64,000 bases of DNA from Panopea generosa (lineage: Eukaryota; Mollusca; Bivalvia; Adapedonta; Hiatellidae): NCBI GenBank assembly GCA_029582155.1, contig CM055899.1:52224520-52288519 (forward strand), read 5' to 3'. Shown here piece after piece: positions 1 through 64,000 of this stretch (the stretch's first letter is position 1; the number at the start of each line of letters is the position of its first letter). The position numbers and the translations under genes are program-made. The notes under the pieces are model-generated. The model saw only the letters and a program-made list of their open reading frames with translations, had not been told where the DNA came from and ran no database searches.

Positions 1-233
1 CAGGCCATCATTTAAAAAAAATGTTTGCTTGCCGTTTCTTGATCTAGCATGTCAGAACTGGATGGGTGAGTAGGTATTTTTTTAAGAAGATGAAGAAGGA
101 AGAAAGTGGCTTCATTTATGAAACATTACCAAAATAATAAACTAGTAGGTTTTTGGGGTTTTTTTAAAAAAGGGTTAAAAATGTGTGAGAACCATTTGCC
201 GGAGCAGGTAATAAAATGGTAAACAATCTATTT

Positions 234-239
234 TTTATT
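234..239 (-). terminator. Candidate poly(A) signal for flotillin-2
   Basis: AATAAA read on the minus strand, about 350 nt past the stop codon. I found no closer exact hexamer, but the region is AT-rich, so chance occurrence is possible. Confidence 0.3.
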
Positions 240-585
240 TTAGGCCTTTTTGATTTGTTCCAACAAGATGTTGATGTACTGTAATCACACCTTAAAAGCA
301 ATAGGCTAAATATACACACAAGGCAAATCACAAAAGTAACACTTTACTCAATATCTGTTTATCCTACCCATGGACAGTCTATTATAAAATTTTGTCTCTA
401 TTTATATTATAAGTGGATGAGTGTTTACAAAGTACAACAATATTTATAAATAATGAAATACACATATAGTACACAACTTGGTATAAAAATGTAGTAGTAA
501 ATATTATATATAAGAAAATCTCGGATTGACTGTTCAACACAATGGTCTGTTAATCCATGTTGCTATGGTAACTACAACCAGCATT

Positions 586-618
586 TTATGAGGTGGCTCC
601 TGGAACCTTGGCCAACAC
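586..618 (-). CDS. FLOT2: Flotillin-2 last coding exon
   Basis: Encodes VLAKVPGATS then TAA. The phase-0 acceptor is TTCCAG. The product length (424 aa) and the hydrophobic/basic tail match the family's short variable C-terminus. Confidence 0.85.
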   Translation of the reverse strand: MLAKVPGATS

Positions 619-3600
619 CTGGAACAGAACAATAACATATTATCTTTAAATTGAATAAATACATGTAGTTTCTTTAATTTGATGGTGAAGTAAGATTAGA
701 GATTTTGTTTCTTTGGATGGAGATTTGTGTTTTTTCCAACAGTTATTTCAGTATTTTAGTCTGCACCCTTAATTAACATTCCTTGGATCCTATATGTGAT
801 TACCCAGTACTCGCCACACCTTACCTCTATAAACCAGCCTACTTCCACACAAATTCAGAGCGACAATATTCATGGTAGCAGAACAAAGTTAACGGATAAT
901 CATCCCAGAGGATGTGACTTGGTGAGCTCACGACCTCTGGATTGACAGTTAAGTGCGTGGCCAACTGAGTCAGCCAGGTCAGCCAGGAGCTTTTGTAATT
1001 CTGTTTCCTGACATTCACAATATTTCCTGATATGCTGCCATTTAATTGTCACTAAACAATACCTCAACTATTCACACTATCCTGTCACCTGATCATCCAG
1101 TTTGATAAATATTACACACCAAGCGAGAAAACTAATGCACAACATAATGACTTTTCGGTTTTTTATTCCATTATTTGACATCCTTTAAGGCATATCTTTC
1201 TATGAAACACTCAACTCCAAAACAAACCTTACAGTTTTGTTTCCTAAATATTTGTTACACTGCATATCCAATTTCATTAAAAACTAATATTTATGCTGAA
1301 TTATCCATTGCCACCATCTAATTTGGAGTGTGGGTCTGTGCACAAACCCAATGCACGAATATTGCAAATCGTACAATTAACCCGCTCTCTGCATATCATG
1401 AATTTCATGTGAAAAAAGGTTGCACTCATGGTTAAAACACATGTTCAGAATAAAAAATTTACAAGACTTTCAGCATCAGCTGAGCAACAATCGACGTTCA
1501 GAAGCAGCAGTGAGATCAATTCCATGTTGCACAATGCGTGCAATGCATAGCAACCCGCGGTGGCAACATGCAATATTGACAGTAAAAATGGAGCAATTGG
1601 GTAGTCAATCTTAAGATCAAATAAGTAAAAACGCTAAAAATGAAACTTTTGTTATGTTTTGATTAAAAAAGAAATGATCTTTTTATACATTATATGTAAA
1701 AAATCGTGTTTTCCTTTATTAACTTCTGACATACAAGTGAAATAAAAAGTGCAAGGTTTCTTTTGGAGTCGAGTGTATAATGTACATGTACTTTGCTCTT
1801 GCTGATGCTCTTTACAGAAGAATAAAACACATTGACCAAACTGGAAAAAACATAAAAACAGGACCAATTTTGCACCCACCTTGGACAAGTCAACACCAGT
1901 AAGTGCCTGTACAGCTGGGGGGAGTTGACTAATGAGCCGGCTGACCTCTGATGTAGTTCTGTCATCACCAACAAGCACGATCTCGTCAGTTTTCGAAAGT
2001 GGTGCAGATACCTCAGCAGCAATCTGAAATATAATAGTAGAGTGTCATATAATTGTATATTGTTTCCCCGATACCTAGACAGTCACATGTCGGTTTTAGA
2101 CGAAATTCCTTTTTCTTTTTATATATATCTATCTATCTGACATTAAATCAAACCCTTGCTGGGAACCTAGACTGGAGCGTCACTGACAAGACGGTTAATA
2201 TAATAACAGTTGACAGGTTAAAAGGATGCCAGTACAGGGTTAGTTTTTAAAAGATTAAAAATAAAGCAGGTTCCCAATGAGAGACATGTTTAACTTGACT
2301 AACAGGTGAGCTGAACTCAAGCAGGGGCTTTGCTACTACAGACGGTGCCAGGGCATTCCAGAGGACGATGGTTCTCAGGAAGAAAGAGTACTTATAATAT
2401 TCAGTACTGGTCTGAATTTGACAATAGGATAATAAATGTGACGATCTACGAGGGTTAGTAATATGGGCCAGTTCTTGTAAAGATTACACTGATGAGGCCT
2501 CAGTGACTCCTTTCCTTTCATTCAGCTTGATATTTCCGCTCATGCAGACAATTAATGAACAAGAAAAGTGGAAATTCAGTGGGAAATTCCCCAAAAACCA
2601 TATTTTTTCAAACATTTTAGCTATTCTGTAACTATAACTCTATTTCATGTCAGAATTTTATGTACATTGAATCAGAAAATAAAAAAAGCATACAATTCAA
2701 TTTTGTTTTTTTATTTGTAAAACACTGATGCAATAGTTGTGTTTAAAAAGCATGAAATAAAGTTTTTCTCTTGTTTCTGTGCTATTCACTGGTTGGTTGG
2801 CTAAAATATTACTTGTGTAATTCATATTATGAAAGATGTAATGTGATTATACTCGGAAACAAACATGAATATTCATAAAATAATACATAAATATTTTCAC
2901 ATTTTGCATTGAGGCTAACTTGGTGGTATTGTTTCCAGTGCCCACCGATAGGAAGTAAGTCACACATGCTCAACTGATAGCAACAATTTCTTAAACACGA
3001 TGTTTGATTCTACAATATTACAAAAAGCTTCAAACATTATGAGAAATTCAGCCGTGTTGTAAACATTTTAAACGGACCTGTACATTTCTCTTATAAATCA
3101 TTTGTATTTTTTATAATATTTTTGCCTCATGGCTATCAACTGAGCAAAGACACCATAAACCATTTTCAAGATAAAAAAGTGCATGTTAATGGAGTTTCAT
3201 TTTAATATATATCAACACATCATTCCAAACGTTTTTAGTATACTCATGAAAATGACAAAAGAAAAAGATTATTTTTACTTTACTGTTAGAAAAATTGTAT
3301 AAGTTAAATATATAAATTGTATAAGGAAACAATCAATTTTAGCATTTTTGACTAATTTAAGGGCCATAACTCTAAAGATAATGATAAGAACTTGCTTGTT
3401 ATCAAACTTGGCTCAAATTTTATAGAGATACACACTTTGTGTAAGTTGGCTTCAGTTCAGATAAAGAATAATCTAGTTATTGAGAGGAAACATTAAATTT
3501 TAGCATTTTTGGCTAATTAAAAGGCCATAACTCTAAAGATAATGGTCCGTATTGGCTTATTATCAAACATGGCCTAAATTTTATAGTGGTTCACACTTTG

Positions 3601-6600
3601 TGTAAGTTTGCTTCAGTTCTGATAAAGAATAATTTAATTATTGAGCAGAAACGGTAAATTTTAGCATTTTTGACTAATTAAAGGGCCATAACTCTAAAGA
3701 TAATGATAAGAACTGGCTTGTTATCAAACTTGGCTCAAATTTTATAGAGATACACACTTTGTGTAAGTTGGCTTCAGTTCAGATAAAGAATAATCTAGTT
3801 TTTGAGCGGAAACATTAAAATTTAGCATTTTTGACTAATTAAAAGGCAGTAACTCTAAAGATAATGGTCCGTATTGGCTTGTTATCAAACATGGCCTAAA
3901 TTTTATAGAGGTTCACACTTTGTGTAAGTTTGCTTCAGTTCTGATAAAGAATAATTTAGTTATTGAGCGGAAACATTAAATTTTAGCATTTTTGACTAAT
4001 TAAAGGGCCAAAACTCTAACGAAATGATCCGTATTGGCTTGTTATCGAACATGGCCTAGATTTTATAGAGGTTCACACTTTGTGTAAGTTGGCTTCAGTT
4101 CTGATAAAGAATAATCTAGTTATTGAGCAGAAACATTCAATTTTAACATTTCTGACTAATGAAAGGGCCATAACTCTAAAGGTAATAGTCTGAATTGGCT
4201 GGTTATTGAACTTGGCCTAGATTTTATAGAGATTCACGCTTTGTGTAAGTTTGCTTCAGTTCTGATAAAGAATACTCTAGTTATTGAACAGAAACGGGCA
4301 ATTTTAGCATTTTTGACTAATTAAAGGGCCATAACTCTAAAGATGATAGTCCGTATTGGCTGGTCATCAAGCTTGTCCTATATTTTAGAGGTACACACTT
4401 TGCGTAAGTTTGGTTCAGTTCCGATGAAAAATACTCTAGCTATTGAACAGAAACAGGTAATTTTAGCATTTTTGACTAATCAAAGGGCCATAACTCTAAA
4501 GATAATGGATCTTATTGGCTGGTTATCAAACTTGGCGTAGATTTTATAGAGGTACACACTTTGTGTAAGTTTGGTTCAGTTCCGATGAAAATTTATTGAA
4601 TGGAAACAAAAAACTTGACACCGACCATCCACCTGCCAGCCCGCTGACTTCGCCAATCTAATAACCAGGTTTTCAACTTTGAAAAACCTGGTTAACAATT
4701 GTGGTTTGCCACTTCTTGAAAAGATGGTTATTGAAAATTCTAAATGTTTATATTTGGGGGATCCCAACTGACCCCTTATAGAAATGAAAGCACCTTGAAG
4801 AAAACAATGGTGTTTCATACCTCACGAGGACTAAACACTGGAGAATAAATCCAAAGGAAATTTGTTTTTCTTTTTTCTGTTTTCACTGGTATTCCTACAT
4901 AAAATTAAAAGTTCCTTTTACCAGGGACCCCAATGGAACGTAGCCCCTTGATAGAAATCAATTTAAACCCCTGGTCCCAGTTTCACTAAACATCTTAAAT
5001 TGAGATTTTTCTCGACTCAGATTTTTGAAAAGCAGTAACTTAATTTACATCAATACATTAATTGATTGATTGAATATTTAGCATCATTTTTATGCCATCG
5101 AGGGCTAACAGACGATCAATACATTGAAGATATTGCATGTTATCTTCTATCATCAACATTTATTCCTTCTTCAATTCTGTGTGATCATTTAATGTGTCAG
5201 AAGTTTAAGTTAGTATTTAGTTAATTTTGGATTAAGGAAAATCTCAGCTTGACTGGTCCCTGGACATAAGGATGATAATATGCAACACATGTGTACAGTC
5301 AAACCCGTCTAAAGCAGCCAGTCAAGGGAAGTGGCATTTCAAGACAGGTTGTTGCTTAAAACAGGTTAGTTTATTCTGAAATAATAGAAATGGGAAATAG
5401 CAAATGTCGCTGCTTAAGACAAATGGCTGCTTAATAGAGGTGGCCCCTTACACAGGTTTAACTGTACAAGCAATTTGGATGACAATTTTGAAGAAGAAGA
5501 AAAATATTTGAAACTCACAATTTTAACATTTAAACCCTAAATGCTTCAGTTTCAACTTGAATTAGATATTTGTCGAAATACATGTAGATGAATGAAATGG
5601 TTATTATCTGTTATCTCATGGTATTCTTAAGTGACAATCACTGGGTACCACATTTGAGTATTAATAAATAGGTTAACAGGAAACATATATTTTACTTGTG
5701 GCCTTGCAAAAGATATGAAAAGCATGTATACAGTTATATATTTCAAAATATACTGTATTAATCTTTTCTGACACAAGGTATTTCAAAATTTACATTGACG
5801 TAATTACGAAATACATATACTCCAATCAATTTCACAATACTGTACAAAAATGTTGAAACAAATGCATACAAATCACTACCATAAAACCAATCCTTTGTCA
5901 TTAAAAAACATTTCTAAACAAAAAACTAAAACCAGAGAAATTATGAACAGATTACAAGTATAGAAAAAATAATTTAGCAGTTGTTTTAGAAAAGTTAATA
6001 TCAACAATTTTGTTCTTTTTACGAACCTTCAGACTTTTTTTCTTCACATGATTCAGAAGCAATGACCTGACCCATTCCAATGATAATGATGTGAGAACAA
6101 GCATGTAAATTTGTTTCAATATTGATGGAGGAAGACAACAGCATAAATCTGAGTCAAACCGCTGTTAATTACCTTGGGCAGAGTTTCCAATACCAAACTC
6201 AACATAGCAGCCTCACCATACTGTTTGTAGGCTGAAGCCTTCAGCCTCATTCTCTCAGCTTCGGCCTTACCCACAGCTTCAATAGAGGTAGCCTCGGCAC
6301 TACCGATAAGCCTGATACTCTCTGCTTCAGCACGGGCAACTTCAACTGTCTGCGTTCTGTAGTCAAATGTGAATTAAGTATGATAACAGTTTGTATTTTA
6401 AAACAAAAATTCAACATTTTAGACTATGAAGTAATTAATGTGAGGATTTAATTTTTACAGAGATTTAATCTTTTTCAAAATTGTTTTTAACACGTGTAAA
6501 CCACACAAAACTTGACGAAACTAGACTAAAATGAACAGTTCATAACCGTTATCACTCATAGTCAGCCTTTTTTCTTTGAAATTTAATTTTTCACTTTGTT

Positions 6601-9600
6601 ACTTTGTATTTAGATAAAGACATTTTACATATTTTTCACCACACAACTCATGTCATCACACACTTGATATTCAACCTTGTGAACATATTTTAAGATAATC
6701 TTGTGTCAATAAGATTCACACACTCGCTATGCATCACATATAACAAAACAATATAACCTCATTCGTCATAGCTTATGACTTTCTTATACATTACTTAAGT
6801 CATAAACGTTACTGTGTTGCAGTCTAACAACAAAAACTAACCTTTGACCCTCGGCCAATGTCTCAAGCTTGTAAGCAGAAGCCTCAGCTGGGCGTTTCAC
6901 AGTGGCAATCAGTTCCTTTTCTTTACGCAGGATTTCCTTCTCCTCAATGTCGATTAACTTCTTCCTCTCCACAACGTCAATCTCAATTTCCTCAGCTCTG
7001 ATCTTCTGTCGCTCCTTTGCACTTTGAAGCTCGTATGCAAGCTGTGACTCAGCTTTCTACACATAATAAACAAAACCCATTATTGATATTTTAACCCTTT
7101 ACTTCATATAGACGCCTTTGGACACCAAATAGAGAAGGCTTTGGAATTATTTGGTGAATTATGTTTATATTAACTGACAGATTGGAAAACAGTGCAGGAA
7201 GAGGAGTAAAGGGTTAAGGCAAAAACACATGACATATTTAAATACAGAGCTGGGAAAACTTCAAAGAACCTTACTGAAAATTTATCCATGCCCTGAATGA
7301 ATGCAACACGCTGAAGCATGTACATATTTATTTTATATTTTTAGACAAAATCGCATCACGACACATATGTGTATTATGACACAGCACTAGTCAAACTTAA
7401 CAGAAACATCCCAAGACCCATGCAATGAATAAATGAAATACATTAAAGTTCCAACACTTGCTGTGACAACAACAGTAAGGAATATTCAAGACTCACAGAC
7501 AGGGTATATAAACAACCAGCACATACCGATTGACAAGACCAGAAGAGTGAATATACATCAACCCAATACATTAATCCATCAACCCGAGACTGAGCTCAGC
7601 AAGTAAGGATTTATTATATATTCTTACCTTAGCATTGACCTCCATGTCAAAGGCTGCCTTCTGCATCTTGTACTGTCTCTGGGAGTCAGCCACTATGGTG
7701 TCTGCTGCATACTTGGCATCCAAACGTGACTTCTCACATTCTGCTTCCTGCAGGCAGTACAAATATTCTTCAAAATTCTAAATGATTTTAATAGCAAGAC
7801 TGCGAACGAAGATTAAAACTTCTGTGAACTTTTATCAATTTTTTTTTTCTGGGTAGAAGTACTTAATGTTGCTATTGAGAGGCCATCAGGTGAAAGCTTG
7901 TGATTGAACCAAAGACCATTGGTGCGAGTAGTCACTACACTACTGTCACACATCTTAAAGAGATAATTCTTTAAAGTTCAAATAAACTGCAGGTGAATGA
8001 AATTTAAGCAGACAGCTCCTTTAATTTTGGAACAACTGATAAAAAATACACACACACAAAATTAATATACAAATACACCTACCCTGATACCAGCATCCCT
8101 GTTTGCCTCAGCGACACCAATGTCTGCATCTCTCTTCACGTTGGCGGTCTGTGCCCGTCCCAAAGATGAGAGGTATTCCACGTTGTCGAAGATGTCCTTG
8201 ATGGTGAAGCTGAGAATCTCTATACCCATCTTGCCCACATCAGGGGAGGCAACCTCCCTCACAAGCTGGGCGAACTGGTCCCTGTCCTGGTATATTGCTT
8301 CTACGCTGAGTGTTCCTGGAAAATCATCAGTTTGATCAATCTAGTGCTGCCATACCCGTTACCAAAATATGAGAAAAATAGTGACATCATTTCTTGATCA
8401 CAAATGTGCGAAATGGGCCATGTTTCAATCATTCACAATAGTTATGCCCCCTCAAAACAGTAACCAAATTGAGGGTCAGCATAAATTCATTTTAACATGC
8501 AGATTTATCATTTTTCACAAATAATGTTTAAGTTAAAACTCATCAAAATTGTGTAAATCAATTTAACATACCTTCACTGCTTCAAATCTATCTTTACATC
8601 CATGAGTTTATTTATACAGACATATAAAGATGTTAATTATTGTTATCTGAAACTTCATAGTAAAGAAATAATTAACATTGTATTTTCATTAGAATTCTAT
8701 CTGCCACACATGATCATAAATATGTGAAAACAATGCCGTTCAACCATCTACAAGAGTTTCATATTTTATTGATTCAGATAATGTACCTTTCAGAAATACA
8801 TTTAAGAGAAAATTTGACAGAATGAGTATGTTTTTCTTACCGAGGATAGCCCTGAGATGACCCTCGAGAGTCTGCAGAATCACCCTCTGTATGTGCTCTA
8901 CTGACTTTCCAAGGAACTGTTCACAGGCTGTCTTTAGGATATCTGGCTGCCTCATAATCTTACACTGGGCCACACCTGTCACCGTGACTGGAACGCCCTC
9001 TGAGGTCTCAACACTCTCACACTGGGGGTTCAGTGTCATCACCTCCAGAGATATACTGGCAATAAAACAACAAAAAGTCAAAGGCTGATGACTGTAGGGG
9101 TCTGGTAAGTCAGGAGTTTTGACATCAATTTCAACCAGTTACGATTATTAATAAATATTGACAGTCAGTCCTAGTGGTGCACACAATCAAGATACTGACA
9201 GAAAATACCCAACATGCAAGCTTCAATATACAACAATGATTTTGAATGCATTCTTGTATGCATTATTTTAATATGTTTTTATGTTAAAATATACAAACAT
9301 GCTTGTATTTTCAAATCTCTCTGAAGCCCTGCACTGCATATATATATACAAACTTTCAAGTTTCTCAAGCAGGCCATCTATACAAATTCTTTGTTATTTC
9401 CCAACCATTGGTAGGTTATTAGTATTTTGTTGCTGAAAGAATGTGAAATTATTTATGAAATGAAAGTAAATTGTTCTAAAACTAGTGATTTTATTTTTTT
9501 TTAATAAAAAGGACTACAAAATGTCTTGGGCAGGATGAGTTCAGTACAACAAACATTTACTTTTATACATGTTTTCTGGCGAATTGCAAAATCAAATATG

Positions 9601-12600
9601 TACGATTAGAAAGTGTATCTAGGTTTTATACCATACCATAAAATTAACTCACCTCTGTACATCTGTGACCATCCACCAGGCCCATCCCCAGCCACCAACA
9701 ATAAACTTACGTCCAGTCTGGCCACAACAGCCACCTGAAAAAGATATATGCATGTACACTGAAATCTTGTGAACGGTTCATACAGAATTAAGATGAAAAA
9801 GATAAAGGATATTTTAAAAATAAATGCCAAAATGGAATTGCATTATTATTATAATATTTAATATCTAATTATAATTTGGACCATGACATGCTGTACTGAA
9901 CAAACAAACATACAATGATTTACCTCAAAACCAACAGAAACATGTGTTAGATGTGATGATATGGAATTGGACTCAGGGTCCGAGGCAAGCGTTTTTACCT
10001 TATTCAACAGAGGGCAAAATTCAACTACTTCCCAATAAAAAAAATCATCATATTTTCCCAACTGAGGCCTAAACAATTCCCAAAATGGTAAAAAGGGTCA
10101 TGCTAATTTGAGAGGATTTTTCTCACATAAGGGGATATATTAATGACCTGATCAGCCAGGCCTTACACCAGGATTTTTAAGGTGCTCGGGTAAATATTGG
10201 ACAAAAACTTTAAATTGAGCCATTTTAAGTGCCCATGGGACTAAAGTTAAAATAAAACATTATGCATTATAATTGTCTTTTTTTGGTCATTTTATGGGAT
10301 TACTATTGCTGCTAATTAAACAAACAAAATTAGATTTTACTTTATTGTCAATTTTGAGTGGCATCATTTGAAAGTGTATATTAGCTTTAATATCACAAAA
10401 AATCAAATCAACAACAATGGAATATAAATTCTATAAGGCTTTTATATTTCTTCTTTATAACAAACATCAAGAAAACAGCACCCTCCTTGGTTTCTCTTCC
10501 ATGCAATCTAAACAACTTGTTTTAAAATACAATATAACTAGTAGGGGTGAAGCGGTTCAGGTAATCCACGGTTTGATTTTCGGTTAAGAGCTCACAGTTT
10601 GGTTATTTTCAGTTCGTTTTTTTTTAAGTAAACAAGAAAACACATTAAAGTTGTTAAACTTTAATAAAATAACAAATAACAATTAATATCTGTCATACCT
10701 TGACTAGAAAATACAAAAATAAAACAAATAAAAGTAATCATATTACCACAATTAATATCAGTCAAACCTTGACTAGAAATTACAAAAATAAAACAGAAAC
10801 ATCTAATTTCAGCAAAATGTGCATATTTTCCAGGGACTAAGTCAAAGTGTAGCCACAATTCTAACATATCTGCGAGTGTGGATGTATGTTTCAAAGTTAT
10901 TTTCACTGCTGATGCAATATCCCAACTTAGATTTTTGTCACAAGACTTTGCATTAATTGGTGTTTCTTTTAGTGCCGAAGAAATTAGCGTTTGACACTAC
11001 CTGACAAACAGGGTGAATACACGTGCAGTTATAGTAATGCGCATACCATCGAAAAGTTGAATTAACGTTTTTGCAGAATTTCATTTACACGTTTTTATAT
11101 TCATATCTGTAGCGGAGGATTTGTAAATCATCCGATACGTCAAATATTGGTATGTAATTGGTAAAATTTACTTGAGGAAATAGCAAGTCTTAGCTTGTGC
11201 TGTGTCACTGCATCAAGGTATAAATTTAAAAGTAGACGTGGTTCAAGGCAGAGTTACAGCCTGCTACCGGTTTATTCCAACTTCTGATGAGCTCGTACTT
11301 TTCAGTGTAAATAAGTTATTCATGACCCAGAGTATGCGGGTAGATAATTATTATACTTATCTAAACATTGCGGGCTACTGAGTTTGGAAATAAAGGGCCT
11401 GTATGATGAGTATTTTATTATTGCTCCTGAAAACAGGGTGTGAACCGAACTGTTTTGGTGTTGCAAAACTGAACTGAACCGAGCACAACTAATCGTGGTT
11501 TTCAGTGTACCATGGTTAACTGTTTCACCCTTAATAACTAGTAATTAAGTGATCAACTATGGGAAAGTTTGAAACTATTGATTGATAAAACTGTCTTCTA
11601 AAAACAATACTGAAAATAATCAATATGAACTAAACTAACACAAACAAAAGAAAGCCTATTTCAACCCAACTAATTGGATGTGCTTATTTTCCAGGGCCTA
11701 CAGGATATTTTGCAATCAATGTGTAGCCCAAATACTAACTAACCTGTATGTTTGGATGTTTATTATTTTCACAATGACCTCTTGCAGAATTTCTGTCAGT
11801 GGATTTTGCTTCTGATATATCCTTATTTCCCCACTAGTTTTACCAAAATATTTCCCTCTTGATTTTTTTTTGCAATTACTCTTAGGGGGGGGGGGGGATT
11901 TTCAGGTTAAAGAAACTAAGAAACCACCTGCTACTGGTTCGGCTAATGTTCCGTCTTTTCAACTTGTTGTACATGCATCATGAGTTTTTACTTCATAACC
12001 ACAGATACGATGTGACACTAAAAAATATGTGAAAATTAGCTCCCTCAAAGCACATATGGACAAAATATGCACCTCTGCACAAGTAAGTCCAATTGTAACC
12101 CGCTATATTTCTTTGGTAACTTGCCATATATATCTACCTCAGAGACCCATACTCCCAACCTCTACACACAAGGCAGCCACAGTTGATGCTTTTAAAGCCC
12201 TTATCCATGTAGCTGTCCTCACCCCCATTCTCCACCTGTTGACCATCTATACCATCAAATCTACATAGTTTTAAAAGTAAAATTTTAAAGTCATCTCTGA
12301 GCACCTCAAACTGTATAAACTGCACCCATCATAGTTAACAATTTTAAAACATTTGATGGTGCCGGCACAAAATCTTCATCAATGAAGGAGTGTTGTATTT
12401 TAACGAAGAAGGCCCTATCCACATTCTCCTAAACGAAGAAAGGGCACCGTTATGTGAAATTGTATACTTTAAAGCCAGATTTTAATTTCTGGTTGAATCA
12501 TGCACCCCAAACAATAATTACAGAATTATGTTTAAAAATATAACTCCAACCGGGTCATGTTTTGCAGGAATCCCGACTATTCATGAAAAAGGAAAAAACA

Positions 12601-12900
12601 TATTGTTTATAATTTCTAGAGTCTTTTTAAGTCAATAATATATTTCTCATTTCTTCCCAATATGCTGCATAAACGGAATATTGTTGCTCTTTATTGATGA
12701 TTTGGGCTGCAGAAATATAATTAGCCTCAATCCCCAGCAGCGATGATAATTTGGGACTTTTCTTTATTTTTCTAAATAAACAGGTGCATTGATTTTGCTG
12801 GAGATCTTCTGTTAAGTATGCAATAAAAAAGAGAATAAAGCAAGACTATACCTGAAATAACCAAGGCTTCATTCGGTCCAACAGTGTTGATGTTACCCAT
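586..12900 (-). CDS. FLOT2: Flotillin-2, complete, 9 coding exons
   Basis: Flotillin-2 is a membrane scaffold on the cytoplasmic face of the plasma membrane and endosomes. It forms hetero-oligomers with flotillin-1 and acts in endocytosis and signalling. Coding exons in transcript order are 12900-12852, 9734-9653, 9055-8841, 8315-8083, 7747-7628, 7056-6842, 6356-6173, 2023-1880 and 618-586. All have GT-AG borders and the phases join to 1275 nt (424 aa; human is 428). The N-terminus MGNINTVGPNEALVISGGCC keeps the Gly2 myristoylation site and the Cys19/Cys20 pair, but the usual Cys4 is Ile. The SPFH/PHB domain covers about residues 5-190 (TLEGHLRAILG, MGIEILSFTIKD, VEYLSSLG). The Glu/Ala-rich coiled coil covers about 190-370 (ELIATVKRPAEA, KAEAERM). 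The C-terminal segment includes ALTGVDLSK. Similarity to flotillin-2 is much stronger than to flotillin-1. The start is the only Met giving the acylation motif. The introns carry MITEs, an hAT element and a 160-bp satellite. Confidence 0.96.
919..986 (-). mobile_element. tRNA-headed SINE fragment
   Basis: Read on the minus strand it gives GACTCAGTTGGCCACG, then TCAATCCAGAGGTCGTGAG. This is the same head as the SINEs at 29043, 38265 and 52387. Lies in the last flotillin-2 intron. Confidence 0.55.
1880..2023 (-). CDS. FLOT2: Flotillin-2 coding exon 8
   Basis: A 48-codon exon, IAAEVSAPLSKTDEIVLVGD to LPPAVQALTGVDLSK, the conserved C-terminal region. Donor AAG|GTGGGT. Confidence 0.95.
3335..4600 (+). 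repeat. ~160-bp tandem satellite, about 8 copies
   Basis: Eight diverged head-to-tail units recur about every 160 bp. Each contains GGGCCATAACTCTAAAGATA, CACACTTTGTGTAAGTT and TTTTAGCATTTTTGACTAAT. The GGCC(A)TAACTCTAA block starts near 3362, 3522, 3683, 3846, 4006, 4166, 4327 and 4488. It lies in the flotillin-2 intron between exons 8 and 7. Short ORFs here have no coding support. Confidence 0.9.
5294..5466. mobile_element. Small TA-flanked MITE, Tc1/mariner-like
   Basis: A 173-bp segment bounded by TA. Its ends are CAGTCAAACCCGTCTAAAG and, inverted, CAGTTAAACCTGTGTAAG. The TA flank and CAGTYAAACC start are typical of non-autonomous Tc1/mariner elements. Flotillin-2 intron. Confidence 0.6.
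6173..6356 (-). CDS. FLOT2: Flotillin-2 coding exon 7
   Basis: Encodes TQTVEVARAEAESIRLIGSA through VGKAEAERMRLKASAYKQYG to LVLETLPK. It holds the Glu-Ala repeats typical of flotillins. Confidence 0.95.
6842..7056 (-). CDS. FLOT2: Flotillin-2 coding exon 6
   Basis: Encodes KAESQLAYELQSAKERQKIR through EIEIDVVERKK and ELIATVKRPAEA to LAEGQ, a continuous charged coiled coil. It ends two bases into an Arg codon. Confidence 0.95.
7091..7217. mobile_element. TTAA-flanked MITE, copy 1 (internally deleted)
   Basis: 127 bp from TTAACCCTTTACTTCATATA to GAGTAAAGGGTTAA. It shares GACGCCTTTGGACACC and GGAAAACAGTGCAGGAAG with the copies at 25254, 41789 and 52607, but lacks the central hairpin. Flotillin-2 intron. 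TTAA target sites and CCC-starting ends suggest a piggyBac-type (or Kolobok-type) non-autonomous element. Confidence 0.8.
7628..7747 (-). CDS. FLOT2: Flotillin-2 coding exon 5
   Basis: A 40-codon exon, EAECEKSRLDAKYAADTIVA to AAFDMEVNAK, starting the coiled-coil flotillin domain. Both borders are phase 0. Confidence 0.95.
7860..7965 (-). mobile_element. SINE-like fragment
   Basis: The minus strand reads as a degenerate tRNA-type head (GTAGTGTAGTGACTACTCG, then TTCAATCACAAGC) with a partial 'TCTACCCAGA'-like block. Diverged and without clear ends. Confidence 0.35.
8083..8315 (-). CDS. FLOT2: Flotillin-2 coding exon 4
   Basis: Encodes TLSVEAIYQDRDQFAQLVRE through MGIEILSFTIKD and VEYLSSLGRAQT to RDAGIR. 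It finishes the PHB domain and keeps the Tyr of VEYLSSLG (the human Fyn target region). Ends in phase 0. Confidence 0.95.
8841..9055 (-). CDS. FLOT2: Flotillin-2 coding exon 3
   Basis: Encodes ISLEVMTLNPQC through CEQFLGKSVEHIQ to TLEGHLRAILG, the core of the PHB domain. Acceptor GCCAG, donor CTCG|GTAAGA. Confidence 0.95.
9653..9734 (-). CDS. FLOT2: Flotillin-2 coding exon 2
   Basis: Encodes GGCCGQTGRKFIVGGWGWAW and the following MVTDVQ, the aromatic-rich membrane-associating start of the PHB domain. Acceptor TTTCAG, donor GAG|GTGAG. Confidence 0.93.
10542..11533. mobile_element. Non-autonomous hAT-like element with 8-bp TSD
   Basis: 992 bp flanked by the exact 8-bp duplication ATAACTAG (10534-10541 and 11534-11541). 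The ends are inverted: TAGGGGTGAAGCGGTT at the left and, inverted, TAAGGGTGAAACAGTT at the right. No transposase is visible. An 8-bp TSD with TAGGGGTG-type ends fits hAT. Inside flotillin-2 intron 1. Confidence 0.85.
12852..12900 (-). CDS. FLOT2: Flotillin-2 coding exon 1
   Basis: Encodes residues 1-16 plus one base (MGNINTVGPNEALVIS). The donor is CAG|GTATAG. A short 5'UTR probably precedes it. Confidence 0.93.
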
Positions 12901-12960
12901 CTTTAATGTGGAAATGCAACAGTTATTTCGAAATACTATTTCAGAGTTTATTTCTCAATT

Positions 12961-12977
12961 CCAAGATGGTGGCCACC
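12961..12977 (+). promoter_or_regulatory. YY1-like motif near the flotillin-2 start
   Basis: CCAAGATGGTGGCCACC lies about 60 bp upstream of the flotillin-2 ATG (opposite strand) and resembles the YY1 consensus AAGATGGCGGC often found at transcription starts. Motif match only. Confidence 0.3.
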
Positions 12978-15499
12978 GACTGGTTCACCAAAATAATCGC
13001 TAATTTATTTTTTATTCGTACACAAACCTTTCGACCTACAGTGTCAGTCTATTTAAACCGGGATACCACGGGACACACTTCATATTTTATATATATAATA
13101 AATATAAACGATATTTAAACCCCAAACTTTTCTATAAAAAGAAATGGGAGGAGCCTAATTTCAAATGGTGGCTCTTTTTTGCAACAATGTTGAACTGGGA
13201 GATGTTTTTCTGTAAAACATAGTAACAAATATGTCATTATTTTCAAAAAGAAGTGCATTTGTAGGGACATATTTTGTCTTTATAAAAATGCCCTTTATTC
13301 ACAAAAGCTCCCTGAAACAAAGTAGTAGTAGTCCTTACAAAATTGAAATATCAAGGAAAATTTGCTAAATATTTGAATTTTGAATCCCGTTTGACCCTTG
13401 TCACGTGGTGTAAACAGCAACACTTGCTTGGAGATGTGTATAACCTACTTGTGAGGAGCCATGCAGTGTTTGATATCTGAGAGCAGAATAATGTGTTTGA
13501 CTTTCAGTTTGTGAATTACATGTTTAGGAAGATCAATCTTCATACTATCTCTGCCTTTTTCATATACATGTATAAACAAATGATTCTACATTGTAGTTTA
13601 TGGCTTATCTCAGATACATGCATACTTGCTTTTTTATTTGGATGCAAATAAGTTACAATTCACACTTACCTTGGCTGATCATTGTTTTAAATCCCATAAT
13701 TCACAATAGCTTCCTTTTGGAAATAACTTTTAGTATTGTGTTTTAGTAAATGAATGTCATTTTTTTTGTTTACACAGTTCTTATGTCACAGCCTTCAATT
13801 AAAAACACTTAGTGCTATATAGGTGGCCTTGGATGCTTGTGTTTGAACCATGTACTAGGTTCAAAACACAACTTGGCATAATTTAAATCTTGGTTGGTTT
13901 AATATTCTTTGCTTTTTTTTCTTACATAATGAAGTAGGAACCAAACTCTTACATTTGAAAACATATTCCAGTATTGTCTGTATCTACGTTTTGGTAAATT
14001 ACTGTTTCTTTGATTAGGAAATGAAAATTCACCTAGCCAAAACTGATGTTGAAATAAAGGTACATGAAAAAAATATCCATAACTGTTCTACAGGAATGTA
14101 TTTATTTTCATGTCATCATCAACATCATAATCACGTCATCATTTTCCCCATCTGTGCTTCTATTTTGTCCTGATTGCCATCTGACAATAAATATTCCTTT
14201 ATGTTCTGTGTCTAACTATAGTTATTTTCATCAACATTAATTGACCAGTCTGGTGTAACTAAATGATCCTCAAAATCACACTCATTATAATTAAATAAAT
14301 GAAATAATATACAAAACTGTTCCCTCGAAACTTTCAAAGTATTTCCATGATTTTCTTCAATTTGGAAGTTTTGCCAGGGAAATTGTGAACCTAAATGGAA
14401 TGGGTCATTCTATAATGTCAAAGGGGTTTCTTTATTTTTCAATCTTTGTATGTTTTGTCTCACAAATAATTGTTTGCCCTTTACTTGTGTCCAAGCAATT
14501 TATTTACAAATGATTACAACATGTATGCCCGTTTGATATACGTCCATAATAAATAAGATAAACTATTTTCATAAATAACTTTTATTCTCTCTAGGTAAAT
14601 AATGTACTAATCCATAGAACTTTACCCAAATAATTTCACTTTATCTCTTTGATCTTGACCAGAGATGTGTTATATGTAACCCAGCATGGATGTACCTAAT
14701 TAGCAAATTTGTTTATTATGCATGCAGATAAGATGGCCATAGCAATCTATTTAAATGCTGTGTTTGTTGTAGTAAGTCTGGGGAAACCTTTATTGCAATC
14801 CATAATACTGAGGAACCCGCACATACAATAAACATTGTTGTTTAAAACAACTTGCAACAGGCAGTATCTTCTATGGCTATGCTGGTAGCTAAAGCTTATG
14901 TTTGACATGAGTATTATCAAATAACTGATATAAAATTGTCGGCTGCTAGTGATAAGCCCCGCCTATAATGCTGTGTGTAGCATCTACCGGCGATGGGCCT
15001 TTAAAGAAGTTTTAACGTACAATAAGTGAGAAGAACTATTAAAAAAAAATATCCTCACAAAAATAGAGTTTTTAAGTATATATTTTATGGTTACACCGGG
15101 ACATCACTGGAGTCCAGGAGCGGTATAAATGGTAGAGATAAACGAATAAAACTCAATGGTCATTTTATATATGTAATAAATATAAACCATATTTAAAGAA
15201 GTTTAACGTCTAGCATGTGATTCCCTTGATGTTTCGCATTCACGGAGTATTTTGTCTGCGCAGCTAACGATGCCTAAGGCCCTCTCAGGGGTTTTGGAGA
15301 TCTGGAGAACATGGCCATTTATTTTCAGTGATTTGGGGAACCTTGACCATTACTTTCAGAGATCCAGGGACCAAAGGCCTTATTTAAGAGATTTATGGAT
15401 ATTGTCCTTAAAGAAAAAAGTACCTAATTTGATCAATTTTATCATATGGAGGCATTTGTCTAAATTTCAGGTGGTGCATTTGGCTTTTTCTAGTTTAGT

Positions 15500-15695
15500 T
15501 TGAACTTATTTATTTTACTTCGATTGTGAAACACGTTCTTACAACTTAGACAAATCTCCTGGGTATAACCAGTACTAAGTATATGTGGAAAAAGTGTCTT
15601 ACTCAAGGACACCACACATAGTCGTTGCGAAGGATTGAAACACCCACGACCCTCCGATCAAGGGTTCGGTGCTTTACCACTTGACCACGTGGCGT
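15500..15695 (-). mobile_element. tRNA-headed SINE
   Basis: The minus strand reads CGCCACGTGGTCAAGTGGTA, then a box-B-like stretch, GTGGTGTCCTTGAG, GTACTGGTTATACCCAGGA and TAAGAACGTGTTTCACAATC. Same family as 39710 and 52127. Confidence 0.7.
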
Positions 15696-17550
15696 TTTTT
15701 AAATCATGGAACCACACATCCTCCAGAACCAAACAACATAGTTTTGCGATTATGGTATCAAAAGAAAGGGATTGATTTCGGAGATTAATTTTTCTGTTTT
15801 AAATTTAAAGAAATGAAGAATTTTACGCTTAAAGTGTTTTTGTGTGAATATTTTCTCTTTTTTTAACCCATTTTTTTTTTAAGTAAGAAATAAGAAAAAC
15901 ATCTTTCTACCTAATATTTCTATTTTTATTGTTTTGTTTAAAGACCTTCAAACCTACATGGTTAAATCAAGACTAATCAATACTACCGTTTTTTGTTTAA
16001 AAAAATTGTTTTGTGAAATTTGACCATATTTCGATTTCAATCCGTAATAATTTAAATTAAGAAGAAAAATATTAATCAATTGATAATTGGAATTAGTCAT
16101 CAATTTTGTCAGCTTTACTTTGGCATAAAAATTGTTTACTTCAGACAAGATTCGAATAGTTATTAAAGAAATACTTAAAGTGCCGTGTACATTTTATTGC
16201 TATTAGCCTGCCAGTCTCTGTAATTAGTCACTGATTTTATGTATAATATTTATACTTGATCACAATTTACTTTTAAAATGAGATGTCGACTGCTTGAAAC
16301 AGCTTTTGACAGCTTTGGGGGTTTCTTACAACGTGTTAGTCTGGGGCCCTGCACAACTTCATCCCATAATCGTATGTACCCGAAATAAATTTTGGATGGT
16401 AATTCCGAACAAAGATATATTTACAATAATAATGCTTACAGGCAGAATAATGCAGTGGTTATTATCATCGATTCCGGATTGTAAGGACTGGTGTTCAATT
16501 CCACCCGGCATCTAATTGTTTTATTAGATCGTGTTTACACAATAAAGTTAATTATCTATGCGAATTTATTGCCTTTTGTAAATTAAGCGTTCATCTGTTC
16601 ATTTTTTTTTTGTCTCTTCTGTCCTTCCATCTATATCTTCTTTGGCTCTTCTTACCAAAGGCCAGCAGGGGTTATGTCGTGGTAAATTGTCCGTCGTCCA
16701 TCCGTTAACCTTTTCTCTGAAAGTTCAAGCCATTGACCATAGATATTTTTAACAAGGAAAAGAAGACAGTACATGGATTTTGCTTATTATGATGATATGC
16801 AAATAATAATAGAGAAGACTATAGTAGACGTTTTACTTAAAGGAACACTATTTGGTAGTTTCAAGGAACTATGTTTAAAACTTTTGGAGATCTAGTGGAA
16901 ATACTATAAGAGATCTAGGGAAAATGGACAAACTATTTTGGGGAATTTTGGCAAATACTTTAAGAGATCCAGAGAACACGGTGTAGTTTTATCTTTGCCA
17001 TAACTCAAATATTTAACTGAACATATATACCTTTTTTACTTTTATCTTTTTAAAATTTATACAATTACATCGATCAATAGATTTCTAAAATTACTATCGT
17101 TTGCAAAGATACAGCTATAACTGAACGCTCAAGATTACGGTGTCCCGGGGTATTTTTAAATATCCGACATCGGTGATTTTAGCGATGCAAAATAATTAGT
17201 CAGACCCTACCTACATGTGCTTGATCAACTTCAGTGAAACGGTGAAAAGTATTTGACTCTTTGAAACCCTCTTTGACAATATATCACACTATCATGCCGC
17301 CGAGGATTCAGGATTTTGGTGATACTGGTTGAAGTTAAGATGTTTTGAGATTACGTGATATGCCGTTTATTAATTGAAATGTGTTGAAAAAAGCGTTAAG
17401 ATTTCGCGTGAATTAATTAATATGCGAGAATTCATAACATCGAAATTAGTTTCTTTTCCTTCTCTTTTTAAGTCCTTGCTTAGTTATTTTTGTAATAACT
17501 TTCTAATTTTTAGTCTATTTTTTAAAGTAAGAAATAGCAAATACTTCTTA

Positions 17551-17728
17551 AGCGGGGCGGTAGTGTAATGGATAGATTGTTGGTCGCTCACGCCAGAGGT
17601 TGTGGGTTCGACCGCAGCTCGATCCGATGCCTCTCATAAAACAGCACTCAGTACTGGTTCTACCCAGGAAGCTAACTCGAAAGCGATTCACATAAGCTCT
17701 GATCTTTCATCGAAATCGAGCTCAAATA
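17551..17728 (+). mobile_element. tRNA-headed SINE (full head)
   Basis: GGCGGTAGTGTAATGGATAG (box-A-like) and GTGGGTTCGAC (box-B-like) are followed by the shared GTACTGGTTCTACCCAGGAA block and a tail with AAGCTCTGATCTTTCATCG. The same tail occurs at 22641-22776. Confidence 0.7.
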
Positions 17729-20643
17729 TATTAGTATGTATTCACTTCTTCAATGTTCTACATAAAATTTATTTTTCTATGGTGTGTTGTTAAAATGCTT
17801 TCGCATTACCTTTTTATTAGAAAAAAAACTCACATTTTTCGTTTTCAACCCGTAATAATTCAAATTTAGAAGAAAAATATAAAAAGATTGATGTTTGGAA
17901 ATAGTTTTATCAGCTGTACTTTGGTATCAAATCTTTTAAATTCCGACAAAGGGTCAGAGAGTTATTACAAAAATTACTAAAGATGTAACCCTGAATTTTA
18001 GCCGTGCCAGGATAGCCTGTCAGTCTCTATAATTAAGTCAGGTAAACCTGACTACAAAAAGTATTTTAATTGTCAATTAATTTCTTCTGAATTGAAACTA
18101 TTTCCAGTTAAAAACTAAATATGTTGATTTTTTTACAATATATTTTTTAAAAAAGGTGTACTAGAAGTTGAAAAAAAAACACAGACACAAATTTCATAGA
18201 AATATAAATTCTTCTTCAGTAAGTTCTTGCTTTAAAAATGAGAAAAAAATATCACAAACAAAAAAATGAGACTACAAGCGTAAATGTTTTTTTATTTATT
18301 AATGGAATTAAAGGACTTGTATAGTTCCTTGATTTATTTAAATTAAAAATAGAAAAGTTAAAGCTTAGATAAAAAAAAGGATAACCGTAACCCAAAATCA
18401 CAATCCAGCCGGGCTTTCTCTTGATATCAAATCACAAAATCTGTGGGTTGGTTTGCATAATTTGAGAAGAAAAAAACCAAAGTTGCAATTCCAAATTTAG
18501 ACAATCACCTACAGTTACTTATCTCTGTTTCTTATATGACTTTGACTTCAGGTTATATGTGCCCAGTCCATTTTTACTGGTGAAATGAATCTGAGTAGAG
18601 CTTACGTCCAACTGGCAAACTTTCTCATATAATTATTTTGGACCGAGTGGGCCTGGAACCTCAATTCAATTAAATACCTTTATTAAAATTCTAGATGTGG
18701 ATAAATACGTTGTAGTGCCTCTCTGTATATCATATGTGGACAGTGTACAGACGGCTGGGAAGACCGCACCGTTAAGCCGTTAATTTACATATTCGCCCAC
18801 GACAGCGGCGTAGCTAGGCTGAAAACGAGGAATATGCACAGTTGTAATGGGGGATGGGGTCTGCTAGACTGTCGTAGATGCGTTTTGACGTATATTTATC
18901 ATGTTTTAATCTTTATTGCATTTTTTTCAGTCTCTCAGAAAAAAAGTGTAGGCACGTGTCCAACGTACAGTGTCTATAGGAAGCTACGCCTATGCATACA
19001 ATGGTTCCAGACTATAGACTACAATAGTTTTTTGGTGGAACAGAAGTTCTGGAATAAGCACACCATTAAATCATTTGATACCCGTTATATTATGAATGTT
19101 GTTGTGTTGTTGTTTTTTTCTCCCAATAATATCAGATACATATTATCATGGACTTGTTTACAAGTATATAGGAAATTTGCATCTCTTGACTAAATGTTGA
19201 TGAAATCATGAGAACATGAAGGATTTAGAATTTGTAAATTAATCATTCAGAATTCAACTGATTTCTTGTACATAAACTGTAGGTTGTAATTGCACAAGTC
19301 TCTATCACGCAAAATGATCTTGAAGTAAAGATATTGAGGTTTGAAGGAAAATTTATTGTAATTTGTCGTTATTTAGCTGCAGTATACGAATTTTATAATC
19401 AAATTTACTTCAACAATTTTAAACACAAATTTCTTGGAATTGTATTGTTTTGATGAGAATTTCATTGTGCAATGTAAGAATTTTTATTTCTGATCCTGAG
19501 ATGAATGAAACATAAGATAATTGAAAACGAGATATATCGAGATTTTGCATAAATACGCGAGCGTTCACAAAATCTCAATTAGTTGCCTTTCCGTCTCTAT
19601 ATTATAATTCCTTAATATTACAAATATTTATTCAACTTCTTCTAAAATTCCTTGATTTAATTAAATCACTGGTAATAGGCTATTTACTGATTCATAGTCT
19701 ATGAATAATGATTTTATAGCTTTGGTTTAAACAATATTTTAATCAAGAACTCTACAACTATATTACAAAAACATTTAGAAACAAAACTAAATTAGTTTGT
19801 ATGAATCTAGTTTCCATTTTGCTATTCTAGTTTTGATTTTGGCGTTTGACTAAGATAGGGTTAATGAGTCAAGATATTAGTATGTCTCTGATATTGTATT
19901 TCAGTAGTGTGACTAAATTTTTGACAAATTAAATATTTATAAAACGACAAAAAAAATCGTGGTCGAAATGTTAATGGGCGAACTTTTAATGTAAAATACT
20001 AAAACCAGTCTGGATTAGAAAAAAAATTATTTTATTTAGGCTATTTGTATATTTATTAACAAAATATTTTTATAGAAACAAATTCATAATACCTTTTAAT
20101 AGTTTATTATTCGATATAAATAAAAATTAAATTTATAAAATCAAACATTTTACACGAGATTTCAACGTGACTTTAATGTGACGCAAAGTTGGGATCAGTC
20201 CGCAACTCATGTATGTTTTTGTCAATAAAACTAATATTTTTCAAAGTTCATTTGTACGATAGTGAAGCAATTTATATGATTATTATAAGTTATTTGTAAT
20301 GATTTGATTGTCTTTGAAAATTAGCTCCATTTTTGGGAGTAAAAGGGAAAAAATAATAGTCTGTGATCAAGTCATATTAGAAAATATGGGTGGGGTAATT
20401 CTTGATGAAGTTGTCAACAAATAAAGTGCTGCGTACCTAGTTATGATACTTTAATTTATTTCTAAGAATAACGGCTGTTAGAATTATCAAGTAAAACATA
20501 ATTATATCGTCACATTTTGTCCCTCTTGATTGTATTCTGTCTTTATTTTGATTTTTTTAAAAACATAAATCAAAATATAGTTTGAACAGTTACTCTTATA
20601 TTCATAGATACATTGTTTTGTCTTTCAGATATATATTTACATG

Positions 20644-20669
20644 ATGGGTGAAGTTAGTGATCTGGATAG
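20644..20669 (+). CDS. PPP4C: PP4c coding exon 1
   Basis: MGEVSDLD plus two bases of Arg; donor ATAG|GTAAGT. A TTTTGTCTTTCAG tract ending at 20628 may be the acceptor of an upstream 5'UTR intron. Confidence 0.9.
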
Positions 20670-23600
20670 GTAAGTCAGTAGTTAATTTGCTTGGGAAAAA
20701 AAATGCTGTTGTTTAAGGGGGATGTGTTCTCAAGGAGTATAGTTCTGCTGTGTATCTCTTGGAAAATTGAGTAAACCAAATCAAATAAAGAGTTGTGATG
20801 GTCTTATGTGTTGCAGTCCGACTCTTTTTACTCATCTATACAAGTAATGTAGCTGCACTAACCTGGTTCAATGTTTTCTATCGTTTATTTCCATTTAATA
20901 GTTATTATTACAAGTTCATAGAACTGCATTAATAACATATATGTGACAGCAGTTATTAATAACAATAATAAGTATCGATATATATATATATATATATATA
21001 TCAGGCCCTTCTCCAGGCGCTGTGGTCCAGCTGACTTTGATTTTTAAAGTCGATATCCCGAGTGTTTTATCTGTTGCAGCTGAAAAATCTTTTAAATTAA
21101 CATTAGTTAGCCACTGAGTGACTGACATGAATGTTATCCCGATAGTAGAACACAACCTCAAGTGCACACGCGAATGCACAGCTGGACGCGTGATACACTG
21201 GCGTTGTTATTGTTAAACGACTGCCAGAAAATAATTTCATCACCTGACACTGACGTTACATTTGTTGGTCTGTTAAATTCAACTATCCAGATCTACAAGT
21301 GGATGTCCTGAAAGGTGTTGAAAACCATACTCTGGGTCATGAAAAAATTATTAAATATGAGCTAATCAGAAGTCGGAATACACTCAAAGCAGGTCATAAG
21401 CCCACCTTCTTTAGTCTGTTTATGCCAAGTAACTTTTATGAATGCTGTGTCACATCACAAGATCAGCCACATTATCTACTTGTGTAAATTTCATAAATTA
21501 AATACCAAGATTTAAAGTAGCAGATACGTTTATAGATCCTCCCCTATGGATATGAATTATAGAAATGTGCATTTTAAATTCTGCAAAAATTGTCAATGCT
21601 AGTTTCAGTTAGTCATATAAACATCTCTTAATTGGCATGTGCATAACGGTAATTTCCCGCTGTTTGTGATGGTGTCAAACGCTGACTTATTCAGCAAAAA
21701 AAGAAACACGAAGTAATGCAAAGTCCATTGTGACAAAAAAAGTCTGAAGTAAGACGTGGGTTTAGCAGTGAAAATAACTTAGAAAAAAACATCAACCCAC
21801 CTGTGTAGGTTAGTTAGAATTGTGGCTGCAAATAAAAAAATCCTGGGGAAGAGCCTGTGTTTATATATATATGTAAATATGATATCCTTAAGTAACCTTG
21901 TGTACTCTCGTAAAACCTGAAATAGTCTTTAGTAACTAGGAGCTGAAAATATACAGATATGATATTCATACATGTGATATTTTCAGGACCCCAACCTGCG
22001 AATTTAGTGATTATTTTCTGAATTTATGCCTGAAACTGAGTTTTTTTACGTATATTTTAGAGCACAAAATTCAATCATTCTTATAAAAATTTACATATGT
22101 GAATAAATTGATATAATTATGAACATCATGATGATGTTTAAAATTAAGCGTGTATAATTAAGTAACTTACAACATCTAACAGGAAAAGAAGTTTCAAAAA
22201 CAAAAATTTTCTTTATTTTTATCATACTTAATTTTCATTATTTATGTCATTTTTCTACTTATTTCTACATTGTTTCTATTGCATTTCAATTCCATACTTT
22301 GAGTTTAATTACACACACACCAAGGTCCTGTATAGTAGGACTTCTTTTTATAACGCCTTGCACACTCTTTCTCTCTGCAGTTTTAAAAAGACAGTCTTGT
22401 TCAGTTTGATACTTTTGACTGATTATTGATTCTGACACTCAACAGATTGAATAATTTCACTATTCAAAACTGGTAGTTCTGTTGTCGGGGTGATGGTGTA
22501 TTCTTCAGTCTCTTCCTCAACCTGGTTGGTAGACATTACTGATCTGGAATCATTAGCACAGCTTCATAACCGAAGAATATAAATTATCATAAAATAAATA
22601 TTTGATTTTATCTGCAATTTTTTTACTTGTGGTTTCACATAAGCTCCAGACGTTGCGGGTTCGATCCCCAGCTCGACCTGATGCCTCATTGAACAACACT
22701 CAGTTCTGGTTATACACAGGAAGCAGACTCGAGAGCAGTTCATATAAGCTCTGAGCTTTCATCGCAGTCGAGCTTAAAAAAAAATAGTATAAACTAGTGT
22801 TGGCAATTGAGCCCAAAAAGCATAATCGATTATCGAATGGACAGACTGATCAATAATTAATTATTTAACTTTCAAAATTAAATTCAAAAATATCTATTAC
22901 ATGCACCATTCACATAATGTGAAACAGTTTAATGTTCCCAACTTCCCAGGCTGTGCAAGTATCTAGAATAGCAATATCTAGAAAGTGCAATTAGTCAACT
23001 ATATTCCAAATATTAAAAAAAAAAACATAATTGATCTTAATTGTTGTTATCAATACTATATTTAAATCATGCAAAAGAAAATTATACGATTAAACTACAC
23101 AACCAAAAAGTAATGAGTTGATTACTATAATACCCCACCCACATTTTTCTTTACTGTAAAACTCGATTTAAATGTCAACTTTCATGTTTTAACAAGAAAA
23201 TTTATATACATACAGTTTCAATTATTGTTAATCTACGAAATACTTATAAAATTATCAAAACCTAATGTTGACATTATACATAACGTGATCGGTCGCAAAT
23301 ATTCTTCAAAAACATAATCAGATTTTAGAAATTGTCACCATTCAGGCAAAGGGAGATAATTTTATGCTCTTCCTAATGGAGGATTTCAGGGACATCCCCA
23401 AATTACGTAATTGTCTATTTTCTATATTTGCTTAGGTGCGTGGTAAGAAACGTGTACCTTGGTCATAGATATCCGACCAATCAGAGCGGTTATTAAAAAT
23501 AGATTAATTTATATTCAAAGCTTTCCAACAATCAAATTAGAGGAATAAAAATAAATAATTGAATATGCATGACAGGTTTTCCTAAGTCGCAATATCAGGC

Positions 23601-26600
23601 ATGTGGTGTGGTAAACACTAGGGGTTCAGTTGTTTCTACTGATTCTATAACAACAGTTTGACCTGTGTCGTTTTGAATAAAGGTATTTGAAGAGAGGTGT
23701 ATTGTGAAAACTAGCTTGTCCAATTTTTTATGACAAGCCCGAAGGCAAAGTAACTTTGAAAAGGGCACATGCCCGGATCAAGATTTGACAAGCCCCAGGC
23801 ATACAAAATTTCGCCAATGTTTAAAACCGTTACCGATCGTCGGCGATACGAACAGTTTCGACCGACAATTGATTATCAGTGATAATCGTAACAACACTGG
23901 TATAAACTACCAACAACCTGGTAGAACATAAATAAATCATCTGAGAAAATGTTATGTATCTATTGCTTTAAAAATATGCAAACAAAACTTCAAAGACTGA
24001 CCTACAAACACCAAACATCAATTCAATGTGTTAATAATCAATTATTAAAATACAATACAAATCTCTTCTATCTCAGATCTGTTAACTCACCGACGATTGT
24101 TCGCAAATCCTCCATCTGCCAAACACTCCTTTTCTATATGATCTGCTGAGACTTCAATTATTAAGATTATCTTCCAGTTGTAATCATTTAATTACATAAT
24201 CAATTAACACCTACTCCCCTGAGGCACATTGTTGTGGACACATGTTTTGCAAATTACCAGATGCGCATCATTCGGTTTACTTGGATTTGTTCCCCAAAAC
24301 CAGTTAGCATAAACAACTTAAAAGGCGGGGGTTACTGTAAAACTCAGAAAGTAGCGGTAAATTTCTCTATTTCTTTTGAAATATGGTTTTACTGTGAGAT
24401 TTTGATCACGACCGGTGAAACCGTGAATTGGTAAAAAAGCTGTGATATTTTGTCTTACACTGTGAGGTATCACATGTATGGATATTTTGTAGAGCTGAGC
24501 GGTAAAACCGGTTTACCATGGTTAGTGGTGCTGTTACATACCACAGTCCTTTTATGAAGTAATGTTTTTTCAGCAATTTCTTTGACTGAGAAATTTACGA
24601 AAAATAAAAATGCGTCATATTTGTGTGTTAGCTGTGTTAAAAAAGTAATCTTCATCTTTTTACAGTTTTTAGTTGTCTTAAGTGTAAAAATAACACATTA
24701 TCAGACCAATTTTACTTATAATTAATGTTAATTTTAAAAATAAATCGTCACATGATACCATCTACAACAAAAGGGGCGATGATTGGAAAATCGTCACTAA
24801 CAAACTTGCAAAATCCAATAGATGGAGTCATTTTTGTAACTATATGAACCTTTTTATAAAAACAAATTAATAATTTGGTCTGTTGTATATTTGCAAAACT
24901 GGCATGGTATTCTGTGGTACATACCATGATACTCTCTTAAAAAAACGCAGTATACCTTGATATTTTTTTTCTTGTGGTACCCACCTTTAATACCATGTTA
25001 CATGCTATATATTAGCATGCTTGCTCCAAGACCCCAGGTCCCTTGTTCGATTTCCATTGGGATTTCGTTCAGGGTTTTTCAAACACACGTCGCAGGGCTC
25101 AAATTAGAGGGTGACATTGGCAACAAAGTTAAATCAACTGGGACATTATGAAGAATATCAATGGCATCATAATTGCATTTAATTTGGACAGTAATATTAA
25201 GAAATAGCACCAGTTAAAAAAACAAAAATTAAAATTTTTCTGCAATTCTCATGTTAACCCTTTAGTTCATATAGACGCCTTTGGACACCTCTAATATAGA
25301 AGGGCTTTGAATTATTGGGTAGATTATGTTTATATTAACTGACAGAGTTGAAAACAGTGCAGGAAGTGTTCAGATTGCTCGTCTGAACTATTCCTGCACT
25401 GTTTTCAAAGGCCTTCTGTGATTGGTGCAAGAAAACGCGTATCTATGGCATTAAGGGTTAAAAGTCTACTTATTAGGAAAGGAGCTCAATACGCATTATG
25501 TGATGACAGAGAAGCTGTAATAGATAACACATGTTTATTAAACACGTACATATACTGTATTTAATGCAACTGTTTCTAATAATTGTTCGCACCATTACGA
25601 CACTTTTTTCCCCTATGGAAGGGACCTGCCCCTATTCTTCCAAACCAAAATAAAACACTCTACTCCTGTGGACATCCCGATTTAAATACTTTATTTGAAC
25701 AAACAAAAAAACTCATTGAAAAACTGGTTTCGAAACTATCTCTGACATTGTAAGTGTCGGAATACTACCAGGCTGTGTAGTAACATATTGAAAATTTAAA
25801 TGTACAATTGTCTTGTAATACTTATAATTTATTCAACCATGCAATATACCTTACATTGTTTTTTATTTATACTTTCGGGATGGTTTAATTTTGGTAGTTT
25901 ATGGAAATTGGGGAATAAATTAAAATATTGTTTGTTTGGTGCTTCAGGCTGACAAGGCGTGTGGCCCTAGTTGATATATTTTCTGAGTTGAATTGAAATT
26001 TATATTCATTAAATAATTGCCATATATTTATATCATTTTACACACAACCAAATATTTTTTAGGGTAAACATATACTTGTTACCTCTATGATTTGACTTAT
26101 AATTATAACCTCTATAATTTGACAATGTCACATACAATAATAACCTCTATGATTTTTTGATTACCTCTATGATTTGACTTACAATTATTACCTCTGTGAT
26201 TTGACATACAATTATTACCTCTATGACTTGACATACAATTATTACTTCTATGATTTGACATACAATTATTACCTCTGTGATTTGACATGCAATTATTACC
26301 TCTATGACTTGACACACAATTATTACCTCTATGACTTGACAAATAATTATTACCTCTGTGATTTGACACACAATTATTACCTCTATGACTTGACACACAA
26401 TTATTACCTCTATGACTTGACAAATAATTATTATCTCTGTGATTTGACATATAATTATTACCTCTATGATTTGACATATTCTTTGAGATTTGTCAACCCT
26501 TTACTCCACAGAGACATGTTCATGCCTTCAGTACAGAAAACCTTTGTCCTGCACTTTAATTGTCTCTGACAGAATAATCAAAAACTAGAAAAATGTACCC

Positions 26601-29600
26601 ATTAGTGAACATTTTGGGCAGTGCAGCAGATAAGCACTATCTAGGGGTATTTAAGCATTGGAATTTCAAAGTTAGTGGCAATATAAGCATTGGATGCTGA
26701 CAATTTCAGTGTTGATTGGTGTTTTTTTTTAGTAGCAATTTGATTGAAATGTTCATTTTAACCCTTCACATTTGAAAATAAGCATTGCTTTAACATTCAA
26801 GGAGTAAAACACCCATTTGAAGAATATAAGAATCTAACATGGGTTTGAGGTTTATCCCAAGGGACTGAATTTCTATCCAAACCAAAAAGGCCATGAATGA
26901 TTCTTTTTCTTACATACCAAACATTAAATAATTATTTAATTATTTTATCATTATATTTTTTACAACAGTCCCTTTTAAGACGTTAAATTATATGATTTGC
27001 GTCATATATTTTTCACGGTACGCCATAAATGAGTGTTAACGTTATAGCACAAGATTTATCTCTACCCTAGGGTGAGATAGAAATATCTATACCCTGGTAA
27101 AAATGCAGGTATCCTTATGTGCAAGAAAAGTTTATCTGGAGCACTGTTTGGGCTATAGATAAAGAAGAATCCACTTTAAATGCAGATTGAGCAAAGGGTT
27201 AAACCAATGTTTTTTGTCTTGCAGACAAATAGAGCAACTACGACGATGTGAGATAATCAAGGAGAGCGAGGTGAAGGCACTGTGCGCCAAGGCACGGGAA
27301 ATATTGGTCGAGGAGAGTAATGTACAGAGAGTGGATTCACCTGTCACAGTATGTACTCTAAGTTATATCATGGAGAGATAAGTTTATACTTACTTATTTT
27401 ATGCTTCCTGGTTAAAACCAGTACTGAGTGTGTATTTTTTTAAGATGCATCAAGGCAAGCTGGCGATTAAACCTGAACCTCTGGCATTAGTAACCAACAA
27501 CCTGTGAACTACACTATTGCTCCGTAATACATGTATGTGTAGGTCATAAGACTCCTTTCATTTTAATTGAACTAAAAGCACATTTGAAAAAAGCTTATTT
27601 GTGTTGAGCAAAAATATTGTTGAAGGCAACTTCATAAATCATTTTGGACCATGCCAATTGTCTTGTCATTCTTTGTACTGTCAATTATATTGAAATTAAT
27701 AATAGATCAAACACAGGTGTCACCTTCAAAAGTATATTTGATTCAAGTCTATGGTATGTTTATACTTTATTTTACAATAAATAAGAAAACCAGTATAATT
27801 ACATATAAGTTGTCTTATATTTATATAACTAAAATACGAATGATCTGGAATTTAGAATTCTCCAAAACGAGACAAAATTATTAATTAAAAGAGAGAGTTA
27901 AAATTGAACCGAAATTGTAATAGATATTTTTTATGTCAAGCTTGCAATCTTGGTGACAATCTTCCCGTCATTTGGCCTCTTTCAAATATGAACCAATTTG
28001 ACAATATGTGACCAGTATGGCAGATAAATCAAAGTTAAATTATGTTTAAGTGGCTTGCAATGCAGCTTTAAGCATGTAAATTATTTTAGTCTTACCTGGG
28101 CATATGTTCCAAGTTTGGACGTCCCTTTACAATGTATGTTTTCTATGTGGTTTAATAAAGAACCTTATGGCAATAAGTAAGATGTATTGGAAACTGATAT
28201 TTTTCGCTAATTTAAATAGAAAAACCTCATAAATTGCCTTTAAATGAGCTGTGTGGCTAACATTATAGCATTTTAAAAATAAATTCAAATTTTGCAGGTA
28301 TGTGGAGATATACACGGCCAGTTTTACGACCTGAAGGAGCTGTTTAAAGTTGGCGGAGATGTTCCCGACACCAATTACTTATTTATGGGAGATTTTGTTG
28401 ATCGTGGATTTTATAGTGTAGAAACATTCTTGCTGCTTCTTGCATTGAAGGTAAGAAGTTGACTTTACTGAAATTATTCTATAATTTTCAAGGTCTGCCA
28501 AATCTTGAATTGCTTGCTAATCAACCAGGCTACCTGGAAATAAATCTTGTAGCCCAGCAAGAAAAAAATGGGCATGGTAGTCCTTCAGACATGCCACTTC
28601 TAATTACAGAATTGTGACCAAATTCACATTCTTGATATATCTGGTGCTATAAAGCTTCTAGCCATAAGTAAATACATGGAGTTGTATACAGTCAAACTGT
28701 GTAAGTGTTCACCTATTAAGCATTATTCATTATCTTTTCTGTACTGTTATCCCAAGGATGACCAAATTTGGTCTATGGATACATCCACCAAAGGCAGCAT
28801 TTTCTATACTATAAGGCCTTGGTTGGTTATATTCAGTTTATTGTAATATCCAGGGAAGTAGGTGTTTCACATACCAAAAGTAGATTACTATGACCTACAT
28901 CTTGACATCTGACCTAAAACCAGTAAAACCTTCACTGCAGGGCCTAGTTTTTGTACATTCAAATAAAACGAGACCACCTTCACTGATAGTAGTTGTGGTT
29001 TTATATTATGTATACATTTCTTTTGCAAACAATGTGTATAGGTGGGCCAGTTAGCTCAGTTGGTAGCCTCTTATGACTGTTAATCCAGGGGTCATGAGTT
29101 CAGCCACAGTCTCTGTGATGAATTTGATTGGTCTATGATAGTGCATCCCATTGTCATTGTCATTCATCTATCAGTGCTGATTCAAGTGGGGAAATTAATC
29201 AGTTACTTGCGAAGAATTGTGTACTAGAGTGCTATTTAACCTTCCAGGGTCCCAGGAAAGAGTGGTTATGTTAACTGATTGTCTGTTTACCCCCTGATGC
29301 TTAATATTCAATCAATCTATGTTTACTTTCAGGTTCGATATCCAGACAGAATAACCTTAATACGTGGCAATCACGAAAGTAGACAAATTACACAAGTTTA
29401 CGGGTTTTATGATGAGTGTCTAAGAAAATATGGCTCGGTCACAGTGTGGCGATACTGTACAGAAATATTTGATTACTTAAGTTTATCTGCAATAATTGAT
29501 GGAAAGGTAAGCTGACTTTGATCCACTGTTTGTTTACAAGGTAGCCACAATTAGTGGAAAACACATAGAAAATGAAGTGAAATGGCTAGAAATGTCATTT

Positions 29601-32600
29601 ATTACATAGCAAAACTGCAAAGCAAGTATACAGTCTATCTACTACTTGAACCCAGAACATTTTGTTAACAGGCCAAAACTTAGGTGAACTGCAAATCAGT
29701 CACTACTAAACTGATTACGAACAGCTTGTGGAATATTTTCTCACCAAATTGTAATTTTACCCATAGATATACATGTAAAGTATATGGGGGCTATATAGGA
29801 GACTCGTTTGACCATTTACCTCTCACTGCTGAGGTCTTGTGATTGAGCCGAGCTCAGTCCAAAAACTTGTGTGAGAATGTTTGCCAGTTACTTGCAGATG
29901 GTGGTTCTACGTAGATTCCTTCTGAAGTCTTCTTTAATTTTTTGTAAAACTTCTTCCTCGCATGTTTTCTTTGCAAAATAGCAGCATGTATTTATTTTGT
30001 ATATTTAAGGGCATAAGAAACTTACCTTTTTTTTCAGACCTTTATGATAATGGTGATGTGTTTAAAATGAGTTATATCCCTCTTTTAAAAGTATAATTAA
30101 ATAAGATGGAATGGACAGACAATACATGTGTTGAATAAAATATGCAAATTTATTATTTGGTAAATTGTGTATTTTTAGATATTTTGTGTACATGGAGGTT
30201 TATCACCATCCATACAGACACTCGACCAAATCAGATCTATAGATAGAAAACAGGAAGTACCTCACGACGGGCCAATGTGTGACCTTCTCTGGTCAGATCC
30301 TGAAGGTAAGTCAAGCCTATAAGTTTCCAAGTATCTACCCTAATCCAGGATAGACACAAGAGTTGTGAAAATATATGATTATTATTTCTAAACTAAATTG
30401 GTATTGAACAAAGTTCGCACAGATTTGAAAAGTGCTTGATTTTCAACCTCTCAAATGAAAACTGCTTATTTCTTAAAAGCATCCTTGAATAGTGTGCTTA
30501 ATTTAAATGTCAGTGGGAAAAATGCTTGAAAATGAACAAAAATCATTGAAAAGTGCTTGAATTTAAAAAAAATAGTTACGGAGAATATAAAATGTCCATC
30601 TTCGCCATTTATTTTACTTCGTGTTTTAATATATGCAAGAGACAGGAGACTAATCAATTTTTTACAAATCTGTTTCCCAGCAGTATTGTGCAGTGCAGCA
30701 TGCTGGGAACCATTGTGCACCTGTTTTAATTTTAAAAAAAGATACGGTGTGTTGTCGTCTAATGATAAATAATTCTCCCATAACCTGCACAGAAAAGTTG
30801 CCAATAACACCCTTTTGACAACCCGAAAATACAGAGAACAGAATCAAATGCTTGTGTTTTGAACAAGTGATGTCATCTGGGGAAACCCAATGTTTTTATC
30901 AAAAGCACATGGTACTGTTAAATGGATAACAATGCCTCCAAGAAAGTATGTATTCAGCCCTGAAGAGCGAGAAACACAAGAAAAGTGAAACGTTCATGCC
31001 GACAATTCGCAAATGAGCACAAGATAAACTTGTGTAGTACAAAGAAAAAAATGGGATGCAAAGGTTGATCTGAAACATTAAGGGCTGAGGGAGTACTTGG
31101 CTGTGTGATACTAACTGAACTGAAAAATTCTTGAAAACTGGGAGAGTGGGAGTATTTTATTTTTTGTTTTTAAAATTTTGATGGTTTTCTAATAATTTTC
31201 TAATTTTTTTTATTTATTTATTTTTTATGAAAATGAAAAGGGTCGGGCGGCATGCAAATTAGGGGGTGGGCGGGAATGATAATCTAGCAATTAATTTATT
31301 ATGGCCTTATGTTGCTGTTCATATGTTTATGTTGTCTTTATTGGGAGAGACAGCTGGGCTAGTTACACAATATTGTAACTAGCCCCTCGGATAGCTATGC
31401 ACAAACTCCTAAGGTACAGTAAGTATGTATGGCGAGTTCATTTATTTTAGTGTTTGAAATTGAAACTTTGACCTTGAAAAGTGCTTGAATTTTATCAGTC
31501 CATATCTGTATGAACCCTGTTGAAGTTTACAATGTCATGCCTTTGGGTAAAGGTTTTTGTTAATAACAGCCTTCTCTACAGTTCCTGTATACCAGTAATA
31601 CATATATATGTGTGTGTGTGTTTGTAATAGGAACAGAACAATGTTATAACATTTTGTGGTCATAATCGGGGGGGCCTCCGCTGGGATTTGCCATTGTCGT
31701 CAAAAGCGAAGGAAATTTTTAATTTGCGAAAGATTTTCCTCTTTTGCGAAAGTGGTTGCGGCAAGGAATTCAACGGCCGATTCTCGTATTCAAATTTTCT
31801 AAAAAAAAACTAACTGTAGAAATTATCTTGGCTAATCCATTTAACTGTCCCCTCATCCCAATAAACAACCATGACAATTAACAGATAAATCAGCACCCAG
31901 CTATGATATCTCCCTCAGGCCATTGCACTGTCACACATCATAAATTTCAACACATGTGTAAGCTTACCCTAAGCTAAAAATAGCATATGCTAAAAATATA
32001 TTCGTATTTTTAATTATTATATATATTAACATTTTTAAATTATATAGAAATTTAATGTCTTAAAATATGCTAAACAGGTTTAGAAAAATTGTTTATGCCA
32101 ATACACTGTCAACTATACTTTCTTGGGTAACCCCACTTTTTTGTCAACAAATAGTTAAGTTTCAAAATGGCGGCTTCCGGGATAAAAACAATGAATGACT
32201 GTAGATTTTGTCTGTAAAATAATTTTGTTTATAATGTCAGCAATGACTGTTGGTTGTTTGATATCAATACCAAGGTTTTACAATAAGTAGATCTGTTTGA
32301 TCTATATGCTCTGTTGTTATAAGGCATAGATAGTGCCACCATTGCAAAAAGGAAGTGCTTCCGTGGGGTAGTCGCATAATGGCGGTTATAAATAATCCTC
32401 AATTCTTCTTCTTTAAAAATGCATTTTCCTTATTTTAATGCTCATTTTTTTATTTGAATGGCATTATTGATGTATTTTGAACATTTTGATAGCATTGTCA
32501 TGTTTGAATTGTGAATTTAGAAAAAAAAAATGATGCTTGGAAATTGGGGTATGAATTCATGATTTCGGAAGTCTACTTTCACTTTGTCACCAGTGTACAC

Positions 32601-35600
32601 ACTGAGCAGAAAAAAAATCTCTTATATGACACATGACCTCTACTTTTCTCATCATATTTTGATAGTGCAGAGGTTGACAAACAGTAAAATGTAGGTTTCA
32701 CTTCTATCATTTGGGACCCTCTATGAATGACAAGCCTTCAAACTTTTATTATTTACTATAGAATAAAGAACAAAAATCAATGGTGGGGTTACACCTATAA
32801 GAGAGACTTGAGTGAAATGGGGGTGAATTTCCAAAATGTTAATTGTAGGTAAAATAACCTCTTTTTTACACTCTCATAGTATTAAATGACAAATCGGAGA
32901 CATTTGCTTCATAAAAACACATTTTGGCAAGTGTATGCCTCAAATAAAGCATATATGTGCATATTTACATTGAAATTTCATGAAAAATCACAAAATTTTG
33001 AAGATTTTTTATTTTGGATGATTTAAATGTGCAATTTTTAGCATGTACATTGTATTGAATAATGTATTTTGGTAAGATAATGTCTTCAGTGTATCATGAG
33101 ACTATTTTGGTGTAAAAATTTTAATGGAATTAGGTAAAAAAAATATTAATTTGGTAAGATTAGTCAAACACATCAAAATTGCATGTCGGTCAACATCTCG
33201 CCTGTATATAATGATCATGTAAAAAGTGGTATTTTGACAAAAGTTTCAGTATTTAATGCCTGCAACTTGGCAGTATTACTTCATATTGGTAGTACTTAGT
33301 AAAAATGAGGTAATTATGAATTAAAAAAAAAAGAGTTTCCTTATAGGCATAGTGCCACCATTGCAAAAAGGAAGTGCTTCCGTGGGGTAGTCGCATAATG
33401 GCGGTTATAAATAATCCTCAATTCTTCTTCTTTAAAAATGCATTTTCCTTATTTTAATGCTCATTTTTTTATTTGAATGGCATTATTGATGTATTTTGAA
33501 CATTTTGATAGCATTGTCATGTTTGAATTGTGAATTTAGAAAAAAAAAATGATGCTTGGAAATTGGGGTATGAATTCATGATTTCGGAAGTCTACTTTCA
33601 CTTTGTCACCAGTGTACACACTGAGCAGAAAAAAAATCTCTTATATGACACATGACCCCTACTTTTCTCATCATATTTTGATAGTGCAGAGGTTGACAAA
33701 CAGTAAAATGTAGGTTTCACTTCTTTCATTTGGGACCCTCTATGAATGACAAGCCTTCAAATTTTTATTATTTACTATAGAATAAAGAACAAAAATCAAT
33801 GGTGGGGTTACACCATAATGCTAATATTGACCATATTTATAGCGAGTCTGTAGTGACAAAGTGGGTGGGGTAATAAAGTTATTTAGAAAACGTTGTGGAA
33901 TATTTTAACCAACGGCAATTTCAGTCAATACGCAAGCTGGAATTCCATAATTTATGTTTTAATAATTTTATAATAAATTGATGTATATCAATTTTAAATA
34001 ATTATAGTTGGCTACAAAAATGGCTCTTTATTTGGCTCCATTTTTTTTAATTTGGCTCCAACTTTTCAAATATGGCGAAAGTAGTGGCGAAAAAAAAAAA
34101 TAGCCAGAGGAGGCCCTGATAATTGTACTTCTTTTAGCTAAATACATGCTCCAATGGTCAAGGCCTTTGGAATTCATGAGAAATTTTATTGTTAAACATT
34201 TTTTTTTTCTTTCTTTTATTAGCTTGTCTTTTTGAAAAAAAATGAAGAGATATTGTCATGACCCTGGAGCTGTCGTCGTCGTCTGCTGGTTAAATTTTCT
34301 TGTTTAGCTCAGCTTTTTCTCTGTTTCTGAACAAACAACTCATGCTACAATGCCTAAACGTCATAAACACATTCTTATCATGTTGTACAAACAATGTATA
34401 TAACTAACTTACCTATATTAACATACTTTGGGCTCTAAAACCTTTGGTTAAAGTTTTTTGTTCAGCTCGGGTTGAGTTAAATTTTATGTTTAGCTTAGCT
34501 TTTTCTCTGTTTCTGAACAAACTACTCATGTTTTGGTGACTAAACTTCATAAACACATTTATATTATGTTGTAGAAACAATGTTTATAGCTAACTAACAG
34601 TAATGTCCATGCTTTGGCTTTAAAACCTTAGGTTAAAGTTTTTTGTTTAGCTTAGTAGGGTTTGAATTTTTTTTTTTTTTTTTTTAAAGTTTTTTTTCAG
34701 TAATACTATTAATTCTTTAAGCTGATCACCATCAACTAAAAAAAAGTTTACATCATTGACCTATTTAACAGACTTTCCTGCACGAGCCCAACTAAGACCC
34801 CCACCCTGCTGCCCATTTTTTTTTTTTTTTTGTATTAAATCAAATACTGTGCCCCATTTCAACTTTGTTACCAACCCAAAGACCCTCAAACCAACCCACA
34901 TCCCCCCACCATCCCCGCCAATTGTTTTATTCTAAATTTTTTTAAAATTGTTTTTGTATTAAAGCAACACATCCACTTTTAAACTTTGTTAAAAAGTTTT
35001 TCAATTGAGTTGTGAGCACATTTCCCATACATAAATATATGGTCAGTGAGCTGTATATGTGCTAACAAACACTATCCAGAACGCTTTAGAATTATAAAAA
35101 AAGATGTCCAAATTATAAAGCGTGACAAACGCTTTATAAATTATTTTTAAATTGCCGAGGATTCCAACTTGGCTTCAAATTGAATTATGCGAGTCGTATT
35201 AAAAAACTTCACGTTTTAGTGCGTAGTGTACTTTACCTGCCTTGAAAGTCATTTTGACAATTTTTTTTGACTCTGGTGAGTTACATGCTTATTTTATAAA
35301 GTGTTAGTCACGCATTATAATTTGGGCATCATTTTGTTCGGGATTTTGTTTATATGCTCATATACAGCTAATTGATCATATGTTTGTATGGGAAATGTGC
35401 TCATAACTCAATTAAAAAATTTTTTTTAAAAGTTCAAACGTGGATGTGTTGCTTTAAATCAAATACTCAGCCCCATTTCAACTTTGTTACCAACCCAGTA
35501 ATAGTATTGATTTTTTAAACATGTCACCATCATGTTTAAAAGTTTACTTCACTGACTTTGACATTCATAATAGATTTGGAAAAAAGATGAGCGTCTTGTA

Positions 35601-38600
35601 GCTCAATACAAAGTCTGTCAATTTAAAATCAGTCTGAAAGAAGCAGATAGTAAAGTAAATGAGAGAAACTTGTTTCTTTTTAATGTGGCTTGATAAATTA
35701 TAAACAAAAAAATCAAGTTTTTGTTTACAACTTTGTGTATGATATTTATCACTTTTGTTTTGGTAATTATTCAAACTGTCATGAGTGTAGACTGACACTG
35801 CAGGCAGTTTTAATTGATGTTATCAAAACATTGGTCATGATTTCATGTTGTTATCTGTTTAGTGTTTATTTAGTCCTGATATATGTATATCTAGGCCCTT
35901 TATCAGGATATCATGATTGTGTAACACTAGGATGAGTAAAATATGTGTGACACACGTCACTGTATTGTGAAATATCATATTGTCCTAGTTCATATACATA
36001 CATTGACATTGCAGGCATTTGGAAATAAATACACAAGATGATTTAATAAATGTAAAATTTGAATAATAATGAGACGCTTGGTCATATATTAATCCATCAT
36101 GGAGACTGGCCGGACAGGGTTTCACGTTTTATAAAATACAAGCAGATAATTTAAACTCATTTAATTCACAGGCGAAAAGTTTTAATAAGAAAAAAAATGT
36201 CTTATTTTTGTTATCTAACTGATAATATCCTGAATGTAAAAGCTGAAATGTTGATTAACATTAGTGTGTATGACAATGTCAATCAACTGGATGGCTATGA
36301 CATTAATAATAAATTGTTGAGCCTGGGTCACGTAGCAGAACATCGTATCCAATTTGAACCTCGAACATGTGGTGTCCCTGGGCAAGACACTGTAGGTGCA
36401 TACGTGCTGGTCCTACCCAGGAAGACTGGGAGCGTGATATGTCTAAATGGGGGGGGGGGGGGGGGGGGGGAATTCTCTTCAACTATCATATGATAGCCCA
36501 TTTATTAAACAGTTTTAACAGAGTGATACATATAGTGAAGAACATATTTTAACACATACAAATGTAAACAAATAAAGACATAATTAAACTGGCCATAATC
36601 TATACAAAAGTATGAAATTTAGTTTGAACTTGTTAATGGTTCAGTATAAAAGTTTATTTTAAATCTAAACTATTTCTTCAGAATTAAGATTTAATATGAT
36701 CAATTGATTATTTTATTTTAATTGGTTTGCTGCTCAGTGTAGGGATCTACACATAGATAATATATTGAAAGAGATAGAGAAAAAAAACTATTCCTCTTGT
36801 TGGGTAGGTCAAAACATTTTTGATTTTCAATGTGGGTGTACATTTGTGTTTTCTTGCCAGTTTCTCGGTCAGTTTTAAGTTGCTTTTTGACAGGTCATGA
36901 TATTTTAGGTTTTCTGTATGTTTAAATAGTATTACAGTAAATATTTATTGGAGGAATAGGTTATTGTATTTATTCCATTGTGTTTCAAAATAATGAATAT
37001 CATTATTTATTGGGCAATGCATTTTAGTGATAAGAATGTATTTGTGATTCTGTTTTTAAATGCAGCTACAGATAATGTAGCATTATGTCCTTTTGTAGAA
37101 AAGATATAATATTTAATTTCTATGATAACTAACAGGTCAGCCTTTGAATAGATGTTCACAATATTAAATATAAATAGTTCTTCTATAAATGTTATGTTGA
37201 TATTTTTCATTTGAAGCCACCGCTTAATATCTTGAAGAAATTGTTGCGTTGCTGTACATGTCCAAAGCATATGTATTAGAGTTTCCTCTTGTTGGCAATC
37301 ATGGCATAAGGGGCTGTTCATTATCCTAATTTTAAGTAGATGTTTTTTTGTTGGTAAAATTCTATGGTTCTCATTTGGAACCAACTTAAAATTGAACTAA
37401 AGTTGTTTTTGAAGAGTGCTTTGTAAATATTATTCCACGTTTCTTGTTCTATTTCATAATGACGTTCCCATTTAAGTTTAGGTGTTGGCTGGCAGTTATT
37501 TTTATTCAGAATGTTATATAATTCCTTACAACCCTTTTTGTGTATAATAATTTTGGATACAGTAAAAGGTAAAATAGGGTTACTGCATTTTTTATTTAAA
37601 CTGTTTATATTGTTTTTTGTAAGGAATACTTTGATTGCATTTATAATACCATTATATTGAATAAAATTAGTGTTTATATTATAAATTTCTGTAAGTTCTT
37701 GTTCTGTATAAAAACTGCCATTGTCTTTTATTAAGTCATTTAAATATATAATGCCTTCACTGTACCATGTTTACAAAAGAAGGATTCTCTTCCAACTAAA
37801 ATATCTTCATTATAAAAAAAGTGGTGACCTGATAATGTGATATATTGTTGTCGGTTTATTTAGTTTCAAGGACATCTTTCCAGAACAAAACTTGATTCAG
37901 TGTAAAATGAAACGAAAATAATAATTTAAAACTTATAAATTGGTAAATAAATAATCGGGATCTTGGTGATTTAACCCTGATTTACTGGCAGAAGGACAGT
38001 GGTTCTACTGAGATTTATGTATCAGATGCATCTTTCACCTATAAAACCAGTTGCTATGCATATGACTGTGTGACCTTTAATGTGTCGCATTGAAACACAA
38101 AACACGCTCTAGTATTCAGCCAAGTTGTCAGCTATCAGTATAGTAAGTCTGGACAATTAGTTGTGTGTGTCTGGGTGGGTGTGTTTGTGGGTGGGTGTGT
38201 GTGTGTCTGTGTGGATGGGTGTGGTTTAGGTGGGTGTGTGTGTGTGGTTTATCCAGATTATGTGTTGATTTATTTGGGCTGCTTGCACAGTCAGTAGCAC
38301 ACCTGTTTATCAATCCAGGGGTCATGTGTTCGAATCACAGCCCCACCACAGTCTCCGTGATGATTGGTATACAGGTTTGTGTCTCATTTGTCTCTCACCA
38401 CTGATTCTAGCAAGAAAGTTTTCAGTTAGCCCTTGATGGCATAACAGTGACATTAAATATTCAACTGAAAACTATTTGGGCTGCAGCATTGGTCTAGTAG
38501 TAGAGTGTCCGCCTTACATACAGGATGTGTGTTCAATTCCCAGCCAGGTCATTCCAAAAACTTGAAAAATGGAACTAAAATGTTTCTTAATTTGTTCTCA

Positions 38601-41600
38601 GCATTAAGAGGATTAATTGCTGGGATTTTTGTCTATGATATGACCCGTGCATAACAGGGTGGAGAATCATACCATGTGTCTGCAGCATGATACTGCAGTT
38701 TTGCAGTCACCATTGTGATATGACTAGGGGAAAATAGAACTTGAACACCATACAGTACAGTAAAATTGAATAATTTTTACTTAACTGTATTTGTTTATAA
38801 ACTAACATTCAAAATTACTTTATTGTGTAATTTACAATTTCAGATATGCAGGGTTGGGGCGTCAGTCCGAGAGGTGCTGGTTACCTGTTCGGCAGTGACG
38901 TTGTTACACAGTTTAATGCAGCCAATGATATAGATCTGATATGTAGGGCCCATCAACTTGTCATGGAAGGTTATAAATGGCACTTTAATGAAACCGTGTT
39001 AACAGTATGGTCAGCACCGAACTATTGTTATAGGTATGTATGTATGTTTGCTATGTGTATTCAGTGAGTGCCACCATTGCTAAAAAAATTATAATAGTTT
39101 GTTGATAATACCATTTTTATTAATTGTTCATTTTGTATGAAAGTTGTTTGTGTGTGTTTTTCTTATCTAACTTAAAACTGTAGGTAAAAATAAAATATAT
39201 TTATATTATAAATAGCTTGGTGTGTGGACATATAGAGTGTCCTTTGTCCATCTGTTTGTCCTTTAGAATGTCACACTTTCTTGTCAAGCTCTATTCCTTC
39301 TTCTTCCTTTTCACCAATCTTGCTAAGAAATATCAGTATGAAGTCTAGTGAATATCAGTCATTGCGTTTTTGCAGAGTTTCAGCCATTTATTTTTAAACG
39401 TAAATCTTATTTTTCTTGTCAGCGTTACTCCTCTTATAGCAACTGCAGCAGTTAAATAAAATACAGGAAATCTTATTTAGTCCTACCCGCTTGCATATGT
39501 CAAATAAGGAACGCCCTTTTTCAATATAGTCTTTTGGCATGTTTTAATAGATGTCCTTGTGGTAATAAGGGCTCAGTGAGTAAACCCACTATACTGCTAT
39601 ACTGGGAAAAAAATGTTTTTACAAATTTGAAGAGAAAAACCTGACATACTGCCTTTAAAACCCCATTGAAAAAAAACACCACAATATTAATATGAAGTAT
39701 ATATGTAGTGGAACGCGTTGCCAAGTGGTTTTTCATCGGACCCAAGATAGTAGGGTTGTGGGTTCAATCCTGCGCCACAGCTACGTGTGGTGTCCTTGAG
39801 CAACATTTGTTCCACATATGCCTTGTACTGGTCCTACCTGGGAAGACTTCCAGCAAGGTTTGTCTGAGTTTTAATAACTTGTCTTCCAATTGAGGTAAAA
39901 TAATCAGTTTAAACTAAGTATTTATATGTACATGTATTTACATTGTTTGATTATGTTATTCCCTCAGATGTGGTAATGTTGCTGCAATATTAGAGCTAGA
40001 TGAACACTTACAAAGAGATTTTACCATATTTGAGGCAGCACCACAGGTAAGTCATCCCAGCATTGTTTATGGACAGTTGTATGGAACCAGTTTCCCAGTC
40101 AGTCTTGTTTTTAACAGTTTGCTGGACTTGGTATCCTATCTATAAAATGTATATGTAAATAAATTGCCTTATCTTACTGATCACCCAAGTAGTCACCTCT
40201 GGTGTAATTCAAGGTTATTGTTGGATGGGGGTTGGAGTTTATTTTGTCAATATGTAGGGGGTTGAAAATCATGATTTAGAGGAGGCGTGTAATTTTACAA
40301 TTAAAGTATGAGGATGAGGGCTGCAATACCAGGTTGTTGCTCACACGTTAGTCCATATTTTTTATTTTCAACTTCAATGCAGAGTAGTCAGTAAGGTCAT
40401 ACTTAAAATAATGTTTGTTTGCTTTGTTCTTACCCAAGTTTTTTTCATGTGGGTAGGTAAGATAATGTTCTGTGAAAGATTTTAATTTTTAAATGTCATT
40501 TTGAATAAAAATGGCCAGAAATCATGAAAATATCAACGACTTGAAACTCAATAAAAAATTTTTTAGGTAGTTGCCATTTGAGCAAGTAGGTAGGAGCATG
40601 ACAAACAAACATTTTTTTTAAGAACGGCCTAATCTGAGGTGCCATTAGGTCTAACTTAAAATATCGTTTGCCACTTTTTGCAGACCCAAAACAATCCCTT
40701 TTGTCGGGAAAATGTTTATGGGGGTCAAAAAAAGATAAAAATAAATTTGTTGGTGTTAATTCAAAATATTGTCGGTTAATTCATGTCTTAAAAGATTCTC
40801 TGATTGATAACAATAAAAAAGAAGAAGAAAAAAAGAGAATTTACCTAACCTCACCTTACCGCACCACACCGCCACTAAATGATATCGGTCGGATGTGTCA
40901 AACAAGCAATTTTTTTACGGGGACCCTATATCATGTTGTGTAAAGTGCATCATAATGATGAAGTAAAACTATAATAGAGGAAAGATTTATCAACCAATTT
41001 TTTTTTAATACAGTTCCTCATGGGAAAAGGAGAATTGAAAGATATCATTAAATGATATTTCATCAATACCATAAATAGGTTAAGCTACATGTTCATTGCT
41101 GTAGGTAATACTGAAATTCTATGTTTACACTTTAAAGGCACTACATGTATATACCAGGAAAGTGTATTAAAGTGTCTTCAAAATTTAAAAATTTCTTATA
41201 ACATTTCCACCCAATATATCATGATCACAATATATACACTGATCCAGTTTTACCATATGAATATCCCAAAATGATAAATATATGTTACATTAAAAAAGGA
41301 ATTTTTAACTTGACCTAAAATATAAATAGAATTCCTGCTGAAAGTGGCAACATAATTGTTACATATCAAGTGCTGCAGTTGACTTCAATTTGATATGTCA
41401 CACTGGTTTACCTATTGTAGAATTTGTTTCATCTTAGAAAAAGGTGTGAATTATTAGGTGAAGTTTATCAAACAGTGTTAGCGACTATCTATCATTAATT
41501 TTACCACTCCGATAAAAACATATTTTTTTGTCTAGTCTAAAAACCTAATCATTTGTATTTTATTTCTTCATGTAATGAATTCTTTGTATTAATTTTAAAA

Positions 41601-42281
41601 TAGTACTATTATTTTATACATTTATAGCCATTTTTCCTAATGTACTGCCTTAAATGTCAGAGATACTGATCATGAATCGTCAAAAATGCCATATTTTACC
41701 AGGAGTGTACATACTCCAAACACTTCCAGTTGACATTGGATCCTCACAAAACTTACAAAGTAGTGACATACTCAAAATATCTTATTTATTAACCCTTTAC
41801 TCCATAGATATGCGTTTTCCCGCACCAATCACAGAAGGCCTTTGAAAACAGTGCAGAAAGAGTTCAGATTGCTCGTAACGAGCAATCTGAACACTTCCTG
41901 CACTGTTTTCCACTCTATCAGTTAATATAAACATAATTCACCGATTGCTGATACGTGGTGAATTAATGCTTTCAATATTAGAGGTGTCCAAAGGCGTCTA
42001 TATTAGAGGTGTCCAAAGGCGTCTATATTAGAGGTGTCCAAAGGCGTCTATATTAGAGGTGTCTAAAGGCGTCTATATTAGAGGTGTCCAAAGGCGTCTG
42101 TATGAAGTAAAGGGTTAATGATAATGAGATTCTTTGTATTCATTTTATGAAAAAATCCCACGTACACGTACAACACGTGGGCTTGTACTTGATTTACATC
42201 ATAATTGTAATGCTGATATCTTATTTTCAGGAAACAAGAGGGATACCGTCCAAGAAGCCGCAGCCTGATTATTTCTTGTAG
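20644..42281 (+). CDS. PPP4C: Protein phosphatase 4 catalytic subunit (PP4c), complete
   Basis: PP4c is a PPP-family Ser/Thr phosphatase that works with R2/R3 regulatory subunits in DNA repair, centrosome function and signalling. Exons are 20644-20669, 27225-27348, 28298-28450, 29333-29506, 30179-30305, 38844-39033, 39968-40046 and 42231-42281. All are GT-AG and in phase, and together give 307 aa, the usual PP4c length. Metal and catalytic residues are in place: GDIHG (D54, H56), GDFVDRG (D82, R86), RGNHE (N114, H115), HGG (H164) and RAHQ (H238). The C-terminus is DYFL, the site of Leu carboxymethylation. PP4-specific stretches such as [20 protein letters not shown] rule out PP2A and PP6. An ATG 3 nt upstream (20641) is also possible; 20644 was chosen because MGEVSDLDR aligns with the usual MAEISDLDR. 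Introns total about 20 kb. Confidence 0.98.
20980..21001. repeat. (TA)n microsatellite
   Basis: Uninterrupted TA dinucleotides in PP4c intron 1. Confidence 0.9.
22641..22776 (+). mobile_element. SINE, 5'-truncated
   Basis: GCGGGTTCGATCCCCAGCTC (box B), CTGGTTATACACAGGAAG and the tail AAGCTCTGAGCTTTCATCGC match the SINE at 17551, but the box-A half is missing. Immediately left of an hAT insertion. Confidence 0.65.
22795..23899. mobile_element. Non-autonomous hAT-like element with 8-bp TSD
   Basis: 1105 bp flanked by the exact 8-bp duplication GTATAAAC (22787-22794 and 23900-23907). The ends are TAGTGTTGGCAA and, inverted, CAGTGTTGTTAC, the classic hAT CAGTGTTG start. Internal sequence is AT-rich without a transposase ORF. 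PP4c intron 1. Confidence 0.85.
25254..25461. mobile_element. TTAA-flanked MITE, copy 2
   Basis: 208 bp from TTAACCCTTTAGTTCATATA to ATTAAGGGTTAA. Contains GGAAGTGTTCAGATTGCTCG and its inverted partner ATTCCTGCACTGTTTTC, with the tip of the hairpin partly lost. Confidence 0.85.
26076..26478 (+). repeat. 27-bp minisatellite, about 14 copies
   Basis: The unit contains TTACCTCTATGATTTGACAT followed by ACAATTA. Because 27 is a multiple of three, long reading frames appear on both strands: a 9-residue repeat YNYYLYDLT on plus and a 9-residue repeat SNHRGNNCM on minus. Lies within PP4c intron 1. I treat these frames as repeat artefacts. Confidence 0.9.
26815..27135 (+). repeat. Dispersed repeat, copy A
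   Basis: AGAATCTAACATGGGTTTGA, TATCCCAAGGGACTGAATTT and CTACCCTAGGGTGAGAT recur in inverted order at 43155-43480. About 320 bp, diverged. PP4c intron 1. Confidence 0.5.
27225..27348 (+). CDS. PPP4C: PP4c coding exon 2
   Basis: Acceptor TCTTGCAG. Encodes [20 protein letters not shown] through to VDSPVT. Ends in phase 0 before a GTATGT donor. Confidence 0.97.
28298..28450 (+). CDS. PPP4C: PP4c coding exon 3
   Basis: 51 codons, [16 protein letters not shown] to FLLLLALK, carrying the GDIHG and GDFVDRG metal-binding motifs. Confidence 0.98.
29043..29317 (+). mobile_element. tRNA-headed SINE with intact TTAA empty site
   Basis: AGTTAGCTCAGTTGGTAGC and AATCCAGGGGTCATGAG form a degenerate tRNA-like head. 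The body continues through GCTGATTCAAGTGGGGAAAT to CTTAATATTCAATCAA. It aligns end to end with the SINE at 52387-52905, except that the latter has a MITE at the TTAA found here at 29271-29274. PP4c intron between exons 3 and 4. Confidence 0.75.
29333..29506 (+). CDS. PPP4C: PP4c coding exon 4
   Basis: 58 codons, [20 protein letters not shown] to [11 protein letters not shown], with the RGNHE motif. A SINE tail ends about 15 bp before its acceptor. Confidence 0.98.
29795..29935 (+). mobile_element. SINE-like fragment
   Basis: CCTCTCACTGCTGAGGTCTT then GTGATTGAGCC looks like a degraded tRNA-type box B, followed by GCCAGTTACTTGCAGATGG. Ends are unclear. Confidence 0.35.
30179..30305 (+). CDS. 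PPP4C: PP4c coding exon 5
   Basis: Encodes [20 protein letters not shown] to LLWSDPE plus one base; contains metal ligand H164. Followed by an 8.5-kb intron. Confidence 0.97.
30409..31519. mobile_element. hAT-like element with 5-bp TSD
   Basis: 1111 bp between 5-bp repeats TTGAA (30404-30408 and 31520-31524). The ends are inverted: CAAAGTTCGCACAGAT and, from the right, CAGGGTTCATACAGAT. The subterminal block AAAAGTGCTTGA is also repeated in inverted orientation. No transposase. PP4c intron between exons 5 and 6. Confidence 0.75.
32333..32795 (+). repeat. 463-bp direct repeat, copy 1
   Basis: Matches 33352-33814 with a constant offset of 1019 bp and only a few substitutions (e.g. CCTCTACTT versus CCCCTACTT). 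It begins GTGCCACCATTGC and ends CAATGGTGGGGTTACACC, imperfect inverted termini. Confidence 0.9.
33352..33814 (+). repeat. 463-bp direct repeat, copy 2
   Basis: Second copy, with no indel relative to copy 1. About 556 bp of unrelated AT-rich sequence lies between the copies. Confidence 0.9.
34290..34663 (+). repeat. Two tandem ~187-bp units
   Basis: AGCTTTTTCTCTGTTTCTGA, CATAAACACATT and TTAAAGTTTTTTGTT occur in each of two consecutive diverged units. Confidence 0.75.
34963..35453. mobile_element. 491-bp TTAA-targeting element with long TIRs
   Basis: Flanked by TTAA (34959-34962 and 35454-35457). Terminal inverted repeats of about 105 bp start AGCAACACATCCAC; both arms contain TGAGCACATTTCCCATACA. 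The uninterrupted target, GTATTAAATCAAATACTGTG, is present 120 bp upstream at 34831-34850, and the broken version resumes as AATCAAATACTCAG after the element. No ORF. Confidence 0.88.
36315..36448 (+). mobile_element. SINE fragment followed by poly-G
   Basis: GTGGTGTCCCTGGGCAAGAC and GCTGGTCCTACCCAGGAAG belong to the SINE body seen at 39710. It ends in a run of 22 G at 36449-36470. Confidence 0.6.
36449..36470. repeat. Poly-G tract (22 G)
   Basis: A run of G in PP4c intron 5; its length may be an assembly or polymerase artefact. A shorter run lies at about 11886-11897. Confidence 0.85.
37007..37520 (-). pseudogene. Decayed LINE reverse transcriptase C-terminus
   Basis: The minus strand encodes [17 protein letters not shown], a C-X2-C-X7-H-X4-C zinc-knuckle-like pattern found after the RT domain of many LINEs, preceded by [12 protein letters not shown]. 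The upstream part ([28 protein letters not shown]) is in another frame, so a frameshift lies near 37365-37385. No full RT is present. PP4c intron 5. Confidence 0.7.
38163..38250. repeat. GT-rich microsatellite
   Basis: Interrupted GTGTGG/GTGTGT repeats; the open frames on both strands here are low-complexity artefacts. Confidence 0.85.
38265..38470 (+). mobile_element. tRNA-headed SINE, internally shortened
   Basis: ATCAATCCAGGGGTCATGTG, CACAGTCTCCGTGATGATTG and the tail TTAGCCCTTGATGGCATAAC match the family at 29043 and 52387, with the middle missing. Confidence 0.65.
38471..38740 (+). mobile_element. Second tRNA-headed SINE
   Basis: GCATTGGTCTAGTAGTAGAG (box-A-like) and GTGTTCAATTCCCAGCCAGG (box-B-like) head a body of about 200 bp directly following the previous SINE, just upstream of PP4c exon 6. 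Confidence 0.55.
38844..39033 (+). CDS. PPP4C: PP4c coding exon 6
   Basis: Encodes [20 protein letters not shown] to VWSAPNYCY. It contains metal ligand H238 and the SAPNYCY active-site loop. Human has DTTGWG where this reads DMQGWG. Confidence 0.97.
39710..39905 (+). mobile_element. tRNA-headed SINE
   Basis: AACGCGTTGCCAAGTGGT and GTTGTGGGTTCAATCCTGCG, then GTGGTGTCCTTGAG, TACTGGTCCTACCTGGGAAG and AATAACTTGTCTTCCAATTG. Same family as 52127 and 15500 (minus). It ends about 60 bp before PP4c exon 7. Confidence 0.7.
39968..40046 (+). CDS. PPP4C: PP4c coding exon 7
   Basis: Encodes [20 protein letters not shown] then FEAAPQ; acceptor CCCTCAG, donor CAG|GTAAGT. Confidence 0.97.
41789..42118. 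mobile_element. TTAA-flanked MITE, copy 3 (expanded)
   Basis: 330 bp, opposite orientation to the other copies, from TTAACCCTTTACTCCATAG to TATGAAGTAAAGGGTTAA. It contains the perfect palindrome AGATTGCTCG/CGAGCAATCT and, at one side, five tandem 25-bp units with GAGGTGTCCAAAGGCGTC (about 41980-42105). In the last PP4c intron, ending 112 bp before exon 8. Confidence 0.88.
42231..42281 (+). CDS. PPP4C: PP4c last coding exon
   Basis: Encodes [16 protein letters not shown] then TAG, keeping the C-terminal DYFL used for carboxymethylation and regulatory-subunit binding. Confidence 0.97.
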   Translation, partial: ETRGIPSKKPQPDYFL

Positions 42282-42364
42282 TGATAGAAACAGTGTGTTT
42301 TATTTCCACTAAATCTTCATGTGTTACAAATCGTAACTATAGGAAAAGTTGCGAAAAGGGTGAT

Positions 42365-42370
42365 AATAAA
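42365..42370 (+). terminator. Candidate poly(A) signal for PP4c
   Basis: AATAAA 84 nt after the stop. Further AATAAA hexamers occur downstream, so the 3'UTR may be longer. Confidence 0.3.
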
Positions 42371-43154
42371 TATTTGTGGCACTGTTTACTCTCTTAGTGT
42401 TGGATTTAACAGTGAAGTACATGCATATGTATAAAAATGTAAATGATCAAATGGCATATGCATAAATTGTAAAGACCTGGAACATTATGGGAGGTCGAGA
42501 GAAAGTGAACTTTTACATGCCTTTCTAAAGTTAAATTAGTAAAGAATGTGACATATTCTGCTCTATATTTGATAATACAATTATTTATTTTTCTATTTGT
42601 GTGGTTAAATTTAGTTTCTAATTTTTACAGAAGTATGGATATAATTGGAGACACAATTTCCATACATATTTATAATTATCCTGAATAAGAAAAACTTTTA
42701 CGGTGGTGCATAGAATTGAATTACCAGAACTTGATTTTTATCATTGTTTTCAAATTAGTGGAGCAATCAATTTGAAGCTGAACCAAAGTGAATATTAATG
42801 CTTTCAAGTTGGTGGAGTGAATGCGCTACATTGTATCAGTATTTTGTCGCTATTAATGGCCAGATATACAGAAAATACCTGATGTTTATTATTAACTACC
42901 AGTACCTTTACACTATACATCATTCTAATTGTCACTGTCAGGGTTATGCTATGAACAGTAATTGATTTATTTATTACTTTAGTGGTGATGAAATTGTATA
43001 ATCCAGACAGATATTCTGTAAGTTTGTGATTTTATCACGGTGTGTATAATAATAATAATAATGTACAAATGTGATTGCATTAGCACCCCACCCAAATATG
43101 TGGCTGTTTTCCAATACATGATTTCAGAACGGGGGAGTTAGGTAGGTCATTTTT

Positions 43155-43480
43155 AAGATCTAAGAGAGGAGACCGCATTTTCTTGCATACCCTATAAGGA
43201 TATCTGCACCCTAGGGTCGAGATCAAATTTTATGATGTAATGTCTAAAATATATGACATAAATCAGTTAATTTAATGTCTTAAAAGTGATTGTTGTAAAT
43301 AATATAGTGATGAATTAAGTTAAAACAATTTTTCAATCTGTTTTGTATGCATAAAAAAGAATCATTCACTGCTTCTTCAGTTTGGATAGAAAATTCTGTC
43401 CCAAGAGATAACTGTTTGTCACAGTTACCCCGCGAGACGGACTTTTCTGTCCAAACCTTTAACCTATGTAAGATTCTAAT
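43155..43480 (-). repeat. Dispersed repeat, copy B
   Basis: Inverted relative to 26815-27135: CACCCTAGGGTCGAGAT, TTGGATAGAAAATTCTGTCC, then CCTATGTAAGATTCTAATAT. A related CCCAAGGGATAACTG motif is at about 63480. Confidence 0.5.
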
Positions 43481-45744
43481 ATTCTTTACACCAAAAAAAA
43501 AGAGAAGAAAATAAGTGCTATAAATCTGAAATGCTTCAGACTTGTATTCCATAAGTAGACCTTGAGGGGAATACAAACAAAAACTTTAAATGTGTATAAC
43601 AAATTTTTTTTTTTTTTAAATGGCCTACTATTTCTTTTAAGGCACACAAATCAATACAGTCGGGCTGCATATGATAAAATGTCCTAATTGGGTAGATTCA
43701 GTTTAAAGTTAAAATGCCTCCAAAAAGTGTAGAAAACGTATTGAACGGTGTCTGACTTTTGTGATTATTTATTCTTACATCTTCCATAATTTAGTAAGTA
43801 AAACTGTATTGAGAGGGTACTGTAAGTTGAAGCTTAAGGCACTGTTGACTATACAGTATATAACAGATTGATTTTACATTTTTCAGTGTCACGTGAGTGG
43901 TGTTTTGTTGTTCAGTAGATTTGATCACGCTCACAAGTTTTATTTTTAGCCTTTGTACATTTTTATGTTTCTTATTTTGTGAAGGGGTAAGTGGGCAGTG
44001 GCACGGACTATTAGTTAGACTAGGTTATTGAATATATATAATTTATGGAATTGCTGAAATCGGAAAACCACTAGATTTTGTTAAGGTTTTTGTTTTACCA
44101 AATATTGCATTTAAATTGAAACATATGGTAAAACAAGTAACTAAAACCAGTTTTCTCTTTCAGTGTGTTCCTTAAGTATTTGTGTCGCCAGTGTTCTGAT
44201 GTTTTTACATGCCCTGAAACTTGTTTTTGTCAAAAAGATGAAGCTATTGTACTGTAAAACATTTTAAATTTGCATGAACTTTATTTTGTGAACTTACTCC
44301 GATTTGTCCAATTTTATTTATTCACGAAATGCAATTCGCAACGTTCGAAAAGTATAACCAGAAATTCAGTCATCGTTGCTGTGTTAATCGTCACTCCACT
44401 AATAATCAAGCATGAACAATGTAATTGTGTTTATTCATGTTTAATAAGCAATACATATTTAGACAGTATACATGATTGCCATTTTAGTGAAATCTTGGAA
44501 TTCGCGAGGAGTAAAACATGTGAAAATAAAGTTCTCGCTAGTAAAAAGTGTTTTACAGTATTACAAGCGTGTATATTCTTTTATAGTTCATAACATAAAT
44601 CAGGTTCCAGTTCCATGTTGATGAACACCTGGTTATTGTGATCTATATTTTTCTCATTCTTATCATTGAATGGTGCATGGCCCAATGAATTGTACAGGGC
44701 CTGGGCTCATTCGTCACACAAATTTACATCTGTCTTATTATAGGGTCCATATGATTATATTCATCCAAGTATTTGTCTTTTATATACACTGGTCATCAAT
44801 TATGACCTACATGTTTGTGCTAAAAGTGGTGTTAAAATCTATCCAAAATATAAAACCATTCGTTTCTAAAACTGTATTTACTTCAAGGCTATTCCTGTTA
44901 AACATGCAGTCAACCAATGAAAGACACTTTTAAATTTGACCAATACTTTTTTGAAAATAAATGAGTATTAAGACAACTTCAGAGAATATACATCCTTCCC
45001 AACCTTTTAAATGCTTTCATGGCTAGATTGTACAGTTATATAGAACAGACGTCTGTTTATTTTAGTGATTTTCAGCTTTGGATTAATGATGATTCAGTCA
45101 TGTTTAGCGTCCAGATACTGACAACCTTTTTGTCTGACGCGATATTTCATTTTCATGAAACTTCCAGTTTCAGACTTACACTTTTCTCTCTGCCATACAA
45201 TTTTCATGTAAAAAAAGTGTATATTTTATTATTTTTTTCATTTTTCTTGTGCCAGTTATAAATGAAAAATGTATTATTGTATTGAAAATAAATTTTTACA
45301 TGTATTGTATATTATGATGATTATGTTTGTTTCAGAGGTAATGTCTCGATTTATCAAGTATTTTGAACATTGAAAGAAAACATGACTTTTTTTTTATTGG
45401 TTCTTTTTACAAAATTTACATTCAAAACAATGTAAAAGCAATGTGTATATTGTATAAGGCAGGTTTTTGCCTGTTGGCCAATATACATGTGTTCTTTGAT
45501 ATTATTTCAATATTAAACATGTTGTGAAATGTTTTGAAAAAAACAACAACAGGGGAGTGGGAATTTCAGTGTTGTGTTCACTACTTCATCGAGAGAGACA
45601 AGGCAATAATTTCATTAATGTGATAATCAAACATTCACCTTGTGGACGAATACTGGCAAATAAACCTTGTAGAATAATAAAATGACATGATCTAAGTACC
45701 ATTGTTGAATTTGTTCTTTAAACGTTGCCAATTCTGTTAAGAGA

Positions 45745-46158
45745 TAATGAATGAATGAATAGGGTTTTATGGCGTACCAACACATTATAGGTTATTCGAA
45801 GCCAACAGAAAGGAAGATTCCAGGTTCACTCTGCGTATACAAAAACCAACAAATTAACATACAGATTTTAAAAAAATACACCAACAAATGAATATGCAGA
45901 ATGAACCTAGAACCTTGATACCTGCAGAACTGCAGAGTTTCAGCAAATTCTATCGTATTACTCAGATTGTCGCTTCTTACGACATGTATGAGCCACAGTG
46001 GTCCTATTCTTGCCATCACTCATATGGCTCCCTGAAACCACACAGGGGTTGATAATTTATCCGCGATAATGAACATGACAAAAATGATAAAATGAACATG
46101 ACACCCATTCAGAAGATTCCTACCCCTCTGCAGAGATTGGCAGTGATTTTATTCTTAG
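45745..46158. repeat. Large inverted repeat, left arm
   Basis: About 410 bp, from AATGAATAGGGTTTTATGGC to CTGCAGAGATTGGCAGTGAT. It pairs with 47952-48360 in inverted orientation with moderate divergence. Confidence 0.85.
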
Positions 46159-46229
46159 TCGGAACCACAAGGGCTTGGTCTGAAAGCTTTTTAAGAATGT
46201 TTATCAGTTATTTGCAACAGAGGGCTAGT

Positions 46230-47400
46230 GGTCCTTCACAATTGTGAAGGTGAGCTATTCTGTCCATCGTCTGTCCGCCCGTAGTCCGTCCGTTAACTTC
46301 TTGTACGTTAGCATTTTTCATTGGATCTTTTTATATAGTACTGTAGTTGTGTAACCAAAATATCTCAGCCAAGAAAAAATGTCTGAGTCGTGTGCCTTGA
46401 AACAAAAATGCACTATTTGATGTGTGCCTTCTAGCCCCTGCATTTTTAATTTGATCCTTATCAAACTTATACAGTAGTTGTATAAACTTATCTCCGACAA
46501 GTTCTTTGATTGGTTAAATAAGATAACTAATTAATGCCAGAGTTATGGCACTTGAATCATCTCAAATTGCACCATTTGACCTTGTGTGCACTCTAGCTAA
46601 CGCATTTTCGTTTCATCTTCACCAAACATATGTAAGTCATATAGTTGTAAAAATATGCGCCATTTGACATTGCTTGCACTTTAGCACAGGCAGTTTTCAT
46701 TTGATGTTCACCAAACTTGCACATTAGTTGTATGACCATAATATCTGGAACAAAAACTGCCCAAATTGGATAATTAATGTTGGAGTTATGGCCCTTTAAT
46801 TGTTAATAAAATACTGTTCTTTGAAGTTTTGTGTACTCTAGCACATGCAGTTTCAATTGATCTTCACCAGACTTGTACAGAAGTTGTATTACCATAATAT
46901 CTAGAACAAGTTTTAGAACTGGCCAAATTGGATTATTATTGTTTGAGTCTGTGACCCTTGAATTGTCAAAAATAGCGTTATTTGAAGTTAAGTGCACTCT
47001 AGCACCTGCAGTTTTTATTTGGTATTCGCCAAATCCACACAGTAGTTATATTTTTATTCTATCTCAACTGACCAAATTTAAATGTCTGAGGTATGACCCA
47101 TTATGAAAAATGTCTTCTTGAGCACTGTTTCCACTGTCACAAGTGAGCGATTTAGGGCAAGTATGACCCTCTTGCCAACTCGATATAGACACGTCTCCCA
47201 CAATTCTCAATTATAACCCTTTAATCTGTCAAAAATGTACACTATTGTTTTATGTGAAATAATAGGCAAATTAAGAATGTGCCAATATTTTGTTCGATGC
47301 AGTCTGACCATTACTGGAAGAGAAACGTTCTGTGGATATTCAAATTCATTCCAAAGTTAACTATTGTTAAACATTGTCTCTGATGCTACAGGTGAGCGAT
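46230..47400 (+). repeat. Diverged ~160-bp tandem repeat
   Basis: Degenerate units with CACTCTAGCACCTGCAG, TTGATCTTCACCAAACTTG, ACCATAATATCTGGAACAAG and GAGTTATGGCCCTTTAATT; CTCTAGC blocks lie near 46589, 46833 and 46993. It lies between the arms of the large inverted repeat and shares the AGTTATGGCCCTTTAATT motif (opposite strand) with the 3335-4600 satellite. Confidence 0.7.
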
Positions 47401-47951
47401 TTAGGGTCAGTGTGACACTCTTTTTTTTAATGACATTAACTCTTAAAATAAACAGCTACATATGTATACATTCAAACAGTGACTTAATAACATGTGGATA
47501 TGTCATTGATTCAAACATGCAAAAAACTTTCCCACATTCATGGCATAGAACAGAAATTGTTAACGTACCATGGAGGGTCCGTATTCATTAAACTTCTTAG
47601 TCAACGCTTAACTAAGTAAAACTTACATTAATAATCTTCCCACTCACTTCTGTTGTTTCATTATATTTTCAATTAAAACACCAAGTGGTAGATCGATAGA
47701 TTTGGATATCACCTAACTGGTCCATGAAACTATAAGCTTAATAATCCATAGTTATAATAGTCTGTAGAACGAACCAAGCTCTCCGGATTGGGTCCGTTCA
47801 ATAGCAGTTGTTACGAGCACGCTGATTGGTCAGTTGCTTCAGGGAAAGTTTGAATGACGTCATAATTTTGTAAGCGTTCAGTTGCTATCAGTTGTGGGAC
47901 AGGCATAGAATGTCCTGCTTTTTTCCATTATGGAAGCCCGTGTGGTTCCGG

Positions 47952-48360
47952 CAAGAATAGAATCACTGCCGATCTCTGCAGAGGGATAGGAATCGTCCAA
48001 ATGGGTGTCATGTTCATTTGATCTTTTTTTTTTGTCATACTCAATATTGTTAAATTATCAACCCCTGTGTGGTTTAAGGGGGCCATATGAGTGATGGTAA
48101 GAATAGGACCACTGTGGCTCATACATGTCGTAAGAAGCGACAATTTGAGTAATACGATATAATTTGCTGAAACTCTGCAGTTCTGCAGGTATCAAGGTTC
48201 TAGGCTAATACTGCATATTCATTTGTTGGTGTATTTTGTTTAAATCTGTATGTTAATTTGTTGTTTTTGTACATGTAGAGTGAACCTGGAATCTTCCTTC
48301 CTGTTGGCTTCGAATAACCGATAATGTGTTGGTACGCAGTAAAACCCTATTCATTCATTC
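47952..48360. repeat. Large inverted repeat, right arm
   Basis: From AATAGAATCACTGCCGATCT to GTAAAACCCTATTCATTCAT; the reverse complement of the left arm. Confidence 0.85.
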
Positions 48361-48569
48361 CATTTGGGGTTAAAAGACCTAATTCGGGAGGAACAACGTA
48401 AATTTCCATTCATATTATCGTGTTGGACCAGTAATTCGCATTAAGCATCAAAAGAAGCAAGTATACACCTTCAATAATTACGACTGTAAATCAGTAGCTG
48501 ACCCTAAAATGGTGTGCTGGCCATTAGGTTCTAAGGGGCATTCTTCAACAGAAAAAAAAGACTTTCAGG

Positions 48570-48591
48570 ATGCATTTCCTGCGTTCTGAAG
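48570..48591 (+). CDS. Possible first coding exon of the coiled-coil gene
   Basis: ATG followed by HFLRSE and a phase-1 donor (GAAG|GTATTT). It would join in phase to the exon at 50885 to give MHFLRSEDVPDEG. This rests on phase and donor alone; transcript data are needed to accept it. Confidence 0.2.
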
Positions 48592-49794
48592 GTATTTCCA
48601 GGAAATTTAATAATGCATTTGCAACAATGTGTAAGCCCGGGTGTTGCTACGCCACTGGTAGGGACTTGGTGAACATGCTTTTTATTGACCATGATTTTGA
48701 CGCTAATATCGCCAGCGTCAACGATGACTTTTCTGACGCTATCGAATTCGGATCATAGCAACGGCGTCACAAACACATTAGACGACGTCTTTCAAACTGC
48801 TCGGACAATGGATCGTAAAACTAGCCGTGGACATGTCATCTAATATATCCCGCGGTAAGACTATGTTGAACTATGAGTATCGTGATTGTCCTTAAATTTA
48901 TAACTATTCTAATAATTTCGAATACAAGCATGGGTAAAATATTTTTTGAATAAATATGTTGCACAAAAAAAAATCACTTTCACGTACAACGGACAGGATT
49001 TTTTATTTGTCGCAGCCGTCAGCTTAAGTCCACGTATTTTAAGCGAACGGCCGAATAGATGTACTGTTGAGGGGACTTTTACATCATTTTTATGCATAAT
49101 AAATAAATTAAAAAAACAACAGCATTGAATCAAATTGGAAATGACATCAAAAACATCAATATACTCAAGCCATTAATCGGTATTATTTCTAGTGTACATT
49201 TTAACGTCAAAAATCTCAAGTCAACACTCGTTTTGTATATATATTGTTTGATAATAAAAAAATGTTTGTTAAGGTTTTGCATGGAGAACATACACATAGG
49301 ATATGATATGATATTTTCGCCTAAAGTCTTCATAGCAACTATTTTTTTTAAAAATCCACAATATCTAAATCCAGTTTTCGAAAGTACTTCAGATACTTTG
49401 ATTTTTTTGTGGTCCAGAAACTCCCACTGCAAGATTATGGTATTTATTATAAATAATTAATATGCATTCAACTGAAATAAATACTCAAATGTAGTCTCTA
49501 GTAGTGGGTATATCACAAACATCGAGATATTCAAAATGCTAACTTTATTGCAATTAGTGACCTTAGACTTTTATGTTTATACTACACATTATCTTGGCAA
49601 CCGCCGAAATATGGTCAAGTTTACTTTAAAGTCATTTTTTATTACAGCAGACTTCCATGAATATTCCGTACCTCATGCGATGAATTTTGAATTTTTTACC
49701 AGACTATAATGTAATATGTGTTTATATGGCAATAAATTATGTTGAATCATGACTTGACAACTAGTGTATTAGTTGTACATATGTGTACACTATT

Positions 49795-50400
49795 TACATA
49801 GGAGAATGGGCGTGGATTGTGTTGCTATTTATACCTTATACCAGGACACACTCCAGGACCTATCTTGTAATGCCCATGTAGCCGCCACAGCTAAGAAGGC
49901 CAATAATTCCCTAGCCTTCCTCAGAAGAAACCTGGAAAGTTGACCATAGGATATCAAGGCACATAGTTACCAGACCCTTGTAAGACACATTTTTTAGCAT
50001 GCAAGCACAACATGATACCCGTACACCGACGCAAACATCACCAGATTGAGACCTCCAACGACGAGCAGCGAGATTTGTGAAGGGCGACTACAAAACAAGC
50101 AGTACCAGCCAGACGATACATGCACTTGGCTGGAAGACATTGCAAGAATATCGCGTCAACGCGAAGCTCGTGATGGTGTACATGATCGTACATTGGATCA
50201 TAGATAACCCCTCAACATTATTTCGACCAGCGTCCCTCAACACTAGAGGCAACTCATTGAAGTTCCTGGCCCCATTCTGTAGATTTGACATCTACTGGCA
50301 CTACCTTTTCCCCTCGGGCACCAAACTGTGAAATAGTCTGTCAGACCGCATCGCCACAGTTGACACCCTAGAGGCTTTCAGAGGAGGGTAAATGGTCTCT
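49795..50400 (+). pseudogene. CR1/Jockey-type LINE 3' end, dead
   Basis: Broken frames encode typical C-terminal remnants of non-LTR reverse transcriptases: NAHVAATAKKANNSLAFLRR, then ARFVKGDYKTSS, LGWKTLQEYRVNAKLVMVYM and FPSGTKL followed by TGA where the family has Trp (W-N-x-L), then ATVDTLEAF. Several frameshifts and stops. About 0.5 kb upstream of the coiled-coil exon at 50885. Confidence 0.75.
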
Positions 50401-50884
50401 GCGCCATAGAACGATGGCATTGTTATTATTGTTTTAATTTTAAACTTGTACAGACGCGCGCCTCTTAACCACCTTGTATCATATGCCAAATTCTACGACG
50501 ATTTTGTGCAATATGGAAGAAGGGTACAAAAGAGAACGATTACATGTAATATATTTAATATGCCTGCTAGTAAGAACACTTCAGGTAAAAATGTCACTTA
50601 CATACGTTTCGTCAACGTCAGTACCTCGTTTTAATTGAGAGTAGTTCGATTTTCAGAGGGTCATGTCTGTGATATTCATTCCATATGTTCTTACAAAGCG
50701 CTTTTCCCCCGTTAGGTTCTATGAGAGTATGTTATATTTTAGCGGATGTAAAGCTTTATATCTCTGCTGTGCTGGGAGAGTCGTGCCCATTAAATTTTAA
50801 GAGTTCAATGAACGTCTATGTTAATCTGTGTTTTATAATTTATACCGATAAATATAGATTGTGTTTCACTATTATCGTTCACAG

Positions 50885-50965
50885 ATGTACCAGACGAAGG
50901 GTCGTGGTTCAGATGTTTCAAAAGACGCCATAACAAAAAGAAATCTATCATAGAACGATTAATAG
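50885..50965 (+). CDS. Coiled-coil gene, basic-region exon
   Basis: 27 codons (phase 1-1): DVPDEGSWFRCFKRRHNKKK then SIIERLI. Acceptor GTTCACAG, donor ATAG|GTATGC. Confidence 0.6.
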
Positions 50966-53900
50966 GTATGCTGTTATGTTTACACACACCTCCATTGTCA
51001 CGCTCCTTTCCAACGGTCATCAGTTTCTGTATCATATGCACGAATTAAAAGCGGAGAAATCGTCCACTGACTATTCAGCGTTTTTCATTGTTAAATCATC
51101 TAAAAAGAGCTACATGATATAATATGAAGTATTATACCAATTAATGGGCCTCACTATGAAACCGGATATAGATTTACTTCCTGTGGAAAACAAATAGATT
51201 CTGGTATTTGTATTATAATAATGTACGAAGCAATTAAACATATTGCAATTAGATCACATGCCCCATATCGATTGCATGTGACGGAAGAGACATTGTCAAA
51301 TACAGTATTTTTCCTAAAAGTAGAGGTCGACAGCTCGGACATAGCATCCATACATATTCAAGGGCAAACACTGAGATATTAATTTGTCCCGATTTTGGCA
51401 AGTTCAAAATATTGTCCTAGATCGTTTGGTGATATAACTACTGTTAGTTTGGTAAAAATACAATATCAATATAGTCCTGATTTGCTCATCTGCCGCCATC
51501 TCGATAGTTCTTCGAAGAGGAATGCTAAAGATTGGCTGAAGGCGCATGTACATGGGATTTGATTTAACTTAAAATTTTAGTAACAGCGGTCATTTTGGGT
51601 TTGAAATAACCACCTTAAATTTATTGATTATATATATTCTGTATAAGTTTGGTTGAAAGCAATTGAAAATTGGCGGTCCTAGTCTTTGTTTTATATTTTA
51701 AAATATAGATTCCAATGACCATCTGACGTCGACTATAGAAGAACAGACTCGACTCATCGCGTCTGTCACTGCTGAAAACGGCCATTATGCATACGACCTT
51801 AAAGACAGTAAATACCAACTGGCGAAAGTTGTCGAGGAGAAGTGTAATTTTGAAGGTAAACTATGTTTTTATAAATGTTGTTTTTCAGTGTGGTTGTCGT
51901 TTTATCAGCTAAGCATTGTCAAATAAATGTAGAGCATTTACAGGATTTAGAAATACAGTTAAAGTAAACCCCTTCATGAAATCTTTGTCACTATGTCGGG
52001 TGCGCCACATCAGAAGGTATTTAGTCACGTCCGATTATTTACCTAGTTACGGGTGTGATTTTAGATAAATAGTGTAAAGGTGTTTAACGTCCTGTTTTAC
52101 ATATCACATGTTATATAGCAACCAGGTGGAGCTCGTGGTCCAGTGGTAAAGCATGGGCCACATGGTCGGAGAGTCGTTGGTTCGATCCTCCCTGGACTGT
52201 CGTTGGTTTGGCTATGTATGGTGTCTTTTAGCTAGACATTTTCCGCAATTAATTAGTACTGGTTCTGCATAGGAAGACTTCGAGCGTGATTTGTCTAAGT
52301 TGTAAGAACTTGTTTCATAATCGAAGTATCATAAATAATTAAGTTTGTACTAACCAGTTTTAGCAGTGGAAGAAGACCTCAGGCAATGCGGGTTAGCTCA
52401 TTTGGTAACGCGTCTGATTATCAATCCAGGGGTCGTGAGTATGAATCTCCGCCTGGCCACAGTCTTCGTATTAATATTACGGTATTGCGTATCATTGCCA
52501 TTCGTCTCTCACTGCTGATTGAAGTGGGAAAGTTATCAGTTACTTGCGGAAATGGTTGTTCTCGAGTAGACCTACTGTTTAACCTCCCAGGATCCCTTAG
52601 GTCAAGTTAACCCTTTATTTCATATAGACGCCTTTGGATACCTCTAATATAGACGCATTTGGATACTTAATATAGAAGGCTTTTGAATTATTGGGTGAAT
52701 TATGTTTATATTAACGGACAGAGTGGAAAACAGTGCAGGAAGTGTTCAGATTGCTCGTTACGAGCAATCTGAACTCTTCCTGCACTGTTTTCAAAGGCCT
52801 TCTGTGATTGGTGCAGGAAAACGCGTATCTACGGAGTAAATGGTTAAGCGATTATCTGTTAGCCCTTTATGGCATAAATGACGCTAAATATTCAATCAAA
52901 ACACCAGACTCATGAAAATTAAATGAACTCAGAAAAATAACTTGCAGACCTTCTCATATAAAGCGTTTTTGCTTAGCTGTAATCGAAACAATGACCTCAG
53001 ATAAACCTTAATAAACTTAATGTGTTTATTTCACAGTGGCGTACAAGGCTGTAAAAGACAGTCTAGGGCGAGCCAAGACGAAGTTACAATTTACCCAGAA
53101 TGATCTAAAGGCAGTCAACTACCAACAGCGAGATCTCAAAGCGGAACTGGAAATGCTTAACAAAAATAAAATCTGCATGACTAGCAAGATTAAAGAAATG
53201 GAGGAGGACATTAGGAGTAAGACAGGTATGTTTATTAAGACTACATTTTGTTGTATATAAAATTATAACGCTATTTTAATTGGTTATTACGCGTCCGATT
53301 TGTGTAATTATTTCTCATTATTTGATAGATTGTGTTTAACGTCATATTTTGTTCGGCATTTATTTTTATTGGAGGAGAAAGGGTTGAGAAATCCTTAAGG
53401 ACACCATTATTTCGTAAGTAACTGGCAAAAAAGTTTTCGGACCGAGTTGTGCTCGAACCGATGACCAGCAAAGGTGGCGGGCAAGGGTTCTTCAAACTGC
53501 ACTTCAGATATATCGACCTGCGAATGCTTTTATTTAATCAAATGATGAGCGAGTTGCTAGATTATTTGCAATTGCAGATCACAATATTTTCTACTTTTGC
53601 TTAGTGTTTTCCATCGTCTTTATAGCAGATTCATGTGCCTCTAACAGTTTAAGACGTTTCACTCCATGTTTTGTTTCAGATACTGTAGATAATTTGACAA
53701 TGGAAAACGTAAATGTAACTCAGACCAACCAAACTTTAGAAAAACAACTAACAATTACACAGAACGCTCTTGCCGCGGAAACTGAAAAGTGCATGCAACT
53801 CGAAAAAGACTTTCATTCTAAAACAGGTAAGGAGTATAGACCTCTCTATTCAGGAATAAATCCTTCATTTATTACGCAAGATATCAGCAAGATCAGGTTT

Positions 53901-56900
53901 GCTCTCCTTTGCATCCACCCTGTTCAACGTATACGTTAAACATTAACAAACGATTCTCAATTACTTAATAAGCGCAAACAAAGATGTGTTTGTTCTGATA
54001 AATAACACAAATTGTGTAAATTACATGATCTGTTAGTACATAAGTTACTATTCTCTTTAATTTAACTACCCCAAGTTGCTATTCTCTTTAATTTACCCCA
54101 GGTTAAATAGGTTATACTATTTTTTATTAATTCCAGATAAAATCGTTCATTTTAATTGTTTCAGTTGTTTTAAGTTTGTTTTTGTCATTTACGGGATTAG
54201 CTAAACCTTAACTTATTACATTGAATATCGTGTTTGTTATGGCTGAAGTAGGAATAATAACGTATTATGTGTCTTGCAGGAATTTTTACATCAGATATAT
54301 ACTTAAGGCCAAACGTCTTGCACGGATACCTTAAAATGTAATATAGATAGTAAAGATAGCAGATCGTACCTTTGATTTTGTGTCATGTTTAACAATAAAA
54401 AATTTAATATAATCTGCCCGTATTTCATATTTCAAAGATACTATAACAGTGGATATCATGTTTGTTTCAGCCAAAACAAGGATGTTATAACATTGAATAT
54501 ACTATTTGTTTCAGCCAAATCAAGGATATTATAACATTGGATATCATGTTTGTTTCAGCCAAAACAAGGATATTATTACATTGGATATCACGTTTGTTTC
54601 AGCAAAAACAAGGATATTATAACATTTGATATAATATTTGTTTCAGCCAAAATAAGGATATTACCACATTGGATATCATGTTTGTTTCAGCAAAAACAAG
54701 GATATTATAACATTGAATATAATATTTGTTTCAGCCAAAACAAGGATATTATTACATTGGATATCACGTTTGTTTCAGCCAAAACAAGGATATTATAACA
54801 TTGAATATAATATTTGTTTCGGCAAAAACAAGGATATTATAACATTGAATATCACGTTTGTTTCAGCAAAAACAAGGATATTATAACATTGGATATAATA
54901 TTTGTTTCAGCCAAAACAAGGATATTATAACAATGGATATCACGTTTGTTTCAGCAAAAACAAGGATATTACCACATTGGATATCATGTTTGTTTCAGCC
55001 AAAACAAGGATGTTATAACATTAAATATAATATTTGTTTCAGCCAAAACAGGGATGTTATAACATTGAATATATGTTTGTTTCAGCCAAAACAAGGATAT
55101 TCTAGCATTGGATATCACGTTTGTTTAAGCAAAAACAAGGATGTTATAACATTGGATATCACGTTTGTTTCAGCCAAAACAAGGATATTATTACATTGGA
55201 TATCACGTTTGTTTTAGCAAAAACAAGGATGTTATAACATTGAATATCATATTTGTTTCAGCCAAAACAAGGATAGTATTACATTGGATATCGCGTTTGT
55301 TTCAGCCAAAACAAGAATATTCTAATATTGGATATCATGTTTGTTTCAGCCAAAACAAGGATGTTATAACATTTAATATAATATTTGTTTCAGCAAAAAC
55401 AAGGATATTATAACATTGAATATCACGTTTGTTTCAGCCAAAACAAGGATGTTATAACATTGGATATAATATTTGTTTCAGCCAAAACAAGGATATTATA
55501 ACATTGGATATCACGTTTGTTTCAGCCAAAACAAGGATGTTATAACATTGGATATCACGTTTGTTTTAGCAAAAACAAGGATGCTATAACATTGAATATA
55601 ATATTTGTTTCAGCCAAAATAAGGATATTATAACATTGGATATCACGTTTGTTTCAGCCAAAACAAGGATGTTATAACATTGAATATAATATTTGTTTCA
55701 GCCAAAACAAGGATATTACAACATTGGATATCACGTTTGTTTCAGCCAAAACAAGAATATTATAACATTGGATATCACGTTTGTTTCAGCAAAAACAAGG
55801 ATATCACGATTGTTTCAGCCAAAACAAGGATATTATAACATTGGATAACATGTTTGTTACAGCCAAAACAAGGATGTTATAACATTGAATATAATATTTG
55901 TTTCAGCCAAAACAAGGATGTTATAACATTGGATATCACGTTTGTTTCAGCAAAAACAAGGATATTATAACATTGAATATACTATTTGTTTCAGCTAAAA
56001 CAAGAATATTATCACATTGGATATCACGTTTTTTTCAGCAAAAGCAAGAATATCACGTTTGTTTCAGCCAAAACAAGGATATTATAACATTGGATATCAT
56101 GTTTGTTTCAGCCAAAACAAGGATTTTATAACATTGGATATCACGTTTGTTTCAGCCAAAACAAGGATATTATAACATTAAATATCACGTTTGTTTTAGC
56201 AAAAACAAGGATGTTATAACATTGGATATCATGTTTGTTTCAGCCAAAACAAGGATATTATAACATTGGATATCACGTTTGTTTCAGCCAAAACAGGGAT
56301 GTTATAACACTGGATAGCACGTTTGTTTCAGCCAAAACAAGGATGTTATAACATTGGATATCACGTTTGTTTCAGCCAAAACAAGGATGTTATAACATTG
56401 GATATCAAGTTTGTTTCAGCCAAAACAAGGATGTTATAACATTGGATATCACGTTTGTTTCATCCAAAACAAGGATATTCTAACATAGGATATCACGTTT
56501 GTTTCAGCATAAACAATGATATTATAACATTGGATATCACATTTGTTTCAGCATAAACAAGGATATTATAACATTGTATATCACGTTTGTTTCAGCCAAA
56601 ACAAGGCTATTATAACATTGGATATAATATTTGTTTCAGCCAAAACAAGGATATTATAACATTGGATATCATGTTTGTGTCAGCCAAAACAAGGATATTA
56701 TAACATTGGCTATCACGTTTGTGTCAGCAAAAACAAGGATATTATAACATTGGATATCACGTTTGTGTCAGCAAAAACAAGGATATTATAACATTGGATA
56801 TTATGTTTGTTTCAGCAAAAACAAGGATTTATAACATTGGATATTATGATTGTTTCACCCAAAACAAGGATATTATAACATTGGATATCACATTTGTTTC

Positions 56901-59900
56901 AGCCAAAACAAGGATATTATAACATTGGATATCATGTTTGTTTCAGCATAAACAAGGATATTATAACATTGGATATCATGTTTGTGTCAGCTAAAACAAG
57001 GATATTATTACATTGGATATCATGTTTGTGTCAGCCAAAACAAGGATATTATAACATTGGATATCACATTTGTTTCAGCCAAAACAAGGATATTATAACA
57101 TTGGATATCACGTTTTTTTTTCAGCCAAAACAAGGATATTATAACATTGGATATCACGTTTGTTTCAGCAAAAACAAGGATATAATAACATTTTATATTA
57201 TGTTTGTTTCACCCAAAACAAGGATATTATAACATTGAATATCACTTTTGTTTTAGCCAAAACAAGGATATTATAACATTTGATATTATGTTTGTTTCAG
57301 CAAAAACAAGGATATTATAACATTGGACATTTTGTTTGTTTCAGCAAAAACATGGATATTATAACATTGGATATTATGTTTGTTTCACCCAAAACAAGGA
57401 TATTATAACATTGGATATCACGTTTTTTTTCTGCCAAAACAAGGATATTATAACATTGGATATTATGTTTGTTTCACCCAAAACAAGGATAATTATAACA
57501 CTGGATATCACGTTTGTTTCAGATAAATTTGAGGCGTCTGATCAGCTAACGAAACAGCTAAATCAACAACTGCGAGAGCTTGAACAAGAGTTCTGTACTA
57601 TGAAAATGACAAAAGATAAACTAGAAAATGAGCTCGGAGCAGCTAATGAATGTTTGAAATACGAAGTTGTTATACTCTCAAGTAAGTACAGAGTCACGGT
57701 ACTTTGAAATGTTGATATCGAGTGAGGTCCCAACACTTATCAACAGCCCATGCTGCTCCTAGAAATATTCATGTTTTATATATCAAACTCACAACCTCAG
57801 CATCATACACTGTACTTTGCTCTTGATGCGGAGTAAATCTAACTGTTCAAACAATTATTCAGGATAACTCTTCTTCTTTCTCCTTCCCTAAATTATATGC
57901 ATATTTTAAAGTAATTCTTAAACTATATTAAACTATGTCCTAAACTATATTAAAGGATTTACTAAACTATATTAAAGGATTTAATAAACTATATTAAAGT
58001 ATTTCCTAAACTATATTAAAGGATTTCCTTATCTATATCAAAGTACTTCCTAAACTACATATTGTATATCAAAGTATTTCCTTAACTATATTAAAGAATT
58101 TACTAAACTATATTAAAACATTTCCTTATCTATATCAGTGTACCTCCTAGACTACATATTGTATATCAAAGTATTTCCTAAACTATATTAAAGGATTTCC
58201 TAAACTATATTAAAGTATTTCCTAAACTATATCAAAGGATTTACTAAACTATATTAAAGGATTTAATAAACTATATTAAAGTATTTCCTAAACTATATTA
58301 AAGGATTTCCTTATCTATATCAAAGTACTTCCTAAACTACATATTGTATATCAAAGTATTTCCTTAACTATATTAAAGAATTTACTAAACTATATTAAAA
58401 CATTTCCTTATCTATATCAGTGTACCTCCTAAACTACATATTGTATATCAAAGTATTTCCTAAACTATATTAAAGGATTTCCTAAACTATATTAAAGTAT
58501 TTCCTAAACTATATCAAAGGATTTACTAAACTATATCAAAGGATTTCCTAAACCATATGAAAGAGTTTCCTAAACAAAATCAAAGGATTTACCAAACTAT
58601 ATCAAACTATTTCAAACTAAAATATATTGAAGGATTTACAAAACTATATTAAAGGATTTCCTAAACTATATCAAAGGATTTATTAAACTGTATTAAAGGA
58701 TTTTCTAAACTTTATTTAGGATTTCCTAAACTATATTAAAGAGTTTCCTAAAAAACAATAAAGGATTTCTTAAACTATATTAAACAATTTCCTAAACTAT
58801 ATTAAAGGATTTACTAAATTATATCAAAGGATTTCCTAAACTATATTAAAGGATTTACTAAACTATATAAAAGGATTTCCTTTACTGTATTAAATAATTT
58901 CCTAAACTATATTGAAGGATTTCCTAAACTGTATTAAAGGATTTCCTAAACTATATTAAAGGATTTCCTAAACTATATTAAAGGATTTCCTAAACTATAT
59001 CAAAGGATTTATTAAACTGTATTAAAGGATTTTCTAAACTATATTAAAGGATTTACTAAACTATATGAAACAATTTCTTAAACTATATGAAAGAGTTTCC
59101 TTAACAAAATTTAAGGATTTACTAAACTATATCAAAGGATTAACTAAGCTATATGAAAGAATTTCCTAAACAAAATTAAAAGATTTACTAAACTTTATCA
59201 AAGGATTTACTAAACTATATGAAAGAGTTTCCTAAACAAAATTAAAGGATTTCCTAAACTATATCAAAGGCTTTACTAAATTATATTAAAGGATTTCCTA
59301 AACTATATTTAAGGATTTCCTAAACTATATTAAAGGATTTCCTAAACTATATTTATGAATTTCCTAAACTATATTAAAGGCTTTACTAAAATATATTAAA
59401 GGCTTTCCTAAACTATATTAAAGGATTTCCTAAGCTATATAAAAGGCTTTACTAAACTATATTAAAGGATTTACTAAACTATATTAAAGAATTTCCTATA
59501 CTATTTTAAAGGATTTCCTATACTATTTTAAAGGATTTACTAAACTATATTAAAGGATTTACTAAACTATATTAAAGAATTTCCTATACTATTTTAAAGG
59601 ATTTCCTAAACTATATTAAAGGATTTACTAAACTATATTAAAGGATTTACTAAACTATATGAAACAATTGACCAAACTATATTAAAAAATTTCTTTAACT
59701 ATATTAAAGGATATCCTAAACTATATTTAAGGATTTACTAAACTATATGAATCAATTTCCTAAACTATATTAAAGGATTTCATAAATTATATTAAAGGAT
59801 TTCCTAAATTATATTGAAGGAATTCCTAAACTAAATTAAAGGATTTCTTAAACAAAATTAAAGTATTTCCTAAACTATATTATAGGATTTTCTAAACTAA

Positions 59901-62900
59901 ATTAAAATATTTCGTTACTATATTAAAGAATTTCTTAAACTATATTAAAGTATTTCTTAAACTGTATTAAAGAATTTCCTAAACTAAATCAAAAGATTTC
60001 CTAAACAAAATTAAAGTGTTTCCTAAACTAAATCAAAGGATTTCCTAAACAAAATTAAAGCATTTCCTTAACTATATCAAAATACTTTCTCAACTACATA
60101 TTGTATATCAAGGTATTTCATAAACTATATTAAAGGATTTCCCAAATGATTTTCTAAACTATATTAAAGGATTTCCTTAACTATATTAAAGGATTTCTTA
60201 AACAAAATTAAAGTATTTCCTAAACTATATTAAAGGATTTCCTAAACTATATTAAATAATTTCCCAAACTATATTAAAGGATATCTTCAACAAAAATAAT
60301 GGATTTCCTCAACTAAATTTAAGGATTTCCTAAACTAAATTAAAGCATTTCTTTAACTATATCAAAATACTTCCTCAACTACATATTGTATATCAATGTA
60401 TTTCCTAAACTATATTAAAGGATTTCCTAAACTATATTAAAGGATTTCCTAAACTATATTAAAGTATTTGCTAAACTGTATTAAAGGATTTACTAAACTA
60501 TATTAAAGGATTTCTTAAACAAAATTAAAGCATTTCCTAAACTATATTTAAGAAATTCCTAAACAAAATATAAAATGTTTCCTAAACTATATAAAAGGAT
60601 TTCCTAAACTAAATTAAAGCATTTCCTTAACTATATCAAAATACCTCTTTAACTACATATTGTATACTAAAGGATTTCCTAAACTGTATTAAATGATTTC
60701 CTAATCTTAATAAAAGTATTTACTAATCTGTATCAGAGTTTTACCTAACTATATTAAACTATTTCCTAAACTATATAAATGAATTTGCTAAACTAAATTA
60801 AAGGATAACCTAAACTATATAAATTAATTTGATAAACTATATCAATAAATTTCCTAAACTATATTAAAGGATTTCCTAAACTATATTAAAGGATTTCATT
60901 AACTATATTAAAGGATTTCCTAAACTATATTTATGAATTTCCTAAACTATATTAAAGGATTTCCTAAACTATATTAATGAATTTCCTAAACTAAATTAAA
61001 GGATTTCTTAAACTATATTAATGAATTTGCTAAACTATATTGATGAATTTCCTAAACTATATCAATCAGTTTCCTAAACAATATTAAAGGATTTCATAAA
61101 CGAAATAAAAGAATTTCCTAAACTATATTTATGACTTTCCTAAACTTAATTAAAGGATTTCCTAAACTGTACTGAAATATTTGCTGAACTTTAGAGTTAA
61201 GTTTATCCTGAACTGTATTAAAATATTTGCTGAACTATATAAAGTATTTCACATAAGGTAAATTTCTCTCAGTTTTATCTTGTTTAATTTTCAGAGGCGT
61301 TGAAGAAAAAGCGAGAAAAAATTCTAAAACTAAATGAAGACAAACTTCTTATAATGGTAAGTTCTCTTCATCTTGCACTTTATGGTGTTTTAAACAATTG
61401 ATACGACTTTTCAGCTTATTATATCATTTCATCTCCTCGGATAAATTCTCGAACTTGCTAAATTAAATAATTAATGTCCAAGTTACGGCATTTAAATGAT
61501 CAAATACAGTTTAATATGTCAACACCTACATGTAACTGTCAACATGTATATATATCAGTCAACACCAACAACACCTACCTGTATCAGTCAACATCTATAA
61601 CACCTGCCGGTATCAGTCAACACTTACCTGTATCAGTCAACACATACAACACCTACCTGTATAAGTTAACACTTACAACACTAACCTGTATCAATCAACA
61701 CATATAACACCTACCTGTATCAGTCAACACTTACAACACCTACCTGTATCCGTCAACACCTACCTGTATCAGTCAACACCTACAACACCTACCTGTATCA
61801 GTCAACACCTACATCACCTACCTGTATCAGTCAACACCTACCTGTATCAGTCAACACCTACCTTTCTCAGTCGACATTTAAAACACCTACCTGTATCAGT
61901 CAACACTTACCTGTATCAGTGAACACCTACAACACCTATCTGGATCAATCAACACCTATCTGTATCAGTCAAAACCTACAACACCTACCTGGATCAGTCA
62001 ACACCTACCTGTATCTGTCAAAACCTATAACCCCTGCATGGATCAGTCAACACCTACCTGTATTAGTCAAAACCTACAACACCTACCTGGATCAGTCAAC
62101 ACCTACTTGTATCAGTCAACACCTACCTGTATCAGTCAACACCTACCTGTATTAGTCAACACGTACCTATATCATCAGCACATACCTGTATCAGTCAACA
62201 CCTAACTGTGTCAGTCAACACCTAACTGGATCAGTCAACACCTACATGAATCATTCAACATCTATCTGTTTCAGTCAACACCTACATGTATTAATCAACA
62301 CCTATCTGTATCAATTGGTCAACACCTACCTGTATCCATCAACACTTACCTGTATCAGTCAACACCTATCTGTATCAGTCAACACCTACCTGTATCAGTC
62401 AACATCTACCCGTTTCAGTCCACACCTACATGTATCATCAGCACGTACATATATCGATTGGTCAACACCTACCTGTACCAGTCAGCACCTACCTGTATCT
62501 GTCAACACCTACCTGTATCATCAGCATCTACATGTATCGATCGGTTAACTCCTACCTGTATCAGTCAACACCTACAACACTTACCTGTATAAGTCAACAC
62601 CTACATGTATCAGTCAACACCTATCTGGTTTTGTTAACACCTACAAGTATCAACCAACACCTACCTGTTTTGGTCAACACCTATATGTATCAGTCAACAC
62701 CTACCTGTATCAGTCAACACCTACCTCTATCAGTCAACATCTACCTGTTTCAGTCAATACCTACATGTATCGTCAGCACCTACGTGTATCAATCGGTCAA
62801 CACCTACCTGTTTCAGTCAGCATGTACCTGTATCCGTCAACACCTACATGTATTGGTCAACACGTACATGTATTGGTCAACGCCTACATGTATTGGTCAA

Positions 62901-63295
62901 TACCTACCTGTATCAGTCGACACCTACCTGTATCAGTCAACACCTACATGTTTGGTTAGCACCTACATGTATCGTTCAGTAAACACCTACCTGTATCGAT
63001 CAACACCTGCCTGTATCAGCCAACACCTTCCTGAATCAGTCAACACCTACCTGTATCTGTTAATTACCAAAAGTTATGCATAATTTTTTTTTACTTTTTC
63101 ATTCAATGTCGGTTATGCTGAGTTCGTGGCCCTTTCAAGTGGGAGATATGAATTCGCTGAATGTCTTGTTTATTTAAGTAAATATACATATATATATATA
63201 TATACCTTTTCAGTCTTATTACCAAGACAAACTCTCCAGCAATCCTGATGCTGATTGCCATCAAGGAACCAGTATAATAACATATGGAGCAACAG
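50885..63295 (+). CDS. Unrecognised coiled-coil protein, partial (7 exons)
   Basis: I do not recognise this gene. Exons are 50885-50965, 51709-51855, 53037-53225, 53680-53826, 57523-57681, 61295-61356 and 63214-63295. All have GT-AG borders and one continuous frame; the first five are phase 1-1. The first visible exon encodes a basic, aromatic stretch (DVPDEGSWFRCFKRRHNKKK), which could be a juxtamembrane or nuclear-localisation segment. The next exons give about 230 residues rich in Glu, Lys, Gln and Leu with heptad-like spacing (IEEQTRLIASV, QRDLKAELEMLNKNK, QTLEKQLTITQNALA, LTKQLNQQLRELEQEF), then a polar tail (DKLSSNPDADC). The last donor (CAG|GTATTC) shows that it continues past the window. 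Introns 4-6 are filled by three different minisatellites. Confidence 0.75.
51709..51855 (+). CDS. Coiled-coil gene exon
   Basis: 49 codons (phase 1-1): DSNDHLTSTIEEQTRLIASV to VVEEKCNFE. Acceptor AAATATAG is weak in pyrimidines; donor GAAG|GTAAAC. Confidence 0.7.
52127..52345 (+). mobile_element. tRNA-headed SINE
   Basis: GCTCGTGGTCCAGTGGTAAA (box-A-like), GTTGGTTCGATCCTCCCTGG (box-B-like), GTACTGGTTCTGCATAGGAA, then TAAGAACTTGTTTCATAATC. Intron of the coiled-coil gene. Confidence 0.75.
52387..52905 (+). mobile_element. tRNA-headed SINE interrupted by a MITE
   Basis: The left part (52387-52606) starts GCGGGTTAGCTCATTTGGTA and ATCAATCCAGGGGTCGTGAG. The right part (52848 to about 52905) reads GCGATTATCTGTTAGCCC and TAAATATTCAATCAAAAC. 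Together they match the SINE at 29043-29317; the MITE at 52607-52847 sits between them. Confidence 0.8.
52607..52847. mobile_element. TTAA-flanked MITE, copy 4 (inside a SINE)
   Basis: 241 bp from TTAACCCTTTATTTCATATA to GGAGTAAATGGTTAA. It has the complete hairpin with CAGATTGCTCG and TACGAGCAATCTG at its tip and two copies of the GACGC(C/A)TTTGGATAC subunit. The right terminal CCC is altered (ATGG). Confidence 0.88.
53037..53225 (+). CDS. Coiled-coil gene exon
   Basis: 63 codons (phase 1-1): VAYKAVKDSLGRAKTKLQFT through QRDLKAELEMLNKNK to EEDIRSKT. Acceptor TTTCACAG, donor ACAG|GTATGT. Confidence 0.8.
53680..53826 (+). CDS. Coiled-coil gene exon
   Basis: 49 codons (phase 1-1): DTVDNLTMENVNVTQTNQTL to LEKDFHSKT. 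It ends in SKT like the previous exon, and its acceptor TTTTGTTTCAG resembles the 44-bp repeat motif in the next intron. Confidence 0.8.
54441..57522 (+). repeat. 44-bp minisatellite bearing splice-acceptor motifs, ~70 copies
   Basis: The unit joins GGATATCACGTTTGTTTCAG and CCAAAACAAGGATATTATAA, followed by a short CATT link. The period is 44 bp. Variants exchange CACG/CATG/AATA and CAGCC/CAGCA. Almost every unit has TTTGTTTCAG, and the last unit provides the real acceptor of the exon at 57523. Since 44 is not a multiple of three, open frames cycle through three units (FQPKQGYYNIGYHVC, FSQNKDIITLDI, VSAKTRIL); they are repeat artefacts. Confidence 0.95.
57523..57681 (+). CDS. Coiled-coil gene exon behind the 44-bp array
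   Basis: 53 codons (phase 1-1): DKFEASDQLTKQLNQQLREL to ECLKYEVVILS. Its acceptor, ATCACGTTTGTTTCAG, is the 3' edge of the last 44-bp repeat unit. Confidence 0.85.
57917..61255 (+). repeat. 22-bp AT-rich minisatellite, ~150 copies
   Basis: Units of AAAGGATTTCCTAAACTATA plus TT, with frequent ACTAAAC, CTTATC and CAAAATTAAAG variants. There are higher-order blocks, including a 282-bp tandem duplication (57955-58236 and 58237-58518). It fills almost the whole intron between the exons at 57523 and 61295. Confidence 0.95.
61295..61356 (+). CDS. Coiled-coil gene exon
   Basis: Enters in phase 1 and leaves in phase 0: ALKKKREKILKLNEDKLLIM. Acceptor TTAATTTTCAG, donor ATG|GTAAGT. Confidence 0.8.
61517..63065 (+). 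repeat. 20-bp minisatellite, ~77 copies
   Basis: Unit CTGTATCAGTCAACACCTAC. None of the three forward frames of the consensus has a stop, so it yields long frames with a 20-residue cycle (VNTYLYQSTPTCISQHLPVS), up to 217 codons. It fills the intron between the exons at 61295 and 63214 and has no coding support. Confidence 0.95.
63214..63295 (+). CDS. Coiled-coil gene exon, last in window
   Basis: Phase 0 to phase 1: SYYQDKLSSNPDADCHQGTS then IITYGAT. Acceptor CCTTTTCAG, donor CAG|GTATTC. Confidence 0.75.
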
Positions 63296-63629
63296 GTATT
63301 CTTCTCGTCAAATACTGAGTTTTATATCGTATATACTTGATATTTGATTGGTAGAATTTGTGAACTTGAAAAACGTTTTTTTTTTTAAAGTTTTATTTAA
63401 CGCATTTAAATTACCATTGCATTCAGAGTAAGGTTAAAAGTATATTTCCTGGGTTTGAGGTGCGGATTGAAAATGTTATCCCAAGGGATAACTGTTTTAG
63501 CGATAACGAGGCTCGGTTGACCGAATTTTCAACCCGCACTGAAAACCCCATGGAAGATACTTTTTCTTGTATACAACCGTGTTTTTTTAAAGATTTTTAT
63601 TGATTATTTTTATAGTAGTGCAAGGATAC

Positions 63630-63880
63630 CATAATATTTATGAATGGATATTTCATAGCACATGGATTTTATGACTGGCTTTATGTCATAGTGCGAGGAA
63701 TTGTCATAGTGCGAGGATATATAAATGCCTTTGCGGTGTAGCGTGAGGAATCTGTCATAGCACCAGGATTTGTCATAGCACGAGGATATATGAATGCTGT
63801 TGCATTATAGCGTGAGGAATCTGTCATAGCACCAGGATTTGTCATAGCGCGAGGATTTCATGTAAAGCTTTACGTCACAG
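63630..63880 (+). repeat. Short irregular tandem repeat
   Basis: GTCATAGCACCAGGATTTGT and GCGTGAGGAATCTG occur in two 69-bp-spaced copies (63741 and 63810) with shorter TCATAGTGCGAGGA variants around them. Follows the last visible exon. Confidence 0.75.
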
Positions 63881-63916
63881 CGCGATCATTTTATCTCGTC
63901 CCTAATAATAGTTAGT

Positions 63917-63999
63917 GTTCATTAAGTAAAAAAATAACAATTAAGAAACCCAAAGGGAGCAACTGGGTGTCTTAATTGTTAATTTTTTACTAAATGAAC
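63917..63999. repeat. 35-bp-arm inverted repeat at the window edge
   Basis: Arm 1 begins GTTCATTAAGTAAAAAAATA; arm 2 (63965-63999), inverted, begins GTTCATTTAGTAAAAAATTA. The loop is 13 nt. Possibly a palindromic MITE end or a stem that continues beyond the window. Confidence 0.85.
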
Positions 64000-64000
64000 G

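Follow-up and report, generated by a model that had tools for sequence, protein, structure and literature searches.

Organization of the Array and Its Host Gene

The 64,000-nucleotide stretch of DNA analyzed here (the window) contains a predicted plus-strand gene, one intron of which is occupied for most of its length by a tandem array of short units. The gene model around the array was derived from the sequence alone and, together with the array, comprises the following features.

51709–51855, plus strand: predicted exon, 147 nt, of the gene whose intron hosts the array
53037–53225, plus strand: predicted exon of the same gene, 189 nt
53680–53826, plus strand: predicted exon upstream of the array, 147 nt, phase 1 at both ends
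54433–57522, plus strand: tandem array, 71 units of ~44 bp, from TRF, unit alignment, and genome match
57345–57477, plus strand: units 68–70, the three nearest the exon apart from the last, all without AG (CAC, CTG, and CAC)
57478–57522, plus strand: last array unit, the predicted acceptor of the exon at 57523, from unit alignment
57523–57681, plus strand: predicted exon downstream of the array, 159 nt, phase 1 at both ends
61295–61356, plus strand: predicted exon, phase 1 in and phase 0 out, with a weak genome match (E = 0.004)
63214–63295, plus strand: predicted exon of the same gene, phase 0 in

The exons of the predicted gene are mostly of phase 1 and the reading frame is open across six of them. 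The 291-residue predicted translation resembles a coiled coil, and no Pfam family scored above the cut-off for it. Among eight matches of the gene in the host genome (1.47 Gb, 39 contigs), the best five are the gene itself and the other three are weak (E = 0.016–0.36), so that no convincing paralogue, with or without an array, is found among them. The exon at 57523–57681 has one match in the genome, and skipping it would retain the frame, given that it is 159 nt long with phase 1 at each end. The two introns that follow the array intron also contain minisatellites, which are out of register with any acceptor.

The array takes up 3090 bp of the 3696-bp intron (53827–57522). TRF resolved the repeat as one array at 54433–57522 with a period of 44 and 69.9 copies, and unit alignment divided it into 71 units, with unit 1 partial and two units shortened to 29 bp; the mean identity among the 68 full-length units is 0.895. 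An earlier, sequence-only reading of this DNA had described ~70 tandem 44-bp units, in good agreement with both counts, and had correctly located the array and its end at 57522, although the start that it gave (54441) falls 8 bp inside the true one. At least 34 matches to a 90-bp array query were obtained from the host genome and, among the matches listed, all lie inside the array. Searches of the array against phages and of an exact 23-letter piece of it against viral contigs gave no match, and no Rfam family reached its gathering score anywhere in the window.

A typical unit consists of a branch-like TATAAC, a short T-rich tract, and usually CAG, with the consensus, reading from each AG onward, being CCAAAACAAGGATATTATAACATTGGATATCACGTTTGTTTCAG. 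A branch-like TNAY motif is situated ~24 nt before the unit's end in 65 of the 71 units, AG is kept in 64, and a simple rule that asks for the branch-like motif, the T tract, and AG together is satisfied by 52, including the last one. The window contains TTTGTTTCAG 53 times, compared with 0.39 expected from shuffles, and the acceptor of the upstream exon (53680–53826) likewise ends in it. Within the array it is exact in 50 of the 71 units, which corrects the earlier statement that each unit contains it. Units that hold a branch-like site, a T tract, and AG, and that end at an acceptor, are at odds with an ordinary intronic minisatellite lacking splice signals. Average column variation is lower in the T tract and AG (0.032) than in the rest of the unit (0.077); private changes, however, number 6 in the 10 T-tract/AG columns and 20 in the 34 others, a similar rate per column, and therefore no selection on the acceptor motif within the array is claimed.

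Consequences of Splicing to the Upstream Units

The final unit stops precisely at the CAG that precedes the predicted exon at 57523–57681. The sequence-only reading had placed an exact in-phase acceptor at this position and a phase-1 donor at 53826, and both were recovered, the donor as GTAAGG immediately after 53826. The units upstream of the last one are here called decoys, and 63 of them carry AG. When each of these is joined to the donor at 53826, a stop is reached before 57523 in all 63 cases, so that use of any AG-bearing decoy would lead to the early stop expected of a poison acceptor. The stop falls within seven codons in 51 of the 63, 47 of them after six codons (AKTRIL then stop, and variants), one after five, and three after one, with the other 12 stopping later; the prediction that most copies would read AKTRIL and then terminate thus holds.

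It had also been suggested that the choice of acceptor could be governed by branch-point position. The units are compatible with this idea, but the branch-like motif is present in 65 of 71 and position of the branch point alone would therefore not single out the last unit. A recursive-splicing ratchet point needs GT directly after AG; in the array AG is followed by C, and such a point is not expected at the units.

Loss of AG Next to the Exon

AG is absent from units 9, 47, 56, 64, 68, 69, and 70. With the gapped units 1, 32, and 38 left out of the comparison, the AG letters are changed at three of six positions in the last three decoys, as compared with 4 of 128 in the other 64 decoys (p = 0.0017). 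Non-AG columns are changed at 7 of 126 positions in the last three decoys versus 181 of 2684 elsewhere (p = 0.72), and plain decay at the array edge therefore does not explain the loss of AG. The probability of a run of three dead decoys beside the exon, given seven dead among 70, is 0.0006, and a permutation of dead-decoy positions gave p = 0.003. The CAC of units 56, 64, 68, and 70 sits in a single variant type that seven units share, and three of the seven carry CAG; as units 68 and 70 share this type with units 56 and 64, the independent losses are fewer than the number counted, and those near the exon may be only two or three. The earlier reading of the locus mentions neither the missing AG of the three exon-nearest units nor the occurrence of such arrays in other genes.

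The three dead decoys lie 45, 89, and 134 nt from the exon and would yield exons of 204, 248, and 293 nt, respectively, whereas the first live decoys lie at 178 and 222 nt and would yield exons of 337 and 381 nt. Another dead decoy is found at 310 nt. These distances lead to a speculative proposal, which we regard as doubtful, that selection strips AG only from copies within reach of the true acceptor, in a genome where 3′ splice sites repeatedly become long arrays. If so, the point at which dead copies give way to live ones (134 nt dead and 178 nt live, or exons of 293 versus 337 nt) would be a gauge of how far splice-site competition reaches and, equally, of the reach of exon definition in a living genome.

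Related Arrays Elsewhere in the Genome

A search pattern of three T-tract-AG motifs at the array spacing (26–44) produced 912 matches in the genome. From the first contigs at least ~20 array places were listed, and 18 loci were examined, 14 of which have a readable end. The four that were dropped are L025 and L080, where the array end was not reached, and L022 and L023, which appear to derive from a single dispersed sequence and contain few tandem copies. The resulting set of array ends is not a random sample; it draws on the 912-match search and on one search at narrower spacing (365 matches), apart from the places on contig C4 near 11.72 and 11.87 Mb. Loci L075 and L076 belong to one family, and the end assigned by TRF at L083 is probably not where the array really stops.

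Among the 14 readable arrays, three (L020, L077, and L082) stop at an exon and in register with it. At L077, with 39-bp units, the exon encodes a RasGEF domain (Pfam E = 6.5e-13) that covers residues 1–34 of 34 from the acceptor onward. At L082, with 23-bp units, the exon is Anoctamin-like from its first residue (E = 8.6e-5), scoring 22 bits against a curated cut-off of 28. The exon at L020, where the units are 43 bp, starts 13 nt before an ATG and is read as a 5′ untranslated start followed by a predicted secreted-type peptide with no Pfam match. Of the others, the array of L084, with 44-bp units, runs up to a probable exon without clean register, and at L053 a possible last exon lies 38 nt past the array end (identified by eye, no Pfam family). 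For nine of the 14 a crude scan of up to 900 nt beyond the array end found no convincing exon.

The units at two of the in-register loci extend into the exon. The L077 unit carries 25 nt of the downstream exon and the L020 unit carries 36 nt, with none of the random draws taken at each locus (1550 and 865, respectively) aligning as well; the exon extension at L082 is weaker and borderline (p = 0.039), and L084 units have no extension (p = 0.57). The exon sequence inside the L077 and L020 units means that the intron-exon junctions themselves were amplified, and junction amplification has therefore occurred in this genome. In the window array no exon sequence is detectable in the units, the homology ending at AG (score 2, p = 0.51). 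The proposal of the sequence-only reading, that the 3′ end of the intron was amplified in tandem, is thus demonstrated at L077 and L020, but for the window array it is only likely; as its units lack exon sequence, junction amplification is the best, though not the sole possible, origin.

The decoys nearest the exon were also compared at these loci. At L082, with four regular decoys, the nearest is AG-less (CAT, at 23 nt), whereas CAG persists in the other three, at 46, 69, and 92 nt. At L077, where decoys were counted by pattern, the two closest to the exon have CAA(G), at 29 nt, and CAC, at 55 nt, and 15 farther ones keep AG; in the nearest of all an AG is still present one base on (AAG). The decoy nearest the exon at L020 is intact. 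The number of loci compared in this way is small.

Over-representation of the acceptor motif among the arrays of this genome was not found. At a spacing of 26–44 the 912 motif triples compare with 356 for a backward control, and at narrower spacings the counts are 365 versus 187 and 230 versus 91, with 227 and 213 about equal at 13–25. An AG-destroyed motif (CTG for CAG) gave 1682 versus 559 for its backward control, and donor motif triples gave 2428 versus 540, both more than the acceptor motif; matches inside one array are not independent in any of these counts. Repeats of this kind simply abound in the genome, as is also seen in the two introns that follow the array intron, and the case for amplification rests on register and exon homology and not on motif counts.

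Comparison with Known Systems

Zhuo et al. (2007) reportedly dealt with tandem arrays as a source of introns and splice sites. The closest published parallel is in amphioxus, where tandem repeats of intron-exon boundaries are termed "mirages" (PMC3087553). Mirage units measure 10–72 bp at amphioxus Adh3, where somatic instability was also observed, and ~150–160 bp in the globin gene BflGb6, with six and three copies in two haplotypes (PMC3087553). Splicing in amphioxus reportedly stays regular despite the junction repeats (PMC3087553; PMC3902484).

Like the mirages, the window array consists of tandem units at an intron-exon junction with many splice signals intact and exhibits concerted evolution inside the cluster, and its 44-bp unit lies within the Adh3 range. 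In contrast, it comprises 71 units as compared with the six and three of BflGb6, its units contain intron sequence only, and it exhibits a loss of AG beside the exon of which the amphioxus accounts, as compared here, make no mention. An array in register at a junction is present in the window (with the exon predicted), L077, L082, and L020, and exon sequence within the unit is present in L077 and L020, weak in L082, and not seen in the window. L077 and L020 therefore fall under the amphioxus definition, while the window array, which shares the register but not the exon sequence, is called a variant of mirages and not a member.

Splice signals are also supplied or copied by internal tandem repeats of human segmental duplications (PMC2812944), as by the window array; those minisatellites are reportedly tied to new introns or longer exons, whereas the window array is internal to an intron. 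In the NAGNAG and AG-exclusion-zone systems neighboring AGs compete for one exon (PMC3250501, PMC7317903), but the competitors described there are single AGs near the acceptor, in contrast to the ~60 full acceptor units that the window array spreads across 3 kb. In the literature covered by the search, which took in few subscription papers, no such arrays outside amphioxus came up. The array is neither unique, as there are others in other genes of the same genome, nor unprecedented, given those of amphioxus.

Proposed Origin and Tolerance of the Array

Taken together, the sequence data confirm the array, make amplification of the intron's own 3′ end its likely origin, and leave a decoy or switch function unproven. 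A single intron 3′ end, comprising a branch-like site, T tract, and AG, would have been duplicated in tandem, and unequal exchange would then have expanded the duplicates into a minisatellite of 71 units, the last of which, according to the gene model, would have remained the acceptor. Short exons are favored by exon definition. Pairing of the acceptor with the nearest downstream donor over a short range could allow distant copies to be tolerated, while copies within ~130 nt of the exon, producing exons of 204–293 nt, would compete directly and may for this reason have lost AG. We infer this tie between exon definition and the dead near decoys. If other copies were used leakily, early stops would follow, probably together with nonsense-mediated decay. 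We assign a probability of roughly 0.55 to this account as a whole, that is, to intron-end amplification combined with exon-definition tolerance and loss of the near AGs.

It has long been asked how the spliceosome selects a single AG from among equals, and the array sets 63 AG-bearing near-copies against one true acceptor in the same intron, differing from it mainly by position. Further arrays with other unit lengths in the same genome offer a natural test of splice-site choice, in which the distribution of live versus dead copies is readable as a record of the competitors that mattered. With junction arrays known from amphioxus, a wider occurrence in animal genomes is suggested.

A different origin, in which an ordinary intronic minisatellite spread to the end of the intron and took over the role of an older acceptor that was then lost, is somewhat unlikely. 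It accommodates the lack of exon homology in the window units, the abundance in the genome of T-rich repeats with and without CAG, the out-of-register minisatellites of the next two introns, and the L084 array, which meets a probable exon without clean register. It requires, however, that the array stopped precisely at the exon with a full branch-tract-AG unit, and in L077 and L020 the unit derives from the junction. That the register is instead a coincidence, with the exon at 57523 unreal or unused, is very improbable: this exon has neither a homologue nor, as part of the 291-residue translation, a Pfam family above the cut-off, but it is open and phase-matched through the six exons, has a GT donor and an AG acceptor, and encodes residues that resemble a coiled coil.

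The array might also be put to use, its internal acceptors being employed at times such that message decay sets the protein level. The complete signals of 52 of the 71 units, the last included, and the stop reached from every AG-bearing decoy are what such regulation would call for, but amplification without use yields the same anatomy and the dead nearest decoys speak against useful competition. Comparable amphioxus arrays are reported to have no effect on splicing. A decoy or nonsense-mediated-decay switch is considered unlikely, and regulation by this route is given little credence. Least credible is a masking of the decoys by RNA hairpins, in which each internal T tract would pair with the AAACAAG that follows it and that is absent at the true site. 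One unit junction does fold (−5.8 kcal/mol, z = −1.7), with 13 of 200 shuffles as good, but the true CAG ranks 71, 71, and 68 of 71 in openness under three local-folding settings, i.e. least or nearly least open, and distinct stem changes keep pairing in 6 of 25 cases as compared with 5.9 expected; neither local folding nor stem covariation counts thus lend support to sequestration. The T tract of the true site is nothing special in openness (ranks 45, 55, and 18 of 71), and the branch region of the last unit, with ranks of 16, 25, and 22 of 71, displays a mild difference in its favor.

Minisatellites in the Following Introns

The two introns that follow the 44-bp array in the same predicted gene are both mostly repeat.

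57902–61250, minisatellite of 22-bp units, next intron downstream
61520–63057, minisatellite of 20-bp units, second intron downstream

The 22-bp array stops ~44 nt and the 20-bp array ~156 nt short of the acceptor of its intron, and neither is in register with that acceptor.

An Exon and a Probable Exon Following Arrays at Other Loci

At L020, a locus of the same genome with 43-bp units in register at the exon, the amplification takes in both the intron end and the start of the exon that comes after the array. The product of this exon, which lies on the minus strand, is a peptide that is predicted to be secreted, contains Cys, and has no Pfam family. Among the matches listed, a 44-bp array of the TTTCAGGTTGTTTTCTGG type is common to three nearby places on one contig (G000:C4, ~11.59, 11.72, and 11.87 Mb), L084 included. 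After the array near 11.59 Mb comes a probable exon that is long, open, and Cys-rich and also has no Pfam family.

Other Features of the Window

1600–9100 (approximate), minus strand, flotillin-like gene with a Band_7 match in one open frame
41975–42103 and 52622–52683, tandem array of a 25-bp unit and a reverse-complement relative, 10 kb apart

The Pfam match to Band_7 has an E value of 8.9e-10, with no family matched by a second piece of the gene. The name flotillin is our interpretation. The kinship of the two 25-bp regions was judged by eye. An inverted repeat at 52726–52792 (33-nt arms, 97% complementarity, 1-nt spacer) would form a strong hairpin and is perhaps the remnant of a small transposon.
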